Below are positions 1 through 64,000 of a stretch of DNA of 64,000 nt, piece after piece (position 1 is the stretch's first letter; every line of letters starts with the position of its first letter). A model generated the notes under the pieces. The model had not been told where the DNA came from. It made no database searches and was given only the letters and a program-made list of their open reading frames with translations. The DNA is from Accumulibacter sp. (GTDB lineage Bacteria; Pseudomonadota; Gammaproteobacteria; Burkholderiales; Rhodocyclaceae): the NCBI RefSeq assembly GCF_023806635.1, contig NZ_JAMTDQ010000090.1:1-64000 (forward strand), in the 5' to 3' direction. A program made the position numbers and the translations under genes.

Positions 1-71
1 GCCCGAGACGATTCGAACGTCCGACCCCTGCCTTCGGAGGGCAGTACTCTATCCAGCTGAGCTACGGGCGC
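1..71 (-). tRNA. tRNA-Arg (anticodon CCG), 3' end cut by window edge
   Basis: On the minus strand the sequence folds as a tRNA: acceptor 5' strand GCGCCCG at 71-65, D-arm GCTCAGCTGGATAGAGT, anticodon stem CTGCC/GGCAG around loop CTCCGAA (anticodon CCG), and T-loop TTCGAAT. Only the last acceptor bases and CCA are missing because the window starts there. Confidence 0.95.
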
Positions 72-135
72 GTGCAGGGCCCGAAGCTTAACCGGTTTGT
101 CGCGGCCAGTCCAGCCCGCGAGCACTTTCCGCCAC

Positions 136-164
136 TTCTGGCTGGCGCCAAACGGCGGTAGAAT
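136..164 (+). promoter_or_regulatory. putative sigma70 promoter of the cytochrome c gene
   Basis: TTCTGG (136-141), 17-bp spacer, TAGAAT (159-164), 35 bp before the cytochrome start. The -10 is good and the -35 poor. Inferred from the sequence alone. Confidence 0.35.
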
Positions 165-199
165 ACGGTCTTTGACCAGCAGACCACTAAGGACTTGGT

Positions 200-649
200 A
201 TGGCTCAGCAGCAATCCTCCTCGCGCTTGATCCTCGTGATCACCATCGTCGTCGCGCTCCTCCTCATCGTCGTCATCTGGCCGTTGTCGCTGATGGGCAA
301 GGGGGGGGCGGCCGCACCCCGCGCTGCGGATGACGCCGACGCGCGCATCCAGCCGGTCGCGAAGGTGGAACTGGCGAAGGCTGCTGCCGCCAAGTCCGAT
401 GGCAAGCCACGCGACGGAGCAGCGGTCTATCAGTCGGTGTGCATGGCCTGCCACGCCAGCGGCGCGGCTGGAGCGCCGAAGGCGGGCGACAAGGCGGCGT
501 GGGCGCCGCGCATCGCGACGGGTACCGCCGCCCTGGTGAAGAGCGTCACCAACGGCAAGGGCGCCATGCCGCCGAAGGGAGGCGGCGCGGATCTCAGCGA
601 CGCCGAGATCAAGGCAGCGGTGGAACATCTCGTCGGTCTCGCAAAATAG
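200..649 (+). CDS. membrane-anchored mono-heme cytochrome c (c5-like)
   Basis: A 149-aa protein. Residues 10-31 form one hydrophobic segment that works as an uncleaved anchor or signal, so the rest lies in the periplasm. An Ala-rich linker (about 35-70) leads to a class I cytochrome c domain with heme site CMACH (C81, C84, H85) and a likely sixth ligand M123 in GAMPPKGG, as in cytochrome c5/CycB-type electron carriers. The role inferred is electron transfer in the respiratory chain; the partner cannot be told. The start ATG at 200 is chosen because it gives the membrane segment directly at the N-terminus. The gene is monocistronic: its own promoter lies ahead and a strong hairpin follows. Confidence 0.9.
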   Translation: MAQQQSSSRLILVITIVVALLLIVVIWPLSLMGKGGAAAPRAADDADARIQPVAKVELAKAAAAKSDGKPRDGAAVYQSVCMACHASGAAGAPKAGDKAAWAPRIATGTAALVKSVTNGKGAMPPKGGGADLSDAEIKAAVEHLVGLAK

Positions 650-667
650 ACTTCCTCGGGGCAGGAT

Positions 668-696
668 GGAAAAGGAGGCCGCTGGCCTCCTTTTCC
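668..696. terminator. bidirectional hairpin terminator
   Basis: A perfect 13-bp stem (GGAAAAGGAGGCC at 668-680, GGCCTCCTTTTCC at 684-696) with a 3-nt loop lies between convergent genes ending at 649 and 756. The A/T parts of the stem give T-rich 3' ends on both strands, so it can serve both genes. Confidence 0.85.
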
Positions 697-755
697 TTTC
701 TGCTCGCAGTCGGCGCCGCTGCCGGACAACGGCGCCTGCTGCGCCCTGCTGGTGA

Positions 756-1148
756 TTACTTGCCTGCTGCCGGGGCGGAACCGGTGGTGGCGGCCGGTGC
801 GGGCGTCGTCACGGCGGGAGCAGCTTGCGCCTTCTTCGCCTGCGGTTTCGCGTGCGGGGTCTTCTCGACCGCTACCGTTTCGCCTTTCGCCGGCGTCGCG
901 GTCGTTGCGCTGCCGGTGGCCGGGGTGGTGGTGACAGGGGCGGGCGCCGCGGCGACCTGGCCAACCGGCTTGGCGGATTCGACCGGTTTCGCCGCGCTGG
1001 TGGCACCGGTGGCAGCCGGCACGGCGGCAGCCTGGGCGGCCGGCTTGGCCGTGTCGGCCGGTTTCGCGGGACTCGTAGCGGTGCCCTGGGCAAAGGCGGC
1101 GGTGGCGAAAGCAGCGGCGACGGCGATGGCGATGACGTTCTTCAGCAT
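756..1148 (-). CDS. small secreted Ala/Pro/Thr-rich low-complexity protein
   Basis: A 130-aa protein of unknown function. Residues 1-20 are a classic Sec signal peptide (MLKNVIAIAVAAAFATAAFA, cleavage after AFA). The mature part is almost only Ala, Pro, Thr, Lys and Val in loose repeats (variants of AKPxxxAKPVxQ), typical of unstructured periplasmic or cell-surface proteins of betaproteobacteria. The start at 1148 is set by an AGGAG box 7 nt upstream; the reading frame stays open further up but without signal-peptide character. It is convergent with the cytochrome gene and shares its terminator. No enzyme motif is visible. The composition is like the flanking genome, so there is no sign of transfer. 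Confidence 0.75.
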   Translation of the reverse strand: MLKNVIAIAVAAAFATAAFAQGTATSPAKPADTAKPAAQAAAVPAATGATSAAKPVESAKPVGQVAAAPAPVTTTPATGSATTATPAKGETVAVEKTPHAKPQAKKAQAAPAVTTPAPAATTGSAPAAGK

Positions 1149-1305
1149 GATGATCTCCTTGAGTTGATTGGGGTTTGCTCGGCCACTCCAGGGAACTGTC
1201 GGATTGTCCTGCGGCCTTGCACCGATCAACGCGGTGGCCCACGGCTTCGATGTCAGCGGTTGCGTAACGCGCTGTGACGTGCTTTGACCTCCTGCCCGAG
1301 CCGGC

Positions 1306-3291
1306 TTACCGGGCTCCGCCAAGCATCGCCCGCAGCGCCGCCAGGCGCTGCGCGCCACCCGCCCGGTCGGGCACGCCGTCGCTGCCACGCCCGACGAAGC
1401 GCAGGTCGGCACGGCCCATCTCGCCGATGAAGCGTGAGGCCTCGCTGGGCATCACCTGCCGGCCCTGCTGGCGTCTCTCGGCGTAGCTGAGATGCAGCGA
1501 TCGCTGCGCACGGGTGATCCCGACATACATCAGGCGACGCTCTTCCTCGAGCCGGTTCTCGGCCTGCGCTTCGCGATGCGGCAGCACGCCTTCCTCGACA
1601 CCGATCAGGAAGACATGCTTGAACTCGAGGCCCTTGGCGGCGTGGAGCGTCGACAGCTGGACGGCGTCGGCGTCGACCTCGTCCTTCTCGATCATGCTCA
1701 TCAGGGCGATTCCCTGCGCCAGCGCGAGCAGGGTCTTGCCCTCCTCCACAGCCTTCCGGCCCAGCCAGTCGCACAGCTCGCGCACGTTCTCCAGCCGGCT
1801 GCGCGCCGTGCGCGCGTCGTCCTGCGTGCGCAGCCAGTCCTCGTAGGCGATCCCGGCAAGCAGTTCGTCGAGCACCGAGGCCGCCGGCGCGTGCTCGGCG
1901 CGCTGCCGCAGGCGGCGGACGAAAGCGGCGAACTCGAGCAATGGCGAGAGCTGGCGGGACTGCACCCGTTGCGCGAAACCCTCCTCGAAGACGGCCGTGA
2001 ACAGCGGCAGATGGCGTTCGCCCGCATACTCGCCGAGTGCCTGCAGCGTGCTGCTGCCGACACCACGCCGTGGCGCGCCGACCGCGCGAATGAACGCCGG
2101 GTCGTCGTCGGAATTGGCCAGCAGGCGCAGATAGGCGGCAATGTCGCGAATCTCGCTCCTGTCGAAGAACGACTGGCCGCCTGACAACCGGTAGGGAACG
2201 CGCTGGTTGCGCAGGAACTCTTCAACCACGCGCGCCTGAAAATTGCCGCGGTAGAGGATGGCGTAGTCGCTGAACCGGCCGCGGTGCTCGAAGCGGTGCG
2301 CCTGCAGCTTCATGACGACCGACTCGGCCTCGCGCTCCTGGTCCGGGCAGGCGCTGACGGTGATCGGATCACCCGGCCCGAGCTCCGACCACAGGCTCTT
2401 GTCGAACAGCTTCTCGTTGTTGGCGATCAGCGCGTTGGCCGCCTGCAGGATGCGCGCCGTCGAACGGTAGTTCTGCTCCAGCTTGATCAGCTTGAGGTTC
2501 GGGTAGTCGCGTGGCAAGCCGCGCAGGTTGGCGAGGTCGGCGCCGCGCCAGCCATAGATGGACTGGTCATCGTCGCCGACTGCGGTGAAGGCCGCTCGCT
2601 GCCCGGCCAGCAGGCGGAGCAACGCGTACTGACCGGCATTCGTATCCTGGTACTCGTCGACCAGCAGGTAGCGCAGTCGGTTCTGCCACTTCTCGCGCAG
2701 CGCAGGCTGCGTCTCCAGCAGGCGCACCGGCAAGGCGATCAGGTCATCGAAGTCGACCGCCTGATAGGCGCGCAGGGTCTCGGCGTAACTCGCGTAGACC
2801 CGGGCAGCGCGCGCTTCGCCATCGTTGCCGGCAATCCGTGCCGCCTCCCCGGGGAGCACCAGCGCGCTCTTCCAGCTCGAAATCTGCCACTGCAACCGCC
2901 GCGCCAGGGCCTTGTCCGCGCTGCCGGACAGCTCGGCGAGGATGGCGAGGCAGTCGGCCGAATCAAGGATCGAGAAAGCCGGCTTGTAACCGATGGCCAG
3001 CGCTTCCTCGCGCAGCATGCGCACACCCAGGGCGTGGAAGGTGGAGATGACCAGGCCGGCAGCCGAACGACCGGCAAGCAGCTTGCCGACACGCTGCTGC
3101 ATCTCGCGCGCGGCCTTGTTGGTGAAGGTGATCGCGGCGATGTTGCGCGGCTGCAGACCACAGGACTCGATCAGGTAGACGATCTTCTCGGTGATCACCC
3201 GCGTCTTGCCCGAACCGGCGCCGGCGAGGACCAGCAGCGGACCATCGAGGTAGCGAATCGCTTCGCGCTGCTGCGGGTTGAGAGCGGACAT
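1306..3291 (-). CDS. rep: ATP-dependent 3'-5' DNA helicase Rep (UvrD/Rep superfamily 1)
   Basis: A 661-aa SF1A helicase of normal Rep length. Visible motifs in order: Q-motif NPQQREAI near the N-terminus, Walker A AGAGSGKT (about 22-29), Ia TFTNKAAREM, Walker B DEYQD (about 212), III GDDDQSIYGWRGA, IV EQNYRS, V STLHAAKGLEFKHVF and VI MYVGITRAQ. Known role of the family: unwinding DNA ahead of stalled replication forks, removing bound proteins and helping restart. Rep is preferred over UvrD because the protein is shorter and lacks the long C-terminal tail of UvrD. The start ATG at 3291 begins MSALNPQQR, as in other Rep proteins. It lies 65 bp downstream of the sensor kinase gene on the same strand and may have its own promoter there. 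Confidence 0.93.
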   Translation of the reverse strand: MSALNPQQREAIRYLDGPLLVLAGAGSGKTRVITEKIVYLIESCGLQPRNIAAITFTNKAAREMQQRVGKLLAGRSAAGLVISTFHALGVRMLREEALAIGYKPAFSILDSADCLAILAELSGSADKALARRLQWQISSWKSALVLPGEAARIAGNDGEARAARVYASYAETLRAYQAVDFDDLIALPVRLLETQPALREKWQNRLRYLLVDEYQDTNAGQYALLRLLAGQRAAFTAVGDDDQSIYGWRGADLANLRGLPRDYPNLKLIKLEQNYRSTARILQAANALIANNEKLFDKSLWSELGPGDPITVSACPDQEREAESVVMKLQAHRFEHRGRFSDYAILYRGNFQARVVEEFLRNQRVPYRLSGGQSFFDRSEIRDIAAYLRLLANSDDDPAFIRAVGAPRRGVGSSTLQALGEYAGERHLPLFTAVFEEGFAQRVQSRQLSPLLEFAAFVRRLRQRAEHAPAASVLDELLAGIAYEDWLRTQDDARTARSRLENVRELCDWLGRKAVEEGKTLLALAQGIALMSMIEKDEVDADAVQLSTLHAAKGLEFKHVFLIGVEEGVLPHREAQAENRLEEERRLMYVGITRAQRSLHLSYAERRQQGRQVMPSEASRFIGEMGRADLRFVGRGSDGVPDRAGGAQRLAALRAMLGGAR

Positions 3292-3356
3292 TGCGGCCGG
3301 GCCGGCTGGATCAGGGGCGCGATTCTAGCACGCGCCCGCCGCCGACGACCGCCGGC

Positions 3357-4748
3357 TCACCCCCGCTGCAGCACGCCGGCAGCCGGCCGTGGCCAGCGCA
3401 GGCGGGCCTCGAAGCCGCCAGCGGCGAGGTTCTCGACCTCCAGACGCGCGCCGTGCAGTTCGGCGATCCGCTGCGCGATGGCCAGGCCGAGGCCACTGCC
3501 ATCGCCGCCGGCCTCGCTGCCGCGATGGAAACGATCGGCAAGGCGCGGCAGTTCGTCCGCGGCGACCCCCGGCCCGTCGTCGGCGACGGCGAGAGCCAGT
3601 CCCGCCGCCTCACGGCGGACGAAAACCGTGATCCGCGCTTCGTCTGGGGTATGGCGCAGGGCGTTGTCGAGCAGCGTGCGCAGCGCGATCTCGAGCAGTT
3701 CGCCGTCGCCGCTGACCGACAGCGGCGTCCCGCGTGTCTGCAGGCGTGGTCCCGGCCGGCTCGCCGGCACCTGCGTATCGGCGAGCACCCCTTGCGCGAG
3801 TTCGGCCAGGTTGATCTCGCTCGACGTCGGCAACCGCGCCAGCGGGTCGAGGCGGGCCAGGCGCAACAACTGCTCGACCACCCGCGTCGCCCGGTCGGTA
3901 CCGGCCAGGACCTGGTCGAGCGCGTGCTGCCGATCGGCGCTGTCGGCAGTGAGTTGAGCCACCTGCGCCTGGATGCGGACCACCGCCAGCGGCGTTCGCA
4001 GCTCGTGCGCGGCATCGGCGGTGAAGCGGCGTTCGTTCTCGAGGGTGCCGCGCAACCTGAACAACAGGCGGTTGAGCGCGACCACCAGCGGCTGCGCTTC
4101 GGTCGGCACGTGACGTCCGGCCAGCGGCATCAGGTTGTCCGGAGAACGAGCGGCGACGTCGGCCGTCAGGTCGTCGAGCGGCTTCAGTCCGCGCCGCACC
4201 GAGTAGTAGAGCAGCAGCAGCAGCAACGGCGACATCAGCGCGATCGGCAGCACCGACTGCACCGCCACCTCCAGCGCCGCCCGGTCGCGCAGCGCGATCG
4301 ACTGGCCGACCTGCACCCGGTAGTCATCCGACCTGGCGACGAGACTGAGGATCCGCCAGGGCTGGCCCGCGTGTTCGATGTCCGTGTAGCCGGCAGGAGC
4401 CGAGAGATCGACGGGCGGCGCGTGTTCGGAGCGCAAGAGCAAGGCTCCTCCGGCATCGCCGACCTGGAACTCGAGCGGCGGCTCGTAGAGGTTCTCCTCG
4501 CTGCTGCGCACCGTCGCCAGTCGCGTTGCCAGGTCGCCGAGATGCGCCTCGTTGTCGCGCACCAGCGCCAGCAGGAGCCGGGCGGACTGCGCCAGGTGGC
4601 CGTCCATCAGCTCCTCTGCCTCATGCTGCGCCTGCCAGTAGCTCATCGTCGCGGTCAACGCCAGTCCGCACAGCGAAGCGAGGCAGACGGTACGCAGCAG
4701 CCGCCAGCGCAGCGACTGCAGGCGAAAACTCTGCAGCGAACCGGGCAT
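3357..4748 (-). CDS. QseC/PmrB-like sensor histidine kinase
   Basis: A 463-aa inner-membrane kinase: TM1 about 17-38, a periplasmic domain of about 120 residues (2CSK_N type), TM2 about 162-184, HAMP, then a HisKA domain with the phospho-accepting H248 in FTADAAHELRTP, followed by HATPase boxes N (LLDNALRH), G1 (DDGPGVA), F (DRFHRG) and G2 (GSGLGLAI). The family autophosphorylates and passes phosphate to the response regulator encoded just upstream. Start ATG and the regulator stop overlap (TGATG), so the two are translationally coupled. It is the last gene of a seven-gene run that begins at 9641. Signal sensed: unknown; the periplasmic domain shows no motif that would name a ligand. Confidence 0.92.
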   Translation of the reverse strand: MPGSLQSFRLQSLRWRLLRTVCLASLCGLALTATMSYWQAQHEAEELMDGHLAQSARLLLALVRDNEAHLGDLATRLATVRSSEENLYEPPLEFQVGDAGGALLLRSEHAPPVDLSAPAGYTDIEHAGQPWRILSLVARSDDYRVQVGQSIALRDRAALEVAVQSVLPIALMSPLLLLLLYYSVRRGLKPLDDLTADVAARSPDNLMPLAGRHVPTEAQPLVVALNRLLFRLRGTLENERRFTADAAHELRTPLAVVRIQAQVAQLTADSADRQHALDQVLAGTDRATRVVEQLLRLARLDPLARLPTSSEINLAELAQGVLADTQVPASRPGPRLQTRGTPLSVSGDGELLEIALRTLLDNALRHTPDEARITVFVRREAAGLALAVADDGPGVAADELPRLADRFHRGSEAGGDGSGLGLAIAQRIAELHGARLEVENLAAGGFEARLRWPRPAAGVLQRG

Positions 4749-5410
4749 CAGGCGGGATCGCCGAGCTGGTAACCGAGCCCGCGCACCGTGCGGATGAAGT
4801 CCGCACCCAGCTTCTTGCGCAAGTGATGGACATACACTTCGACCGTATTGCTGCCGGTTTCCTCACCCCAGGAATAGAGGCTTTCCTCGAGCTGGGCGCG
4901 GGTGCGGATGTGGTTCCTGTGCCGCAGCAGATCGAGCAGGAGCGTGTATTCGCGCGCCGACAGGCTGACGGCCTCGCCGTTGCGGGTCACCCGCTTGCTC
5001 GCCGGGTCGAGCACGACACCCGCATGCTCGAGCGTCGGCGTCGCCGTACCGCCGGCGCGGCGCAGCAGCGCACGCAGGCGCGCCTGCAGTTCCGGCAGAT
5101 CGAAGGGCTTCGTCAGGTAGTCGTCGGCACCGGCATCGAGCCCGGCAATCTTGTCGGCGCTGCTGTCGCGCGCGGTCAGGATCAGGACGGGAAGCTGGTT
5201 GCCGCGCTCGCGCAATTCCCTCAACACTGCCAGGCCGCCACGCTTCGGCAGCCCGAGGTCGAGCACGCAGGCCTGGTAGGCATGGTCGAGCAGCGCCAGC
5301 CGCGCTGCCTCACCATCGCGCACCCAGTCAACCGTGTACCCGCCCAGCTTCAGGCCGGCGCGGACGCCGTCGCCGAGCAGGGCATCATCTTCGACGAGCA
5401 GGACGCGCAA
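4748..5410 (-). CDS. QseB/PmrA-like OmpR-family response regulator
   Basis: A 220-aa regulator. Receiver domain: acidic pocket E7-D8-D9, phosphorylated D51 (VLDLGLP), and lysine in LTKPFDLPEL. The C-terminal winged helix holds LSAREYTLLLDLLRH and the recognition part TVEVYVHHLRKKLG. The start codon is TTG at 5410, chosen because the conserved MRVLLVEDD begins there. It follows the TPR gene's TAA with no gap (TAATTG), which points to re-initiation by the same ribosome. Regulators of this subgroup bind TTAA-type direct repeats with an 11-bp period; such a repeat lies upstream of the first gene of this operon, so autoregulation of the whole unit is likely (inference). Confidence 0.92.
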   Translation of the reverse strand: MRVLLVEDDALLGDGVRAGLKLGGYTVDWVRDGEAARLALLDHAYQACVLDLGLPKRGGLAVLRELRERGNQLPVLILTARDSSADKIAGLDAGADDYLTKPFDLPELQARLRALLRRAGGTATPTLEHAGVVLDPASKRVTRNGEAVSLSAREYTLLLDLLRHRNHIRTRAQLEESLYSWGEETGSNTVEVYVHHLRKKLGADFIRTVRGLGYQLGDPA

Positions 5411-6067
5411 TTACCTGGTTTCCTTCTTCAGCTTTGCCAGCAAGGCCTGAATCTCCTGCCGCCTGCCACTGTCGGCGAGTTCGCGCCCGGGACGGGGGGG
5501 CGCCTTCAATGCCTTCTCGAGGTAAGGCAGCGCTTCCGGCGAGCGGCCACGATCGGCGAGATATTCGCCGTAAAAGAAGTTCGGGTCAATACCATCGGGG
5601 TTGATCGCCAGCGCCTTGCGGAAGTACTCCTCGGCGCGTTCCTTGTCGCCAAAGCCGACCGGCCAGCCCGGCACCTTGGCGTAGAGCGTCGCCAGGCTGG
5701 TGTAGGCCGATCCGTTCAGCGCCCTGTCGTTGAGCTTGAGCGCCTCGTCGAGTCGCTGCCGGGCTTCCTTGGCCAGGGACAGGGCGCCGAGGCCACCCTT
5801 GGCACCCGCTTCACTGGACAGGACGATACCTTCCCAGATCAGCGCCTCGGGCATCTTCGGGTTGGCTTCGACGACCCGGCGAGCCTGCTCGGCCAGCGCA
5901 TGATAGCCCTCGGCCTGCTGCTTCTCGGGCTGGCGGTACTTGATCTCCGCCCACTGTTCCTGGATCGGCCGGATGAGATCGTCGGCCGTGCTGGCGACGG
6001 CCAGCGAGCTGCCGGCGAGAAGGGAAAGCAGGGTGATCAACCTGCCCAGGACAAGCGCGATTTTCAT
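5411..6067 (-). CDS. periplasmic tetratricopeptide-repeat protein of unknown role
   Basis: A 218-aa protein. Residues 1-26 are a Sec signal peptide (MKIALVLGRLITLLSLLAGS, then LAVASTA), so the product is exported. After it come helical repeats of TPR type, clearest at about 140-200 (ERAEEYFRKALAINPDG, then PEALPYLEKALKAPP). Such proteins hold partners together or act as binding domains; nothing points to catalysis. Start ATG at 6067, 23 bp after the SDR stop. Its stop abuts the TTG of the response regulator. Between enzymes and a two-component system, an exported TPR protein could be a sensor accessory or part of product export (inference). There is no lipobox cysteine. Confidence 0.8.
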   Translation of the reverse strand: MKIALVLGRLITLLSLLAGSSLAVASTADDLIRPIQEQWAEIKYRQPEKQQAEGYHALAEQARRVVEANPKMPEALIWEGIVLSSEAGAKGGLGALSLAKEARQRLDEALKLNDRALNGSAYTSLATLYAKVPGWPVGFGDKERAEEYFRKALAINPDGIDPNFFYGEYLADRGRSPEALPYLEKALKAPPRPGRELADSGRRQEIQALLAKLKKETR

Positions 6068-6090
6068 GGGGACGTTCCTTTCGATACGAT

Positions 6091-6876
6091 TCAGGGTGAT
6101 GGACTGTGTTGCTTGACGATCGGCAGCTTGCCGGCCAGGCCGCGGTCGATCAACGATGGGGCGACGCCGTTGAGCCAGGCGAACAACCGTTCCGGAAAGC
6201 CGAAATGGTGCTCGCCGTCGCCACGGCGGAGGGCGGCGACGATCTGTCGCGCCACCTCGGCAGCCGGATCGCTGTGGTTTTTCAGCGCCCGGTTCAGTGC
6301 GTTGACCGCAGCGCTGTTGAGTGGCGTATCGATCGCCCGCGGCGCGACATGGATGACGGCGACGAGCGAATCCGCCAGCTCGCGGCGCAGCGCCTGCGAG
6401 AAGCCGCGCAGGCCCGCCTTGGCCGCCGAGTAGGCGGCGAAACCGGGAAACGGCAGGCTGCCGAAGGTCGACCCGATGTTGACGATCGCCGCCTGCGGCT
6501 GTGCCTTGAGCCACGGCAGCAAGGCATGCGTGAGGTGGATCGGGCCTTCGAGGTTGGTCGCCAACACCTCCTCGACGGTGCTCCACTCCTGCGTCTCGAG
6601 AAGGCCGAAGGCGCCGACGCCGGCATTGTTGATCAGCACGTTGAGCTCGAAGTCACGCGCTGCCGCAGCCAGCGCCGCCACGCCGGCGGGACGGCCAAGG
6701 TCGCCGGTGACGCACGCCGAGCCGTTGCCGAGCGAGGCGCTCAGTGAGCGCAGGCGGGCATGGTCACGTCCGGCGAGCAGCAACACGGCACCGGCGGCGG
6801 CCAGCTGGCGGGCCAGCTCCTGACCGAGACCGCCGCTGGCGCCGGTGAGGAGGATGCGGGCATGGTTCAGCTGCAT
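6091..6876 (-). CDS. short-chain dehydrogenase/reductase (classical SDR)
   Basis: A 261-aa NAD(P)H-dependent oxidoreductase. Cofactor motif TGASGGLG near residue 10, NNAG near 83, the active-site Ser in NIGS, and YSAAK with catalytic Tyr and Lys (about 148-152). Length and motifs are complete. The start MQLNHARIL at 6876 is preferred over an upstream in-frame start because the Rossmann fold begins right after it; it overlaps the previous gene by 10 nt. In this operon it probably reduces or oxidises the product made by the acyl ligase and the heme-oxygenase-like enzyme (inference from neighbours). The substrate cannot be named. Confidence 0.9.
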   Translation of the reverse strand: MQLNHARILLTGASGGLGQELARQLAAAGAVLLLAGRDHARLRSLSASLGNGSACVTGDLGRPAGVAALAAAARDFELNVLINNAGVGAFGLLETQEWSTVEEVLATNLEGPIHLTHALLPWLKAQPQAAIVNIGSTFGSLPFPGFAAYSAAKAGLRGFSQALRRELADSLVAVIHVAPRAIDTPLNSAAVNALNRALKNHSDPAAEVARQIVAALRRGDGEHHFGFPERLFAWLNGVAPSLIDRGLAGKLPIVKQHSPSP

Positions 6877-7532
6877 GCCGCTTCCTCGACGCAAGGCAGG
6901 GCACGAAAGACATCGCCGTAAAGCTTGTAGAAGACCCGCGCGCTATGCACGACGTCGGCCTGGTCGTCGGGCGTCATCCGCTCGAGCAGGCGGGCAAGAT
7001 GCATCGTGTGCTCCTGATCCAGCGTCCCGTGCGAACGCAGGTAGGAGAACGCGCTGTCGGGCAGACCGAGCGTCTGCTGGATGCGGTCAGCCGCCTGCAG
7101 CGCGAGCGCGACGCTGGTGCCTTCGAGGACGAAGACCATGCCGAAGAAGGCCGCCGGGTTGCCGCGATGGAGCAGGTCGTAGGCATAGGCGACCATCAGC
7201 TCGGCCGGCAAATCCGGCTGGCTGGCACGCACCGCGTCGGCATCGCCACCGGCCGCGGCAATGTCGTCGAGAATCCACTCCTCGTGGCCGATCTCCTCGT
7301 CGATGTAGGCGGCGACCGGCCGTCGCAGCCACGACAGCCGCTCCGGCAGCCGACCGCCGAGTGTCATCAGCAGCGGCGTGGTCTGCCGCACGTGGTGATA
7401 GGCCTGGCCGAGAAAGGCGAGGTAGGTACCCAGGCTGACCCGTCCCTGCAGGCAGTCGGCGATCACCGGCACGGCCAGCAGGCGCGCGCGCTCGGTGACC
7501 GTGGCGGCGATCAGTCGTTCATGAAAGGACAT
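6867..7532 (-). CDS. heme-oxygenase-like (TenA/PqqC/UndA-type) putative metal-dependent oxidase
   Basis: A 221-aa all-helical protein of the TenA/heme-oxygenase-like superfamily ('iron-containing redox enzyme'). Spaced Glu/His residues that could bind two irons are visible: EEIGHEEW near 99, LEGTS near 138, and DQEHTMH near 175. The superfamily includes PqqC, thiaminase and the diiron oxidases such as UndA, which turns fatty acids into alkenes. Start ATG at 7532 overlaps the ligase end by 14 nt. Beside an acyl-AMP ligase and an SDR, oxidation of an activated fatty or amino acid is the likely job (inference). It is not an ordinary thiaminase II: no thiamine genes are near. Confidence 0.8.
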   Translation of the reverse strand: MSFHERLIAATVTERARLLAVPVIADCLQGRVSLGTYLAFLGQAYHHVRQTTPLLMTLGGRLPERLSWLRRPVAAYIDEEIGHEEWILDDIAAAGGDADAVRASQPDLPAELMVAYAYDLLHRGNPAAFFGMVFVLEGTSVALALQAADRIQQTLGLPDSAFSYLRSHGTLDQEHTMHLARLLERMTPDDQADVVHSARVFYKLYGDVFRALPCVEEAACS

Positions 7533-9042
7533 CGTTTGCTTCCCTTTCCGGATGGAAGAGCGCCGCCAGCATGGCAGCGTGATGTTGGAGGATGGCGTTG
7601 CGCCGCGGCCGTCCGTTGCCGGTGGCGAGCCCGTTGTCGACGCTGAAGGGAGCCGCCGGCAGCCAGTCGGCAATGCGCGCGTAATCCGGCAATCCGGCGT
7701 TGACGCGCGCCACCGCCGCGCTGAGGGCGGCGTGATCGGCGCCCGGCGCGGCGACCAGCAGCGCACACAGGCCGGGCATGCCGTCGCCGCAGACGAGCGC
7801 CTGCGCGATTGCGGGCTCGGCGAGCAGCAGCGACTCGACCCATTCGGGCGCCACGTTGCGACCGAAGGAGGTGATCAGCAGGTTCTTGCGACGCCCGTCG
7901 AGGTGCAGATGGCCATTGCCGTCGATCCGGCCGAGGTCGCCGGTGGCGAACTCCGGCAGCTGCGTCGCCGTGGCCGGCTGCGGCAGCTCGTCGCCGACGT
8001 AGCCGAGAAAGGCCCGCCCGCCCACCAGCACCTCGCCGTCGGCGATCCGCACGCGAACATGCGGCAGCGGGCGCCCGACGCCATCGGCATCGTCGCCGGG
8101 ACGGTTGAGGCTGACGACCGAACCGCACTCGGTCAGTCCGTACCCCTGAAAGGCCGGCAGACCGACGGCACGCGCCCGCGCGAGCAGGTCCGGGGCGACG
8201 CGCGCGCCGCCGACGGCAACGTAGCGCAGATCGTTCGCTGCCACGGGTCCGCCCGCCGCCCGATGCGCGCTCCACATCTTGAGCAGTTCGGGAACGAGGA
8301 TCAGGCTGTTGGCAGCACTGGCGACGACGGTCCGCTCCAGAGCGACCGGGTCGAAACCCGCCATGCCGCGCCAGCCAAGCGTCTGCAGCCCGGCGACGCG
8401 AATCTCGGCGCCGAGCAGCAGCGACGCGTGGATGCCGGCGCTGTTCTCGAGCAGCAGCGGCAGCGGCAGGACGGCCAGATGCCGTTCGATCGCCAGGTCG
8501 GCGAAGCAGCCGGCAACGGCAGCGGCGGTATCGAGCAGGCCGGCGGCGCTCAGGCAGACGCCGCGAGGAGCACCGGTACTGCCGGAAGTGAACGAGATCC
8601 GGGCGGTTGCCGACGGCAGCAGCGCCGCAGGGGTCGCGCGCGCCATCCACAGCAGCCCGTTCGCCTTGCCGGCCACGGTGAATCCGAGGTCCAGACTGGC
8701 GATCCGCGCCGGCTGATCGGTCAGCACCGTGTCGGCGCCGGCCTGCGTCAGGGCGTGCGCCAATTGCGCCGGGCTGAAGAAGCCCGGCAACGGCAGATGG
8801 ACGACGCCGGCCCGCAAGGCGGCAAGGTCGGCGATCACCCAGGCCGGCCCGTTGTCCGCGAGCACGGCGAGCACCCGCACGCCGGCGAGGCCGCAGGCCA
8901 GCGAGTCGATCGCCGACTGCAGCTCGGCGGCCCGCCACGTCTCGCTGTCGCCACGCAGGACGACAGCATGGCGCGGACGCGCGGACAGCGAATCGAACAG
9001 GCGCTCGCCGAGGTCCTGCGCGGTCTGCTGCGCGCCGCTCAT
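7519..9042 (-). CDS. AMP-dependent acyl ligase (ANL superfamily)
   Basis: A 507-aa adenylate-forming enzyme. Motifs: A3 FTSGSTGAPRG (about 170), A5 GYGLTECGS (about 300), A7 ATGDLGRIDG and A8 with LDGRRKNLLITSFGRN, then the C-terminal lid ending GNGRPRR (the catalytic Lys of A10 would lie here but the residue reads Arg/Asn, so it should be checked). It activates a carboxylic acid as acyl-AMP, with CoA or another nucleophile as acceptor. The N-terminal part is short for a fatty acyl-CoA ligase. Its start overlaps the stop of the preceding gene as ATGA; its end overlaps the next by 14 nt, so the genes are made in fixed ratio. Confidence 0.9.
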   Translation of the reverse strand: MSGAQQTAQDLGERLFDSLSARPRHAVVLRGDSETWRAAELQSAIDSLACGLAGVRVLAVLADNGPAWVIADLAALRAGVVHLPLPGFFSPAQLAHALTQAGADTVLTDQPARIASLDLGFTVAGKANGLLWMARATPAALLPSATARISFTSGSTGAPRGVCLSAAGLLDTAAAVAGCFADLAIERHLAVLPLPLLLENSAGIHASLLLGAEIRVAGLQTLGWRGMAGFDPVALERTVVASAANSLILVPELLKMWSAHRAAGGPVAANDLRYVAVGGARVAPDLLARARAVGLPAFQGYGLTECGSVVSLNRPGDDADGVGRPLPHVRVRIADGEVLVGGRAFLGYVGDELPQPATATQLPEFATGDLGRIDGNGHLHLDGRRKNLLITSFGRNVAPEWVESLLLAEPAIAQALVCGDGMPGLCALLVAAPGADHAALSAAVARVNAGLPDYARIADWLPAAPFSVDNGLATGNGRPRRNAILQHHAAMLAALFHPEREANDVLS

Positions 9043-9641
9043 GCGCGTCGGGCGACGCGCGCCAGGGCCGTGCGGATACGCCCGGCGACGACGACCGGCT
9101 GCTGGCTGTAATAGCTGCCCCAGGCTGCCGCAGCCTCGCCCAACCGCTGCGGATCAGCCGGCGCCAGTGCCAGCGCCGGCAGCCCCAGTCGGTTGAGGAT
9201 GGCGATCAGCTCGCGCGTGGCGGTGAAGGTGAGCCACTTGTAGCCCAGCCGATCGAGGTGGGCGGTCAGCGCCATCACGACCTGTATCGTTCCGCCCGGC
9301 TTCTCCGCTGCCAGATTGCCGACCTCGACGATCTCGTCCCGGCGAACCGGTTGTTGCGCCAGGCCGGTCATCGCGTGCTCGATGGGCTGCTCGAGATAAC
9401 ATTCGAGAAACAGCTTCTCGCTGGCTGCCGGCCGCCAGCCGCAGGCGGCAACGATCTGCTGGTGGCGCTCGAAGAGCACCAGGTTGGGAGCGAAGGAAGT
9501 GACGTCGGCGGCATGGTGGCGCGCGAAGACCTGGCGAATGAACGACTCGGCTTCCTCGCGACGGGGCGAGGCTGGATCGGCGTGCGTCACGGTGACCGGG
9601 TCGTTCCGGTTGTCGAAGAAGTGGCGGCGTGCTGGCTGCAT
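9039..9641 (-). CDS. 'thermostable hemolysin' family protein (GNAT-like fold)
   Basis: A 200-aa protein recognised as the family named after the Vibrio delta-VPH thermostable hemolysin. Telling stretches are EEAESFIRQVFARHHAADV, GWRPA...LFLECYLEQP, and the conserved EIVEVGNLAAEKPGG. The fold resembles N-acyltransferases and LuxI-type autoinducer synthases more than any pore former (family knowledge, from memory), and no signal peptide or membrane segment is visible; a toxin role is therefore doubtful. An acyl-transfer step using the ligase product would fit. ATG at 9641 heads the seven-gene operon. A TTAAG direct repeat sits 45-60 bp upstream. Confidence 0.82.
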   Translation of the reverse strand: MQPARRHFFDNRNDPVTVTHADPASPRREEAESFIRQVFARHHAADVTSFAPNLVLFERHQQIVAACGWRPAASEKLFLECYLEQPIEHAMTGLAQQPVRRDEIVEVGNLAAEKPGGTIQVVMALTAHLDRLGYKWLTFTATRELIAILNRLGLPALALAPADPQRLGEAAAAWGSYYSQQPVVVAGRIRTALARVARRA

Positions 9642-9685
9642 GGCAGGAACCCTCTGAGCAAGTGCGCGCAGCTTGAGGGCGCTTC

Positions 9686-9701
9686 CTTAACAAGCTCTTA
9701 A
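9686..9701 (-). promoter_or_regulatory. PmrA/QseB-type direct-repeat box
   Basis: On the minus strand TTAAG occurs twice with an exact 11-bp period (TTTAAGAGCTTGTTAAGG). This is the layout known for PmrA/QseB-type OmpR regulators (TTAA-x7-TTAA on one DNA face). It lies 45-60 bp before the start of the operon whose last two genes encode such a regulator and its kinase. Regulation is inferred. Confidence 0.5.
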
Positions 9702-9850
9702 ACGGAAACGCCGCGGGGCGCCTGACCGGAAGGGGGGGGCGGGGGGGCGGGTGCCAGCGACGGACGCCGGCGATGCCGGCAGCTACGGCGAACGGCTCAC
9801 CAGTTGTGAACAAGTCTGCTGCGCGACCGCTCTGCGGCGTGGCTCCCTGA

Positions 9851-10426
9851 TCAATAGGGGACAGACCACGTTTTTCCGTCGCCCAATCGCCACTTCACCT
9901 CTGGCATCAGCAGCGGCGCCACTTCATCTCGATCGCGCGGTTGATGCACGACCCGATACTGCTCCTCTACCGGCTCGCGGCAGATCAGCAATTCGCCGCC
10001 CATCAGGTCGAGCAGCCAGACTTCCGGAATGCCATGCCGAGCATAGAGTGGCAGCTTCACTCCGCGATCGAACTGCACCGACGAGTGCGCAACCTCGACA
10101 ACCAACAGCGCATCGGTTGCGCCGGGTAGCCGCTCCATGTAATCGTCCGGTCGCAGCAAGACGATGTCGGGTTGCGGTTCCGAATGCTCGTCGAGACGCA
10201 GCGGGTTTTGCACACTGACCAGATACTGATCACCGGCGGCGGCGGCGAAGAACTGCGCGAGACGGTTGACGACAAAGGCGTGCTTGCTGCCGATGGGCGC
10301 CATATCAACGATCTCCCCTTCGATCAGCTCGACCCTGCTTTCCGACGACAGGATGCCCGCTTCGCCCATCCTGTGGAAGTCGTTCACGCTGAGGCGGTGG
10401 CGGGCTTGCGCCATCAATTCGATCAT
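9851..10426 (-). CDS. Uma2-family (DUF820) PD-(D/E)XK protein
   Basis: A 191-aa protein of the Uma2/DUF820 family, which has a restriction-endonuclease-like fold. Visible: ESRVELIEGEIVDM, H in SKHAFVVNRL, the acidic pair in QPDIVLLRPDD, then LLVVEVAHSSVQFDRGVKLPLYARHG with the E and K of the motif, and the typical PEVWLLDL. The cellular role of the family is unsettled (mobile-element associated or cyanobacterial multi-copy). Start at 10426 (MIELMAQARHRLS) is a choice; in-frame ATGs lie upstream (to 10483) and 12 bp downstream. It sits where rng often follows maf in betaproteobacteria, so it may have been inserted there. A second member is at 45248-45799. Confidence 0.8.
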   Translation of the reverse strand: MIELMAQARHRLSVNDFHRMGEAGILSSESRVELIEGEIVDMAPIGSKHAFVVNRLAQFFAAAAGDQYLVSVQNPLRLDEHSEPQPDIVLLRPDDYMERLPGATDALLVVEVAHSSVQFDRGVKLPLYARHGIPEVWLLDLMGGELLICREPVEEQYRVVHQPRDRDEVAPLLMPEVKWRLGDGKTWSVPY

Positions 10427-10579
10427 GCTGCCCACGGTGCATCTCCGATGTGATTGCATCGTTCCGCTGCATTGGTGCGCCAAAGGGTAGGAAATCCGAC
10501 GGCACCAGCGAGAGTGTATGGAGTATCCGAGCCTTCATCAAGGGGCGTCAATCCGGGATAGGTGCCCCTTGACCGGCGC

Positions 10580-11203
10580 CTAGGGCAGGACGCCGCAGCG
10601 CCTGAGCAACAGCGCCGTCTCGCACAGCGGCAGACCCATGACCCCGGAGTAGCTGCCGGCGAGATGCTCGACGAACATCCCGGCGCGGCCCTGGATGCCG
10701 TAGGCGCCGGCCTTGTCCAGCGGCTCGCCGCTGGCGACGTAGCGGCAGATTTCGCCATCATCGAGGTGACGGAAGCGCACCACGCTGTCGGACAGCGCGA
10801 GTTCGATGCGGCCCTGGAAGGCAACCGCGACGGCGGTCAGCACTCGATGACTGCGGCCCGAAAGGCAGCGCAGGATGCGGCAGGCATCGTCGGCATCGAC
10901 CGGCTTGCCGATCAGCTCACCGGCCAGTTCCAGAGTCGTGTCGGCGGCGAGAACCGCCTGCGGCAACAGCCGTCGCCGGCGGACCAGCTCGCAGCCGTGC
11001 TCCGCCTTGCTGCGCGCCAGGCGCTCGACGTAGTGCCGCGCATCCTCCCCGGGCAGCGGCGTTTCATCGACCGCCGCATCTTCGCGCGGCGCACCGCGGA
11101 AGCTGATGGTGTCGAAGGCGACGCCGATCTGCGCCAGCAGCTCGCGCCGGCGCGGGCTGCGCGAGGCGAGATGGACGCGTTGCTGCAGTGGGCCGCCGGC
11201 CAC
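10580..11203 (-). CDS. maf: Maf/YceF-type nucleoside triphosphate pyrophosphatase
   Basis: A 207-aa house-cleaning pyrophosphatase that hydrolyses non-canonical or modified NTPs to NMPs. Motifs: LASRSPRRRELL at the N-terminus, DETP with YVERLARSKA, the catalytic LAADTTLELAGELIGKP and the C-terminal DKAGAYGIQGRAG...GSYSGVMGLP. The start is GTG at 11203, immediately behind the TGA of rlmH (TGAGTG); this gives the usual family N-terminus. It is the last gene of the nadD-rsfS-rlmH-maf run. Ribonuclease G (rng), which often follows maf in this group, is missing. Confidence 0.93.
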   Translation of the reverse strand: MAGGPLQQRVHLASRSPRRRELLAQIGVAFDTISFRGAPREDAAVDETPLPGEDARHYVERLARSKAEHGCELVRRRRLLPQAVLAADTTLELAGELIGKPVDADDACRILRCLSGRSHRVLTAVAVAFQGRIELALSDSVVRFRHLDDGEICRYVASGEPLDKAGAYGIQGRAGMFVEHLAGSYSGVMGLPLCETALLLRRCGVLP

Positions 11204-11674
11204 TCAGTCCTCGCGATGGTAGGGATGGTTGCGGATCACGCTGCAGGCGCGGTAGAGCTGCTCGCACAGCAGCAGCCGCGCCAGCGCATGCGGCAGGGTC
11301 AGGCGCGAGAGGCGAATGATCTCGTCGGCCTGCTGCTTCAACGCCGCGTCGACGCCGTCGGCACTGCCGATGACGAAGGCGGTGTCGCCGCCAGCCTGCA
11401 TCCAGCCGGCAAGGCGCTGCGCCAGTTCGAGCGTGCTCAGGTCGGACCCGCGCTCGTCGAGTACCACCAGCCGGCGGAAACCCTGCAGCGCCGCCAGCAG
11501 TCGCGTCCGCTCGGCGGCAAGAAGCTGTTCGCGGCTCTTCGTGCCACGCACCTCGGCCTTGACCTCGATCACCGACAGCGGCAGCTCGCGCGGCATCCGC
11601 TTGAGGTACTCGGCGCAGCCAGCGCCGACCCAGGCGGGCGGTCTGTTCCCGACGGCGACGATGGCCAGCCTCAT
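11204..11674 (-). CDS. rlmH: 23S rRNA (pseudouridine-1915-N3) methyltransferase RlmH
   Basis: A 156-aa SPOUT methyltransferase that methylates pseudouridine 1915 in helix 69 of 23S rRNA within the assembled ribosome. Start MRLAIVAVGN; SAM-binding knot residues in FVIGSADG and the family signature YRACSVIRNHPYHRE at the C-terminus. Length matches the family. ATG overlaps the rsfS stop (ATGA). A longer in-frame opening upstream is rsfS antisense-free noise and is rejected because the family starts at MRL. Confidence 0.96.
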   Translation of the reverse strand: MRLAIVAVGNRPPAWVGAGCAEYLKRMPRELPLSVIEVKAEVRGTKSREQLLAAERTRLLAALQGFRRLVVLDERGSDLSTLELAQRLAGWMQAGGDTAFVIGSADGVDAALKQQADEIIRLSRLTLPHALARLLLCEQLYRACSVIRNHPYHRED

Positions 11675-12054
11675 GCCTCGCCGAGGCTGGCCTCCGAAAG
11701 CTGGCGACCTGCCTGGCGAACGCGCAGCGGCCCCTTGCCGCCCCACAGTTCCTCCAGGTTGTAATAGCTGCGCACCGCCGGCTGCATGACATGGACGATG
11801 ATGTCGCCGAGATCGACGAGGATCCACTCGCCCGCCTCCTCGCCCTCGCAGGAGAGGATGCTGCCACCGGCCTCGCCCACCTTTTCCTGCACGTTGCGTG
11901 CCAGCGACCGGACCTGGCGGTTCGAATCGCCACAGGCGATGATCATCCGGTCGAAGAGCGCCGTCAGGCGGCTGGTGTCGATGACCTCGATATCTCGGCC
12001 CTTGATGTCGTCGAGCGCAGCGACGACCAGCTTTTCGAGATCGGCAAGTTCCAT
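11671..12054 (-). CDS. rsfS: ribosomal silencing factor RsfS
   Basis: A 127-aa RsfS/Iojap protein that binds uL14 and blocks joining of ribosomal subunits when nutrients are short. Motifs: IKGRDIEVIDTSRLTALFDRM, ACGDSNRQVRSLARNVQEK, and GEWILVDLGDIIVHVM...YYNLEELWG. Start ATG at 12054 (MELADLEKLV) lies 7 bp after the nadD stop; a longer frame upstream is part of nadD. Its stop overlaps rlmH by 4 nt. Confidence 0.96.
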   Translation of the reverse strand: MELADLEKLVVAALDDIKGRDIEVIDTSRLTALFDRMIIACGDSNRQVRSLARNVQEKVGEAGGSILSCEGEEAGEWILVDLGDIIVHVMQPAVRSYYNLEELWGGKGPLRVRQAGRQLSEASLGEA

Positions 12055-12061
12055 GGGCGGC

Positions 12062-12739
12062 TCAGCAGTGGGGATAAAGGCGATGGCGCCGAATATAAGC
12101 GATAACCGGATCGGGCAGCAAATAGCGGACGCTCTCGCCATTGGCGAGCAGCTGGCGGACACGCGTCGCCGAGATCGCCAGTTGTGTCATCGCAAAGGTG
12201 GCGACCAGCCCGGCCGGCGAAGCCGCAAGTTCGGCCGGACTGCTGCAGAAGCGGTCGCGGCAGTGCGCCGCCAGCGCCGGCGGCAACTGCGCCGGATCAA
12301 GCGGATAACCCGGGCGATGGGCGACCGCGAGGTGCGCCAGGGCAAGCAGCGACTGCCAGCGGTGCCAGCCCGGCAGGCCGGCAAAGGCGTCGGCGCCGAG
12401 GAGGAGGACGAGCGGCCGGCGCCCCCCGCAGTGTTCGGGCGAACGCAGTCGTTCCAGCGTCGGCACGGTGCGACTCGGCTGCGCGACCGTCACCTCGCTC
12501 TCGTCGACCTCGAAAAGCGGGTTGTCGGCAGTCGCCAGACGGACCATCGCCAGGCGTTGACTGGCGGTCACCCGCGGCGCGTCACGCAGCCTCGGCTGAC
12601 CCGCCGGAAGCCAGCGGATCGCGCTCAGCGCGAGGGCGCCGACGGCCTCCTCGGCAAGGCGCAGGTGCCCGTAGTGAACCGGATCGAAGGTGCCACCGAA
12701 AATCCCCAGCGGGCCATCGCCGCTGCCCTCGTCAGGCAT
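12062..12739 (-). CDS. nadD: nicotinate-nucleotide adenylyltransferase
   Basis: A 225-aa NadD, joining nicotinate mononucleotide and ATP to deamido-NAD in NAD synthesis. Nucleotidyltransferase motifs GIFGGTFDPVHYGHLRLAE near the N-terminus and ISATRVRQLL near the C-terminus. Start ATG at 12739 overlaps the preceding membrane-protein gene by 8 nt. The nadD-rsfS-rlmH-maf order is the one common in proteobacteria. Confidence 0.95.
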   Translation of the reverse strand: MPDEGSGDGPLGIFGGTFDPVHYGHLRLAEEAVGALALSAIRWLPAGQPRLRDAPRVTASQRLAMVRLATADNPLFEVDESEVTVAQPSRTVPTLERLRSPEHCGGRRPLVLLLGADAFAGLPGWHRWQSLLALAHLAVAHRPGYPLDPAQLPPALAAHCRDRFCSSPAELAASPAGLVATFAMTQLAISATRVRQLLANGESVRYLLPDPVIAYIRRHRLYPHC

Positions 12740-13511
12740 CGCTGTCGCCGGTGCTGACGAAGACATCGCGATAACTGACGTAGAAGCTGGCAAAGACCGC
12801 CGGCGCGACGACAAGGAGGACGAGGACGGTCATCCCGGTGGCCACCAGCGATGCGCCGAGCTGCAGCAGCGTCCCGACGACGCCGAGCAACAGCGCCGGC
12901 AGCACCACCGCGACGAGGGCCAGCGCCAGCGAGTAGACGAGGAAGGCGCGCCAGTTGCGGGCACAGGCGACGAAACTGAAGAACAGTGCCTTCGCCGGCG
13001 GCAGCGAATGCCAGCCGACGAGAACCGGCGCATACCAGTAGGCCATGACCAGCGGGCAGAGGAGCAGCAGGGCGAGCTGTGCCGCAAGAAGGATGTCGCC
13101 ACTCGCCAGCACGTCGTCCGCCGGTTTCGTGCCGAGCAGCATCATCGCCATCAGTGCGCCGCCATCGGCCACTGCCGAGATCGCCAGGATGCCGACCGTC
13201 GCCGCCAGGTACACGGCGCCGAGAGCCAGCAGCGAACGCTGATTGCTGCGAAAGCCCGAGAACAGCATCTGCGGTGTCACCGGCAGCGAACGGTCGATGT
13301 TGCGGCAGACGTTCATCAGGCTGACCGAGAAGGCCGGGATGCACAGCGTGGTGAGCACCGTGCCGATCACCGGCAACAGGTTGACCATCGCCATCAGCAG
13401 CCAGTAGCTGACGACGAGGAAGGTCAACATCACGTGCCCCTTGCGAAAGATGCGGAAACCATCGCTGAGCCAGCGCCATCCCTGCGCTGCGGAAAGAGTC
13501 AGTGCTTGCAT
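12732..13511 (-). CDS. BPSS1780-family polytopic membrane protein (copy 1)
   Basis: A 259-aa integral membrane protein typical of betaproteobacteria, function unknown. About six hydrophobic segments (around 28-60, 92-125, 145-170, 190-215, 220-245). N-terminus has the family's GWRWLSDGFRIFRK, mid part PVLVGWHSLPPAKALFFSF, and the end FASFYVSYRDVFV. Start ATG at 13511 follows the stop of a paralogue by 13 bp; its end overlaps nadD. Both copies share the amphipathic W-x-F-x-x-G-W helix and the ...YRD-F end, so they arose by duplication. Possible role in membrane homeostasis is only a guess. Confidence 0.85.
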   Translation of the reverse strand: MQALTLSAAQGWRWLSDGFRIFRKGHVMLTFLVVSYWLLMAMVNLLPVIGTVLTTLCIPAFSVSLMNVCRNIDRSLPVTPQMLFSGFRSNQRSLLALGAVYLAATVGILAISAVADGGALMAMMLLGTKPADDVLASGDILLAAQLALLLLCPLVMAYWYAPVLVGWHSLPPAKALFFSFVACARNWRAFLVYSLALALVAVVLPALLLGVVGTLLQLGASLVATGMTVLVLLVVAPAVFASFYVSYRDVFVSTGDSDA

Positions 13512-13524
13512 GTTTTCGGGCGGT

Positions 13525-14262
13525 TCAGGCGGTCATGAAGGTATCGCGATACGAAGCATACACGGAGCCGGCGAGCACCGGTCCGAGGACCAGGAATCCG
13601 AGGCCGAGCGGCAGGGCGGCGAAGAAGCACAGGATCATCGTCAGCAATCCATAGACGAGCAGGCAGGGAAGGTTCTTCGTGCAGGCCTGGAAGCTGGCCT
13701 TGAGCGCCGCCGTCGGCGGCATGCCGTTGAACACGACCAGCGCCGGCGCGAACCAGACGGCCATGACGACCAGCAGCGACAGCAGCAACCAGATGAGGCC
13801 GGCAACGGCGATGCCGCCGAGGGCGATGCCGACACCGAGCGGGTTTGCCAGCACCAGGCCACCGGCGATGCCGCCGCCGAGGGAAAGGAATACCAGCACG
13901 ACGAGCAACAGCATCGCCAGCATGTAGAAGACGCCAAGCGTCATCAGCGCACCCGTATCACGCCTGAAACCGGCAAACAGGTCGCCGATCTCGATTGCCT
14001 CGCCGATCACCGCCTTGCGACAGGCGAGCAGCATTCCCGCCGCCAGCAAGGGCGTCAGCAGGTAGGCGGCGAGGTAGCCGATGACCGGGACGATCGCCAG
14101 CCCGACGTAGATGACGATCATGATGACCATCATGGCGATCCAGACGGCCGGGTTGGCGGCGAAGATCGCCCAGCCCTGGCGAAACCAGTCGAACACGCTG
14201 CCCGCATCGAGCCGGCGGCTGGCGCCGTCGAACTGCGGCGCGGGGATCGGAAATTGCTCCAT
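13525..14262 (-). CDS. BPSS1780-family polytopic membrane protein (copy 2)
   Basis: A 245-aa membrane protein related to the next gene. It begins with a soluble stretch, then SVFDWFRQGWAIFAANPAVW and about six membrane segments, with WFAPALVVFNGMPPTAALKASF corresponding to the mid motif of copy 1, and ends YASYRDTFM. Start ATG at 14262; upstream of this the open frame covers part of the methyltransferase gene and is not coding. The gap to the methyltransferase stop is 86 bp, so a promoter may lie there. Function unknown. Confidence 0.85.
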   Translation of the reverse strand: MEQFPIPAPQFDGASRRLDAGSVFDWFRQGWAIFAANPAVWIAMMVIMIVIYVGLAIVPVIGYLAAYLLTPLLAAGMLLACRKAVIGEAIEIGDLFAGFRRDTGALMTLGVFYMLAMLLLVVLVFLSLGGGIAGGLVLANPLGVGIALGGIAVAGLIWLLLSLLVVMAVWFAPALVVFNGMPPTAALKASFQACTKNLPCLLVYGLLTMILCFFAALPLGLGFLVLGPVLAGSVYASYRDTFMTA

Positions 14263-14348
14263 GGGGATCGCGGCCTGATGACAAAGGGTAGGAGATGCTA
14301 GCGTCCCGCAACGAACGAGGCAAGCCGCACCGCTGGTCCGCGCCGCCA

Positions 14349-15635
14349 TCAGGTGGGGCAACGCGTCAGCAGCATGCGCTCGATGGCGTTGAGAAAGCCG
14401 TAGAGCGGTGCGAAGTCCGCGAACAGCGTGGCATCGTCGGGCGGCGAGCGACGGAACTTCTCCTCGCCGCGCACCAGCGCGAAGACCTCGGCAAAGCTGC
14501 GCCGGCCGTCGATGTACTTGAGGATGAACTTGCCGAAGCGGCCGACGTCGAGTGGCAGGCTGATGCCGGTATGGCTGTGCCGCATGATGAAGGGCACCTC
14601 GGTGCTGCGGTGGATGATGGCCGACAACTCGGGCCCGCTCACCGGTTCGTGGCAGAAGAACGGGATGTACTGCGGGTCGCCGTAGGGAGCGACGCGAGCG
14701 CCGCGGCAAAGATAGAAGGAGTGCGTCACCAGCGTACCGCCGAGCAATTCGGCGATCGCCTGTTGCTGGCGCAAGGGCAGGAGCGCGACGGCTTCGAGGA
14801 ACGGCGGCCGTCGCGGCGCCAGCACCAGCGGCGGCAGGTACGGTGCACGCCCGCGGCCGACATCGGAGAACTCGATGTGCAGACCGTGCGCATCGTGCAG
14901 CCACGCGTACAGTTCCTCGACGGTGTACGCACGATCCTGCGCATGCAGCAGCAGATCGTAGATGCCGGCGTCACCGCGTCGATGGTCGGATATCAGGGCC
15001 TCGCCGCGGGCAAACCAGTTCGTCTGCGGCAACGCCGCCAGCACCTGGCGGGCATGGTCGAGGCGCTGGTCGATGCTGTCGCAGCCGACGTTGATCCGGC
15101 GCAGCAGTTCCTGCATCTGGTAGACGCCGGTACGACCGTAGGTCGCGTAGACCAGCACGCCGATCGCGCCACCGGCCGCCAGGACGGCGAGCAGCGCGCG
15201 CAGGCCGGCATCGGGGTCCGGCAGGTGGTGCAGGACCCCCGAACAGTTGATGTAGTCGAACTCGCCCAGCCCAAGCCGGGGCAGCTCGAGCAGCGACGCC
15301 TGCAACCAGCGGATGTTCCCGAGTCCGCGGATTTCGGCCCGTCGGCGCGCGATGGCGATGCTCGCCGCGCTCAGGTCGAGGTGCACGATCTCGGCGTCGG
15401 TAGCGCGCAACTGTTCCGCGAGATAGATCGTCGCGTCGCCGGTACCGCCGCCGGCAACGAGAACGCGCCAGCCGCGGCGGAAATCCTGCTGGCCGGCGAA
15501 GCAGTAGTGGTTGATCATCGGCAGCGAGTCGAGCCAGGTCGGCAGCAGCCGCCGGCTTTCCTCGTCGGGATCGCGCGGGGGATAGGGCAGCGCTTCGTAC
15601 TGCTCCCTGACCTGCGGCAGGACACCGTCACTCAT
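14349..15635 (-). CDS. class I SAM-dependent methyltransferase with extra C-terminal domain
   Basis: A 428-aa protein. Residues about 1-200 form a class I methyltransferase: motif I VLVAGGGTGDATIYLAEQL, acidic end of beta-2 in IVHLDLS, and INCSGVLHHLPDPDAG at motif IV-V. The C-terminal half (about 240-428) contains a winged-helix-like region ending DGRRSFAEVFALVRGE. Substrate unknown. Start ATG at 15635 gives MSDGVLPQVREQYEALPYP, the usual family beginning; it overlaps the thrB end by 8 nt. Its place behind thrB is a link of position only. Confidence 0.82.
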   Translation of the reverse strand: MSDGVLPQVREQYEALPYPPRDPDEESRRLLPTWLDSLPMINHYCFAGQQDFRRGWRVLVAGGGTGDATIYLAEQLRATDAEIVHLDLSAASIAIARRRAEIRGLGNIRWLQASLLELPRLGLGEFDYINCSGVLHHLPDPDAGLRALLAVLAAGGAIGVLVYATYGRTGVYQMQELLRRINVGCDSIDQRLDHARQVLAALPQTNWFARGEALISDHRRGDAGIYDLLLHAQDRAYTVEELYAWLHDAHGLHIEFSDVGRGRAPYLPPLVLAPRRPPFLEAVALLPLRQQQAIAELLGGTLVTHSFYLCRGARVAPYGDPQYIPFFCHEPVSGPELSAIIHRSTEVPFIMRHSHTGISLPLDVGRFGKFILKYIDGRRSFAEVFALVRGEEKFRRSPPDDATLFADFAPLYGFLNAIERMLLTRCPT

Positions 15636-16629
15636 GCCATGCCAGCCCCGGAACTTCGTCTGCCGGAAGTCCATCGGCAGCCCGCGCAAGGCCGTGCCGG
15701 CGGCCGTCGTCGGCCCGGTGCGCCAGCAGAATCTCCTCGTAAACCGATGGATCGCGCTGCGTCACCACCTCACCGGGTCTGGGCAGCAACTGGTCCTGCA
15801 GGCGCGAGAGCCAGAAACGAAGGGCCGCGGCACGCAGGAGAATCGGCCACGCCGCCCGTTCGCCGGCAGTCAGCGGCCGCCGGCGATGATAGGCGGACAG
15901 CAGCAGCCGGCAGCGATCGACATCGATCCCGGTGCCGGCAGCGGTGCACCAATCGTTGGCCACCACCGCCAGGTCGAAAAGCAGGTCGTCGACACCGGCG
16001 AAATAGAAGTCGAGCAGACCGCTGACGCGATCACCGACGAAGAGGACGTTGTCGCGGAAGAGATCGGCATGGATGATGCCTCGCGGCAGGCCGCCGGGCC
16101 GCAAGGCCCGTTGCTGCCGCAGTTCGTCGGCCAACAGGGCGGCCGTGCCGGGACGCAGCCGCGGTGCGAGCTGCGCGGCGACGGCGGCACACCACTCCGC
16201 GCCGCGCGGGTGCGGCTGGCGCAGCGGGCACGATTGCGCCGCCAGGTGCAGTTCCGCCAGCGCCGCACCAGCCGCCGCGCACTGCTGCGGGTTCGGCGAT
16301 GCCTCGGAAGCACCGGCGAGACGACTGACGATCAGTGCCGGCCTGCCCGCAAGCTCGCCGAGATGGCTACCGCGCCGATCGGCGACCGGCGCCGGGCAGG
16401 GAATCCCGCGCGCCGCCAGATGAACCAGCAACTGCGTGTAGAACGGAAGCTGGGCATGCGGCACCTGCTCGAAGAGCGTCAGGACGTAATCGCCGCTCGT
16501 GGTGCCAAGGTAGAAGTTCGAGTTCTGGACGCCCTCGGCAATCCCGGTGAGGTCCCGCAGCGTTCCCAGAGAATGGTTCTCGAGCCAGGCAGACACCACA
16601 CTGGCGCTGAGTTCGGTGAACACCGACAT
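15628..16629 (-). CDS. thrB: homoserine kinase (ThrB, aminoglycoside phosphotransferase-like type)
   Basis: A 333-aa kinase of the APH/choline-kinase fold used by betaproteobacteria and pseudomonads in place of the GHMP-type ThrB; it makes O-phosphohomoserine for threonine synthesis. Motifs: MSVFTELS, GVQNSNFYL, catalytic GIIHADLFRDNVLF (HxDxxxxN), and metal-binding LLDFYFAGVDDLLFDLA. ATG at 16629; an upstream extension has no homology. DUF2782 precedes it by 52 bp and polA lies divergent, the standard layout in this group. Confidence 0.94.
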   Translation of the reverse strand: MSVFTELSASVVSAWLENHSLGTLRDLTGIAEGVQNSNFYLGTTSGDYVLTLFEQVPHAQLPFYTQLLVHLAARGIPCPAPVADRRGSHLGELAGRPALIVSRLAGASEASPNPQQCAAAGAALAELHLAAQSCPLRQPHPRGAEWCAAVAAQLAPRLRPGTAALLADELRQQRALRPGGLPRGIIHADLFRDNVLFVGDRVSGLLDFYFAGVDDLLFDLAVVANDWCTAAGTGIDVDRCRLLLSAYHRRRPLTAGERAAWPILLRAAALRFWLSRLQDQLLPRPGEVVTQRDPSVYEEILLAHRADDGRRHGLARAADGLPADEVPGLAWHE

Positions 16630-16681
16630 GGGCGCGGTCGATGTCGGGCGGGCAGCGGCGGGAAGGCTGGTGACCCGCCGC

Positions 16682-17023
16682 TCAGAAGGTGCCGATGGTC
16701 CACATCGGCACGCTGATCGGCGGACCGCCGATCGAATGCCGCGCAAAGTTCCCGTCGCCCTGGTGGTCGACCAGGATGTAGGGCACGCCATGCGCCGGCG
16801 TCACCCGGATCATGTAGAGCCTGCCACCGACCCGGTGTTCCTCGATCGTCTCGCCGTCACGCCTGACGATCGTCACTTCCGGCTCCATCGAAGCGTCGAC
16901 CGGGGCCATCTCCGGCGGTGGCGGCGGCACTGCCGGCAACGGCTGCAGATCGGGCGGAGTCTGGGCAAGCACTGGCGCCGTGGCAAGGACCAAAGTGGCC
17001 AGAAAGGCATGGGTGCGGCGCAT
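16682..17023 (-). CDS. DUF2782 periplasmic protein
   Basis: A 113-aa protein with a signal peptide (MRRTHAFLATLVLATAPVLA), then a Pro-rich stretch and the DUF2782 domain: VTIVRRDGETIEEHRVGGRL, YMIRVTPAHGVPYILVD. Function unknown. It is almost always found between polA and thrB in betaproteobacteria, as here. Start ATG at 17023. Confidence 0.9.
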   Translation of the reverse strand: MRRTHAFLATLVLATAPVLAQTPPDLQPLPAVPPPPPEMAPVDASMEPEVTIVRRDGETIEEHRVGGRLYMIRVTPAHGVPYILVDHQGDGNFARHSIGGPPISVPMWTIGTF

Positions 17024-17077
17024 CGGCGGTCTTCCGGATGATTGATCGGTTCGCCGACATGCTGCCGGCCAGCACCG

Positions 17078-17160
17078 ATTGTAGTACAGAATCACGCGCT
17101 GTCCGCGGCTGCCGGCAACCCGCGCAGGCGGCGCGGTCGACCGCCGAACTCTGCCATAAT
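17078..17160. promoter_or_regulatory. divergent promoter region of DUF2782-thrB and polA
   Basis: The 238-bp gap between the divergent starts holds possible -10 boxes: TACAAT on the minus strand (17083-17078) and CATAAT on the plus strand (17155-17160). No convincing -35 box accompanies either. No other gene is visible in the gap. Confidence 0.3.
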
Positions 17161-17261
17161 GCCGGGGATCCGTCGCGCCTGCGCTGGCGACGGCACGACG
17201 CGCGGCATGCCGCTCGCGCCAGCGGCCAGACCCGTTCACCTCCATTGCCCTGACCCCGCCC

Positions 17262-20006
17262 ATGCCCACCCTGCTGCTGGTCGACGGATCCTCCTATCTC
17301 TACCGGGCCTTCCACGCCCTGCCCGACCTGCGCACGACGCAGAGCGAGCCGACCGGCGCCATGCACGGCGTCCTCAACATGCTGCGGCGACTCGAAAGCG
17401 ACCATCAGGCGTCGGGAGTCGACTACAAGGCCTGCGTCTTCGACGCCAGGGGGCGCACCTTCCGCGACGACTGGTACGCCCCCTACAAGGCCAACCGGCC
17501 GCCGATGCCCGACGACCTCGTCCGCCAGATCGAGCCACTGTACGCCGCCATCGCCGCGCTCGGCTGGCCGCTGCTGGTCGTCGACGGGGTCGAGGCGGAC
17601 GACGTCATCGGCACTCTGGCGACGCAGGCAGCGGCGCAGGGCATGCAGGTGGTGGTGTCGACCGGCGACAAGGATCTGGCGCAACTGGTCGGCCCGCTGG
17701 TCCGGCTGGTCAACACGATGAGCAACGAAACCCTCGACGAGGCCGGCGTCGTCAGCCGCTTCGGCGTCCCCGCCGGGCGTATCGTCGACTACCTGGCGCT
17801 CGTCGGCGACGCGGTCGACAACGTCCCGGGCGTCGACAAGGTCGGGCCGAAGACGGCGGTCCGCTGGCTGCAGCAGTACGGCTCGCTCGACGGGGTGATC
17901 GCCGCCGCCAACGACATCGGCGGCGCCGTCGGCGACAACCTGCGGCGCGCGCTCGACTTCCTGCCGCTGGCACGCCGCCTGCTGACCGTGCGCTGCGACC
18001 TCGAGCTGCCGCTGGCGCTCGCCGAGCTGCAGCCGCGTGCCCTCGACCGCGAGCGACTGCTCGAGATCTTCCGGCACTACGAGATGCGCTCGTGGCTGCG
18101 CGAGGTGCAGGGCACGGCTGACGCCGCTGCAGCGCCGCCGGCAGCGGCGCCGCCCGCCGCCACGCCGGCGGCGGCCGACGGCGCGCACCGCGCCGCCTAC
18201 GAGACGATCCTCGACTGGCCGGCCTTCGAGCGCTGGCTGCAGAAGGTCGGCGACTGCGAACTCTGCGCGCTCGACACCGAGACCACCAGCCTCGACCCCT
18301 TCGCCGCCCGCCTCGTCGGCCTCTCGCTGGCCGTCGCGCCGGGCGAGGCGGCGTACCTGCCGCTCGCCCACCGCTACCCCGACGCGCCGTCGCAACTGCC
18401 GCAGGACGCCGTGCTGGCACGCCTGCAGCCGTGGCTCGAGGACCCCGCGCGGGCAAAGATCGGCCAGAACCTCAAGTACGACCAGCACGTCCTCGCCAAC
18501 CACGGCATCCGCCTCGCCGGCGTGCGGCACGACACCCTGCTGCAGTCCTACGTCCTCGAATCGGGTCGCGACGGCGTCCGCGGGCACGACCTCGGGCAGC
18601 TCGCCAGCCGCCACCTCGGGCTGCAGACGATTCCCTACGAAGCGCTGTGCGGCAAGGGCGCGAACCAGATCGGCTTCGAGCAGGTGGCGATCGACCAGGC
18701 GGCGGCCTACGCCGCCGAGGATGCCGACCTCTGCCTGCGCCTGCACCGGCAGCTGCATCCGCAGATCGCCGGCGACGGCGGCCTGCGGCGGATCTACGAC
18801 GAGATCGAGATGCCGGTGCGCGACGTCCTCTTCCGCATGGAGCGCACCGGCATCCTGATCGATGCCGGGCTGCTGACGCAGCAGAGCCACGAGATCGGCA
18901 GGCGCCTGCTCGAACTCGAGGAACGTGCGCATGCCGCCGCCGGGCAGCCGTTCAACCTCAATTCGCCGAAGCAGCTCGCCGAGATCCTGTTCGACCGCCT
19001 CGGGCTGCCGGTGAAGAAGAAGACCCCGTCGGGAACGCCATCGACCGACGAGGAGGTGCTCTCCGAACTCGCACTCGACTACCCGCTGCCGAAGATCCTG
19101 CTCGAGACGCGGCAGCTCGCCAAGCTCAAGGGCACCTACACCGACAAGCTGCCGAAGATGATCAACGCCACCACCGGCCGCGTGCACACCAGCTACGCGC
19201 AGGCGGTGGCGGTCACCGGCCGCCTCGCGTCGAGCGACCCAAACCTGCAGAACATCCCGGTGCGCACCGCCGAGGGCCGCCGCATCCGTGCCGCTTTCGT
19301 CGCCCCGCCCGGCAGCCACCTGCTCTCGGCCGACTACTCGCAGGTCGAGCTGCGCATCATGGCGCACCTGTCGCAGGACGCGCGGCTGCTCGCCGCCTTC
19401 GCCGCCGGCGAGGACGTGCACCGGGCGACGGCGAGCGAGATCTTCGGCGTCGCGGCGGCGGAAGTCGGTGCCGACCAGCGGCGTGTCGCCAAGGTGATCA
19501 ACTTCGGCCTGATCTACGGCATGAGCGCCTTCGGCCTGGCACGCCAGCTCGACCTCGAACGCGGCGCAGCGCAGTCGTACATCGATCGCTACTTTGCCCG
19601 TTACCCGGGCGTCGCCGCCTACATGGAAGAGACGCGCGCGGCGGCGAAACGCCAGGGCTACGTCGAGACCGTCTTCGGTCGCCGCCTGTGGCTGCCCGAG
19701 ATCCGCTCGAGCAACGTCGGCCGCCGCCAGGGTGCCGAACGCGCGGCGATCAACGCGCCGATGCAGGGCACCGCCGCCGACCTGATCAAGTCGGCGATGA
19801 TCGCCGTCCAGCGCTGGCTCGACGGCGAACGGCTGCGCACCCGGCTGTTGCTGCAGGTGCATGACGAACTCGTCCTCGAAGTGCCGGACGACGAACTGCC
19901 GCGCGTGCGCGGCGAGCTGCCGCGACTGATGAGCGAGGTCGCCAGCCTGCGCGTGCCGCTGGTCGTCGACATCGGTTTCGGCGGCAACTGGGACGAGGCA
20001 CATTGA
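17262..20006 (+). CDS. polA: DNA polymerase I
   Basis: A 914-aa PolA with all three domains. 5'-3' exonuclease (1-about 285: LLVDGSSYLYRAFHA, GVEADDVIGTLA, GDKDLAQLV). An Ala/Pro linker near 290-310 is followed by the 3'-5' proofreading domain (about 320-500), intact: LDTETTSLDPF and NLKYD. The polymerase domain follows: LASSDPNLQNIPVR, DYSQVELRIMAHLS, helix O RRVAKVINFGLIYGMS and QVHDELVLEV. Roles: Okazaki fragment maturation and repair. ATG at 17262. The high GC gives a 1086-codon open frame on the opposite strand, which is not a gene. Confidence 0.97.
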   Translation: MPTLLLVDGSSYLYRAFHALPDLRTTQSEPTGAMHGVLNMLRRLESDHQASGVDYKACVFDARGRTFRDDWYAPYKANRPPMPDDLVRQIEPLYAAIAALGWPLLVVDGVEADDVIGTLATQAAAQGMQVVVSTGDKDLAQLVGPLVRLVNTMSNETLDEAGVVSRFGVPAGRIVDYLALVGDAVDNVPGVDKVGPKTAVRWLQQYGSLDGVIAAANDIGGAVGDNLRRALDFLPLARRLLTVRCDLELPLALAELQPRALDRERLLEIFRHYEMRSWLREVQGTADAAAAPPAAAPPAATPAAADGAHRAAYETILDWPAFERWLQKVGDCELCALDTETTSLDPFAARLVGLSLAVAPGEAAYLPLAHRYPDAPSQLPQDAVLARLQPWLEDPARAKIGQNLKYDQHVLANHGIRLAGVRHDTLLQSYVLESGRDGVRGHDLGQLASRHLGLQTIPYEALCGKGANQIGFEQVAIDQAAAYAAEDADLCLRLHRQLHPQIAGDGGLRRIYDEIEMPVRDVLFRMERTGILIDAGLLTQQSHEIGRRLLELEERAHAAAGQPFNLNSPKQLAEILFDRLGLPVKKKTPSGTPSTDEEVLSELALDYPLPKILLETRQLAKLKGTYTDKLPKMINATTGRVHTSYAQAVAVTGRLASSDPNLQNIPVRTAEGRRIRAAFVAPPGSHLLSADYSQVELRIMAHLSQDARLLAAFAAGEDVHRATASEIFGVAAAEVGADQRRVAKVINFGLIYGMSAFGLARQLDLERGAAQSYIDRYFARYPGVAAYMEETRAAAKRQGYVETVFGRRLWLPEIRSSNVGRRQGAERAAINAPMQGTAADLIKSAMIAVQRWLDGERLRTRLLLQVHDELVLEVPDDELPRVRGELPRLMSEVASLRVPLVVDIGFGGNWDEAH

Positions 20007-20032
20007 GACCACGCGCAAGGGCGGTCCGCAAC

Positions 20033-20626
20033 ATGCGCCCCACGTGCCGCCAACCACCCGCGCAGCAACCGCCAGCCCCGCGGACAGCGCGCGCGCGCAG
20101 CCTGCTTCTGGCGGCACTGCTCGCCGGCGGACTCGCCGCCTGTGGCGGCGCGACGCGCAACGCCACCGTCTACCAGAGCGAGGATTTCGCCGCCGACGAG
20201 ACCTTCTCGCGCCTCTTCGACGCCAGCGCCGAAGCGACCTGCGAAGCCGCCCGGCGCGCGCTGCTCAGCCAGGGCTACCTGCTGACCGCCGTCAAGCCGG
20301 ATGCGGTCAGCGCCAGCAAGAACTTCCAGCCGCAGGCAGACGTGCACGTGCAGATCGTCTTCAACGTCGTGTGCACCAGCGAGGCCGGCCACGAAGAGCT
20401 GGCGACAGCCTACGTCAGCGCCATCGAGGACCGCTACACGCTGAAGAAGAACCCGAACTCGGCCAGCGTCGGCGTTGCCGCCATCGGCTCGTTGTCGATC
20501 CCGCTCGGCGCGAACGAGGATTCGCTGGTCAAGGTCGCCAGCGAGACGATTCCCGCCGGACCGTTCTACGACCGCTTCTTCGCCCTGATGCACCGCAACC
20601 TGGCGCAGCAGGCAGGTGGGCGCTGA
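20033..20626 (+). CDS. DUF2242 putative outer-membrane lipoprotein
   Basis: A 197-aa protein from ATG 20033. Basic N-terminus, then a hydrophobic signal LLLAALLAGGLAAC with a lipobox, so the mature N-terminus is a lipidated Cys (about residue 37). The DUF2242 domain follows (QSEDFAADETFSRLFDASAE, SASKNFQPQADVHVQIVFNV). Function unknown. A TTG at 20003 overlapping the polA stop would add 10 residues and is possible but not needed. Cotranscription with polA is likely (26-bp gap). Confidence 0.8.
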   Translation: MRPTCRQPPAQQPPAPRTARARSLLLAALLAGGLAACGGATRNATVYQSEDFAADETFSRLFDASAEATCEAARRALLSQGYLLTAVKPDAVSASKNFQPQADVHVQIVFNVVCTSEAGHEELATAYVSAIEDRYTLKKNPNSASVGVAAIGSLSIPLGANEDSLVKVASETIPAGPFYDRFFALMHRNLAQQAGGR

Positions 20627-20758
20627 GCGGCACCGGCATCGCCCGCCGGCAAGCGGGCCCCTGGCTCGGGCGGGCGCCCGGCGTAACCGCCGCGTGAGCG
20701 GATGCGTGCCACCCTGCCGCGGTATTGCCTGCCCGGAGAGCCGCGAGTCGGTGGCGTG

Positions 20759-21085
20759 ATGAGCCCTTACCAGAAAAGCGAGATCCCGGCCCGCTACGAG
20801 ACGCTGATGGTCCTCCACCATCTGGGGCGGGGCGAACCGTTCATGATGCTGCCGGGAGACGAAGACGGCTACGGCACCCGCTGGACCCTCGGCGGGCAGC
20901 AGGTGCAGCCGGCGATCGCGCAGTTCCTGATGCGGCATTCCTTCGTCAGGGATGCCGGGCTGACCGAGTTCGGCGCCCACCAACTGCGCCTGACGCCGTC
21001 GGGGCGCAGCTTCCACGACAAGGGCCGGCAGTGGTGGGACGGGCTCGGCTTCTACGACAAGCTGAAGGTCATCGTTCTCGGCTGA
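20759..21085 (+). CDS. conserved small protein of unknown function
   Basis: A 108-aa soluble protein from ATG 20759 (MSPYQKSEIPARYETLMVL); an ATG at 20702 would add 19 residues but lacks a clear ribosome site. Sequence shows a helix-rich N-terminal half, RWTLGGQQVQPAIAQFLM, and LTPSGRSFHDKGRQWWDGL, which looks like a winged-helix wing (the 'LT..G' pattern) but is not enough to claim DNA binding. No neighbour suggests a role. It ends before a strong hairpin shared with ahpF. Confidence 0.6.
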   Translation: MSPYQKSEIPARYETLMVLHHLGRGEPFMMLPGDEDGYGTRWTLGGQQVQPAIAQFLMRHSFVRDAGLTEFGAHQLRLTPSGRSFHDKGRQWWDGLGFYDKLKVIVLG

Positions 21086-21126
21086 ACGCGCCCGCCGCCC
21101 GGCGGCCGGCCGCCAGGTGCAGGGGC

Positions 21127-21168
21127 GCCCCGCTCGTGGCCGGCACGCGCGCCGGCCACGAGCGGGGC
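21127..21168. terminator. 18-bp perfect hairpin between convergent genes
   Basis: Arms 21127-21144 and 21151-21168 pair over 18 bp without mismatch (GCCCCGCTCGTGGCCGGC) around the loop ACGCGC. It fills the gap between the gene ending at 21085 and ahpF ending at 21170, so it can stop transcription from both sides. There is no T-tract, so it may act by RNA protection as well. Confidence 0.75.
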
Positions 21169-21169
21169 A

Positions 21170-22729
21170 TCAGGAGACCGAGCTGCGGATCAGGTGATCG
21201 AAGGCGCTCAGTGCGGCTTTCGAACCTTCGCCCATGGCGATGACGATCTGCTTGTAGGGCACGGTCGTCACGTCGCCGGCGGCAAAGACGCCGGGCAGCG
21301 AGGTCTGCGTGCGCGCGTCGATCTCGATCTCGCCGTGCCGCGAGAGCGCCAGCGTGCCCTTCAGCCAGTCACTGTTCGGCAGCAGGCCGATCTGCACGAA
21401 GACGCCCTCGAGGTCGATGCGCAGCGACTCGCCGCTGGCGCGATCGGTGTAGATGAGGCCATTCACCTTCTGCCCGTCGCCGCTGACCTCGGTGGTCAGC
21501 GCCTGCGTGATCACCTTGACGTTCGGCAGGCTGAACAGCTTCTTCTGCAGCACCGCGTCGGCGCGCAGGCTGGCTTCGAACTCGAGCAGCGTGACATGGC
21601 CGACGACGCCGGCGAGGTCGATCGCCGCCTCGACACCCGAGTTGCCGCCACCGATGACGGCCACCCGCTTGCCCTTGAACAGCGGGCCGTCACAGTGCGG
21701 GCAATAGGCGACGCCATGGCCACGGTACTGCTTCTCGCCGGGGACGTTCATCTCGCGCCAGCGGGCGCCGGTGGCGATGATCACCGTCCGGCTGCGCAGG
21801 CTGGCGCCACTGGCCAGGCGCACCTCGGCGAGGCCGTCGTCGCCGGCGGCGACCAGTGCCTCGGCACGCTGCAGGTTCATGATGTCGACCTCGTACTCGC
21901 GCACGTGCTGCTCGAGGCCGGCAGCGAGCTTCGGGCCGTCGGTCTCCTTGACCGAGATGAAGTTCTCGATCGCCAGCGTATCGAGCACCTGGCCGCCGAA
22001 CCGCTCGCTGACGACGCCGGTGCGCACGCCCTTGCGCGCGGCGTAGATCGCCGCCGCGGCGCCCGCCGGGCCGCCGCCGACGATGAGGACGTCGAAGGGT
22101 GCCCGCGCCGAGACCTTCTCCGCCTCGCGCTGCACGGCACCGACGTCGATCCGGCCGACGATCTCCTCGAGCGTCATCCGCCCCTGGCCAAAGTGCTCGC
22201 CGTTGAGCAGGACGGTGGGCACGCCCATGATCTGCCGCTCGCTGACTTCCGACTGGAACAGTGCGCCGTCGATCATCTGGTGGCTGATGCCCGGGTTGAT
22301 CACCGCCATCAGGTTGAGCGCCTGCACGACGTCGGGACAGTTGTGGCAGGAGAGCGAGATGAAGGTCTCGAAGTGGAAGCGGCCGGGGATCGCGCGGATC
22401 TCGTCGAGCACGCTCGCCTCGGCCTTCGGCGGATGGCCGCCGGTCTGCAGCAGGGCGAGGATCAGCGAGGTGAACTCGTGCCCCATCGGGATGCCGGCAA
22501 AGCTGATGCGCGCCGCCTCGCCGACCCGGGCGACGGCGAACGACGGCCGGCGCACGGCATCGCCGTCCTGGCGGACGCTGACCTTCGCCGACAGCTCGGC
22601 GATTTCCTGTACCAGCGCGAGCATCTCGCGCGCCTGGTCACTGTCGTCGAGCGACGTGACGAGTTCGATCGGCTGCTGGATCTTCTCCAGGTAGGCGCGC
22701 AGTTGATTCCTGATGTTGGCGTCGAGCAT
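21170..22729 (-). CDS. ahpF: alkyl hydroperoxide reductase subunit F
   Basis: A 519-aa flavoprotein disulfide reductase that uses NAD(P)H to re-reduce AhpC. N-terminal double thioredoxin-like domain with redox pair C128-x-x-C131 (SCHNCPD), then the thioredoxin-reductase-like part: FAD motif [19 protein letters not shown], active pair [13 protein letters not shown] motif [16 protein letters not shown] and the closing [15 protein letters not shown]. Full family length. Start ATG at 22729 ([17 protein letters not shown]). It follows ahpC by 125 bp with a stem-loop in the gap. Confidence 0.97.
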
Positions 22730-22761
22730 GACTGTTTCTCCATTGACGAGTGGCATTGAAA

Positions 22762-22792
22762 AGGGGCCGCCAAGCTGTGCTTCGCGGCCCCT
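22762..22792 (-). promoter_or_regulatory. stem-loop in the ahpC-ahpF gap
   Basis: AGGGGCCGC (22762-22770) pairs with GCGGCCCCT (22784-22792) around a 13-nt loop. Such intercistronic hairpins commonly reduce read-through or protect the upstream mRNA, which would give more AhpC than AhpF. The effect is inferred. Confidence 0.5.
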
Positions 22793-22854
22793 GTGCATTG
22801 GCACCCGCGGCGGCTGCCGGACTGCACGCCCGGCAGCGGCGCGTGCAGCGGCGC

Positions 22855-23418
22855 TCAGATCTTGCCGACGAGATCCAGCGACGGTGCCAGGGTGGCCTCA
22901 CCCGGAGTCCACTTGGCCGGGCAGACCTCACCCGGGTGGCTGGCGACGTATTGCGCGGCTTGCACCTTGCGCAGCAGTTCCTTGGCGTCGCGGCCGATGC
23001 CGAGGTCGTGGATTTCGCAGACCTTGATGACGCCCTCCGGATTGACGACGAAGGTGCCGCGCAGCGCCAGGCCCTCGGTCTCGATCATGACGTCGAAGTT
23101 GCGCGTGATGTTGCCGGTCGGGTCGCCGATCATCGGATAGCGGATCTTCTTGATCGTCTCCGACGCATCGGCCCACGCCTTGTGCGTGAAGTGGGTGTCG
23201 GTCGACACGGCATAGACTTCGACGCCGATCTTCTGGAAGGCATCGTACTCATCGGCCAGGTCGCCGAGTTCGGTCGGGCAGACGAAGGTGAAGTCGGCCG
23301 GGTAGAAAACGACGACGGACCACTTGCCCTTCAGGTCGGCATCGGAAACGGGGACGAACTTGCCATTGTGAAAAGCGGTGGCTTTGAACGGCTTGATTTC
23401 GGTGTTGATCAAGGACAT
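22855..23418 (-). CDS. ahpC: alkyl hydroperoxide reductase subunit C (2-Cys peroxiredoxin)
   Basis: A 187-aa typical 2-Cys peroxiredoxin reducing H2O2, organic peroxides and peroxynitrite. Peroxidatic C47 in [11 protein letters not shown], resolving C166 in GEVCPAKW. It has the GDPTG part of the sensitive-type loops. ATG at 23418 with a strong GAAGGAG ribosome site 7 nt ahead. Electron donor is the AhpF encoded downstream. Confidence 0.98.
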
Positions 23419-23465
23419 CGTGAGTTCTCCTTCGAGTTCGGTGGATGAAAAGAAGCGACGGACGA

Positions 23466-23495
23466 ATCGTAGTGCAGGCGGCGGATTGGTTCCAA
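23466..23495 (-). promoter_or_regulatory. putative ahpC promoter
   Basis: On the minus strand TTGGAA (23495-23490), 18-bp spacer, TACGAT (23471-23466), about 45 bp before ahpC. The -35 lies within ATTGG-TT-CCAAT, a short inverted repeat. No clear OxyR pattern is seen. Confidence 0.4.
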
Positions 23496-23865
23496 TTGAT
23501 TCTGGTAATTTCTGCCATAGCCCGGCGCTATCCGGCGCGACCGCGGGCGACGGCGGATCCCGGCGCAAGGAGCAATGGCGGCGGGATCGCGCCTGCGGGA
23601 CGGACGCGGATTGACGGCCGACGACCATTTCGCCGATACTCGGGGCTCTGCCGATGAGCACGAACCCCCCCGCTCGGCAAGGTGATCGCCCGGTCATTCC
23701 GGCGCGCCACTTGGCGGTTGACCGGGCCCGGTCCGGGCAGTGGCGCGGCACGCAGCCGTTCGACGCAGGCAACCTTGTTTCAGGATCCGGACCGGTGAAT
23801 CCCCCTTTCCCTGCACCACCCCTCCCGGCAGGCCTGCCGGCGAACACCATGGCGGAGCCCTGGCG
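23496..23865. other. gene-free stretch upstream of ahpC
   Basis: About 370 bp between the ahpC promoter and the next gene's start. No ORF with coding character on either strand, no RNA gene recognised. It presumably holds control sites for the two divergent genes. Confidence 0.5.
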
Positions 23866-24723
23866 ATGAGCATGGTCGACGTCATCGATGGCGCCAGCTT
23901 TCCACGGCTCGAGCCGATCGCCTGCCCGCTCTGCGGCCAATCGAACCCGGCGCGCGTCATCCCCGCCCGCTTCGGCATGCTGACGTCGGTGGCCGAGTGC
24001 GCTCCCTGCCGCCTCGCGTACCAGACGCCGCGGCCATCCGAAGAAGCTTCGCGCGCCTACATGAACTGGCGCTGGTCCTCCGGCGACAGCTACGTGACCG
24101 ATTCGGAGAACAAGCGCCGCGCCGCGCGCGCCAAACTGGAGCACGTGCAGGAAGTGCGCCCGCTGCCTGGCCGGCTGCTCGACTTCGGCGCCGGTTCCGG
24201 CGCCTTCGTCCGCGCCAGCCTCGATGCCGGCTGGCAGGCCATCGGCGTCGAACAGAGCGAAGCGGCGATCGCCCGCGCGCGCGAGTACTACGGCGTTGAA
24301 CTGCAGGCGACGCTGCCCGACGAGGAGTTCGACGTGATCACCATGTGGGACGTCGTCGAGCACCTGCGCGACCCACTCAGCGTGTTGCGGCTGCTGCACG
24401 ACCGCCTGCGCCGGGAAGGCGTGCTGCTGCTGGAAACCGGCAATTACGAGAACTGGCGCCGGATCCTCGAAGGGGAGCGCTGGAGCCTCTATCTCCTCGA
24501 CCACCACTTCTACTTCTCGCCGCACAGCCTGGAGACGGTCGTCACGCGTGCCGGCTTCTCGGCCTTCCGGGTACTCGACGTCGACCACTCGGCGCCCTCG
24601 CTGCGCCGCACGCTGACGCGGCCACGCTGGAGCCTGCGTGCCTGGCAGACCTACCTCGCATCGAAGCGCGCCTGGCCCGAGCACGGCGACATCAACGTCA
24701 TGGTCGCCGCCGCCACCGCCTGA
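23866..24723 (+). CDS. class I SAM-dependent methyltransferase with N-terminal zinc ribbon
   Basis: A 285-aa protein. The N-terminus has CPLCG...CAPC (about 19-46), a likely zinc-binding four-Cys ribbon as in sugar C-methyltransferases and similar enzymes. Then comes the Methyltransf_23-type domain: [51 protein letters not shown] and [17 protein letters not shown] at 23866 with a GGAG box 8 nt ahead; the longer frame upstream is discarded because the ribbon begins directly after this Met. Next gene is a pyruvyl-transferase-family protein; the pair may decorate a surface glycan (inference). Confidence 0.82.
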
Positions 24724-24797
24724 GCGGGCCGCGGGCGGGCAGCGGCCGCAGCCCGCCGGGCGAGCGGTGACCAACCCAGAGGGCGGGAGAGGGACTC

Positions 24798-25598
24798 TTG
24801 AAGCCGATCAGACTCTACTGGTGGCAGGGCGAAGGCCGCGATGACCCGACGCGGCAGAATTTTGGCGACTACCTGTCGCCGTTGATCGTCGGCATGGTGT
24901 CGGGACGACCCGTGGTGCACGCCCCGGTCGCCAGCGCCGACCTGCTCGCCATCGGCACGATCCTGAAACGGGAACGGCAGGCCCGCCGACTCCTGCTGCC
25001 GCGCCGCCTGCACATCTGGGGCAGCGGGGCCGGCGACGCCAGCGAACGATTCTCTGGCCGCCACCACTATCACGCCGTCCGCGGCCGCCACACGCTGGCG
25101 GCAATCGCCGGCGGCGGCCAGGGTGCCGCGCTCGGCGACCCGGGACTCCTCGTCGGCCACTACTGGAGCGGCCGGCCGCGGCCGCCGAAGCGGCACGCGC
25201 TCGGCGTCATCCCGCACTTCGTCGACCAGGACAGCGCCGCCGTCGCCGCGCTGCTGCGCATCCCCGGCGCGCGGCTGATCAACGTCTTCGCGCCGATCGA
25301 CGACATCCTGCACGAGGTGCTCTCCAGCGCACAGGTGCTGTCATCGAGCCTGCACGGACTGATCATCAGCGACGCGCTCGAGGTCCCGAATCGCCGCATG
25401 ATCATCTCCGAAAACATCCGCTCGAGCCTGAAGTTCGCCGACTACTACTCGGCCTTCGGCCTCGCCGAGCCGACCCCGCTCGACGCGCGGCTGCTGCGCG
25501 GCAACGAAAGCCCCGAGCGCCTCGTCGGCGACTATCGCCGACCCGACGTCGACAGCCGTTGCGCCGACCTGCTGCGCTCGTTTCCGGACGTCGTCTGA
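24798..25598 (+). CDS. polysaccharide pyruvyl transferase family protein
   Basis: A 266-aa protein of the CsaB/pyruvyl-transferase family, which transfers pyruvate from PEP to a sugar as a ketal in exopolysaccharides. Recognised by LYWWQGEG...[18 protein letters not shown], the central [11 protein letters not shown] and the typical [16 protein letters not shown] near residue 190. Start codon TTG at 24798 with GGGAGAGGG ahead. It lies 74 bp after the methyltransferase. No glycosyltransferases are near, so the target sugar is unknown. Confidence 0.82.
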
Positions 25599-25805
25599 GC
25601 GGTCGTCACGAAATCGTCGCGAGCAGGCCGGGAGGCAAGGCGCGAGCGAACGACGAGGCCTGACGGTCGTTCGTTCTCAAAGCCCGGCCGCTCCATTTCC
25701 CGCAAGTCCCGGGGCACCAAACCGCGGTTGCCGGCGGAGTGCACCGATCGCCCCGACCTGCCGTACCATCGTGTGCTGACAGACAGTGCTCGGCAGGAGA
25801 CCCGC

Positions 25806-27440
25806 ATGGCCCGCATCATCCCCGACGGCTGGCGCGAACTCTCGGTCACCGGGGGCGCGCAGCGCGAGATCGAAACGCTCGCCCTCCTCGCCGCCGGCCT
25901 GCCCGACGCGTATTCGGTGTATCACGCCGTGCACTGGACCGCGACCGAAGGGCGCCAGGCCATTTTCGGCGAGATCGACTTCGCCGTGGTCAACCTCGCC
26001 GGCGACATCCTGCTGATCGAACAGAAGAGCGGTTTCCTCGGCGAAACCGCCGCGGGGCTGGTCAAGCAGTACCCCGGGCGGTCGAAGAGCGTCCCCGTGC
26101 AGATCTCGCGCATGGTCGGCAAGCTGCGCGGCAAGCTCGCCAGCCGCGCCGACATCCCCTCGGTGCACACCGATGCCCTGCTCTACTGCCCGGATTACAC
26201 GGTCCGCAACCCGGAAACCGCCGGCCTCGTCCGCGAGCGCATCGTCGACGCCAGCACGCGCGAGCAGCTGTGCCGCATCATCCAGGAACTGCTGCCGGCG
26301 CGCGCGAAGACGCCCGCGACGCCGAAAGTCGACGCCTTCCTGCGCGACCTGATCCAGCTCGACAGCGACGTCAGCGCGCTCATGGGACAGGCGCGCAAGC
26401 TCGTCACGCGGGTTTCCGGCGGCCTCGCCCAGTGGGCGCGGCGGCTCGAATTCGAGCCCTTCCGGCTGCGCATCACCGGCACGGCCGGATCGGGCAAGAC
26501 GCAGCTCGCGCTGGCTGAATACCGCGCCACCATCGAGGCCGGCAAACGGCCGCTCTACGTCTGCTTCAACCGCCCGCTGGCCGACCATTTCAAGCGCATT
26601 GCCCCGCGCGGCGGCGTCGCCTGCACCTTCCACCAGCTCTGCGACCAACGGCTGCGCGACGCCGGCAAGAAACCGGACTTCAGCGCGCCCGACGCCTTCG
26701 AGCGCCTGCAGCAAAGCGCCGCGGCACTGCCGGTGGACGCCGCCTTCGTCTTCGACACGATCATCGTCGACGAGGGCCAGGACATCTCCGAGACGTGGCG
26801 CGATTTCATCTTCCGCCATGCCCGGGCCGATGCGCGCCTCCTCTGGCTGGAAGACCCGATGCAGAACCTCTACGGGCGCCCGCCGACGCCGCTGCCGGGC
26901 TGGGTGACGCTGCGCTCGCAGAGCAACTACCGCAGCCCGCGGCCGATCGTCGAGCTGCTGCGTCGCCTGCTCCCCGGCGAACCCGCGATCGAGGCCGCCT
27001 CGCCGATCGCCGCCGACGAGATCGAGTTCCTCGACTATGCCGACACCGCCGGCCTGTTCGCGCGCATCAAGGAAGCCATCCGCATCTGCTACTCGGCGGG
27101 CTTCAGGAAGCACGACCTCGCCATCGTCAGCTACCACGGCCGCGAGCGCTCGCAGCTGATGGCCCTCGACCGGCTCGGCCAGACCAGCCTGCGCCACTTC
27201 ACCGGCAACTACGATCTCTTCGGGCAGCCGGTGTACACGGATGGCGACGTACTGGTCGAATCGGTCTACCGCTTCAAGGGCCAGTCCGCGCCCGCGGTGA
27301 TCCTCGCCGAGGTCGACTTCGAGGCGCTCGACGACCGGGCGGTGCGGAAGCTCTTCGTCGGCGCGACGCGCAGCTCGATGAAGCTGATCCTCGTCGTGCA
27401 AGAGAGGTCCGCCGCGCGGCTGCTCGAGTGCATGGGCTGA
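25806..27440 (+). CDS. nuclease (NERD-like)-UvrD-type helicase fusion protein
   Basis: A 544-aa protein. N-terminal part (1-about 180) resembles NERD nuclease domains: GEIDFAVVN...ILLIEQKSG carries the D...E-x-K of PD-(D/E)XK. From about 220 on it is an SF1 helicase: Walker A GTAGSGKTQLALAEY, FHQLCD, Walker B TIIVDEGQDISETW, a SNYRS motif, VYRFKGQSAPAVIL and LFVGATRS. ATG at 25806 with GGCAGGAG ahead. Such proteins are common in defence islands and may cut and unwind foreign DNA; the exact role is not known. It marks the left border of the accessory region here. The codon pattern is still like the host. Confidence 0.85.
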   Translation: MARIIPDGWRELSVTGGAQREIETLALLAAGLPDAYSVYHAVHWTATEGRQAIFGEIDFAVVNLAGDILLIEQKSGFLGETAAGLVKQYPGRSKSVPVQISRMVGKLRGKLASRADIPSVHTDALLYCPDYTVRNPETAGLVRERIVDASTREQLCRIIQELLPARAKTPATPKVDAFLRDLIQLDSDVSALMGQARKLVTRVSGGLAQWARRLEFEPFRLRITGTAGSGKTQLALAEYRATIEAGKRPLYVCFNRPLADHFKRIAPRGGVACTFHQLCDQRLRDAGKKPDFSAPDAFERLQQSAAALPVDAAFVFDTIIVDEGQDISETWRDFIFRHARADARLLWLEDPMQNLYGRPPTPLPGWVTLRSQSNYRSPRPIVELLRRLLPGEPAIEAASPIAADEIEFLDYADTAGLFARIKEAIRICYSAGFRKHDLAIVSYHGRERSQLMALDRLGQTSLRHFTGNYDLFGQPVYTDGDVLVESVYRFKGQSAPAVILAEVDFEALDDRAVRKLFVGATRSSMKLILVVQERSAARLLECMG

Positions 27441-27553
27441 GCGGTTTTCGGCAGGAGGATCATCCTGCGGGCCTGGCGGTGCTTGGCCTGCCGGCATCGG
27501 CCGGCAGTGGCGCAGGAAGGACAGGAGGCCCGGCGACGGCCAAGACACCCGTA

Positions 27554-28000
27554 TCAGAGACTGAAAATGACGCTCATCGGGCGACTGCCTTCGTGTGACC
27601 GGTAGCGGACCTTGCCGATATAGACGAAAGGAGCGCCCTTACCACCCTGCAGCTTCGTCTCCCGCACGAAGAGGTGAATACGGATGCCCAACATCTCGTG
27701 CTGGATCAGTTCCTGTCCGCGCTTGCTGGTCGGAGTCGTGGCGTTCTGGCTTTGCCAGTGGAAGGTGTTCGCGTCGATCCAGTAGTCGTGATAGCGGTTT
27801 TGATCGGCCTTGCCTTGTTTGTTGAGCGTCACCAGCAGCACGTGGATCTTCTGCTCGTTGAGAACAATATGGCCGACGTTCCAGTTGCCGGGATTGAAGG
27901 TCTCGCCGAATAGGCTCGGAATCTGTTCGCGATCGAAGCTCTCGCCCAAGACGAAATCCAGTGGATCGACGAGGGCCTTGAGTCGCGCCAGCGTTCGCAC
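27554..28000 (-). pseudogene. C-terminal remnant of a DUF3427-type helicase/restriction protein
   Basis: The 148-codon frame matches the C-terminal DUF3427 domain of large DEAD/DEAH helicases with nuclease domains: VTLNKQGK...YHDYWIDANTFHWQSQNATTP, then IHLFVRETK, FVYIGKVRYRSHEGSRPMSV. The rest of the roughly 1000-residue protein is absent: the frame stays open to about 28158 but without any similarity I can see, and then the sigma-factor gene promoter region begins. The start given is a GTG, not a proven one. The break is probably where the sigma/Mza block was inserted or where a deletion joined two islands. Confidence 0.7.
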
Positions 28001-28107
28001 GACAATGCCATCTGTACATGAAATAACAATCAGATAGGTCCGTTTTGTCCACAGAGGCTGTGACGCGCATCGAGACTGAACCTCACAAGCGGGACTCCGC
28101 CAGAATT

Positions 28108-28120
28108 CTGAACTGTTCAG
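28108..28120. promoter_or_regulatory. 13-bp palindrome, possible operator of the defence operon
   Basis: CTGAAC-T-GTTCAG is a perfect inverted repeat, 119 bp before the sigma-factor gene. It is not a LexA box (that needs CTGT-N8-ACAG). It is a candidate site for an unknown repressor. Confidence 0.35.
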
Positions 28121-28238
28121 GAGAGGTGGCCAAGTACCTCGGCAACGCCTGTCGATCGCTTCATCTCACGTCAGTCAGAATTGATGGAATCATGAGTGCT
28201 GGCCCGCTAGCAGAGCATCCGGCATCAGGAGGAGGGGC

Positions 28239-30395
28239 TTGAACGATCGTCCAGCTCACTGCAGAAAGGCCCTCAATCCGCTTCTCAAGATGGCCGTGCT
28301 GGCCGGCGTCCAGACCGCAGTCCGCCTCCACATCCGGCGGGGGGACGACGTCAACGCCACCGATGACCGGGGACGTTCAGCCCTGATTCTGGCAGTCTCA
28401 CGCGGGCATACCGAAACCTGCCGCCTTCTTCTGGAGGCTGGAGCAGATCCCCGCATCCTCGACAATGACGGCAACGATGCCGTTGCGCTCGCGAAAGGCG
28501 CCGGCAGGATCGAACTCGCATTGCTGCTAGGCCAATATCTGTCCGTGTCGCCGAAAACGCAAACCGGAGAGATACCGAGATTCGGGCCCGCGTCGGTCGA
28601 CGGCGACAATAGGGCGTTCTCGGACGAGGCCCGCATCGACCTGTCAGCCTGGGAGGCAGAGGAGGAATCCGAGCCGCCACCCAGCGACGAGCAATGCCTG
28701 GCAACGGCCTCGGCACTCCAGCGGGACATCTCGGCCCATGTTCCAATAGATGCCGACGAAGATTGGTCGGACGTCGACATCGACCTGCCGAACATCCAGA
28801 AGGGCCCCAGGCGCCGAAATCCCTTGGACGATGACAACCGCGATGCCGCACGGCACCTTTTCCTTGTCGGCCTGCGGGACGGCAATGTGCCGCGGAGACG
28901 CATCGCCGAGGTGGCTCTCGGAACTGATGGTGAACCGGACGTTGAGCTTGACGGGCGCCTGTCACTTGCGCTCGGAGACCTTGGCGTCGTCATAGACGAG
29001 GAAGACTGGGAATGGCGTGATCCTGTCTTCATGGATGAGGAATCGGAACGGCTGGCCAACGATGCCCTCACTTTCCTCACCGAACTGACGTACCAGGACA
29101 ATGATCCCCTGCGGCTGTACGTCAAGGACATGGGGACTGAAAGCCTGCTCTCGCGTGAGGACGAGGCCGCGCTTGGACGGGAAATGGAAGCGGGACTTGA
29201 GAATGCCGTCGCTGTCGTCGCAGGTTGCATTCCAGCTGTCGAGGAAATTCTCAAGGTGGCTGGCGAAATCGGGTGTGGCGACATGTCGCTTCGGATCATG
29301 GTCGACAGGGATGCGGTCCCCCAGATGGGGCACCGTGAGATCGACGACTTCATGCCGGGCGAGGAAGTGGTTGGCTGGGGAGGCCCTGACGAGGACAAAG
29401 ACGGAGATGATGATGCCGCGGAGGAACGCGCGGCACCTCCAGACTTCCTCTCCCGCATCGACGCCGTTCGCAGACTGCTTCCCGGCATGCCGCAGGCCGG
29501 CAGCGACACCATGGTCGATCTGCTGCGAGGACTCGGGCTGACCTGGGCATTCCTGGAACATCTCCGCGACGTGCTGGGACGAACCGGAGCCGATCCGGCC
29601 ACCCACCGGACATTGTCCTTGGCGCTCGACAGGGCGGGCAGGGCAAGACGCCGCATGACTGAAGCAAACCTGAGGCTGGTCGTTTCCATCGCCAAAAGAT
29701 ACAGCCGCAGAGGGTTGCCCTTCCTCGACCTGATCCAGGAAGGAAATATCGGCCTGATGAAGGCTGTCGAGAAATTCGAGTACCGGCGCGGCTTCAAGTT
29801 TTCGACCTACGCCACTTGGTGGATCCGTCAGGCAGTCACGCGCGCAATTGCCGATCAGGCGCGTCTTGTCCGCGTGCCGGTGCACATGGTCGAGACGATC
29901 AACCAGGTTGAACGGGCACGCGAGCAGATCGAAGCGGTAACCGGTCGTTCGGAGGATCTCCGTGCGATTGCCGACCTCTTGGCGATCCCGGTCGGAAAGG
30001 TCGCAAAGGCCCTCAGGGCATCAGGTGAAACCGTGTCCCTCGAAGCGTCGACCGGAGAAGAGGACGGTTCGACCATAGAGGAAACCTTGGTGGCTACAAC
30101 GTCGGAACCCGAGGAATGGGCAATGCATCGTGCCCTGCGCGAGGCGCTGGACCGACAGCTCGCCAGTCTGTCTCCCAGGGAGGCCAAAGTGTTGCGGATG
30201 CGCTGCGGCCTCGATGACGGCCATGACCGGACTCTGGAGGAGGTGGGGCAGGCATATGGCGTCACGCGGGAACGCATCCGCCAGATTGAAGCCAAGGCCC
30301 TGCGCAGGTTGCGGCACCCCTCCCGTGCCGACAGCTTGCGGCCGTTCCTCCCCGGTTCAGGAAACACCAAACAGGAAGAGGACGATGAATCCTAG
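28239..30395 (+). CDS. ankyrin-repeat/sigma70 fusion protein (first gene of the Mza-type operon)
   Basis: A 718-aa protein with no standard counterpart. Residues 15-100 hold ankyrin repeats ([40 protein letters not shown]). Residues 197-275 look like a sigma 1.1-type acidic domain. Region 1.2 is at 288-320 ([21 protein letters not shown]). An acidic insert (350-400) precedes region 2 at 470-550 ([37 protein letters not shown]); region 3 is at 551-625 and region 4 at 643-696 with [20 protein letters not shown]. All DNA- and core-binding parts look intact, so it should work as an RpoD-like sigma factor. Start codon TTG at 28239 behind GGAGGAGGGG. Its end overlaps the MutL gene by 11 nt. GC is lower than in the flanks. 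It may correspond to mzaA. Confidence 0.85.
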
Positions 30396-31902
30396 CAAGT
30401 CCCGCCATGCTCCTCCAAAGGCAGGCGCCATGATTGAAGCCCTGCGAGGTCTTGGCTATTCGACGGCCACCGCGTTGGCCGACCTCATCGACAACAGTAT
30501 CGCCGCAGGTGGGAACCTCGTGGATATCCAGTTCTCCTGGAAAGGATCGGCGAGCACCATCGCCGTTCTTGACAACGGCGAAGGAATGGATGAGGGCGAG
30601 CTTGATCTGGCCATGCGCCTCGGAGAGAAGAGCCCTCTCGACCAGCGTGCTGCCCACGACCTCGGCCGGTTCGGGCTTGGTCTCAAAACTGCATCATTCT
30701 CGCAGTGCCGAAGGCTGACTGTAGCCAGTCGCAAGGCGGGAAAGACGAACTGTCTGCGGTGGGATCTGGATGTCGTGGCGGCCAGCGACGATGACGGCTG
30801 GCATCTCCTTGAAGGACCCGCCGAAGGCTCTGAGGCACTGCTGAGTTCACTGGATTCCCCGGAACATGGCACGCTCGTGCTCTGGGAAATCCCTGACAGG
30901 ATCGTCACTCCCGGTTTTGCCGAGCAGGACTTCCTCGACCTGGTCGACCGGATAGAGCGGCACCTTGCCATGGTCTTCCACCGCTTTCTCTGCGGGCCAC
31001 GACCCAGGTTGCATCTGGCCATCAATGGCCGTCCGGTCCGACCGTGGGATCCATTTCTCATTGGGCATGCAGCCACCTGGTCATCGCCTGTCGAGCGCAT
31101 TGCTGCCGACGGCGGACTGGTGGAAGTTCAGTGCTACGTGCTGCCGCACAAGGATCGCCTCGATGCGCACGAGCACGACGCGGCGGCCGGACCTGACGGC
31201 TGGACGGCACAACAGGGCTTCTACGTGTACCGGAACGAGCGTCTTCTCGTCGCGGGAAGCTGGCTGGGCCTTGGGCGGGGACGTTCCTGGACAAAGGAGG
31301 AGGCCCACCGCCTGGCACGAATCAGGCTGGATATTCCGAATACAGCTGACGCCGAATGGAAGATTGATGTCCGCAAGTCTACTGCGCGGCCACCGGTATC
31401 CATTCGCGAGCGTCTCAACCGGCTCGCCGAAGATACCCGGGAGCGAGCACGCCGCGTCTTCGCCCACAGAGGGCAGCCGGTACGGACCGGCAACGGCGGG
31501 CCCCTCCTCCAAGCATGGCGCGCAGAGCACTTCAAAGGGGGGATTCGCTACCGGATCGACATCGATCACGCCGCAGTGAGGGCAGTCCTCGACGATGCCG
31601 GCCCCATGGAGGCCCAGGTTCGGGCCATGCTGCGCGTCATCGAAGAAACCATCCCAGTGCAACGAATCTGGCTGGACACCACCGAGGCGCGCGAAACGCC
31701 GCGCACCGGCTTTGCCGGAGAACCGTCGGAGGAAATCATCCCGGTACTCTCGGTCATATACAGGAACATGGTGTTGCGCAATGGAATGTCACCGGCACGT
31801 GCAAGGGAGCAACTCCTGCGTACCGAACCCTTTAATGCCCACCCGGATCTCGTGGCTGCCCTTCCCGACGAACCTACCCCCCCAAGAGTAATAGAAAGAT
31901 GA
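30385..31902 (+). CDS. mzaB: MutL/MORC-like GHKL ATPase (MzaB type)
   Basis: A 505-aa GHKL ATPase. Box [14 protein letters not shown] (N37), box G1 [13 protein letters not shown] (D63, G65), box G2 [14 protein letters not shown] (94-107), and a following S5-fold region with a conserved Lys in [12 protein letters not shown]. It is not a mismatch-repair MutL: the C-terminal dimer/endonuclease domain is absent. Homologues sit in restriction-like loci beside Z1 helicases, DUF4420 nucleases and methylases (Iyer, Abhiman and Aravind) and are part of the antiphage Mza system. ATG 30385 overlaps the sigma gene; the end overlaps the next gene as ATGA. Confidence 0.88.
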
Positions 31903-34757
31903 CGACAGCAGCAGAGGAAAACAGGCAGAGGGTGGTCAAATTTGTCCAGGAGCTTCTGCTCGACGAGGAGGATCGGTCCGCCATTACGCCGGCGCTCATT
32001 GCCGGGAAGATCGACATGATCGTAGCGATGAAGCCAAAGTGGGGCGAGGAACTGGATCGGGATGCCGTGACGGACGAGCTCATCCGTCGTTTCAGCTTAT
32101 GGATCGGACAAGACACGACGCTCAAGAGCGATGCCGGACACGAGCCATGGTTGACCTCGTCCAGGAAGCAGGACTGGCGGTACTGGCAACGCTACCGGGA
32201 GTGGCTGGAGCGGAAGATTTCCTGGAAGGCAGTCGAGGCTCTGGATCAGTCGACGGATGCAGTCCTCGGCCTTCTTGAGGACCCCAGCCGGGAAGGTCGC
32301 TGGGATCGGCGGGGACTTGTCGTCGGCCATGTGCAGTCCGGCAAGACGGGCAACTACACCGGTCTTATCTGCAAGGCGGCAGATGCAGGCTACAAGATAG
32401 TCATCGTCCTCGCCGGGCTGCACAACAATCTGAGATCGCAAACCCAGATGCGTCTTGATGAGGGCTTCCTCGGCTATGAAACTAAGCCTGTGCCTGACGA
32501 CATCAGGATCATTGGTGTGGGGGAGATCGACGGTGATCCGAGCATCCGTCCGAACTACGCCACGAATCGCTCCGACAAGGGGGACTTCAACACCTCGGCA
32601 GCCAAGAGCCTTGGCATTACGCCGGAACAACGGCCTTGGCTGTTCGTGGTGAAGAAGAACAAGACGGTGCTCGAAAGGCTATACCGCTGGATCCGGAATC
32701 ATGTGGCCAACATGCAGGATCCCGAGACCGGCATAAAGGTCGTGACCCATCTCCCGCTGATGCTAATCGACGATGAGGCCGATCACGCCTCCGTCGATAC
32801 CGGGGAACAGATATTCGATGCCGAGGGCAAACCCGATGAGGAGCACGAACCGACCGCCATCAATAGCCGCATCCGCAGGATCCTCCACTCCTTCTCCCGC
32901 TCGGCCTATGTCGGGTATACGGCTACACCCTTTGCCAACATCTTCATCCACGAAAGGGGCGCAACGCGCGAGGAGGGGCCGGATCTTTTCCCCTCTTCCT
33001 TCATCATCAACCTCGCAGCTCCCTCCAACTACGTCGGCCCTGCAAAGGTCTTCGGACTGCTTTCACCGGAAGGTCGCCGCGGCGGGCTGCCATTGGTCCG
33101 TCAGATCGACGACTATGCAACCGACGATGGTCGCGGCGGGTGGATGCCGCAAAGACACAAGAACGGCCACATCCCGCTCCATAACGGCATTGATGGCCTG
33201 CCTCCCTCCCTCGTCGAGGCAATCGACGCCTTCCTCCTCGCCTGTGCGGCCCGGCGCATTCGCGGCCAGGGCAACGACCACTGCTCAATGCTGGTACACG
33301 TCACACGCTTCAATGCTGTTCAGAGGGACGTTTACCGACAAGTCGAGGAGCATGTCCGCCATCTGCGCCAGAGAATCCTTCGGCAGATTGATCACGAAGA
33401 CGCTATCGCGCGCCTCAAGGCACTCTGGGAGAACGATTTCGTGCCCACGTGCGAAGCCATCCCCGCTGTTCAGTCCGATCTGGCCGCGCCGAGGAATCTG
33501 GCATGGGACGAGGTCCTGCCAGTGCTGCGAGAGACCATCGCGGATATCGAGATCAGGATGATCAACGGCACGGCCAAGGACGCACTGGATTATGCCGAAC
33601 GCCACGCTACTGGTCTCAAAGTCATTGCCATCGGGGGCGACAAGCTCGCCCGCGGACTGACTCTGGAGGGGCTTTGCGTCAGCTACTTCCTGCGGGCGTC
33701 AAGGATGTACGACACGCTCATGCAGATGGGACGCTGGTTCGGATATCGCCCTGGCTACCTCGACCTGTGTCGCCTATATACGACTGCTGAGCTCTCCGAG
33801 TGGTTCGGGCATATCGCCGCCGCCGCCGAGGAACTGCGCGAGGAATTCGATCTGATGGCGGCAACCGGTGCGACTCCGAGGGAGTACGGCCTCAAGGTGC
33901 AGTCCCACCCCGTGCTGATGGTTACCTCTCGCCTCAAGATGCGTGCTGCGCGGAACCTGTTGCTCTCGTTCAGCGGGCAGCTTCTTGAAACCGTATCCCT
34001 CTACCGTGATTCCCAAGTGCTGGGGCGAAACCTCGAAGCTGCGGCACGACTGCTGTCCGGCCTCGGCAAGCCGGAAATTGATCCGGTCCGCATTCGTGCA
34101 GGTACTCGCCAGCAATGGAAGGGATTCCTGTGGAATGACGTTGCAGCGGCCGACGTGGTGGATTTCCTGACGGCCTACAGGACGCACCCTGAGGCATACA
34201 AGGTGAACAGCGCCCTGCTCGCCGAATTCGTTCGGTCGATGGCCGCTGCCGATGAGCTGACACACTGGACGGTTGCGGTCATTGGTGGCGGCGAGGGTGG
34301 CGCCTGCGAGATCTGTAGCGGCATCCGCGTGGACATGCTCAAGCGCGTCAACAATGGTCCTTATGAGAACCGGTACTCGATCGGCCGCCTGATGTCATCT
34401 CGCGATGAAGCCATCGATCTAGACGAAACCGCCTGGGCATCAGCTCTTTCGGTGACGCGCGACTCTTGGCACGCGGACCCGGCGAGGCTTCGGGAAAGCA
34501 AGGAGCCGGACACCCCGAACGGGCCGGCCGTCCGCAAGGTTCGGGGATTCGGGGCAGACGGTGTGGCTCCACATCCGGAACGAGGTGTGCTGCTGCTCTA
34601 TGTGCTCGACCCAATGAAGGCAGACGCAGGCCTCCCCGCGGACACGCCGCCCGTCATTGGATTCGGTGTGAGCTTCCCGGGCAGCAACTCCGGTCTCAAG
34701 GTCGAATACAAGGTCAACAATGTCCTATGGGAGCAGGAATATGGCCCTGCAGAGTAG
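31899..34757 (+). CDS. mzaC: Z1-domain superfamily 2 helicase-like protein (MzaC type)
   Basis: A 952-aa protein. Helicase N-lobe: Walker A VGHVQSGKTGNYTG (143-154) and VLAGLHNNLRSQT; Walker B MLIDDEADHAS (about 287); motif YVGYTATPFANIF. The Z1 domain proper (about 570-650) has GGDKLARGLTLEG and TLMQMGRWFGYRPGY with the arginine finger region. Role in the family: ATP-driven DNA translocation or remodelling feeding the linked nuclease. ATG overlaps the MutL stop by 4 nt; the next gene starts within its last codons (17-nt overlap). Length is normal for Z1 proteins. Confidence 0.9.
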   Translation: MTTAAEENRQRVVKFVQELLLDEEDRSAITPALIAGKIDMIVAMKPKWGEELDRDAVTDELIRRFSLWIGQDTTLKSDAGHEPWLTSSRKQDWRYWQRYREWLERKISWKAVEALDQSTDAVLGLLEDPSREGRWDRRGLVVGHVQSGKTGNYTGLICKAADAGYKIVIVLAGLHNNLRSQTQMRLDEGFLGYETKPVPDDIRIIGVGEIDGDPSIRPNYATNRSDKGDFNTSAAKSLGITPEQRPWLFVVKKNKTVLERLYRWIRNHVANMQDPETGIKVVTHLPLMLIDDEADHASVDTGEQIFDAEGKPDEEHEPTAINSRIRRILHSFSRSAYVGYTATPFANIFIHERGATREEGPDLFPSSFIINLAAPSNYVGPAKVFGLLSPEGRRGGLPLVRQIDDYATDDGRGGWMPQRHKNGHIPLHNGIDGLPPSLVEAIDAFLLACAARRIRGQGNDHCSMLVHVTRFNAVQRDVYRQVEEHVRHLRQRILRQIDHEDAIARLKALWENDFVPTCEAIPAVQSDLAAPRNLAWDEVLPVLRETIADIEIRMINGTAKDALDYAERHATGLKVIAIGGDKLARGLTLEGLCVSYFLRASRMYDTLMQMGRWFGYRPGYLDLCRLYTTAELSEWFGHIAAAAEELREEFDLMAATGATPREYGLKVQSHPVLMVTSRLKMRAARNLLLSFSGQLLETVSLYRDSQVLGRNLEAAARLLSGLGKPEIDPVRIRAGTRQQWKGFLWNDVAAADVVDFLTAYRTHPEAYKVNSALLAEFVRSMAAADELTHWTVAVIGGGEGGACEICSGIRVDMLKRVNNGPYENRYSIGRLMSSRDEAIDLDETAWASALSVTRDSWHADPARLRESKEPDTPNGPAVRKVRGFGADGVAPHPERGVLLLYVLDPMKADAGLPADTPPVIGFGVSFPGSNSGLKVEYKVNNVLWEQEYGPAE

Positions 34758-35763
34758 GAGGGAAGAACTGCTCGCGGCTTGGCGCGCCCTGACCGGCAAC
34801 CAGGAAGGGGAAGGCTGGCGCACCATCCCAGTTGCCCATGGCGGACCATGCCGATTTCTTGCCGGGCGGCGCTTTCCGGGAAACGACGAGGCCCTGCTCG
34901 TGGGCTTCAATTCGGTGCGAGTACCGGCGGGCGACCATCTTCCCGAAGGCAGGGGATTTCTGGTGTCCAGGGCATCCCTTGCCGGGGCGGGTGCCGACCG
35001 CGTCTGGATCGCGCTCTGCCGGCAGAGTGCCGGCAGTCTTGACCTCTTCGCGATGATGACCGACGACGTGCTCACCACGATCCAGGGTCTTCGAGGCGCT
35101 GACGACGAGAGACTCTTCAACATATTCCTCGCGCGCATCAGGGCTTGGCAGGATTTCATGCGCCGAGGGGTAGATGGCGTCCTCTCCCCCGAGGCCGAGG
35201 TGGGCCTCTTCGGCGAGCTCGAATTCCTGCAAGACCTCATTTCGGCCGGTGTGCCTGCTGCCATCGCAGTCGACGCGTGGCAGGGGCCTCTGGACGGAAT
35301 TCAGGACTTCATCCTCGGACCGGGAGCGATCGAGGTCAAGAGCACGGTGTCCCCAAGCAGCTTTCCTGGAGCCGTAGGCTCCCTCGAACAACTGGACGAC
35401 TCGTTGACCCGGCCGATTTTCGTTGCCGGCATCCGGCTCGTACTGACCACTTCAGGAGGAACCCTTCCCGACCAGCTTGTCGGCCTGCGAAGACTCATGG
35501 CGAATGAGCCTGCCGCGCTGGAACTTTTCGGCGCACGCCTGCTTCACGCGGGATTTGTCGACGGGGTCGCTGATCGCTACACGCGCCGGTTCGTCCGAGT
35601 GTCGACACGGATGCTCCATGTCACTGACGACTTCCCCCGCCTGACACGGGCAAACGTCGCGATTGAAATCAGAAGGGCGCGTTACGAGATCGACCTCGAC
35701 CTGATATCCTCACGCGACCTGGAGATTGGGCACGTCCTCAGACAACTTGGGATGATTCAATAA
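34741..35763 (+). CDS. mzaD: DUF4420 PD-(D/E)XK motif protein (MzaD type)
   Basis: A 340-aa predicted restriction-type nuclease. The PD-(D/E)XK core is visible: E in GLFGELEFLQDL (about 162), then WQGPLDGIQDFIL with the Asp and IEVKST with E and K (about 195-200). Start ATG at 34741, inside the Z1 gene, is preferred over one 21 nt upstream because MALQSRREELLAAW starts the usual DUF4420 helix. The stop and the AIPR start overlap as TAATG. Within Mza this is the best candidate for the DNA-cutting subunit. Confidence 0.87.
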   Translation: MALQSRREELLAAWRALTGNQEGEGWRTIPVAHGGPCRFLAGRRFPGNDEALLVGFNSVRVPAGDHLPEGRGFLVSRASLAGAGADRVWIALCRQSAGSLDLFAMMTDDVLTTIQGLRGADDERLFNIFLARIRAWQDFMRRGVDGVLSPEAEVGLFGELEFLQDLISAGVPAAIAVDAWQGPLDGIQDFILGPGAIEVKSTVSPSSFPGAVGSLEQLDDSLTRPIFVAGIRLVLTTSGGTLPDQLVGLRRLMANEPAALELFGARLLHAGFVDGVADRYTRRFVRVSTRMLHVTDDFPRLTRANVAIEIRRARYEIDLDLISSRDLEIGHVLRQLGMIQ

Positions 35764-37556
35764 TGGAATTGGTGGATTTCCTGCGCCAGACACAGGCCGA
35801 AGTGCAGGCAGAGATCGGCGAGCGCCTTGGCGCCGCGCCCGAGGCCTATCCGTATCCCGAATCGGTCTTTGCCGAGGTGGTCATGCAGCACATGTCCGAA
35901 ATCGGCATGACTTTCGAGCCCGAGGTATGCCACTACTCTGCCAGGGTCGCGAATGCGAACCTCCGCCTGAGCGGTTTCGCAGTTTCGGACGATGCTGACC
36001 AGCTTGATCTGTTCGTGAGCCTCTATGCCGGGGTAGACCAAGTCATGCCCGTCCCGGACTCCGAAACCAAAACGGCAGCCGAGCAATGCCTGCGATTCCT
36101 CGCCAAGTGCGCCGAGGGCAGGCTTGCGGCCACCATGGATGAGTCCAACGATGCCTATGCCCTCGCGGTGACCATTCAGGGGTGCTACGCCAACCTCGAC
36201 CAGATCAGGATCTATGTCCTCACCGATCGACAGGCGAGAGCCAAGAACTTCACGGCGCGTGAGGTTAACGGCAAGACCGTCAAGCTCGAAGTCATGGACA
36301 TCGAGCGCCTCCACCGTCACTGGTCCGAGGGCAAACCCCGTGACGAACTCGTGGTGAACTTCGACGAGGTATCAGGCAGCGCTCTGCCTTGCGTCTATGT
36401 TCCGGGCAAGATGACCGACTACGACTGTGCGCTTACCGTCATTCCGGGGGAGGCGTTGCGCTTCCTTTATGACAAGTACGGTGCCCGTCTTCTGGAAGCC
36501 AATGTTCGCTCGTTCCTGAGTGCAACGGGAAAGGTCAACAGGGGCATACGGGACACCCTCAGGGAAGATCCCGAGAGGTTCATGGCCTACAACAATGGCA
36601 TCGTGATCGTCGCGGATGAAGCCCATCTCGGCAGAACTGCCGATGGTAGTCCGGGCATTGTCTGGCTCAAGGGCATGCAGATCGTCAACGGCGGGCAGAC
36701 AACGGCCTCAATCTATTTCACCAAGAAGAGGGGGCCCGAAGTCGATCTGCGGCAGGTCCGTGTGCCGGCCAAGGTCATCGTCCTGCGGTCGCGCGACACA
36801 GCTGCGGAAGAGGCCCTTATCTCGGACATATCGAGATACGCAAACAGCCAGAATTCCGTCAGGCAATCCGACTTGTCGGCCAACAAACCCTTCCACGTCG
36901 AGATGGAGAGGCTTGCGCTGTGCACGTATTGCCCCGATGGTGTCGGACGCTGGTTCTATGAACGGGCTGCCGGCAGCTACAACACGATGCTCGCCCGCGA
37001 GGGAAACACGCCGGCTCAACTCAGGCGCCTGAAAGAGATCGTGACGCCACCATCGCGGAAGATAATCAAGACGGATCTGGCGAAGTACATCAACGCCTGG
37101 GACCGAAGGCCCGATCTGGTCAGTCTTGGGGCACAGAAAAATTTCGAGTGTTTCATGGATGGCCTCAGGGCGCCCGAGGGGCAGCCGCCGGCACCACTGC
37201 CAGACGTTGCTGCGTTCAAGGGGATGATTGCCAAGGCGATCCTTTTCAAGAAGACTCATGCACTGGTCAGACCCATGTTCCCTGCCTTCCAGGGAAATGT
37301 GGCTGCCTACCTTGTTTCCGTGCTTTCGGATCAACTGGGCGGCCGGATCGACCTCGACAGGATATGGGCAAAGCAGGATATCTCACAGGAGCTGAGGGAG
37401 CAGCTACGGACGTGGGCCGTTGAGGTGAATGACTCGCTGCACAGGAGTTCCGGAGGAAGGATGATCTCGGAGTGGGCCAAGAGGCCCGAGTGCTGGGATG
37501 CGGTCCGAGCTCAGAGATATTCGCCGGTCAGAGACGGGATTCCAGAACTGCGCTGA
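35763..37556 (+). CDS. mzaE: AIPR family (abortive phage infection) protein (MzaE type)
   Basis: A 597-aa protein with the AIPR domain (about 230-520): FMAYNNGIVIVADEA, then LKGMQIVNGGQTTASIYF, the hallmark NNG...IVNGxQT pair. AIPR was named after an abortive-infection protein of lactococci; many members are restriction-associated. The N-terminal 200 residues are helical and acidic with no motif I recognise. It is last in the overlapping five-gene run; vsr follows 15 bp later. Biochemical action unknown, a nuclease-like fold has been suggested. Confidence 0.9.
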   Translation: MELVDFLRQTQAEVQAEIGERLGAAPEAYPYPESVFAEVVMQHMSEIGMTFEPEVCHYSARVANANLRLSGFAVSDDADQLDLFVSLYAGVDQVMPVPDSETKTAAEQCLRFLAKCAEGRLAATMDESNDAYALAVTIQGCYANLDQIRIYVLTDRQARAKNFTAREVNGKTVKLEVMDIERLHRHWSEGKPRDELVVNFDEVSGSALPCVYVPGKMTDYDCALTVIPGEALRFLYDKYGARLLEANVRSFLSATGKVNRGIRDTLREDPERFMAYNNGIVIVADEAHLGRTADGSPGIVWLKGMQIVNGGQTTASIYFTKKRGPEVDLRQVRVPAKVIVLRSRDTAAEEALISDISRYANSQNSVRQSDLSANKPFHVEMERLALCTYCPDGVGRWFYERAAGSYNTMLAREGNTPAQLRRLKEIVTPPSRKIIKTDLAKYINAWDRRPDLVSLGAQKNFECFMDGLRAPEGQPPAPLPDVAAFKGMIAKAILFKKTHALVRPMFPAFQGNVAAYLVSVLSDQLGGRIDLDRIWAKQDISQELREQLRTWAVEVNDSLHRSSGGRMISEWAKRPECWDAVRAQRYSPVRDGIPELR

Positions 37557-37571
37557 CTGTAGAAGGCAGCG

Positions 37572-38036
37572 ATGGCCGACATTGTCACTCCTGAGAAACG
37601 CAGCCGGATGATGGCAGGCATCCTTGGGAAAGATACCAAGCCGGAAATGCTCGTTCGCCGCGCGCTGTTCGCCGAGGGATTCCGCTTCCGCCTGCATCGA
37701 AGTGATCTCCCCGGTGGGCCGGACATCGTTCTACCGGGTAGGAAGGTAGCCATCTTCGTTCATGGCTGTTTCTGGCATCATCATGCCGGATGCCGATTTG
37801 CAAAACTGCCATCGTCCAACACCAATTTCTGGCGCAACAAGCTTGATGGCAACGTCGAGCGTGACAGACGAGCCGCCGAGGCACTGCGCTCAGCAGGCTG
37901 GCGGGTGCTGACGGTGTGGGAATGTGCCACTCGTGACAAGTCGGTCGTGCTGTCCATCGGCGCACTGGTTCACCGGTGGGTTGATGATGGTGCGCCGGTT
38001 GGCGAGATAGCTATGCGTGATTCCGCTGCTCCGTAG
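37572..38036 (+). CDS. vsr: very short patch repair endonuclease Vsr
   Basis: A 154-aa Vsr nuclease, which nicks next to T:G mismatches made when 5-methylcytosine deaminates. Motifs: TPEKRSRMMAGILGKDTKPE, GGPDIVLPGRKVAIFVHGCFWHHH with catalytic Asp and His residues, and zinc-binding C/H set in the FVHGCFWHH...C region. It pairs with the C5-cytosine methylase encoded convergently; the 3' ends of the two genes overlap by 26 bp. ATG 37572 follows AIPR by 15 bp with GAAGG ahead, so it is transcribed with the Mza operon although its partner is not. Confidence 0.95.
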   Translation: MADIVTPEKRSRMMAGILGKDTKPEMLVRRALFAEGFRFRLHRSDLPGGPDIVLPGRKVAIFVHGCFWHHHAGCRFAKLPSSNTNFWRNKLDGNVERDRRAAEALRSAGWRVLTVWECATRDKSVVLSIGALVHRWVDDGAPVGEIAMRDSAAP

Positions 38037-39561
38037 CAGCCCTCGCCAGGAAATCGGAGACCACTCCTGCTATCTGCCGGGCCAGGTAGGGTGGCACGGC
38101 ATTTCCGACCTGGACGTACTGCTCGGTCCTGTTGCCCTCAAAGAAGTAGTTGTCCGGAAAGGTCTGCAAACGAGCTGCCTCCCGCACGGTAAGGCTTCGA
38201 CACTGTGATGGATCGGGATGAATATAGTAGTGCCCGTCCTTCGATATGTGCGATACGACAGTAGTGGATGGATACTGGCTGACTTGGACGCGAAAGCGAT
38301 CGGTGAAAGGTATGCTGTCAGCTTTCACGTTGCAGTGTTCCGGCAGGAGCCCCTTTGGAAATTGTGCCAGTTTGGGTGAATAGCCGAACTCGGCGGCATA
38401 ACAGGAAGCGAACAGATAACGGTGAAGGTCTGAACGCATATGGGCACGGGTTTCGTGCAGCGTGGTTCCTCCGAGCCGCGGATCGTGATACCAGGAACGA
38501 AGGGCTGTCGGCATCGAGGTCTCGGTGTTCACGTCACCTGCCACGAACCTGCCCCCGGTCGACTGGTGTGCTGCGGCTCTCGTCGCCGCTTCGCGCATCC
38601 ACTCCTCGATCTTTTCTCTGGTCTTGGTCCTCCATCCCTTGAGGCTGCGTGGAGCTTCCCTGATCACCTGGAACCACGACTCGAAGGAATCCGGCTCCCT
38701 CGACAGACGGCTGCGCAAGAGTGGCAAACCTGAAATGGCCTGCCGCACCGATACCCTGCCGGTCGTCGCCGGCGACAGCACGTCATGATCGAGCCATGAC
38801 AGATCGCGCCGCACTCCGAAAAGAATGACCCTGTGGCGCATCTGCGGGATGCCAAAATTCTCGGCTTCGATGATGAAGTCCCGGGGCCTGACGCTGTCAC
38901 CGTGACCATCAACCACGAATGATCGTATGTCATATTCAAGACCGTTGCCGGGCCAGGAGAGATCGTCCAGTATCCGCTCGAAGATGAGCGACCCACCATG
39001 TTTGGACGTAAGGATGCCCTTGACGTTTTCCATCACGAAGATGGCCGGGCCGAAGCTGCGGATGATTCGCAGATACTCCCTGTAGAGAAAATGGCGCTTG
39101 TCCTCTTCGAACGCCTTCGGGTCGGCCCCACGCATCCGTGAACGTCCCGCAATCGAGTATGCCTGGCAGGGTGGACCTCCTATCAGGATCCACGGATCGC
39201 TATTCCTGATGGACTCGCGGATCCACTGGTCAACCTTCTCGCGCGGAGTTTCGCCCAACGTCGCGTTCTTCGCCTCGGCGTAGGCCGCACGCGAAGCATC
39301 CGTTATTGAAGGATGAGAGAGCACTTCTGCCCTGGTGATATCACCCCTCACATAATCGTAATAGGGGTCAGGGGCACTCCCTTCTGGAAAACTGCGGAAC
39401 AGGGCGCGAAGCGAGAGCGTCCTGTGCGCGACAGGATCTTTCTCAATGGAGACGCGAACGTCAAAGATCCGCGAGCCCGATCTGTCCGTTAGTGAAGAGA
39501 AACCTTCTCCGAGCCCCCCTGGGCCAGCAAAGAGATCTACAACCGGAATCGGTGTCGGCAT
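38011..39561 (-). CDS. DNA (cytosine-5-)-methyltransferase
   Basis: A 516-aa C5-methylase. Motif I VVDLFAGPGGLGEGFS, IV GGPPCQAYSIAGRSR with catalytic Cys, VI VMENVKGIL, VIII QMRHRVILFG, a target recognition region of about 150 residues (about 290-440) and motif X QVGNAVPPYLARQIAG. Start ATG at 39561 has AAGGAA 6 nt ahead and places motif I at the N-terminus; the frame is open further up to 39834 without similarity. Target sequence unknown, probably protects host DNA from the linked nuclease system and creates the sites Vsr repairs. Transcribed leftwards, behind the IrrE-like gene (217 bp gap). Confidence 0.94.
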   Translation of the reverse strand: MPTPIPVVDLFAGPGGLGEGFSSLTDRSGSRIFDVRVSIEKDPVAHRTLSLRALFRSFPEGSAPDPYYDYVRGDITRAEVLSHPSITDASRAAYAEAKNATLGETPREKVDQWIRESIRNSDPWILIGGPPCQAYSIAGRSRMRGADPKAFEEDKRHFLYREYLRIIRSFGPAIFVMENVKGILTSKHGGSLIFERILDDLSWPGNGLEYDIRSFVVDGHGDSVRPRDFIIEAENFGIPQMRHRVILFGVRRDLSWLDHDVLSPATTGRVSVRQAISGLPLLRSRLSREPDSFESWFQVIREAPRSLKGWRTKTREKIEEWMREAATRAAAHQSTGGRFVAGDVNTETSMPTALRSWYHDPRLGGTTLHETRAHMRSDLHRYLFASCYAAEFGYSPKLAQFPKGLLPEHCNVKADSIPFTDRFRVQVSQYPSTTVVSHISKDGHYYIHPDPSQCRSLTVREAARLQTFPDNYFFEGNRTEQYVQVGNAVPPYLARQIAGVVSDFLARAATEQRNHA

Positions 39562-39778
39562 CAATTCCTTGGTTTGATGGTCGAGGCGTTGGTTGTCGCA
39601 CAAACCTGGGACGTCTTCCCGCTCGTCGACCTCACCGGCCATTGCGGGTGGCGACGGTCGAGAGCCGGTATCCCCTGGATTGCTGTCGTTAGCGGCTTGG
39701 GTCGGTTGAAAATCAGCTACTGCCTTGGGGAACGCGAACTCTCGACCGTAAGCGGAAGTTGAGATCACGAAAAGCAGA

Positions 39779-41098
39779 TCAGGCTGCCATTCGATACGGC
39801 ATGCCATCGGTCCAGTGATCGTGCATGTAGCCATTGTTGCGCAACAGGCTCGTTATCGTCTGCTCGCTGACGTCGAACTCGGCGGCGGCTTCTTCGATGG
39901 CGTAGGAAGAGAAATCACCGTTCAGGAAAGACGTCAATGAATCGATGGGGCAAAGAAACTCTGCGGCGAAAGCGCGCTGGTACTTCTGACGGAAAGTCCA
40001 TAGGTCGGTTGATACAAGCCAACGCAATTCGTCAGCCGCGGGACGGAGGTACTCGCCCAGGAAACGTGCCAACTCGAAGCGTTTCCCGCCAGGGTTGCGC
40101 TTGCGCGGAACGAACTTCAACCGGTGATCGTTCGTCGGTATCGCCACCGCGACTGGCGACCGTCCAACCGGCACCGAGTATTTGGCCGCAGCTTCACTGC
40201 TCATGCCAAGCAGGTCATGCAGACTGCGGTCGGGAACTGGGCCTCTGACATTGCCAATCTTGTTGCGAAGCGCACGAGCGTCATGAACCGCGCGCTCCCA
40301 GGGTGCCCCGTGGTCCAGGTGATCGATGCTGCCAGGCGAGACATCGGGGCTGCCAACAATTCCGTCGGCGCTGGCCAGCTGCCCAATCAGCGCCAAATCC
40401 GGGGGTCCTCCCGACGCTGCAATCGCCGGTGCCAGTTCTGAAAGTGCCGCGTCTCCGACCTGGCTCTCCCGCTGCAGCGCCGCGTCCAGCGCTTGCTCCG
40501 GACACTCCTCGGGATCAAATCCCAGTTCGGCCTCCAGCTTCCGCCGGCGGACCGCCTCGGGGTCGGCCAAGTCTTCCTGCACGAGGGCCCACAGGTGCGC
40601 CAAATTCGACCCAGCGAGCCCCTTGGCATCCAGGCGGGCCAGCACGCTGTATATGAAGCGCTCGACGCTCTGCTGAAAGCCAGTCAACGTGATCATTCTC
40701 GGCACCTCCAGCGCTTGCAGGTACTGCACCGACTGCTCCGGCATCATCGACGTCCCGGCCCACACGTGAATCGCCTCACCATCTGGGATGAAGATGACGC
40801 GCGGCCATACGAAGCCGTGATTGGCTGCACCGAGTTCATGGACCATACGCCAGTCATGGCGAGGCTGCTGCGTTGGCAAGGGCTCATGGTTGAGGCGCCA
40901 CCACGAACTCGCAAACCACATGGCCAGCGGGTAGGCAGAGACAAAGACGTTGTCACGCACGGTCTCCGCCCAGATGTCCTGGTTCCGAGTCAGGCTGATG
41001 TTGTCGACATACATCTCGACACAGGCTGCTGTGGCCATGACTTCCGGTTCCCCGGATACTGATGCCATCCACTTTGCGTCGATGCGCAGCTCAGCCAT
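39779..41098 (-). CDS. multidomain ImmA/IrrE-like protein lacking HExxH in its C-terminal domain
   Basis: A 439-aa protein. The C-terminal part (about 335-430) follows ImmA/IrrE metallopeptidases: KRFELARFLGEYL takes the place of the RFTLAHELGH helix, and QRAFAAEFLCPIDSLTSFL and FDVSEQTITSLLRNNGY match the later part (FAAxLLxP, vS...i). The zinc ligands are missing, so this domain is probably not a protease. An N-terminal MVHELGAANHGFVWP (84-98) precedes an ordered region of unknown fold. ATG 41098 overlaps the upstream small gene by 8 nt, so they form one unit, like a toxin-antitoxin or sensor pair (inference). Its true role in defence is unknown. Confidence 0.65.
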   Translation of the reverse strand: MAELRIDAKWMASVSGEPEVMATAACVEMYVDNISLTRNQDIWAETVRDNVFVSAYPLAMWFASSWWRLNHEPLPTQQPRHDWRMVHELGAANHGFVWPRVIFIPDGEAIHVWAGTSMMPEQSVQYLQALEVPRMITLTGFQQSVERFIYSVLARLDAKGLAGSNLAHLWALVQEDLADPEAVRRRKLEAELGFDPEECPEQALDAALQRESQVGDAALSELAPAIAASGGPPDLALIGQLASADGIVGSPDVSPGSIDHLDHGAPWERAVHDARALRNKIGNVRGPVPDRSLHDLLGMSSEAAAKYSVPVGRSPVAVAIPTNDHRLKFVPRKRNPGGKRFELARFLGEYLRPAADELRWLVSTDLWTFRQKYQRAFAAEFLCPIDSLTSFLNGDFSSYAIEEAAAEFDVSEQTITSLLRNNGYMHDHWTDGMPYRMAA

Positions 41099-41531
41099 TG
41101 AGGCACCGCCAGCGACGAATGACTTCCAGCGACAGGGGATCAGTCTCAGGCATGGGGTACCCGTGATAGGTCCCCAAATCCGGGCTTTCAAGCTGCGCTT
41201 CCACGGCAAGACCGTCGTCAGTGACTGCCCATACGTTCTTCGGCCAATCGCCAACCATCCGGTCGCTGACAAGGCCCTTGCGCAGTCCCGCGCGAAGTAA
41301 CGCTTCAGCTTCGTTACGCTTGAGAATCTTGGCGAAATCGCACAGCGATTTCCCTTGTCTTGGATCGGAAGGTGGAACGAGCCCAAAATCGCCGGGGTTC
41401 TTCTTATGCTCCGGGTTGCCGCCATAGCGAGCGCGACTGGCCAACGCACGGAGTTCGGCCACGCGAACTTCCACCTCAGCGGGCGAGAGTAGTTTGCGTT
41501 TGGGATTGAACTGTGCGTAGCGACGCTTCAT
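41091..41531 (-). CDS. conserved partner protein of the IrrE-like gene, unknown function
   Basis: A 146-aa soluble, basic protein (MKRRYAQFNPKRKLLSPAEV). Features: RARYGGNPEHKKNPGDFGL, a helix region with CDFAKILKRNEAEALLRAGL, and a beta-rich part WAVTDDGLAVEAQLE...GTYHGYPMP. I remember similar proteins next to IrrE-like genes in other genomes, but no function. The end overlaps the next gene by 8 nt. Start ATG 41531 chosen as the first Met; the gap upstream is about 580 bp. It might be a small toxin or a binding partner. Confidence 0.6.
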   Translation of the reverse strand: MKRRYAQFNPKRKLLSPAEVEVRVAELRALASRARYGGNPEHKKNPGDFGLVPPSDPRQGKSLCDFAKILKRNEAEALLRAGLRKGLVSDRMVGDWPKNVWAVTDDGLAVEAQLESPDLGTYHGYPMPETDPLSLEVIRRWRCLNG

Positions 41532-42111
41532 CGTGTTCAGGGCAGGGGAGACAAGTACCGCCGTTGAGTTTACCAGCCCATTCGATGGTACTGGCCAAAA
41601 TGGACCGGTAGTTCGCGTTCGTCATCCGGGAACGCCAACGGTCAGGCCATTCAAGCTGACAGCGACAGCAATCCGTGCGACTTCAGCCATGCATCCTAGC
41701 CACCCCCAATGACTGCTCTGGCCGAAAAGCAGGCCGACCCACTACAGCGCCGAGCGGCCGGTCTCTGATCGGTTACCTGCCGCTCGGGCTGCTCGATCTT
41801 CAGGGGCCGCTGCGGCCGCTACCGGCCGGTCACCGACCGCCGCCATCCTACACCCAGTGGCCGCTTCCTGCACAGGAGCGGTCGGGAAGTCGAGAGAATC
41901 CGCAGCTCAGCCCAATGGCGGCTTCTGACCGGTCGCTCGCGGCCAACCTTGGCTCACCGTGAACAAGCATCGGGGCCCAAGGACCGGATGTTGTATCGGA
42001 TTTCTGCAAACGCGCCTGGCCCCTGCGTTGCCTCCCGTCCTGTGCGAGGATGCCAGGCGGCGGGCTCACAGCAAGGCGATGACTGAGACCGCGGATCACT
42101 CGAGGACTGCC
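41532..42111. repeat. gene-free stretch with degenerate GGCCGCTTCTG/CCGGTC repeats
   Basis: No gene is visible. From about 41710 to 41960 short related motifs recur: CTGGCCGAAAAGCAGG, GGCCGGTCTCTGATCGG, GTGGCCGCTTCCTGCACAGG and TGGCGGCTTCTGACCGGTCG. They look like degenerated REP-like or IS-end-derived palindromes. It could be a recombination scar between the defence block and the following debris. Confidence 0.45.
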
Positions 42112-43015
42112 ATGAACAACATGGAACGTATTTATCAGATCGACCAGATTCTCGGCGCACGCCACTGCGTCACCCGCAAGGAGTTGCAGGAACGTCTCGG
42201 CGTCTCCTGGGCCACGCTCAAGCGCGACCTCGCCTACATGCGCGACCGCCTGAACGCGCCGATCCGCTTCGACCGCAACCTGGGCGGCTACCGCTTCGAG
42301 AAGGCCGGACAGCGGGTCGGCGCGCACTATGAGCTGCCCGGCCTGTGGTTCAGCGCCGAGGAAATCCATGCGCTGCTGACCATGCATCATCTCCTGTCGA
42401 ACCTCGACACCGGCGGCCTGCTCGCCCGTCTCACCGGCCTGCTCGGCAGCGCCGACAACCCGGCCGAGGAGGTGCAGCGCCGCATCCGTATCCAGACGGT
42501 CGGTGCCCGCGAATTGCACTTGGACCACTTCCAGAGCGTCGGCTCCGCCCTGCTGCGGCGAAAACGCCTGCTGATCCGCTACCATGCGCGCGGCACCGAC
42601 GAGGTGACGCAACGCGAGGTCTCGTCGCAACGCCTCAACCGCCACCGCGGTAAGGGGTACCTCGACACCCGGTGCCATCTGCGGGACGGCCCGCGCGCCT
42701 TCGCGGTCGACGCCATCGCGCACGCCGAAGTCCTCGACACGCTCGTCCGCGACGTCGCCGACCAGCGCCTCGACGAAGTGCCGGGATCGGGCTACGGCCT
42801 ATTGTCGGGGGAGCGCATCGCCTGGGCGGTACGCGCTTCACGCCGGAGCGGGCGCGTTTCTCGCCGCCAGCCGCTACGAGCTGCGTGTTCCCTACACCGA
42901 CGACCGTCAATTGATCATGGACATCATGAAGTACGGCGGCGACTGCGAGCTCGTCGCGCCGGAAGCGCTCAGGGCGCGGGTGGCTGCGGAGTTCGCGGCA
43001 GGACCAGCGCGCGCT
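42112..43015 (+). pseudogene. WYL-domain transcriptional regulator, frameshifted
   Basis: Begins as a normal HTH-WYL regulator (MNNMERIYQIDQILGARHCV, winged helix, then the WYL region with LIRYHARGTDE, CHLRDGPRAFAVDAI and GSGYGLLSGERIAWAV). Near 42830 the reading frame must shift to continue as RFTPERAR, and near 42860 shift again to reach FLAASRYELRVPYTDDRQLI...YGGDCELVAPEALRARVAAEF. All three pieces are in WYL order, so two indels have broken the C-terminal part. Such regulators bind nucleic-acid ligands and control defence genes; here the ligand domain is lost unless the indels are sequencing errors. Confidence 0.8.
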
Positions 43016-43331
43016 ACGGATCCAGCAGCTGATCGGCTGCACGACTGTCCGTCGATGCCGCGCAGCGCACGATGCATCCAAGCCTGCTCCTGCGCGCGGA
43101 ATCGGCTTCGCGGCAGGTGCCACTTGCGGCTTGCCGCCGGTTCGGGCAGCGGCTCTGGGCCGCCTCCGGAAAGCGATGCCGACCGACGGGTGACGATGAC
43201 GAATCTCCCCTCGCCCGCTCGCGGGAGAGGAGTCGGGGCAGAGGCGAACGGTCATGGCTTTCGTCATCCGGAGTGTCCGGCGAAGCCATGACCGTTGGCT
43301 CGATTCGGCCGGCGCGCCCGAAATCCGGGAA
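43016..43331. repeat. palindromic elements after the WYL pseudogene
   Basis: Two palindromes: CCCGCTCGCGGG with flanks CCCCTCG/GAGAGG (about 43207-43231), and a 14-bp perfect inverted repeat AACGGTCATGGCTT (43247-43260 and 43283-43296) with a 22-bp loop that itself contains CCGG-AGTGT-CCGG. They look like intergenic repeats or a terminator for the convergent thioredoxin-permease unit. No gene seen. Confidence 0.55.
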
Positions 43332-43568
43332 TCAGCCGGCCTTCAGCCAGCCGACCAATTCAGCCTTGCTCGGAATGCGCCCGGCAACCTTGACGTGCTC
43401 GTCGACCACCAGTGCCGGCGTCGTCATGATCGGATAGGCCATGATCTTGTCCATCTCCTTCACATGCTCAAAGGTCGCCTCGATTCCGAGCTCGGCCACG
43501 GCCTCGCGGGTCAGTTGTTCGAGGCGATTGCACTTGGCGCAGCCACTTCCGAGAATCTTGATGATCAT
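43332..43568 (-). CDS. small thioredoxin-like protein (redox-active disulfide protein 2 type)
   Basis: A 78-aa thioredoxin-fold protein with the active site GSGCAKCNRL (C10, C13) and cis-Pro in IMTTPALVVDE. Proteins of this type are encoded beside UPF0718 permeases, probably handing over or reducing a metal or metalloid-bound substrate (inference). ATG overlaps the permease stop (ATGA), so the two are coupled. Confidence 0.85.
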   Translation of the reverse strand: MIIKILGSGCAKCNRLEQLTREAVAELGIEATFEHVKEMDKIMAYPIMTTPALVVDEHVKVAGRIPSKAELVGWLKAG

Positions 43569-45013
43569 GCTTTCACCTCTATGAGAGTCTTGCGATGGGC
43601 TTCAATCCAGTTCAGGGTACCGATGATCAGCGCAATGAAGCCGCCAATCAGACCCGCCAGCATCCATGACGACGTGCCATCGACCCAGGCGCCGTAGGCC
43701 AGGCCCGACACCGTCGAGAACAGCGCCACCAGCCCGACATAGGTCCAGGCCCGCAGCTTGCCGATGATGGCGGCGGTGATCAGGATGCTCTGCAGGGACA
43801 GTTCCGGGTCGGCCATCAGGTAGGCAATGAGCGGCCCCGGGTGCATGCCGAGCGACAGGAACATCTTGGCGATGGGGACTTCGACCAGCGTCGGGAAATA
43901 CATGAAGACGCCGAACACGACGCCAGCCAGATTGGCCAGCACGGTGTTCTCGCCAGCCACCATGCGAATCCACTCGGGCTGGATGAACACGCGGATGACA
44001 CCGACGAGGAACACGCCGACCACCAGCAGCGGAAAGATCTGCTTCACGAAGCGTCCGGTTTCCCACAGCCACTGCTGCACATCCCAGGGATCGAAGCGGC
44101 GAGCCAAGGGAACGAGCGCCAGACAGGACAGCGTCACCGCGAGGCTTCGCCCGGTCACGGTCAGCGCGATGCCGGCATCGTTCACCTTGCAGCCCAGCGC
44201 GGCAAACACCAGGGTCAGGATCGTCAGCCCAAGGGCGATGGGCGTGCAGCGGTTGAAGCCTTCATCGACCTTGCCCAGCCCTCGCCAGGCGAACACGCCG
44301 ATGGCCGCCAGCAGGGCAATCAGGATGGCCCCTTGCAGGCTCAGGCCTTCCGCACCGACGGCTTCATCGACCGGCACCCAGCGGTCGAGGGCTTGCTGGA
44401 TGGCCGTTGCGCCGCCCCACGGCAGTTCCGCAGCGAACAGTACGGCCTGCAGGAAGTCCAGCTTCAGCGTACCGGAAATCAGGAGTGCCACCAGCGCGCC
44501 GATGAAGAGCAGCGTCTTGCCCGGGATGCCACCACCTTCGGCAAAGGTCTGGGCACCAGCCACCCGCGCCACGTCCGTCTCGCGGAAGATGATGGCCATG
44601 ATCATGCCGATGCCAATGCCGAACGACAGCGCCAGCAGGATGCGGGCAGTGGCGAACTCGGCGCCGAGTGCGACACCGGTATAGGCCAGGGCCAGGATGT
44701 TGGCTGCAGGCGCGAAGAACAGGAAGGTCACCGCCGGGCCAAGGCCAGCACCTTTCTTGTAGATGCCGGCGAACAACGGCTGGATGGTGCAGGAGCAGAC
44801 GGCCAGCAGGCTGCCGGCGCCGGCGGCGGCCGAGTAGGACTTCCACTTCGGCGCATCGGGTCCGAGGAAACGGATGATCGACTGCTGCGGCACCAGGGCC
44901 GACAGCGCGCCGGCGATGAAGAAGGCCGGCACCAGACAGAGCAGCACGTGGGCGGCAAGATAGGAGATGAGGCTGGCAAGGCCACCTTGCAACGCGGTCA
45001 TCATCCAGTTCAT
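43565..45013 (-). CDS. UPF0718/YraQ-type permease
   Basis: A 482-aa integral membrane protein with about ten segments in two halves. The first half carries the conserved AVCSCTIQPLFAGIYKKGAG with a Cys pair, followed by TFLFFAPAANILAL; the second repeats the idea with MYFPTLVEVPIAKMFL and HPGPLIAYLMADPELSLQ. Relatives include ArsP and other putative metalloid or gas-related permeases; the substrate here is not proven. It is paired with a CXXC thioredoxin-like protein. A fragment of an older gene stops 2 bp before its start. Confidence 0.85.
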   Translation of the reverse strand: MNWMMTALQGGLASLISYLAAHVLLCLVPAFFIAGALSALVPQQSIIRFLGPDAPKWKSYSAAAGAGSLLAVCSCTIQPLFAGIYKKGAGLGPAVTFLFFAPAANILALAYTGVALGAEFATARILLALSFGIGIGMIMAIIFRETDVARVAGAQTFAEGGGIPGKTLLFIGALVALLISGTLKLDFLQAVLFAAELPWGGATAIQQALDRWVPVDEAVGAEGLSLQGAILIALLAAIGVFAWRGLGKVDEGFNRCTPIALGLTILTLVFAALGCKVNDAGIALTVTGRSLAVTLSCLALVPLARRFDPWDVQQWLWETGRFVKQIFPLLVVGVFLVGVIRVFIQPEWIRMVAGENTVLANLAGVVFGVFMYFPTLVEVPIAKMFLSLGMHPGPLIAYLMADPELSLQSILITAAIIGKLRAWTYVGLVALFSTVSGLAYGAWVDGTSSWMLAGLIGGFIALIIGTLNWIEAHRKTLIEVKA

Positions 45014-45016
45014 GGG

Positions 45017-45157
45017 TCATTCCCCGTTGACCAGGTTTTCTGCGTCCTTGCGTACGGCCGCTTCGAGGCGTTCGCGACCTTCGCCACCAGCAAGGCCGGA
45101 ATCGAGCACGCGCCCATCCCGGTCATGGCGGCCTGCCGTGAAAGTCGCCCTGGCGAC
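45017..45157 (-). pseudogene. possible C-terminal remnant upstream of the permease
   Basis: A frame with coding-like composition and no start (…RVLDSGLAGGEGRERLEAAV, RKDAENLVNGE) ends with TGA at 45017, 3 bp before the permease ATG. The spacing is what one expects of an operon neighbour. Its upstream part is missing. The family is not recognised. Confidence 0.3.
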
Positions 45158-45247
45158 TCACCCGATCCGACCCTTCTTTCGTTCACGGCATCGGCTGCAA
45201 CGAAACCCGCCGCCCGGGCACGGGGCACGCGCGACATCCGGGGGCCT

Positions 45248-45799
45248 TCACGCCTGGACGCCCTTGCGCTTCCACAGGCGGCCGAAATCGAAATCAAGGG
45301 CGCATCGGGACAGTTCGAAACGGCAGCTTTCGTCGTGGAAGTCGCCGACCTTGCGATATTCGCCCTGCACCAGACGCCACACCTTGGCCTTTTTTGCCTC
45401 CGGGTAGACCAGCACGTAATGGGACACGCCTTCCGCGCGGTAAAGATCGAACTTGAGGACTTCATCCCGGCGGGCAGTCCTGGGCGAGATGACTTCGAAA
45501 ATCAGATCGGGGGCGCGGGTCAGCCGTTCACCCTCAGGTTGGTAGCAGATCACCAGCACGTCGGGCCGGACGACGGTGTCCTGGGCAAATTCCACGTCCA
45601 CCTCAAACGCCGCCTGGCAGTGCGGGCAATCGTCGAGGGATTCGTCGAGTTGCCGGAATGCGGCGGCGCTCACCCGCTGATGATCGAAGCTGGGCGACGG
45701 GGCCATGGCTACCGGTTGGCCGTGAATCAGCTCCCAGTCACCTTGCCATTGCTGGTAATCCTGCACCGTGTAGGCTTCGCTTGCTGGCCGCATGGGCAT
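45248..45799 (-). CDS. Uma2-family (DUF820) PD-(D/E)XK protein, second copy
   Basis: A 183-aa Uma2 protein: WELIHGQPVAM, SFDHQRVSAAAFRQL, VVRPDVLVICY, then LIFEVISPRTARRDEVLKFDLYRAEGV with E and K, and HYVLVYPEAKK. Distinct in sequence from the one at 9851-10426, so not a recent copy. Start ATG 45799. Lies among broken genes in the plasticity zone. Function of the family is not established. Confidence 0.82.
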   Translation of the reverse strand: MPMRPASEAYTVQDYQQWQGDWELIHGQPVAMAPSPSFDHQRVSAAAFRQLDESLDDCPHCQAAFEVDVEFAQDTVVRPDVLVICYQPEGERLTRAPDLIFEVISPRTARRDEVLKFDLYRAEGVSHYVLVYPEAKKAKVWRLVQGEYRKVGDFHDESCRFELSRCALDFDFGRLWKRKGVQA

Positions 45800-46060
45800 G
45801 GCGCTGATGATTCCCTTCGTTTGCAGACGGACCGGGGGTCCGACGGAGCCTCATCAGTGTATGAAGCCCGGCCGATGGCCGTCAAGCTTGGTCTTCGCAT
45901 TGCGGGAGTGCTTCGCTACAGCGCCGCTGGGCGGCGAAAGGACCTCATGGAGCGCGCAAACGGTGGCGGGCAACGCGTTGTTGGATCGCTTCCGGGTCGC
46001 CCGGGCGTGCGGCATGATTTCCCGGTTTCCGGCGTGGCGGGTTGATTGAGGATGGTTCTC

Positions 46061-46315
46061 ATGGAGTTGGTCAAGCTCGGCAAGAAGGGACGGGTATCGA
46101 TTCCCCGATCGATACTGAAAAAGCTCGGACTCGAAGGCGATATCGCGCTGCTGGTCGACACCACCGGTGACGGCGCCATCGTGCTGCGTCCTGCGGCGGT
46201 TTATCCCGTCGAAATCGAGAAGCAGTGGCTCGCCGCCGGCCTCGATTCGCACAGGGTGGTCTGCGTCGGAGTCGCCAATGGCCCGGGTGCGTTGCCCGAC
46301 GCTGCGGTACGATGA
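46061..46315 (+). CDS. AbrB/MazE-type SpoVT DNA-binding protein
   Basis: An 84-aa protein. The N-terminal swapped-hairpin domain MELVKLGKKGRVSIPRSILKKLGLEG is typical of AbrB/MazE antitoxins, followed by DTTGDGAIVLRPAAVYPVEI. ATG 46061 has GAGGA 8 nt ahead; in-frame starts lie at 46046 (TTG) and 46052. No toxin gene follows: its stop overlaps (ATGA) the start of a truncated sulfatase-modifying-type gene, so a functional link between the two existed once. Confidence 0.72.
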   Translation: MELVKLGKKGRVSIPRSILKKLGLEGDIALLVDTTGDGAIVLRPAAVYPVEIEKQWLAAGLDSHRVVCVGVANGPGALPDAAVR

Positions 46316-46470
46316 GTGCCGTCTTCGATCTTGCCGAATGGCAGCGTCGCGGTCCCGATGCGTTTCCGCCGCAGTGGGCAGGCGCCTGGGGCGACGATCA
46401 CTTCGGTCCGTGGGCAGATCTGCAGGTCGCGGGCGAAGTGCAACGCCTGCGCTGGATCGAAGCGGGCGGG
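46312..46470 (+). pseudogene. N-terminal fragment of a formylglycine-generating-enzyme family protein
   Basis: MSAVFDLAEWQRRGPDAF, WAGAWGDDHFGPWADLQVAG and VQRLRWIEAGG match the beginning of FGE/SUMF1-family proteins, where WIEPGEFLMGSP should follow. Here it runs into unrelated sequence after about 46470 and the VapC gene begins on the other strand. The start overlaps the AbrB stop. Probably cut by insertion of the toxin-antitoxin block. Confidence 0.6.
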
Positions 46471-46513
46471 CACACGGACTGGAACTCCGGCTGTCCCCGG
46501 AACTCGATGTCGT

Positions 46514-46939
46514 TCATGCGGCAAGCTGTTCGAGCAGCACGATGCGTCCGAGATGGGCCGCCTTGTCATGGTAGCGGCGGTCGGCAGTAATCATCAGCGC
46601 TTCGCTTTCGATCGCGGTGGCGTGGTACAGCGTGTCGAACAGGTGGTGTGACAAGCCGACGGCAAGCTCCACGGCGCGATGATGGATCATCGGCGTGTCG
46701 ATGACCTGGATGCCTTCGAGCAGGTTCAGGTCGTCAAGGTCGGCGGCGGCAGTGGTCGGCGCGCGGCGCGCCAGCACGCTGGCTACCTCGGCTTTCCAGT
46801 GCGCCGGCTGCACCAGCGAGACTTCCGCCGCCCGCAGTCGCAGAAACAGCTCCAGCGCTTGCAGCGTATCGGCTTCGTCCGCCGCATCGGGCAGGAACCA
46901 TTTGATCGCGACGCTGGCGTCGATCACATAGCGGGTCAT
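46514..46939 (-). CDS. vapC: PIN-domain toxin (VapC-like ribonuclease)
   Basis: A 141-aa PIN protein. Acidic residues: D7 in YVIDASVAIKWFL, E50 region (HWKAEVASVL), D101-type in HHLFDTLYHATAI and D119 in MITADRRYHDKA. Typical VapC cleaves tRNA or rRNA when the antitoxin is lost. ATG overlaps the antitoxin stop by 4 nt. Truncated FGE fragment lies at its 3' side. Confidence 0.88.
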   Translation of the reverse strand: MTRYVIDASVAIKWFLPDAADEADTLQALELFLRLRAAEVSLVQPAHWKAEVASVLARRAPTTAAADLDDLNLLEGIQVIDTPMIHHRAVELAVGLSHHLFDTLYHATAIESEALMITADRRYHDKAAHLGRIVLLEQLAA

Positions 46940-47202
46940 CGCCCCGGGATGCCGTGGGCGCTGTCGGATTCGGCCCGGATATCGTCGCGCATCTGGAGGA
47001 TCTCCTCGCTGGAAACATGCGGCGCCTGTTGCCGGCGCACGAGGATACGCATGAACGCGGCGTCGCTTTGCGCCTTGCGCCGCGCCTGCGCGACGGCTTC
47101 CTGCAACAGGCGGGTCACGATGGCGCTCTTGTTTTGGTTGGCAAAGGTCTGGTTGAAGCTTTCCTTGACGTCGTCAGGAACGCTGAAGTTCATGGTAGCC
47201 AT
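46936..47202 (-). CDS. vapB: ribbon-helix-helix antitoxin (VapB-like)
   Basis: An 88-aa antitoxin. The N-terminal MNFSVPDDVKESFNQTF...NKSAIVTRLLQEAV is an RHH-type DNA-binding domain; the C-terminal half is acidic and probably disordered, wrapping the toxin. Start at 47202 (MATMNF) or 47193 (MNF). An imperfect inverted repeat lies about 17 bp upstream. Confidence 0.85.
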   Translation of the reverse strand: MATMNFSVPDDVKESFNQTFANQNKSAIVTRLLQEAVAQARRKAQSDAAFMRILVRRQQAPHVSSEEILQMRDDIRAESDSAHGIPGR

Positions 47203-47218
47203 GGCTTGCTCCGGTTGT

Positions 47219-47246
47219 GGAATATTTCAACAATGATGATATTTCC
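47219..47246 (-). promoter_or_regulatory. imperfect inverted repeat, possible vapB operator
   Basis: GGAATAT...ATATTTCC surrounds an AT-rich core 17 bp upstream of the antitoxin start. Antitoxins of this type bind their own operator; assignment is by position. Confidence 0.35.
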
Positions 47247-47370
47247 GGGAGCAAGGCGCCGCAAGGACTTTCGTCAAGGTCAGGGCGGAATTCCGGTGTC
47301 GAAATCCGTCGGTGACGACGAATCGTTTGCCCAATCGCGTTTGCCGCGAGGAATCTTCCGGCATTGCTGA

Positions 47371-47480
47371 CATGAGGTCTTTCCGCTCGTCTGTGCACGC
47401 TGCGGCGGCGAGATGCGAATCATCGCCGTCATCACCGACGCCGGTGCCGTCCAGAAGGTGACAGCGGCCATTGAGTCCGA
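47371..47480 (+). mobile_element. tail of an IS91-type transposase
   Basis: The frame reads PLVCARCGGEMRIIAVITDA and then GAVQKVTAAI, matching the C-terminal zinc-motif and closing helix of IS91-family transposases (CPxCGGxMRIIAFI). The rest of the element is absent. The frame continues straight into the HTH gene, so part of that ORF is transposase-derived. Confidence 0.65.
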
Positions 47481-47751
47481 TGCCGGTGAATCCCTGCCTG
47501 ATCTGCGTCAGGCGCTGTTGGAGGCGAAGGCGGGTCTCGGGCGGGCAACAACGCCAGGGCGGATCTTGGTGCGCCAGGCGCGGGAAAAGTCCGGCCTGAC
47601 CCAGGCGGCCTTCGCTGCGCGCATTCAAACCCCCGTGGCAACGTTGCGAGATTGGGAACACGGCCGGTTCACGCCCCCGGGAGGCGTCCTGTGCCTGCTT
47701 CGGCTGATCGTCAAGCACCCCGAGTTGTCGCAGGAACTGGCGGAAGCATGA
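47413..47751 (+). CDS. HTH (antitoxin-like) protein with transposase-derived N-terminus
   Basis: A 112-codon frame. Residues 1-25 (MRIIAVITDAGAVQ...) come from a transposase end. From about residue 28 on it is a HigA/MqsA-like helix-turn-helix protein: LPDLRQALLEAKAGLG, LVRQAREKSGLTQAAFAARI, VPVATLRDWEHGR-like core (here TPVATLRDWEHGRFTPPG) and LRLIVKHPELSQELAEA. Normal members begin with a short leader before DLxxALLE, so the native start was replaced at the junction. Whether it is expressed is open. No toxin gene lies next to it. Confidence 0.6.
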   Translation: MRIIAVITDAGAVQKVTAAIESDAGESLPDLRQALLEAKAGLGRATTPGRILVRQAREKSGLTQAAFAARIQTPVATLRDWEHGRFTPPGGVLCLLRLIVKHPELSQELAEA

Positions 47752-47868
47752 AGCACGCGCGCTGGCGCCCACAGCACCACCGCGCGGGCTGTCTGCTGAC
47801 TGCTCAACCGTGGCGACCATCTCCGGGCCCCTGCCACCAGCCATGCGCAGCCATCGCTGCTCGCTCGC

Positions 47869-50800
47869 TCAAGGCGCTGACCCGCTCGCGGCGGGGCGGT
47901 GCATGAGCACGTAGAAGACGGCAACGAAGGGTATGGCGAGAAAGGTGGAGGCCAGCATGCCGCCGAAGACGACGGTACCGAGCGCCTGCTGGCTCGCTGC
48001 GCCGGCCCCGGTGGCGGTGAGCAGCGGCACGACGCCGAGGATGAAGGCCAGCGAGGTCATGACGATCGGCCGGAACCGGCGCCGCGTCGCTTCGATCGCC
48101 GCCTCGGTCGGCGCCATTCCGGCGGCCGTCAACAGACGCGCGAACTCGACGATGAGGATCGCGTTCTTGGCCGCCAGCGCGGTCATCAGCACGAGGCCGA
48201 TCTGCGTGTAGATGTCGATCGGGAAGCGCCGCAGCAGCAGCGCGATGACGATGCCGACTAGCGCCATCGGCACCGTCAGGACGACGGCGAGTGGATCGGT
48301 CCAGCTCTCGTACTGCGCCGCGAGGACGAGGAAGACGAGGACGATCGACAGCGCGAAGAGGAAGTAGGACTGGTTGCCGATCAGCTTTTCCTGGTAGGCG
48401 AGCCCGGTCCACTCGTAGGCCATGCCGGGCGGCAGCGTCGCCGCGGCGAGATCGTGCATCCGGCCGAGCGCCTCGCCCGAGCTGTACTTCGGCGTCGGGA
48501 TGCCGATGAGCGCGGCGGCCGGGTAGAGGTTGAAGCGATAGATCAGCTCCGGGCCGAGCATCGGGCGCAGATCGGCGAGCACGCCGAGCGGCACCATCTG
48601 TCCGCTGCGGTTGGCGACGGCGAGATTGCGGATGTCCTCGACGCTGCGGCGGTAGTCCCCATCGGCCTGCACGCGCACCTGGAAACTCTGGTTGAACTGG
48701 TTGAACAGGTTCACGTAGCTCGATCCGAGATGCGTCTGCACCGTCCGGAACACCTCGTCGACGGGAACGCCGAGGGCCCTGGCCAGGTTGCGGTCGAGAT
48801 CGAGAAGGAGCTGCGGGCTGTCGGCGCTGAAGGTGGTGAAAGCGAGGCGAAGGAACCCGGGCTCGTCGCTCGCCCGGCGCAGCAGTTCGTCCGTCGCCGC
48901 CTGCAGCCCCCGCGCCCCGAGGCCCGCGCGATCCTCGATCATCATCTGGAAGCCAAAGGCAACCCCCAGGCCGGGAATCGGCGACGGCGGCAGGACGGCG
49001 AAGCTCGCCTGCGGGATCGACCGGAACTGCTGCTGCAGCTCGCCGATCAGTTGCAACTGGGAGAATCCTGGCGGGCGCCTGTCCCAGTCGTCGTAGATGA
49101 CGAAGGTCGTCACGGCGTTGGCGATCCTGGCCGAGTCGAGCGCGGAATAGCCGCCGATCGTCACCCAGCCGCGGACGCCGGGGGTCTTGCCGAGCAGGGC
49201 ATCGACCCGGGCGGCGACCTCGCGCACGCGCGGCTGCGCCGCGCCGGGCGGCAGCCTGGCGGTGACGACGCAGTAGCCCTGGTCCTCGAGCGGCATCAGC
49301 GCCGTCGGGTAGACGGCGAAGACGCCGGCGGCGAGCCCGACCAGCACCAGGAAGACGCACGCCATGCTGCGCGGCCGCTGCGCCATCCAGCCGACGAGGG
49401 CGAGGTAGCGCTCCTCGAGCGCGCCGTAGGTGCGGTTGAAGCCGCGGTAGAACGCGTTCGGGCGCTGCTGCGGCGGGCACGGCTTGAGGTGGAGCGCGCA
49501 CTGTGCCGGCTTGAGCGTCAGCGCATTGAGCGCGCTGATCATTGCGGTGGCGGCGATGACGAGCGCGAACTGGCGGAACATCTGGCCGCTGATGCCGGGC
49601 AGGAACGACGCCGGCAGGAAGACCGCGGTGAGCACCAGCGTGACACCGAGGATCGGGCCGGTCAGCTCGCGCATCGCCTCGATCGTCGCCTCCCTGGGCG
49701 CGAGGCCCTGTTCGATGTAGCGCGAGCTGTTCTCGACGATGACGATGGCGTCGTCGACGACGATGCCGATTGCCAGGATGAGTGCGAAGAGGGTCATCAG
49801 GTTGACGGTGAAGCCGAGCGCCGCCATCCCCGCGAAGGCGCCGATGATCGTCACCGGCACCGTCGTCGCCGGCACCAGCATGGCGCGCGCGTTCTGCAGG
49901 AAGAGCAGGATGACGACCAGCACCAGCACGCCGGCCTCGAGCAGCGTCTCGTAGACGGCGCTGATCGACTGCTGGATGAAGACAGTGGTGTCGTAGAGCG
50001 AGGTGTACTCGAGACCGGGCGGAAAGTCCTGGCGCATGCCGGCCAGCAGCGCGCGCACCTCGCCGGCAACCTGCAGCGCGTTCGCTCCCGGCAGCGCGAA
50101 GACCGCCACGTGTGCGGTCTTCCTACCGTTCAGGCTGGAGAAGACGGTGAATGCCTGCTGGCTCAGTTCGACCCGGGCGACGTCCTTCAGGCGCACCAGC
50201 GAGGCGGTCTGCAGCGGCTGCGCGGCGCTCGCGGCCGCCGCGCTGCGGATCGGCGGCGGCTCGCTGCTGACGACGATCTCTTCGAACTGGGCGACGGTCG
50301 ACAGCCGGCCGAGCGCGTTCACGGTGAGTTGGAGGAACTGCTCCGCCGCCGCCGGCGGGCCGCCGACCTGCCCCGCGACGACCTGCGCGTTCTGCCGCTC
50401 GATCGCCCGCTGCACCTGCATGGCGGTCAGCCCGTAGGCCTTCAGCTTGCCCGGGTCGAGCCAGACGCGCATGCTGTACGGCGCGCCGCCGAAGACCTGC
50501 ACCTGGCCGACGCCGGGCAGGCGCGCCAGCGGACTCAGCAGGTTGATGATCGCGTAGTTGCTGAGGAAGGTCTCGTCGAAGCGGTCGTCCTGCGTGAAGA
50601 GGCTGGCGATCAGCAGGATGTTGGTGCTGAGCTTGCGCACGCTCACCCCCTGCGCCCGCACCGGCTGCGGCAACTGCGGCACGGCGCTGTTCACGGCGTT
50701 CTGCACCAGCGCCAGCGAGGTGTCGAGATCGGTGCCGATGGCGAAGGTGACGGTGAGCGTGTAGCTGCCGTCGCTGCCGCTGGTCGATTGCAGGTAGATC

Positions 50801-51024
50801 GAGTTCTCGACCCCGTTGACGGCACGCTCGAGCGGAATGGCGATCGTGTTCGCCACCGTCTCGGCATCGGCTCCGGCGAAGCTGGTCGCCACCTGGATCG
50901 TCGGCGGGACGATCTGCGGGTACTGCGCGACGGGCAGCCCGTACAGGCAGACGGCACCGAGCAGGAGCGTGACCAGCGCGATGACGTTGGCGAGGATGGG
51001 GCGGTCGATGAAGAAGGTCGACAT
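47869..51024 (-). CDS. RND-type (HAE1) multidrug efflux pump, inner-membrane subunit 1
   Basis: A 1051-aa AcrB/MexB-class proton antiporter with twelve TM segments and two large periplasmic loops. Starts MSTFFIDRPILANVIAL; TM4 proton-relay pair in IGIVVDDAIVIVENS; loop motif GAFAGMAALGFTVN before it, GARP-type RWEQ replaced by the usual VRGWVTIGGY; ends in ATFLAIPFVAVFYVLM. ATG 51024 is 25 bp after the stop of the second pump. Two tandem RND subunits as in MdtBC or MuxBC suggest a heterotrimer, though each may act alone. Confidence 0.94.
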   Translation of the reverse strand: MSTFFIDRPILANVIALVTLLLGAVCLYGLPVAQYPQIVPPTIQVATSFAGADAETVANTIAIPLERAVNGVENSIYLQSTSGSDGSYTLTVTFAIGTDLDTSLALVQNAVNSAVPQLPQPVRAQGVSVRKLSTNILLIASLFTQDDRFDETFLSNYAIINLLSPLARLPGVGQVQVFGGAPYSMRVWLDPGKLKAYGLTAMQVQRAIERQNAQVVAGQVGGPPAAAEQFLQLTVNALGRLSTVAQFEEIVVSSEPPPIRSAAAASAAQPLQTASLVRLKDVARVELSQQAFTVFSSLNGRKTAHVAVFALPGANALQVAGEVRALLAGMRQDFPPGLEYTSLYDTTVFIQQSISAVYETLLEAGVLVLVVILLFLQNARAMLVPATTVPVTIIGAFAGMAALGFTVNLMTLFALILAIGIVVDDAIVIVENSSRYIEQGLAPREATIEAMRELTGPILGVTLVLTAVFLPASFLPGISGQMFRQFALVIAATAMISALNALTLKPAQCALHLKPCPPQQRPNAFYRGFNRTYGALEERYLALVGWMAQRPRSMACVFLVLVGLAAGVFAVYPTALMPLEDQGYCVVTARLPPGAAQPRVREVAARVDALLGKTPGVRGWVTIGGYSALDSARIANAVTTFVIYDDWDRRPPGFSQLQLIGELQQQFRSIPQASFAVLPPSPIPGLGVAFGFQMMIEDRAGLGARGLQAATDELLRRASDEPGFLRLAFTTFSADSPQLLLDLDRNLARALGVPVDEVFRTVQTHLGSSYVNLFNQFNQSFQVRVQADGDYRRSVEDIRNLAVANRSGQMVPLGVLADLRPMLGPELIYRFNLYPAAALIGIPTPKYSSGEALGRMHDLAAATLPPGMAYEWTGLAYQEKLIGNQSYFLFALSIVLVFLVLAAQYESWTDPLAVVLTVPMALVGIVIALLLRRFPIDIYTQIGLVLMTALAAKNAILIVEFARLLTAAGMAPTEAAIEATRRRFRPIVMTSLAFILGVVPLLTATGAGAASQQALGTVVFGGMLASTFLAIPFVAVFYVLMHRPAASGSAP

Positions 51025-51049
51025 GGGTCGCGAGCGCCGCCGCGCGCGC

Positions 51050-54000
51050 CTACGGCGCCGGCGGCCGCCCGGCGGCGGCGCTCCGGCGCTTGCGCTCGGC
51101 GAAGTTCTCCATCACGACGTAGAAGCCGGGCACGAAGGGAATGGCGATCAGGGTCGAGGCGAGCATGCCGCCGAAGACGACCGTGCCGAGGGCCTGCTGG
51201 CTGGCGGCGCCCGCCCCGGTCGCGGTCAGCAGCGGCACGACGCCGAGGATGAAGGCGATCGACGTCATGACGATGGGCCGGAAGCGGCGGCGCGCGGCCT
51301 CGACCGCCGCGTCTGTCGCCGACATGCCGTCGGCGCGCAGCTGCTTGGCGAACTCGACGATGAGGATCGCGTTCTTCGCCGCCAGCGCGATCATCAGGAC
51401 GACGCCGATCTGCGTGTACAGGTCGGCGGGAAAACCGCGGATGGCGAGCGCGGCGACGATCCCGACGAGGGCGATCGGCACCGACAGGATCACCACCGCG
51501 GGATCGGTCCAGCTTTCATACTGGCCGGCGAGGGTGAGGAAGACGAGGGTCAGCGACAGCGCGAAGATGAAGTAGGCCTGGTTGCCGAGCAGCCGCTCCT
51601 GGTAGGCGAGCCCGCTCCAGTCGTGGCCGACTCCCGGTGGCAGCTTGGCGACGGCGACGCGCTGCATGGCGTCGAGCGCCTGGCCGGAGCTGAAGCCGGG
51701 TGCCGCGCCGCCGACGATCGATGCCGATGGATAGAGGTTGTAGCGGGTGACCAGTTCCGAGCCGAGCGTGCGGCGAACGCTGACGATGGCGCCGAGCGGC
51801 ACCATCTGCCCGCTGCGGTTGGCGACGTGCAGGTCGGCGATGTCCTGCAACTGCCGGCGTTGCGCGGCCTCGCCCTGTACCCGCACCTGCAGGCTCTGAT
51901 TGAACTTGTTGAACTGGTTCACATAGGTCGAGCCGAGATAGGTCTGCAGCGTCTGGAAGACGTCGTCGATGGTGACGCCCAGCGACTCGGCCATCGTCCG
52001 GTTGATGTCGAGATGGAGCTGCGGGCTGTCGACGCTGAACGTCGTCGTCACGCCGCGCAGCTCGGGCTGCTCGCGCGCGCTCGACAGGGTCTGCCGGACG
52101 ACCTCCTGGAACGGACGCGGGCCCATGCCGCCGCGGTCCTCGAGCACCATCTCGAAGCCGCCCGCCTGCCCGAGCCCGGGGATCGGCGGCGGAATGAGGA
52201 CGGCGAACTCGGCCTTGCGGATGGTCGCGAGCCGCTCGCGCAGATCGGCGATGAGCTTAGCCTGCGAGAAACCCGTTGGCCGCTGCGCCCAGTCGTCGTA
52301 CATCACGTACTCGGTGACGACGTTGGCGAGCGTGGCCGAGTCGAGCGCGGAGTAGCCGCCGCTCGTCACCCAGCCCTTGATCCCTGGCATCGCGCCGAGC
52401 ACGGCGTCGATGTCGGCGGCCAGCTCGCGGACGCGCGGCTGCGCGGCGCCGGGCGGAAGGCGGGCGACGATGATGCAGTAACCCTGGTCCTCGACCGGCA
52501 GGAAGGCGGTGGGATGGCGGGCGAAACTCGTTCCGGCGACGGCGACGATGGCCACGAACAGGCAGCCCATGCTGCGCGGATGAACCGTCAGCCAGCGCAC
52601 GACGCCGATGTAGCGCCGCTCGACGGCTTCGTGGACCCGGTTGAAGCCGCGGAAGAAGGCGTTCACCCGCCGCTCACCGGTGTCCGCCCTGAGGTAGAGC
52701 GCGCATTGCGCCGGGTTGAGCGTGAGCGCGATCAGCGCGCTGATGAGGGCGGTGGCAGCGATGACGAGGGCAAACTGGCGGAACATCTGGCCGGTGATCC
52801 CGGGCAGGAACGACGCCGGCAGGAACACCGCGGTGAGCACCAGGGTGATGCCGAGGATCGGGCCAGTCAGCTCGCGCATCGCCTTGATCGCCGCGTCCTT
52901 CGGCGTGAGGCCCTGCTCGATGTGGCGCGCGCTGTTCTCGACGATCACGATCGCATCGTCGACGACGATGCCGATGGCGAGAATGAGCGCGAAGAGGGTC
53001 ATCAGGTTGACGGTGAAGCCGAGCGCAGCCATCGCCGCGAAGGCGCCGATGACCGTCACCGGCACCGTGACGACGGGCACCAGCATGGCGCGCGCGTTCT
53101 GCAGGAAGAGCATGATGACGACCAGCACCAGCACCCCGGCCTCGATCAGTGCCCGGTAGACGCCGTCGATCGAATCGCCGATGAACGCCGAGGTGTCGAG
53201 CAGCGCGGTGTACTCGAGGCCCGGCGGAAATTTCTCGCGCATCTGCGCCATCGCTCGACGCACTTCTTCCGCCACCTTGAGGGCGTTCGCCCCGGGCAGG
53301 GTGTAGACGTTGATCTGCGCCGCTTTCCGGCCGCTGAGACCGGAGAAGGTGTTGAACGTCTGCTGGCTCAGCTCGATCCGCGCCAGGTCCTTGAGGCGAA
53401 CGATCGCGGCCGTCTCGCCCGTTGGCGTCGCCCTCAGGAGTTGCGCAGCCTGGCTCGCCGGCGGCTTGCTGCGGACGACGATGTTCTCGAACTGCGCGAC
53501 GTCGGACAGCCGCCCCAGCGTCAGGACGGTGAACTGGAAGATCTGGTCGGAGGGGACCGGCGCCGCACCGAGCTGCCCACTGGCGACCTGCACGTTCTGG
53601 TTCTGGATCGCGTTCTGGACGTCGAGCACCGTCAGGCCATAGGACTGGAGCTTCGTCGGGTCGAGCCAGATGCGCATGCTGTAGGGCCCGGCGCCCAGGA
53701 TCTGCACCTGGCCGACGCCGGGCAGGCGCGCCAGCGGGCTCTGCAGGTTGATCAGTGCGTAGTTGCTGAGGAAGGTCTCGTCGAAGCGGTCGTCCCGGGA
53801 ATAGAGGCTGCCGATCAGCAGGACGTTGGTGCTCACCTTCTGCACGCTGACGCCCTGCGCCTGGACTTCCTGCGGCAGCTGCGCGAGCGCGCTGTTGACC
53901 GCGTTCTGCACCAGCGCGATCGAGGTGTTGAGATTGGTGCCGACGTCGAAGGTGAGCGTGAGCGTGTAGCTGCCGTCACTGCCGCTCGTCGATTGCATGG

Positions 54001-54229
54001 CGATCGAATTCTCGACGCCGTTGACCGCCTGCTCGAGCGGAATGCCGACGGTGGTCGCGACCACCTCGGCGCTGGCGCCCGGGTAGGTGGTCGCGACCTG
54101 GATCGTCGGCGGGACGATCTGCGGATACTGGGCGACGGGCAGGGTGAACAGGCAGGCGAGCCCGAGCACGACGACGATGATCGCGATGACGTTGGCGAGG
54201 ATCGGCCGTTCGATGAAGAATCGCGACAC
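51050..54229 (-). CDS. RND-type (HAE1) multidrug efflux pump, inner-membrane subunit 2
   Basis: A 1059-aa AcrB-class pump close in sequence to the next one. MSRFFIERPILANVIAI, IGIVVDDAIVIVENSARHIEQ with the Asp pair of TM4, QSTSGSDGSYTLTLTF in the porter domain and the final ASTLIAIPFVPGFY. The start codon is GTG at 54229, 18 bp after the adaptor stop. Long runs of near-identical DNA with subunit 1 show they arose by tandem duplication. Substrates cannot be read from sequence. Confidence 0.94.
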   Translation of the reverse strand: MSRFFIERPILANVIAIIVVVLGLACLFTLPVAQYPQIVPPTIQVATTYPGASAEVVATTVGIPLEQAVNGVENSIAMQSTSGSDGSYTLTLTFDVGTNLNTSIALVQNAVNSALAQLPQEVQAQGVSVQKVSTNVLLIGSLYSRDDRFDETFLSNYALINLQSPLARLPGVGQVQILGAGPYSMRIWLDPTKLQSYGLTVLDVQNAIQNQNVQVASGQLGAAPVPSDQIFQFTVLTLGRLSDVAQFENIVVRSKPPASQAAQLLRATPTGETAAIVRLKDLARIELSQQTFNTFSGLSGRKAAQINVYTLPGANALKVAEEVRRAMAQMREKFPPGLEYTALLDTSAFIGDSIDGVYRALIEAGVLVLVVIMLFLQNARAMLVPVVTVPVTVIGAFAAMAALGFTVNLMTLFALILAIGIVVDDAIVIVENSARHIEQGLTPKDAAIKAMRELTGPILGITLVLTAVFLPASFLPGITGQMFRQFALVIAATALISALIALTLNPAQCALYLRADTGERRVNAFFRGFNRVHEAVERRYIGVVRWLTVHPRSMGCLFVAIVAVAGTSFARHPTAFLPVEDQGYCIIVARLPPGAAQPRVRELAADIDAVLGAMPGIKGWVTSGGYSALDSATLANVVTEYVMYDDWAQRPTGFSQAKLIADLRERLATIRKAEFAVLIPPPIPGLGQAGGFEMVLEDRGGMGPRPFQEVVRQTLSSAREQPELRGVTTTFSVDSPQLHLDINRTMAESLGVTIDDVFQTLQTYLGSTYVNQFNKFNQSLQVRVQGEAAQRRQLQDIADLHVANRSGQMVPLGAIVSVRRTLGSELVTRYNLYPSASIVGGAAPGFSSGQALDAMQRVAVAKLPPGVGHDWSGLAYQERLLGNQAYFIFALSLTLVFLTLAGQYESWTDPAVVILSVPIALVGIVAALAIRGFPADLYTQIGVVLMIALAAKNAILIVEFAKQLRADGMSATDAAVEAARRRFRPIVMTSIAFILGVVPLLTATGAGAASQQALGTVVFGGMLASTLIAIPFVPGFYVVMENFAERKRRSAAAGRPPAP

Positions 54230-54247
54230 GCCGGCCTCCCCCGTGCT

Positions 54248-55426
54248 TCAGCTGCCCGGTCTGGCGGCCGCCGCGCCTGCGCTGGCCGCCGCCGGTTGCG
54301 GGCTTACCGCGCGACCGGGAACCGCCTGCAGCAGGCCTTCGACGATCACCAGGTCGTCGGCGGCGAGGCCTTCGCTGACGACGAGGCGGTCGCCGACCTG
54401 CAGCCCCAGCTTGACGCCGCGGCGTTCGACGATGTTCTGCGCATTGACGACGAGGACGTATTCGCCCTGCTGGTCGAAGCGGACGGCATCGCCGGGAACC
54501 AGCAGGGCGTCCTTCGCTTCCAGGGCGGACACCCGCAGCCGCGCGAAGAGGCCGGGCAGGATCCGCTGGTCGCGATTGGCGAAGACGCCGCGCACCTGCA
54601 GGGTGCCGGTGGTCGGCGCGATGCCGATGGCGGCGAAGTCGAGGTGCCCCTGGTGCGGATGGCCTTCTTCGGTGAGCAGGCCGAAGGTCGCGGGAACGAG
54701 TCCGCGGCTGATCGCGTCGCGCGGCAGCGCCTTCTGCCGCTCGATCAGCCGCAGGAGCTCGCGCTGGTCGATGGTGAAGTAGACGTGGATGGGGTCGATC
54801 TGTTCGATCTCGGCGAGCGACGTTGGCTGGCCGATGCCGCCGACGAGGTTGCCCGTGTCGACCAGGTGCCGGCCGATGCGGCCGGCGATCGGTGCCCTGA
54901 CCAGCGTGTAGCCCAGGGTGAGCTGCGCGATTTCGACCTGTGCCTGCGCGGCGAGCAGCCTCGCCGCCGCCTGCTCCTTCTCCGTTCGCCAGTGGTCGAC
55001 CTGCGTCTGCGTGGCGGCGTCCTGCCGGACCAGGTCGGTGTAGCGGCGCAGCTCGGTGGTTGCGTGCCAGAGCGCTGCCTTCTCCACCGCCACCTGCGCC
55101 TGCGCCTTCTTCAGCTGCGCCTGGTACTGCGCCTGCTGGATGGTGAACAGGAGATCGCCCTTTTTCACCTGCTGACCGTCGGTGAAGTGGATCTTCTCGA
55201 GATAGCCCTCGACGCGCGCCACCACGGTGACCTTCTGCGTCGCCGCGGTGTTGCCGGTGAAGTCGAGGTAGTTGGCGACGCTCTCGCTGACCGGCCGGGC
55301 CACGGTGACGGCCGGCGGCGGCGGGGCCGCGGTCTCCTGCGCATCCCGGCAGCCGGGCATCGACGCCACCGCCGCCGCGACGGCGAGCAGGAAAGCGCGG
55401 CAGCGGCGCCCGCTCGAAGCGATCAT
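54248..55426 (-). CDS. periplasmic adaptor (membrane fusion) lipoprotein of RND efflux system
   Basis: A 392-aa MFP. N-terminal signal with lipobox (AVASMPGC), barrel-sandwich hybrid halves (VVARVEGYLEKIHFTDGQQVKKGD and the matching APIAGRIGRHLVDTGNLV), coiled coil between them (about 90-160), beta-barrel with IDPIHVYFTIDQREL, and a C-terminal part rich in Ala. ATG 55426 with GGGAG 8 nt ahead. It links the two pumps to the outer-membrane factor. Stop lies 18 bp before the next gene. Confidence 0.93.
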   Translation of the reverse strand: MIASSGRRCRAFLLAVAAAVASMPGCRDAQETAAPPPPAVTVARPVSESVANYLDFTGNTAATQKVTVVARVEGYLEKIHFTDGQQVKKGDLLFTIQQAQYQAQLKKAQAQVAVEKAALWHATTELRRYTDLVRQDAATQTQVDHWRTEKEQAAARLLAAQAQVEIAQLTLGYTLVRAPIAGRIGRHLVDTGNLVGGIGQPTSLAEIEQIDPIHVYFTIDQRELLRLIERQKALPRDAISRGLVPATFGLLTEEGHPHQGHLDFAAIGIAPTTGTLQVRGVFANRDQRILPGLFARLRVSALEAKDALLVPGDAVRFDQQGEYVLVVNAQNIVERRGVKLGLQVGDRLVVSEGLAADDLVIVEGLLQAVPGRAVSPQPAAASAGAAAARPGS

Positions 55427-55462
55427 TTGCGTTCTCCCGTACACTCGGGCCGGCTCAGCGGA

Positions 55463-57091
55463 TCACCACTCGGGCGGGCGGAACAGGGGCCCGACGTCCT
55501 CGGGCCCCGGCAGGCCGGGCGCTTGCGGGCGCAACAGCTCCGGCGCCCCCCAATCGGTGCGGGCTGCCATCTCTTCCCGCGTCGCCAGCGGCACGAAATC
55601 GCGACCATCGCGCAACGCCCATCCGCCCCCGAGCGCGCGGTAGGCCTTGATCAGGCCGAGCGGGATGTTGCCCTGCGCGACCGCGAGGCTGTTCTGTGCC
55701 TTGTAGAGGTTTTCCTCGGCGTTCAGCACGACATTGAAGTCAGCGGTGCCCTCCTTGTATTGCAGGAGGGCGATCTGGAACGCGCCCGTCGCGGCGACGA
55801 CGCTCGTCTGCAGCAAGGCCGCCTCGACGCGCGACTGGCTGAACTCGGTGATGCCGTTCTCCACCTCCTGCTGCGCCTTGAGCACGACGTTCCGGTAGTC
55901 GACGAGCAGCCCCTGCAGTTTGGCATCCTGGACGCGCACGTTGTTGGTGATCTGGCCGTAGTTGAGGATGCTCCACTGGATCGCGGGCCCGGCGGAGTAG
56001 CCGACACTGCCGGAGCCAAGGCTCGACTGGCCGACGTCGGAACTCAGCCTGCCGATGCTGCCAATGAGCGAGAAGGAGGGGAAGAGCGCGCCCTTGGCGA
56101 GGCCGATCTGCGCCGACTGCGCTGCCGCGTGGAGCTCCGCCTTGCGCACGTCGGGGCGGCGCCGCAGCAGGTCGGCGGGAATGCCGACGACCAGGCTCGC
56201 GGGCGCGACCGGGATCCCGGACGTTCCCGCCAGCAGGTCGTCGAGCGGCGCCGGTGGCATGCCGAGCAGCACGCTGAGCGCGTTCGTCGCTTTCCGTCGC
56301 TCGATGGTGAGCTGGGGGATCGTCGCTTCGGTGGCGCCGAGGACGTTCTCCGCCTGGTAGACGTCGCGCCTGGTCACGACGCCGCCGGCGAAGCGGGCAC
56401 GCGCGATCGCCAGCGCCTTTTGCTGGCGCAGGATGTTCTCGCGGGCGATGTCGAGTTGCACGTCGATGGTGCGAATCCTGACGTAGGCGCTGGCGACGTC
56501 GCCGGTCAGGGTGACGAGCACGTCGTCGTAGGCGGCGACCGACGCGAGAAAGGCGCTGCTGGCCGACTCGATGCCGCGCCGCACCTTGCCCCACAGGTCG
56601 AGCTCCCAGCCGACCTGTGCGCCCAGCGTGAGCTGCCAGAACGTGTTGTCAATGGGCGCATAGGGCACCGAGACCGGGATCCGGTTGTAGCTCGCCGTGG
56701 CGCTCAGTTGCTGCTGCTGCGGGTAGATTTCGCCGATCGCAACACCCAGCTGGGCGCGCGCCTCGAGGACGCGTACACCGGCGGACAGGAGGCTCAGGTT
56801 CCGCTCATAGGCGAGGTCGATCAGCTTCGACAGGACCGGATCGTCGAGCGACGACCACCAGTCGCGGTACTGCGCCCGGCCGGAGTCGATCGTCCCGCTG
56901 CCGGCATCCATCCAGTCGGTCGCGACCTCCACGGGCGGGCGCTTGAAGTCGGGACCGATCATGCATGCGGACGACAGCAGGGCGAACGTACAGGCAAGCC
57001 ACACGCGCCGTGCTGGCCGGCAGTCGCCGCGCGAACGGGTGCGCCGAGGGCTGGCAACCGGTAAGGTCAGGAAACTCAGAGCGCCCGTCAT
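55463..57091 (-). CDS. outer-membrane efflux lipoprotein (NodT/OprM family)
   Basis: A 542-aa TolC-like factor. Signal with lipobox LLSSACMIGPDFKRPP (acylated Cys about 43). Two OEP repeats: WELDLWGKVRRGIESA and ...RRRPDVRKAELHAAAQSAQIG, the usual NodT signatures, and YKEGTADFNVVLNAEENLY near the end. ATG 57091 starts a basic N-terminus; the longer frame is less likely. First gene of the efflux operon, opposite to mux/mdt order where it is last or absent. No regulator gene adjoins. Confidence 0.92.
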   Translation of the reverse strand: MTGALSFLTLPVASPRRTRSRGDCRPARRVWLACTFALLSSACMIGPDFKRPPVEVATDWMDAGSGTIDSGRAQYRDWWSSLDDPVLSKLIDLAYERNLSLLSAGVRVLEARAQLGVAIGEIYPQQQQLSATASYNRIPVSVPYAPIDNTFWQLTLGAQVGWELDLWGKVRRGIESASSAFLASVAAYDDVLVTLTGDVASAYVRIRTIDVQLDIARENILRQQKALAIARARFAGGVVTRRDVYQAENVLGATEATIPQLTIERRKATNALSVLLGMPPAPLDDLLAGTSGIPVAPASLVVGIPADLLRRRPDVRKAELHAAAQSAQIGLAKGALFPSFSLIGSIGRLSSDVGQSSLGSGSVGYSAGPAIQWSILNYGQITNNVRVQDAKLQGLLVDYRNVVLKAQQEVENGITEFSQSRVEAALLQTSVVAATGAFQIALLQYKEGTADFNVVLNAEENLYKAQNSLAVAQGNIPLGLIKAYRALGGGWALRDGRDFVPLATREEMAARTDWGAPELLRPQAPGLPGPEDVGPLFRPPEW

Positions 57092-57324
57092 GCTGCAACC
57101 AGGGACAAGGATAGGGAATCGAGCGACACCACCGGCAGTGTATGAGCTCCCGTGAAGCAGCGTCAATCCCGGACCGTGTTCGCGGGAGCCGCACTGGCTC
57201 GGGTACCGCCTGGTTTTTGCCCATCACCAGACGCATCCAGTGCGCGATGCACGCGGGGGAATGGCGCAGCAACGATGAGCAGCGCGTCCTGTCGTCGAAT
57301 CCGGCTGGCGCCGGTACAGCTGCA

Positions 57325-57732
57325 CTACCAGAAAGCTCGCGGGTAATGGACCAGAATGTTGCGATCGGCCGTGAGAAGAGGTGCCTGGCAATGGGCCGCC
57401 TGAGCCACGATCAGCCGGTCGAAGGGATCGCGGGTCCATGTCTGGTCTACCGCTGCGCCCACGACCGAAGCGAACGGTCGCTTGCAGGTTTCGAGGTCGA
57501 CTTCGCGGCGAAGGACGTCAAGGAGCGTGGCCGCGTTGCAGTTGATGCGACCGATCTCGTGCAGGTACGCAAGTTCCAGTTCAACGATGGGCGAGATCAG
57601 CAGCCGTTCTGCGGCATCGATGGCACGACCGCCGGCTGGCGTCAGGCGCTTGGCCCCATCCTGATAGAGCCAGACGAGGACGTGGGTGTCGAGGTAGAGC
57701 GGCGACGGATCCGGCGTCGGCACTCGACTCAC
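57325..57732 (-). CDS. PIN-domain toxin of a Phd/PIN module
   Basis: A 135-aa PIN protein: LYLDTHVLVWLYQDG with the first Asp, SPIVELELAYLHEIG with Glu, TRDPFDRLIVAQAAHCQAPLLTADRNIL with the last Asp cluster. Start codon GTG 57732 overlaps the antitoxin TGA (GTGA). Similar to PIN toxins linked to Phd-type antitoxins. An ATG-started longer frame from 57996 is antitoxin read in another frame. Confidence 0.85.
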   Translation of the reverse strand: MSRVPTPDPSPLYLDTHVLVWLYQDGAKRLTPAGGRAIDAAERLLISPIVELELAYLHEIGRINCNAATLLDVLRREVDLETCKRPFASVVGAAVDQTWTRDPFDRLIVAQAAHCQAPLLTADRNILVHYPRAFW

Positions 57733-57965
57733 GGCAGCGGCTGCCAGGCGTCGTCCCACGAGAGATTCGCCAGATCCTCCGGATTGCCGCTGACCGTGCC
57801 CGGGTGAGGGGAGAGGCGGGCCAAGCGGCTGCCCGACGCGGCCAGAACCATGCGCACGGTTCCTCCGGGACGTTCGATCTCGACCGTCTCGCCACTGCTG
57901 ACGACCTGGTCCAGGGTCTTGAACAGTTCGGCACGCAGGCGGGTGGCAGTCATGCGATGAGCCAT
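57729..57965 (-). CDS. Phd/YefM-type antitoxin
   Basis: A 78-aa antitoxin. MTATRLRAELFKTLDQVVSSGETVEIER is the Phd/YefM N-terminal fold; the C-terminus is short and Trp-containing (LSWDDAWQPLP), as in toxin-binding tails. Start ATG at 57965 or 57953. A nested palindrome lies 23 bp upstream and is the likely operator. Confidence 0.85.
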   Translation of the reverse strand: MAHRMTATRLRAELFKTLDQVVSSGETVEIERPGGTVRMVLAASGSRLARLSPHPGTVSGNPEDLANLSWDDAWQPLP

Positions 57966-57987
57966 GGCAGTCTTCCTCGAAGGCGAT

Positions 57988-58018
57988 TGCGTACATGTTA
58001 CGTCATCTGACGTACGCA
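57988..58018. promoter_or_regulatory. nested palindromic operator of the Phd/PIN module
   Basis: Outer arms TGCGTAC (57988-57994) and GTACGCA (58012-58018) flank an inner perfect repeat ACGTCA-TC-TGACGT (58000-58013). It is centred about 38 bp upstream of the antitoxin start, where the family binds for autorepression. Confidence 0.65.
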
Positions 58019-58199
58019 TTCAAACGCGGCGAGAACCAGGAGAAGAGCCCCCCTGCCGAGCCGGATGCTGGGCAGCCGCGCGCACGCGCCGACACCCACA
58101 AGCGAACGCCAGACTGGCACAATGGTGACTGGATCGGTCCGGAAGATGCCCATCGGCGCGCCCGGGTCGTGTTGCTCTGCCCAGACCTGGAGAGTCACG
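58019..58199. other. promoter region of the GNAT-ACP/AT/AsnB cluster
   Basis: No gene seen between the toxin-antitoxin operator and the small ORF at 58200. The only promoter-like piece is CACAAT near 58118 with no good -35. Confidence 0.4.
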
Positions 58200-58367
58200 A
58201 TGGACCCATTGCAGGCGAGGCTGCAGGAAATCCTGCCCGGCGAGCACCCCGGCAGCGCCGAACGCGGCGCTTCGACCGTGGCGCCGGTTTGCGCCTGTCT
58301 CGAGGCATGGATGCCGACTGGCCGCGATCGCCTGCGCAGGAGCATCGCGAGCGACGCATGCATCTGA
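58200..58367 (+). CDS. possible 55-aa leader ORF of the biosynthetic cluster
   Basis: ATG 58200 has a well-placed GGAGAG (6 nt ahead). The 55-codon product starts MDPLQARLQEILPGEH, an amphipathic helix, and then loses character (Arg/Cys-rich). Its TGA lies a few bases inside the GNAT-ACP gene (ATG 58358), so it may couple translation of that gene. Protein function, if any, unknown. Confidence 0.35.
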   Translation: MDPLQARLQEILPGEHPGSAERGASTVAPVCACLEAWMPTGRDRLRRSIASDACI

Positions 58368-59398
58368 CCGCCTTGCCGGCAATCGTCGAATGCCGCTTCG
58401 ATCAGGGCCTGATCGCGCACAAGGTGGGAACCTGGCGCGCACCGCCTGCGGTCTCGCGGCGACAGTTGGCGGAACTGCGCGAGAACGCGGCGGCGGACGG
58501 CTATTCGGTCGTCCATGTCCGCTCCGCAGAGCCGATCGAAGACCTGGCGCCGTGCTTTCAGGGTTGCTTGCTGCAGTTTGAGGGCGACCGCGACGCTGCC
58601 TTGGCAGTCCTCGGCCGCTTTCCGCAGAAGTACCGGACCAGGGCCCTGGCCGAAGGTGACTGGCCGGCCATCGCCGCCCTCTATCGCCAGGCCTCACCGA
58701 CGCGCTTCAGTCGCGACCCGGCCATCGGCCCGGCACGCGCGCTTCGGCACAAGCTCAAGTGTCTGCGTACCTACTGGCAGGACTTCCCCGGTTTCTTTCT
58801 GGTCGCGCTGGGATCACGCGACGAGGTCGTCAGCGTCCAGGGGTGCATGCCACGGGAAGGCTGCTTCGACCTCTACGAGTCTGTGGTGTCAGCCGATTCA
58901 CGTACCGGCTTCGCCTTGGCGGCGATGTTGCGCGCCAACCTCGAACTCTGTCGTCAGCGCTTCCCGCTGCTGACCGGTATCGTCACCCGGATCTACAGTG
59001 ACAATCCGGTCTCCATCCAGTATTACCGCAAGCTCGGGATGGTTCACACTGGCAGCGATTGGTTCTACCATCTCTGGCTCGAGCAGCGGAGGGCAACGGC
59101 GATGGACATTGAAAGCCTGAGAGAGACCGTGGCGCGCTTTCTCCACGATCAGTTTCTCGTCGATTTCGACGGCAACAAGGTCGACGGGGGAACCGATCTG
59201 TTCGCTGGCGGTTTCATCGACTCCTTCGGGTTCATGGAGCTGATCTCCTTTCTCGAAACCGAGTTCGGTGTCGAGTACGCGGCGGAGGAACTGCTGCTCG
59301 GACAACTCAACAGCCTCGACGGGCTCGTCGCCTCGGTCGGCAGGAAGCTCGCCGAAGTGGCACCCGGCGCCGCCCGCGAGCGCCCGCCCCAATCCTGA
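58358..59398 (+). CDS. GNAT acyltransferase-acyl carrier protein fusion
   Basis: A 346-aa fusion. Residues 1-245 form a GNAT-type protein with a WecD-like layout: N-terminal domain (to about 90), then EGDWPAIAALYRQASPTRFS, ESVVSADSRTGFALAAMLRA and a closing IYSDNPVSIQYYRKLGMVHTGS (acetyl-CoA fold end). Residues 249-335 are an acyl carrier protein with the phosphopantetheine serine S289 in AGGFIDSFGFMELISFLE. Inside the gene, GGAGGG at 59088 precedes an ATG at 59102 that begins the ACP part, so a free ACP may also be made. ATG 58358 has only a distant AGGAG; ATG 58307 is an alternative. The next gene begins 7 bp later. Confidence 0.8.
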   Translation: MHLTALPAIVECRFDQGLIAHKVGTWRAPPAVSRRQLAELRENAAADGYSVVHVRSAEPIEDLAPCFQGCLLQFEGDRDAALAVLGRFPQKYRTRALAEGDWPAIAALYRQASPTRFSRDPAIGPARALRHKLKCLRTYWQDFPGFFLVALGSRDEVVSVQGCMPREGCFDLYESVVSADSRTGFALAAMLRANLELCRQRFPLLTGIVTRIYSDNPVSIQYYRKLGMVHTGSDWFYHLWLEQRRATAMDIESLRETVARFLHDQFLVDFDGNKVDGGTDLFAGGFIDSFGFMELISFLETEFGVEYAAEELLLGQLNSLDGLVASVGRKLAEVAPGAARERPPQS

Positions 59399-59405
59399 GG
59401 CTGGC

Positions 59406-60323
59406 ATGCGCGAAGCTCGGCGGACCGCCCTGCTGTTTCCCGGGCAGGGCGCGCACGCCCTCGCGATGCTTGACGGACTGCGGGATTGCCCGTCTTTCGG
59501 CGAGCGCCATGCGTGCATCGTCGAACGGATCAAGCTCGACCCGCTGCGCCAGCCGGATGCGGCCGAGCTGATCAACACGAACCAGGTCAGCTCCCTGTAT
59601 ACCGTGCTCGCCAGCAGCCTGTCGCTCGATCTGTTGCGCGCGCAGGGCACTCGCCCGGCAGCACTGGCCGGATACAGCGTCGGGTGGTGGACGGCGCTGT
59701 ACGCTGCCGGCGTCGTTTCCTTCGAGCAATTGGTCGACATCGTCCACACCCGCGCCCTGTTCATGGACGACTGCTTCGCGGAGCGCCGCGGGGCGATGCT
59801 CGCGGTCATCGGCCTGTCGCTGCCAGCGGTGGAGCAGGTGCGCCAAGAGTTGCAGGCGGATGGCTGCTTCCTCGCCATCAGCAACCACAACTGCCTTGGC
59901 CAGTACTCGCTGTCTGGCGAGCTGGCGGCGGTGGAACGGGCGATTCCCCGGCTTGCCGCCCTGCAACCGAAGAAGATCCAGCGCCTGCCGGTGGCCGGCG
60001 CCTGGCATTGCGCCCTGCTCGACGAGGCTGAGCGCCGCTTTCTTGCCTTTCTCGAAGAACTGCCGCTCGGCAGGGCTTCGCTGCCCGTCTGCGACAACGT
60101 CAGCGGCGGCTTCCTGCCGGAAGACGACCAGGAGATGAAGCGGCAACTCGCCCGGCAGGTGGCGGCGCCGGTGCAATGGGAAGCATGCATGCAGACGCTG
60201 CTCCGCGCAGGCTGCAACGAGTTCATCGAGACCGGGTTCGGCCAGGTGCTCACTTCGTTCGGCTTCTTCATCAACCGCAAGGTGCTGCATCGGTCGTTCC
60301 ACGATCAGGGCAGCAGCGGCTGA
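59406..60323 (+). CDS. stand-alone FabD-like acyltransferase (malonyl-CoA:ACP type)
   Basis: A 305-aa acyltransferase. Catalytic Ser S91 in GYSVGWW (GxSxG), R116 in HTRALFMDD for carboxylate binding, H201 in GAWHCALL, and ETGFGQVLTSFG at the end. FPGQGAHALAM opens the protein as in all FabD relatives. It probably loads a malonyl-type unit on the ACP of the gene before it. The presence of R116 favours a dicarboxylic acyl group. The GxSxG reads GYSVG instead of GHSLG of housekeeping FabD, so it is a specialised member. Confidence 0.88.
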   Translation: MREARRTALLFPGQGAHALAMLDGLRDCPSFGERHACIVERIKLDPLRQPDAAELINTNQVSSLYTVLASSLSLDLLRAQGTRPAALAGYSVGWWTALYAAGVVSFEQLVDIVHTRALFMDDCFAERRGAMLAVIGLSLPAVEQVRQELQADGCFLAISNHNCLGQYSLSGELAAVERAIPRLAALQPKKIQRLPVAGAWHCALLDEAERRFLAFLEELPLGRASLPVCDNVSGGFLPEDDQEMKRQLARQVAAPVQWEACMQTLLRAGCNEFIETGFGQVLTSFGFFINRKVLHRSFHDQGSSG

Positions 60324-60328
60324 CGGCC

Positions 60329-62323
60329 ATGTGCGGCATCGCCGGTTTCTTCGCCTGCGGGACCGATCCGGCGACGCACGAGCGGATCATCGGCGAGATG
60401 CTGTCGACCATCGTCCATCGCGGCCCGGACGAGATCGGCTACTACCTCGACGACCACGCGGCTCTTGGCTGCGTGCGCTTGAGCATCATCGATCTGTCGA
60501 ACGGGTCGCAGCCGATGGGCGACGCCAGCCAGCGCTACTGGATTGCCTACAACGGCGAGGTTTACAACTACCTGGAGCTGCGTCGCGAACTGGCTGACCT
60601 GGGCTGCCGCTTCCGTACCGGCAGCGACACGGAAGTGGTCCTGCATGCGTGGATCGAATGGGGATTCGCTGCCCTCGCCCGGCTCAACGGCGGCTACGCG
60701 TTCTGCATCTACGATGCCCTCGAGCGCAGCATCACGCTGGTCCGCGACCGCTTTGGCAAGCGCCCGCTGTTCTACGCGCAGCATCACGTTGGCTGGCTTT
60801 TCGCCTCTGAAATGAAAGCCTTTTCGGTCTTCCCGGGCTGGCGTTTCGCGTGGGATGCGGATGCGCTGCGCAGCGTCTTCGCCTGCTGGACGCCGCTGCC
60901 GGACGACGGCTGCTACCAGGGAGTCCGGCAGGTGCTGCCGGGCTGTTGCGTCCGCTTCTGCGACGGGCAGGTGACGCAGCAGAGATACTGGCGACCCGAT
61001 CCGGCAGCGGCACCCTTCCCCGGCAGCCGGCAGGAGGCTGAGGAGACGATCCGCAGCCTCCTGGCCGACAGCGTTCGCCTGCGCCTGCGCAGCGACGTCG
61101 AGGTTGCCACCTATCTCAGCGGCGGCATCGACTCGGCAGCAGTGACCTGCCTGGCGCAGGAGCAGGCCGGGCAACGGATTCACAGTTTTTCGGTTTCCTT
61201 TGCCGACCCCGACTTCGATGAGTCCGCCTATCAGAGGCGTCTCAGCGAGGCCCTCGGAACCTCACATCATGTCCTGACGATCGAGCCGGGGGACATCGCG
61301 CGAAGCTTTCCCGCTGCGCTGCTGCAGGCCGAAATCCCCGTCTTCCGTACCGCCTTCGTGCCGCTGCACCTGCTCTCGGCCAAGGTGAGAGAGCACGGCA
61401 TCAAGGTCGTGCTGACCGGGGAGGGCGCGGACGAAGCCTTCCTCGGCTACGACATCTTCAAGGAGGCGTGGCTGCTGCAGCATTGGGCGACGATGAGCGC
61501 CGAACAGCGAAGCGATTTCGTCGCCGCCATGTACCCCTACCTGAAACACTTCAGCAAGGCCAACGCCCGCTTGCTCGTACCGCTCTACGAGCGACAGGCG
61601 CAACTGGCGGAGCATTGGTCGCTGTCGCACGCCACTCGTTTCGCCAATTCGGCGCTGGCTGGCCGTCTGCTGCAGGCCGGTAGTGGCGGTGAAGCGCGTC
61701 TGCAACGGCACCTTGCGGTACAGCACCCGGCATTCCTCGACTGGTCGTCGGTCCAGCGCGGACAGTTGATCGAGCTGACCGCACTGCTGCCCGGCTACCT
61801 TTTGTCGACCCAGGGCGACCGTGCAACGCTGGCGCACGGCGTCGAGAACCGCTGTCCGTTCCTCGACTACCGCTTGTTCGAGTTTGCCGCCTCGCTGCCG
61901 GTGGAGTTGCGTCTCGAGCACGGCCTGCGCGAGAAACAGATCCTGAAGAGTGCCTTTGCCGAACACCTGCCGCCGGAAATCGCCGCGCGCCCGAAACAGC
62001 CCTATCGCGCGCCGGATGCGCCCGCCTTCCTCGGGCAGGCGGGCCAGGTCGACGAAATCGACGCGGCTCTCCGCCCCGCCGAACTCGCTACGATCGAGGT
62101 GCTCGACCTCGGCACCAGCCTGCGCTTCCTGGACATGATCCGCCGCAAGCCGCCAGACCGGCTCAGTCAGGCCGAGAACCAGGCTTTCGTCCTCCTGCTC
62201 TCCCTGAGCCTGCTCAACCGTTCCTTCGTCTGCCAGGGACACGATTTCCGACAGCCACGGTGGCAGCTGCTGCCACGCACGATCCATGACCGGCGTTCGC
62301 TGAAGCCGTGGCGGGGCTGCTGA
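60329..62323 (+). CDS. AsnB-type asparagine synthetase / amidotransferase
   Basis: A 664-aa glutamine-hydrolysing synthetase. Nucleophile C2 (MCGIAGFF), glutaminase motifs RGPDEIG and YNGEVYNYLELR, then the synthetase with the PPi loop SGGIDS (264-269), TGEGADEAFLGYDIF and VENRCPFLDYRLFEFAASLP. Family members make asparagine or amidate other carboxylates in secondary metabolism. Next to an ACP and a malonyl-type transferase, an amide formed on a carrier-bound malonate (malonamate starter) is the more attractive idea (inference). ATG is 5 bp after the previous stop. Confidence 0.92.
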   Translation: MCGIAGFFACGTDPATHERIIGEMLSTIVHRGPDEIGYYLDDHAALGCVRLSIIDLSNGSQPMGDASQRYWIAYNGEVYNYLELRRELADLGCRFRTGSDTEVVLHAWIEWGFAALARLNGGYAFCIYDALERSITLVRDRFGKRPLFYAQHHVGWLFASEMKAFSVFPGWRFAWDADALRSVFACWTPLPDDGCYQGVRQVLPGCCVRFCDGQVTQQRYWRPDPAAAPFPGSRQEAEETIRSLLADSVRLRLRSDVEVATYLSGGIDSAAVTCLAQEQAGQRIHSFSVSFADPDFDESAYQRRLSEALGTSHHVLTIEPGDIARSFPAALLQAEIPVFRTAFVPLHLLSAKVREHGIKVVLTGEGADEAFLGYDIFKEAWLLQHWATMSAEQRSDFVAAMYPYLKHFSKANARLLVPLYERQAQLAEHWSLSHATRFANSALAGRLLQAGSGGEARLQRHLAVQHPAFLDWSSVQRGQLIELTALLPGYLLSTQGDRATLAHGVENRCPFLDYRLFEFAASLPVELRLEHGLREKQILKSAFAEHLPPEIAARPKQPYRAPDAPAFLGQAGQVDEIDAALRPAELATIEVLDLGTSLRFLDMIRRKPPDRLSQAENQAFVLLLSLSLLNRSFVCQGHDFRQPRWQLLPRTIHDRRSLKPWRGC

Positions 62324-62338
62324 GCGCTATTGTTTCGT

Positions 62339-62387
62339 TGGTGCCCCCACTCGGAATCGAACCAAGACCTGATGATTACAAATCATC
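62339..62387 (-). other. attachment site: 3' fragment of tRNA-Thr (UGU)
   Basis: Minus strand: anticodon stem-loop GATGA-TTTGTAA-TCATC (anticodon TGT), T-arm CTTGG-TTCGATT-CCGAG, acceptor TGGGGGC, then A and CCA. The 5' half of a tRNA is absent beyond 62387. A 3' tRNA fragment next to an integrase gene is the usual footprint of site-specific insertion into a tRNA gene. The fragment's 3' end faces the left, so the element lies to the right, and the intact tRNA should be at its far end outside the window. Confidence 0.8.
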
Positions 62388-62470
62388 AAAATTGCCGTTT
62401 TTCGGCGTTGACTGACGTCGCAGAGTTCGTGGAGCATATATAAAACTCGTTACTAATCAAGCAACGAGAG

Positions 62471-62521
62471 TTGCATCGAGTTGATCGGTGTTGCTATCAT
62501 CGGGGTACACAGGGGGTACAC
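62471..62521 (+). promoter_or_regulatory. integrase promoter with tandem GGGGTACAC repeats
   Basis: TTGCAT (62471-62476), 18-bp spacer, TATCAT (62495-62500), then GGGGTACAC twice with an 11-bp period (62502-62510, 62513-62521), so on one face of the helix. Likely binding site for the integrase's arm domain or for an excisionase. Confidence 0.5.
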
Positions 62522-62557
62522 GAAATCTGGCCACCCTGATTCCAGAGGACCCGACCG

Positions 62558-63925
62558 ATGAACGACTCGACGAGACGCGAGCGCCTGACACTGCCTAGAA
62601 TCACCGCCTTCACATGCCCGGCCGGCCAGCATCAAGCGTTCTTGTGGGATTCCGACGTGCCCCGGCTGGCTGTGCGGGCTACCGCAGGCAGCAAGGCATT
62701 CTTCTTCCAATCGAAGATGGACGGACAGGTTGTCCGCATCACCATAGGCTCTGTTGTCGCATGGACGATCGCCGCCGCGCGCGCCGAGGCGTGCCGGCTG
62801 CAAACGATGATCGACCAGGGCGCCGATCCGCGTGCCGAGAAGCGCGAGCGCATCGCTGCCGCTGCCCGCAAGATCGCCGAAGAGGAGGCACAAGCCGCCG
62901 CGCTGGTCGCCGAGGCCGAAGCCGCCCAGCGCGAACAGGAGAAGCGCCAACGTTACACGCTGCGAGCACTCTGCGAGGCATACTGCGCCCTTCTTGATTC
63001 ACGCGGCAAACCAAGCGCACGGCAAGCCCGATCAATCCTCAAGGTGCACGTTTTCGATGCGCACCCCGACATTGCCGCGCTGCCTGCGCGCGAACTCACC
63101 GCGTTGCAGGTGGCGTCGATGGTACGCAAGACGCGCGAGGCCGGCCACGAGCGCACCGCCGGCGTGCTGCGTGCCTACCTGAGCGCCGCATTCACTGCCG
63201 GCCGCAAGGCTCCGTTCGACGCCAGCCTGCCCGCCGCCCTGATTCCGTTTGAAGTCGAGGCCAACCCGGTCGAAGCAATACCGGCGATCGCGGTGCGCGC
63301 GGGAAACCGCACCCTGTCCGTCGACGAGATGCGCACCTATCTCGCCAAGCTGGGCGACGACATTGCCGACAGAGCGCTGCTGCTCGCGCTCCTAGCCGGC
63401 GGGCAGCGCATGGCGCAGCTGCTGCGCGCCAAGGTGAGCGATTACAACCCCGACGAGGAGACCTTGCGCTTGTGGGACGCCAAGGGAAGGCGCGCGATAC
63501 CCCGCGAGCACGTTCTACCGCTGGCGCCAAGAGCCGCCGCGCTGGTAGCCGGGCTGGCAGAGCGTGCCAAGGCGAGAGAGTCGACACTGTTGTTCTCGAC
63601 GCACGGTCTACGGCAAATGGCGGAAACGACGCCAGGCAAGCGCGCCGCAGCGATCAGTGCAGCCATGGGTGGCGAACCTTTCGACCTGCGCGACGTTCGC
63701 CGAACCGTAGAGACCATGTTGGCCAGCATGGGCCTATCCCGCGACACCCGCGCGCAACTGCTTTCGCATGGGATCAGCGGCGTGCAGGCGGCTCATTACG
63801 ACCGGCATGCCTACACCGACGAGAAGCGCGCTGCGCTCGTGGCCTGGGAGGCGCGGCTTGACGAAATCGAGACGGGCAGGCGCACGCCCAACGTGGTGGC
63901 GATGAAGGCCCAGCGCACATCTTGA
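62558..63925 (+). CDS. int: tyrosine recombinase/integrase with N-terminal arm-binding domain
   Basis: A 455-aa integrase of the DUF4102 (arm-binding) plus phage-integrase type. N-terminal arm domain FLWDSDVPRLAVRATAGSKAF...; a long Glu/Ala-rich helix (about 95-130) probably forms a coiled coil. Core binding domain about 130-230. Catalytic part: Arg in AGGQRMAQLLRAKVSDY, Arg pair in DLRDVRRTVETM, His in QLLSHGISG and the Tyr in AAHYDRHAYTDEK. ATG 62558. It inserts the element at the tRNA-Thr 3' end next to it. Confidence 0.93.
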   Translation: MNDSTRRERLTLPRITAFTCPAGQHQAFLWDSDVPRLAVRATAGSKAFFFQSKMDGQVVRITIGSVVAWTIAAARAEACRLQTMIDQGADPRAEKRERIAAAARKIAEEEAQAAALVAEAEAAQREQEKRQRYTLRALCEAYCALLDSRGKPSARQARSILKVHVFDAHPDIAALPARELTALQVASMVRKTREAGHERTAGVLRAYLSAAFTAGRKAPFDASLPAALIPFEVEANPVEAIPAIAVRAGNRTLSVDEMRTYLAKLGDDIADRALLLALLAGGQRMAQLLRAKVSDYNPDEETLRLWDAKGRRAIPREHVLPLAPRAAALVAGLAERAKARESTLLFSTHGLRQMAETTPGKRAAAISAAMGGEPFDLRDVRRTVETMLASMGLSRDTRAQLLSHGISGVQAAHYDRHAYTDEKRAALVAWEARLDEIETGRRTPNVVAMKAQRTS

Positions 63926-63948
63926 TGCTTGTAGCGTTTCGCTATACA
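63922..63948 (+). promoter_or_regulatory. promoter/operator of the higBA-like module
   Basis: TTGATG (63922-63927), 15-bp spacer, TATACA (63943-63948), with the perfect palindrome TAGCG-TTT-CGCTA (63932-63944) between and over the -10 box. This is typical for autoregulation by a HigA antitoxin. Confidence 0.55.
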
Positions 63949-63955
63949 CTCAATC

Positions 63956-64000
63956 GTGATCAAGAGTTTCCAGCACAAAGGACTGCAAGCCTTTTTCGAG
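63956..64000 (+). CDS. HigB-like toxin, first 15 codons only
   Basis: From GTG 63956 the frame reads MIKSFQHKGLQAFFE, the usual N-terminus of HigB/RelE-type 'plasmid maintenance killer' toxins, and runs off the window. HigA should follow. Its presence directly behind the integrase marks a stability module of the element. Confidence 0.7.
   Translation, partial: MIKSFQHKGLQAFFE

What the first reader, a model, noticed from the sequence alone, without database searches (positions are those of the whole stretch)
28239..30395. RpoD-like sigma factor fused to ankyrin repeats heading an antiphage operon
All sigma regions 1.2, 2, 3 and 4 look intact, joined to an ankyrin domain and a 1.1-like acidic domain. 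Why a defence system encodes its own primary-type sigma factor is not known. It could direct transcription of the operon on infection, with ankyrins sensing a phage protein, or it could trap or redirect phage-modified RNA polymerase.
Basis: partly seen in the sequence, partly recalled or inferred. Interest (0 to 1): 0.8.

Follow-up and report, generated by a model that had tools for sequence, protein, structure and literature searches.

The report
MZA defence operon's ankyrin sigma factor
The gene is a housekeeping-type sigma factor with an ankyrin-repeat head, the first gene of an MZA-type antiphage operon; it keeps the key DNA- and polymerase-contact residues, and in some bacteria its sigma half seems to have been replaced by one from the main sigma factor.

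Summary
Window 28239-30395 (+) encodes 718 aa with ankyrin repeats, an acidic linker, a divergent region-1.1-like domain and sigma regions 1.2, 2, 3 and 4. It is MzaA-type, heading MzaBCDE, Vsr and a convergent Dcm. That MZA carries a sigma factor is in print (PMC9523054); I found no work on its function. Of 81 loci, 68 have mzaA next to mzaB, 6 complete loci lack it, 7 are cut off; 61 of 68 keep the ankyrins. In 67 compared proteins the central -35 contacts are invariant although the rest has drifted: probably a promoter-reading sigma, not a dead decoy. New here: in three betaproteobacterial lineages the sigma half groups with RpoD, in two with their own hosts', while MzaC follows other MZA loci; support varies, and one quick tree disagrees for one lineage. 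In 12 of 59 assessable loci a WYL regulator directly precedes mzaA, so the sigma need not be the operon's switch. Likeliest role: an ankyrin-gated spare primary sigma used during infection. Unproved.

The parts
28227..28237 (+). Shine-Dalgarno-like AGGAGGAGGGG before the TTG start
   Evidence: sequence
28239..30395 (+). mzaA-type gene: ankyrin-linker-1.1-like-1.2-spacer-2-3-4 sigma factor, 718 aa
28272..28532 (+). ankyrin repeats (aa 12-98)
   Evidence: Pfam Ank_2 aa 17-98; family HMM aa 12-97; helices in the AF2 model
28650..28793 (+). acidic linker with conserved tryptophan motifs (aa 138-185: W138, P147, W176, P184)
   Evidence: W138, W176, P184 invariant and P147 nearly invariant in a 32-sequence alignment without the divergent alphaproteobacterial clade
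28830..29000 (+). region-1.1-like domain (aa 198-254)
   Evidence: hhalign to RpoD 1.1; Foldseek to sigma1.1
29103..29201 (+). sigma region 1.2 (aa 289-321)
   Evidence: Pfam
29235..29579 (+). acidic spacer in the place of the RpoD non-conserved region (aa 333-447)
   Evidence: family HMM that also matches host and E. coli RpoD; charge
29661..29864 (+). sigma region 2 (aa 475-542)
   Evidence: Pfam
29892..30116 (+). sigma region 3 (aa 552-626)
   Evidence: Pfam
30159..30317 (+). sigma region 4 (aa 641-693) with the -35 recognition helix TRERIRQIE
   Evidence: Pfam; contacts
30385..31902 (+). mzaB-type: GHKL (MutL/MORC-type) ATPase; its ATG overlaps the end of mzaA by 11 nt
   Evidence: NF041932 832 bits, cut-off 850; start read; my references began one codon early, at 30382
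34720..35763 (+). mzaD-type: PD-(D/E)XK, DUF4420 (exact start uncertain)
35763..37556 (+). mzaE-type: AIPR protein
   Evidence: NF041935 1049.7 bits, cut-off 1050
37572..38036 (+). Vsr endonuclease
38011..39834 (-). C5-cytosine methyltransferase (Dcm type), convergent (exact start uncertain)

Best explanation
MzaA is an active primary-type (RpoD-like) sigma factor kept under control by its own N-terminal half. Shown by sequence: most region 2-4 residues that contact promoter and core are conserved, and an ankyrin module, an acidic tryptophan-motif linker and a 1.1-like domain precede them. Inferred: the ankyrin/linker/1.1 module holds the sigma inactive or tethered (region 1.1 restrains RpoD, recalled) until infection or a partner releases it. 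The released sigma then loads the host core enzyme on ordinary -35/-10 promoters while the phage has disabled or appropriated RpoD, so that the defence operon and other host genes stay transcribed. Because it must fit the resident polymerase and promoters, its sigma half is kept RpoD-like and has probably been replaced by an RpoD half in some hosts. It is an add-on: the MzaBCDE core, with Dcm and Vsr, also occurs without it.
For: 67 MzaA sigma cores (window + 66 loci; L065 and L086 dropped as incomplete): R584, E585, R586, R588, Q589, R562, T572, L573, R441, R451 in 67 of 67; Q437, W434, F427, D403, Q406 in 66 of 67 (E. coli numbering). In 59 non-redundant sequences, 26 recalled contact positions are more conserved than the other RpoD-invariant positions (p 2e-8 within regions 2 and 4; the 5 core contacts alone p 0.013). 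The region 3.2 finger keeps its length in most (median 41 vs 43 residues). Two of 17 MzaA homologues scanned in Pfam besides the window, L077 and L087, carry GcrA-type domains, a DNA-binding activator partner of sigma70 (role recalled). mzaA abuts mzaB in 68 of 68 loci that have it; 36 of 68 show a possible 4-nt start/stop overlap. RpoD-type replacement: AU tests reject placing L071 (p 0.006) or L035/L038 (p 0.005) sigma cores with the MzaA of their MzaC relatives, and an RpoD group free of MzaA (p 0.026). In one search the Gallionellaceae cores sit with their own hosts' RpoD (78/97), L010 with its own genome's (71/89), L071 with Comamonadaceae RpoD (98/87).
Against: No test of infection, binding or transcription was possible. 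All MzaA as one clade is not rejected on the larger set (AU p 0.147); a quick tree places the Gallionellaceae cores just outside RpoD; the tested groups were chosen after seeing the trees. Segment identities alone do not settle it: the window's own regions 2 and 4 are as close to RpoD as to other MzaA (0.81 vs 0.80, 0.68 vs 0.67). The upstream promoter scan is at chance. 12 of 59 assessable loci have a WYL regulator in front, which could give infection control without the sigma. 6 of 74 loci with the needed upstream sequence lack the sigma. Some contacts vary: T440 (T in 32 of 67), M413 (31 of 67), N409 (47 of 67). Docking of the ankyrins on the sigma is not shown: the full-length model has pTM 0.49.
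Confidence: 0.4

Rival explanations
1. Dedicated operon autoregulator: MzaA chiefly transcribes its own operon on infection, a positive loop.
For: First gene of the operon here, overlapping mzaB; promoter-contact residues kept.
Against: The -35 contacts are the same as RpoD's, so no special promoter class is implied; upstream scan at chance, 4 of 65, no positive control; a WYL regulator precedes mzaA in 12 of 59 assessable loci.
Confidence: 0.2
2. Homing device: MzaA-RNA polymerase sits on strong sigma70-type phage early promoters, and ankyrins/linker bring the MzaB-E nuclease complex there.
For: Tight coupling to mzaB; ankyrins and tryptophan-motif linker widely kept; over 49 loci, distances of the ankyrin part correlate with MzaE, MzaD and MzaB after removing MzaC (partial r 0.28, 0.24, 0.16; 0, 2 and 11 of 300 permutations).
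Against: The sigma core correlates as well or better (0.35, 0.35, 0.28), so the signal is not specific; the MzaBCDE core occurs without MzaA.
Confidence: 0.22
3. Decoy or trap: MzaA binds phage anti-sigma proteins or modified polymerase and takes them out of action without transcribing.
For: An ankyrin module could bind phage proteins (inference); positive selection in the sigma70 non-essential domain of mzaA, within overall negative selection, is reported (PMC10924106, passages).
Against: A pure decoy needs no -35 and -10 readout, yet these contacts are among the most conserved residues.
Confidence: 0.08
4. Relic: the sigma is carried along and does nothing for defence.
For: Six complete loci lack it; one MzaA-position protein kept only region 4 (L065).
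Against: Present in 68 of 74 loci with the needed upstream sequence, with constraint on function residues.
Confidence: 0.07

Closest known systems
MzaA of the MZA antiphage system (NCBIfam NF041931, PADLOC MzaA; system of Gao et al. 2020, recalled, paper not held)
   Same: Best NCBIfam and PADLOC hit; the NCBI model covers both the ankyrin part (positions 2-91) and the sigma part; same gene order A-E
   Different: 573 bits against NCBI's cut-off of 800; MzaB-E fall just under theirs; Vsr and Dcm adjoin
Housekeeping sigma factor RpoD / sigma70
   Same: Regions 1.2, 2, 3, 4 and a 1.1-like domain; 60% identical to the host's own RpoD over regions 2-4; same -35 helix as the host's RpoD
   Different: Ankyrin repeats and tryptophan-motif linker; divergent 1.1; lies in a defence operon while a separate rpoD ORF of 649 aa is on another contig
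Type II Mza-like system of PMC9523054 (passage read)
   Different: mzaA reported in only a few of those; ~20% identity to MzaBCDE reported there
WYL regulators of defence operons (CapW/BrxR type, recalled)
   Same: A WYL-type gene directly precedes mzaA in 12 loci
   Different: None directly upstream in the window; its WYL gene is at 41959-43032

Membership tests
MZA system | MzaA-MzaB-MzaC-MzaD-MzaE in this order on one strand | tested here: met
MZA system | NCBIfam equivalog cut-offs (A 800, B 850, C 1500, D 420, E 1050 bits) | tested here: not met
   A 573.3, B 832, C 1437.6, D 399.2, E 1049.7: B-E narrowly under, A clearly. I therefore call it MZA-type, not an NCBI equivalog
MZA system | Defence against phage | not testable with these tools
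   -
MzaA | N-terminal ankyrin plus C-terminal sigma70 | tested here: met
   in the family 61 of 68 give an ankyrin hit and 66 of 68 full regions 2-4
RpoD (TIGR02393) | C-terminal equivalog cut-off 354 bits | tested here: not met
   317.2 bits
Primary-type sigma factor (function) | Region 2.3/2.4 and 4.2 promoter contacts and region 2.2 core contacts present | tested here: met
   the window has the RpoD residue at all 26 listed positions; list of contacts recalled
Primary-type sigma factor (function) | Region 1.1 present | tested here: inconclusive
   hhalign 92.4, E 5e-7; Foldseek best hits sigma1.1 but E > 0.1; no Pfam hit in the window protein
Primary-type sigma factor (function) | Binds core polymerase and initiates transcription | not testable with these tools
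   -

The most novel reading that the evidence does not exclude
MzaA is a phage-proofed spare primary sigma whose sigma half is repeatedly swapped for the resident cell's RpoD while the ankyrin/1.1 lock stays with the defence operon, so that the system re-tunes itself to each new host's polymerase and is released when a phage takes over RpoD.
Probability: 0.25. Interest if true: 0.8.

Novelty: new member of a known kind. Interest (0 to 1): 0.5.

Why it matters
Some phages disable or redirect the main sigma factor (T4 AsiA/MotA, PMC6755090, listing abstract and passages). A defence operon that brings its own primary-type sigma, refitted from rpoD, would be a direct answer to that attack, and it gives a testable reason for an unexplained gene of a known defence system. 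The swap pattern also offers a way to ask what must stay compatible when a defence system changes host.

Tried and rejected
Rejected: 'categorically new' (it is MzaA-type; sigma in MZA already in print, PMC9523054). 'Sigma finger lost in the family': a first look at the alignment suggested it, but lengths show 3.2 is kept in most, median 41 vs 43; 16 of 67 have 34 residues or fewer. 'Tryptophan motif in other Mza proteins': 20 hits of a loose pattern, all in the MzaC-position ORFs, look like chance. 'Ankyrin split off in L054 and L061': none found. Promoter footprint: scan at chance; in the alphaproteobacterial clade the upstream DNA proved to be, in 6 of 7 aligned loci, the end of a WYL gene. 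Residue 563: the window alone has C where 63 of 67 have F; F563Y in sigma70 weakens AsiA binding (PMC2988021, passage), but one sequence is an anecdote. The WYL profile found nothing in the six sigma-less loci.

Literature. Ten searches (PMC open-licence papers only). Read as passages: PMC9523054, PMC2292703, PMC12479173, PMC10924106, PMC2988021, PMC6755090, PMC13373217. The Gao 2020 paper is not held; what I say of it is recalled. I found no paper on MzaA's ankyrin part, its function, or sigma-core replacement in those searches; subscription papers are mostly absent there.

Weak points. The contact list, sigma70 matrices, region 1.1 role, GcrA role and CapW/BrxR role are recalled. The AU groups were chosen after seeing the MzaC and sigma trees. 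Bootstraps had not settled. Rows dropped: L065 and L086 before all sigma counts and trees; 27 of 100 rows (24 MzaA, 3 other host sigmas; mostly long branches); 22 of 79; one search used 12 MzaA. ORF starts are mechanical and often too far upstream. Of five extra loci (L140, L144, L147, L148, L149), four show a sigma core; L148, with a partial mzaB match, shows none, only a 158-aa ORF on the other strand with 45 bits to MzaA.

Full report
What is there. The ORF at 28239-30395 (+) is 718 aa with a TTG start behind AGGAGGAGGGG. Pfam finds ankyrin repeats (aa 17-98) and sigma70 regions 1.2, 2, 3 and 4, all over cut-off. Between them lie an acidic linker and a domain at aa 198-254 that aligns with RpoD region 1.1 in a profile comparison (local probability 92.4, E 5e-7; global 59.8). 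The model of that part has a SigA model and the sigma1.1 domain of B. subtilis as its best structural hits, with E-values above 0.1. The window protein has no Pfam hit there.

The family. From 80 genome loci found by MzaC and one plasmid locus, 68 of 81 have mzaA abutting mzaB; 7 are cut off by a contig end; 6 are complete and lack it, and no listed match in those 6 genomes spans both halves of MzaA. Of the 68, 61 give an ankyrin hit, 46 a 1.1-like hit and 66 full regions 2-4. L065 keeps only region 4 and L086 part of region 2. Of the 7 without an ankyrin hit, L015 and L025 are cut off by a contig end. L054 and L061 have none. The sigma-less loci need two changes on the MzaC tree, which cannot tell loss from gain. 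Three more distant MZA-like loci have Dcm (two also Vsr) next to mzaB and no sigma in the 1.3-1.5 kb held upstream (L141-L143). The sigma is thus an add-on to an effector core.

Is the sigma alive? I aligned 67 MzaA sigma cores with 30 RpoD. The MzaA cores are only 28-70% identical to E. coli RpoD (median 45%, 59 non-redundant). Yet R584, E585, R586, R588 and Q589 of the -35 helix are the same in 67 of 67, as are R562, T572, L573, R441 and R451; Q437, W434, F427, D403 and Q406 in 66 of 67. The 26 contact positions (recalled from published structures) are more conserved than the other RpoD-invariant positions, p 2e-8 within regions 2 and 4; the five core contacts alone give p 0.013. T440, M413 and N409 vary. 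The region 3.2 finger keeps its length in most. L077 and L087 carry GcrA-type domains. I read this as a sigma that binds core enzyme and ordinary promoters; binding itself is not shown.

History of the sigma half. L071 (Limnobacter) lies among Comamonadaceae RpoD (98/82; 84/80; 98/87). The Gallionellaceae MzaA lie inside RpoD, with their own hosts' RpoD (98/97; 78/97), but just outside RpoD in the quick tree. L010 joins its own genome's RpoD (71/89). Their MzaC proteins sit with other MZA loci, and their ankyrin parts are 0.48-0.71 identical to other MzaA. AU tests reject L071 (p 0.006) and L035/L038 (p 0.005) grouping with the MzaA of their MzaC relatives, and an RpoD clade without MzaA (p 0.026). 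Against this, all MzaA as one clade is not rejected on the larger set (p 0.147), and segment identities alone are ambiguous even for the window. I conclude that the sigma half was replaced at least once (L071) and probably two or three times from RpoD. For the Gallionellaceae the switch lies between 1.1 and 1.2; for L071 and L010 region 1.2 is undecided. This would fit selection for compatibility with the resident polymerase.

Control of the operon. A sigma70 promoter scan upstream of 65 mzaA genes finds 4 at p<0.05, as chance would (mean z 0.19, p 0.13); there was no positive control, and power is low in GC-rich DNA. In 12 of 59 loci with at least 1 kb upstream, a WYL-type regulator gene ends at, overlaps or lies 44 nt before the mechanical start of mzaA. 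Eight of the 12 were scanned in Pfam and all eight have WYL. Two more (L021, L041) show weak hits 282 and 228 nt upstream; L089 has a WYL gene on the other strand. WYL proteins such as CapW and BrxR control defence operons (recalled). In these loci the switch may be the WYL protein. The window has no such gene directly in front.

The N-terminal half. A linker motif with W138, W176 and P184 invariant in 32 sequences, the divergent alphaproteobacterial clade not included, marks a conserved segment of unknown partner. Distances of the ankyrin, 1.1-like and sigma parts all correlate with the other Mza proteins beyond MzaC (49 loci), without pointing to one partner. PMC10924106 (passages) reports mzaA among genes with high mutation frequency and, despite overall negative selection, positive selection in its sigma70 non-essential domain, consistent with conflict with phage.

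Mechanism. I favour an ankyrin-gated spare primary sigma (0.4) over a homing device for the effector complex (0.22), an operon autoregulator (0.2), a decoy (0.08) and a relic (0.07). Only the anatomy, the constraint and the discordant history are shown; gating, release and benefit during infection are inference.

Noticed in passing
L087:5221-8505 and L077:6070-8505: MzaA homologues carrying GcrA-type domains: after region 4 in both; L087 has three GcrA stretches, and helix-turn-helix hits at aa 253-286 suggest one between ankyrins and sigma.
   Followed up: partly
L031, L033, L034, L037, L070, L072, L076, L077, L081, L083, L084, L087 upstream of mzaA: WYL-type regulator gene directly upstream of the sigma gene.
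   Followed up: partly
window 28650-28793: Conserved acidic tryptophan-motif linker between ankyrins and the 1.1-like domain, partner unknown.
   Followed up: partly
L065:5155-8409: Protein of 1084 aa in the MzaA position with only sigma region 4 recognised by Pfam.
   Followed up: no
L148: Gallionellaceae genome with a partial mzaB match and no sigma core upstream; a 158-aa ORF on the other strand has 45 bits to MzaA.
   Followed up: no
L021, L029, L032, L041: A second, more distant AIPR (MzaE-like) ORF follows mzaE (340-387 bits).
   Followed up: no
window 25728-27440 (+): NERD/UvrD-like helicase gene upstream of the operon.
   Followed up: no
window 27554-28000 (-): Short ORF matching only the later part of DUF3427 / type IV restriction enzyme models, perhaps a remnant.
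   Followed up: no
window 39779-41449 (-): ORF of 556 aa next to Dcm with no Pfam (E<=0.1), PADLOC or NCBIfam (E<=0.01) match.
   Followed up: no
window 41959-43032 (+): WYL-domain transcription regulator beyond the Dcm gene.
   Followed up: no
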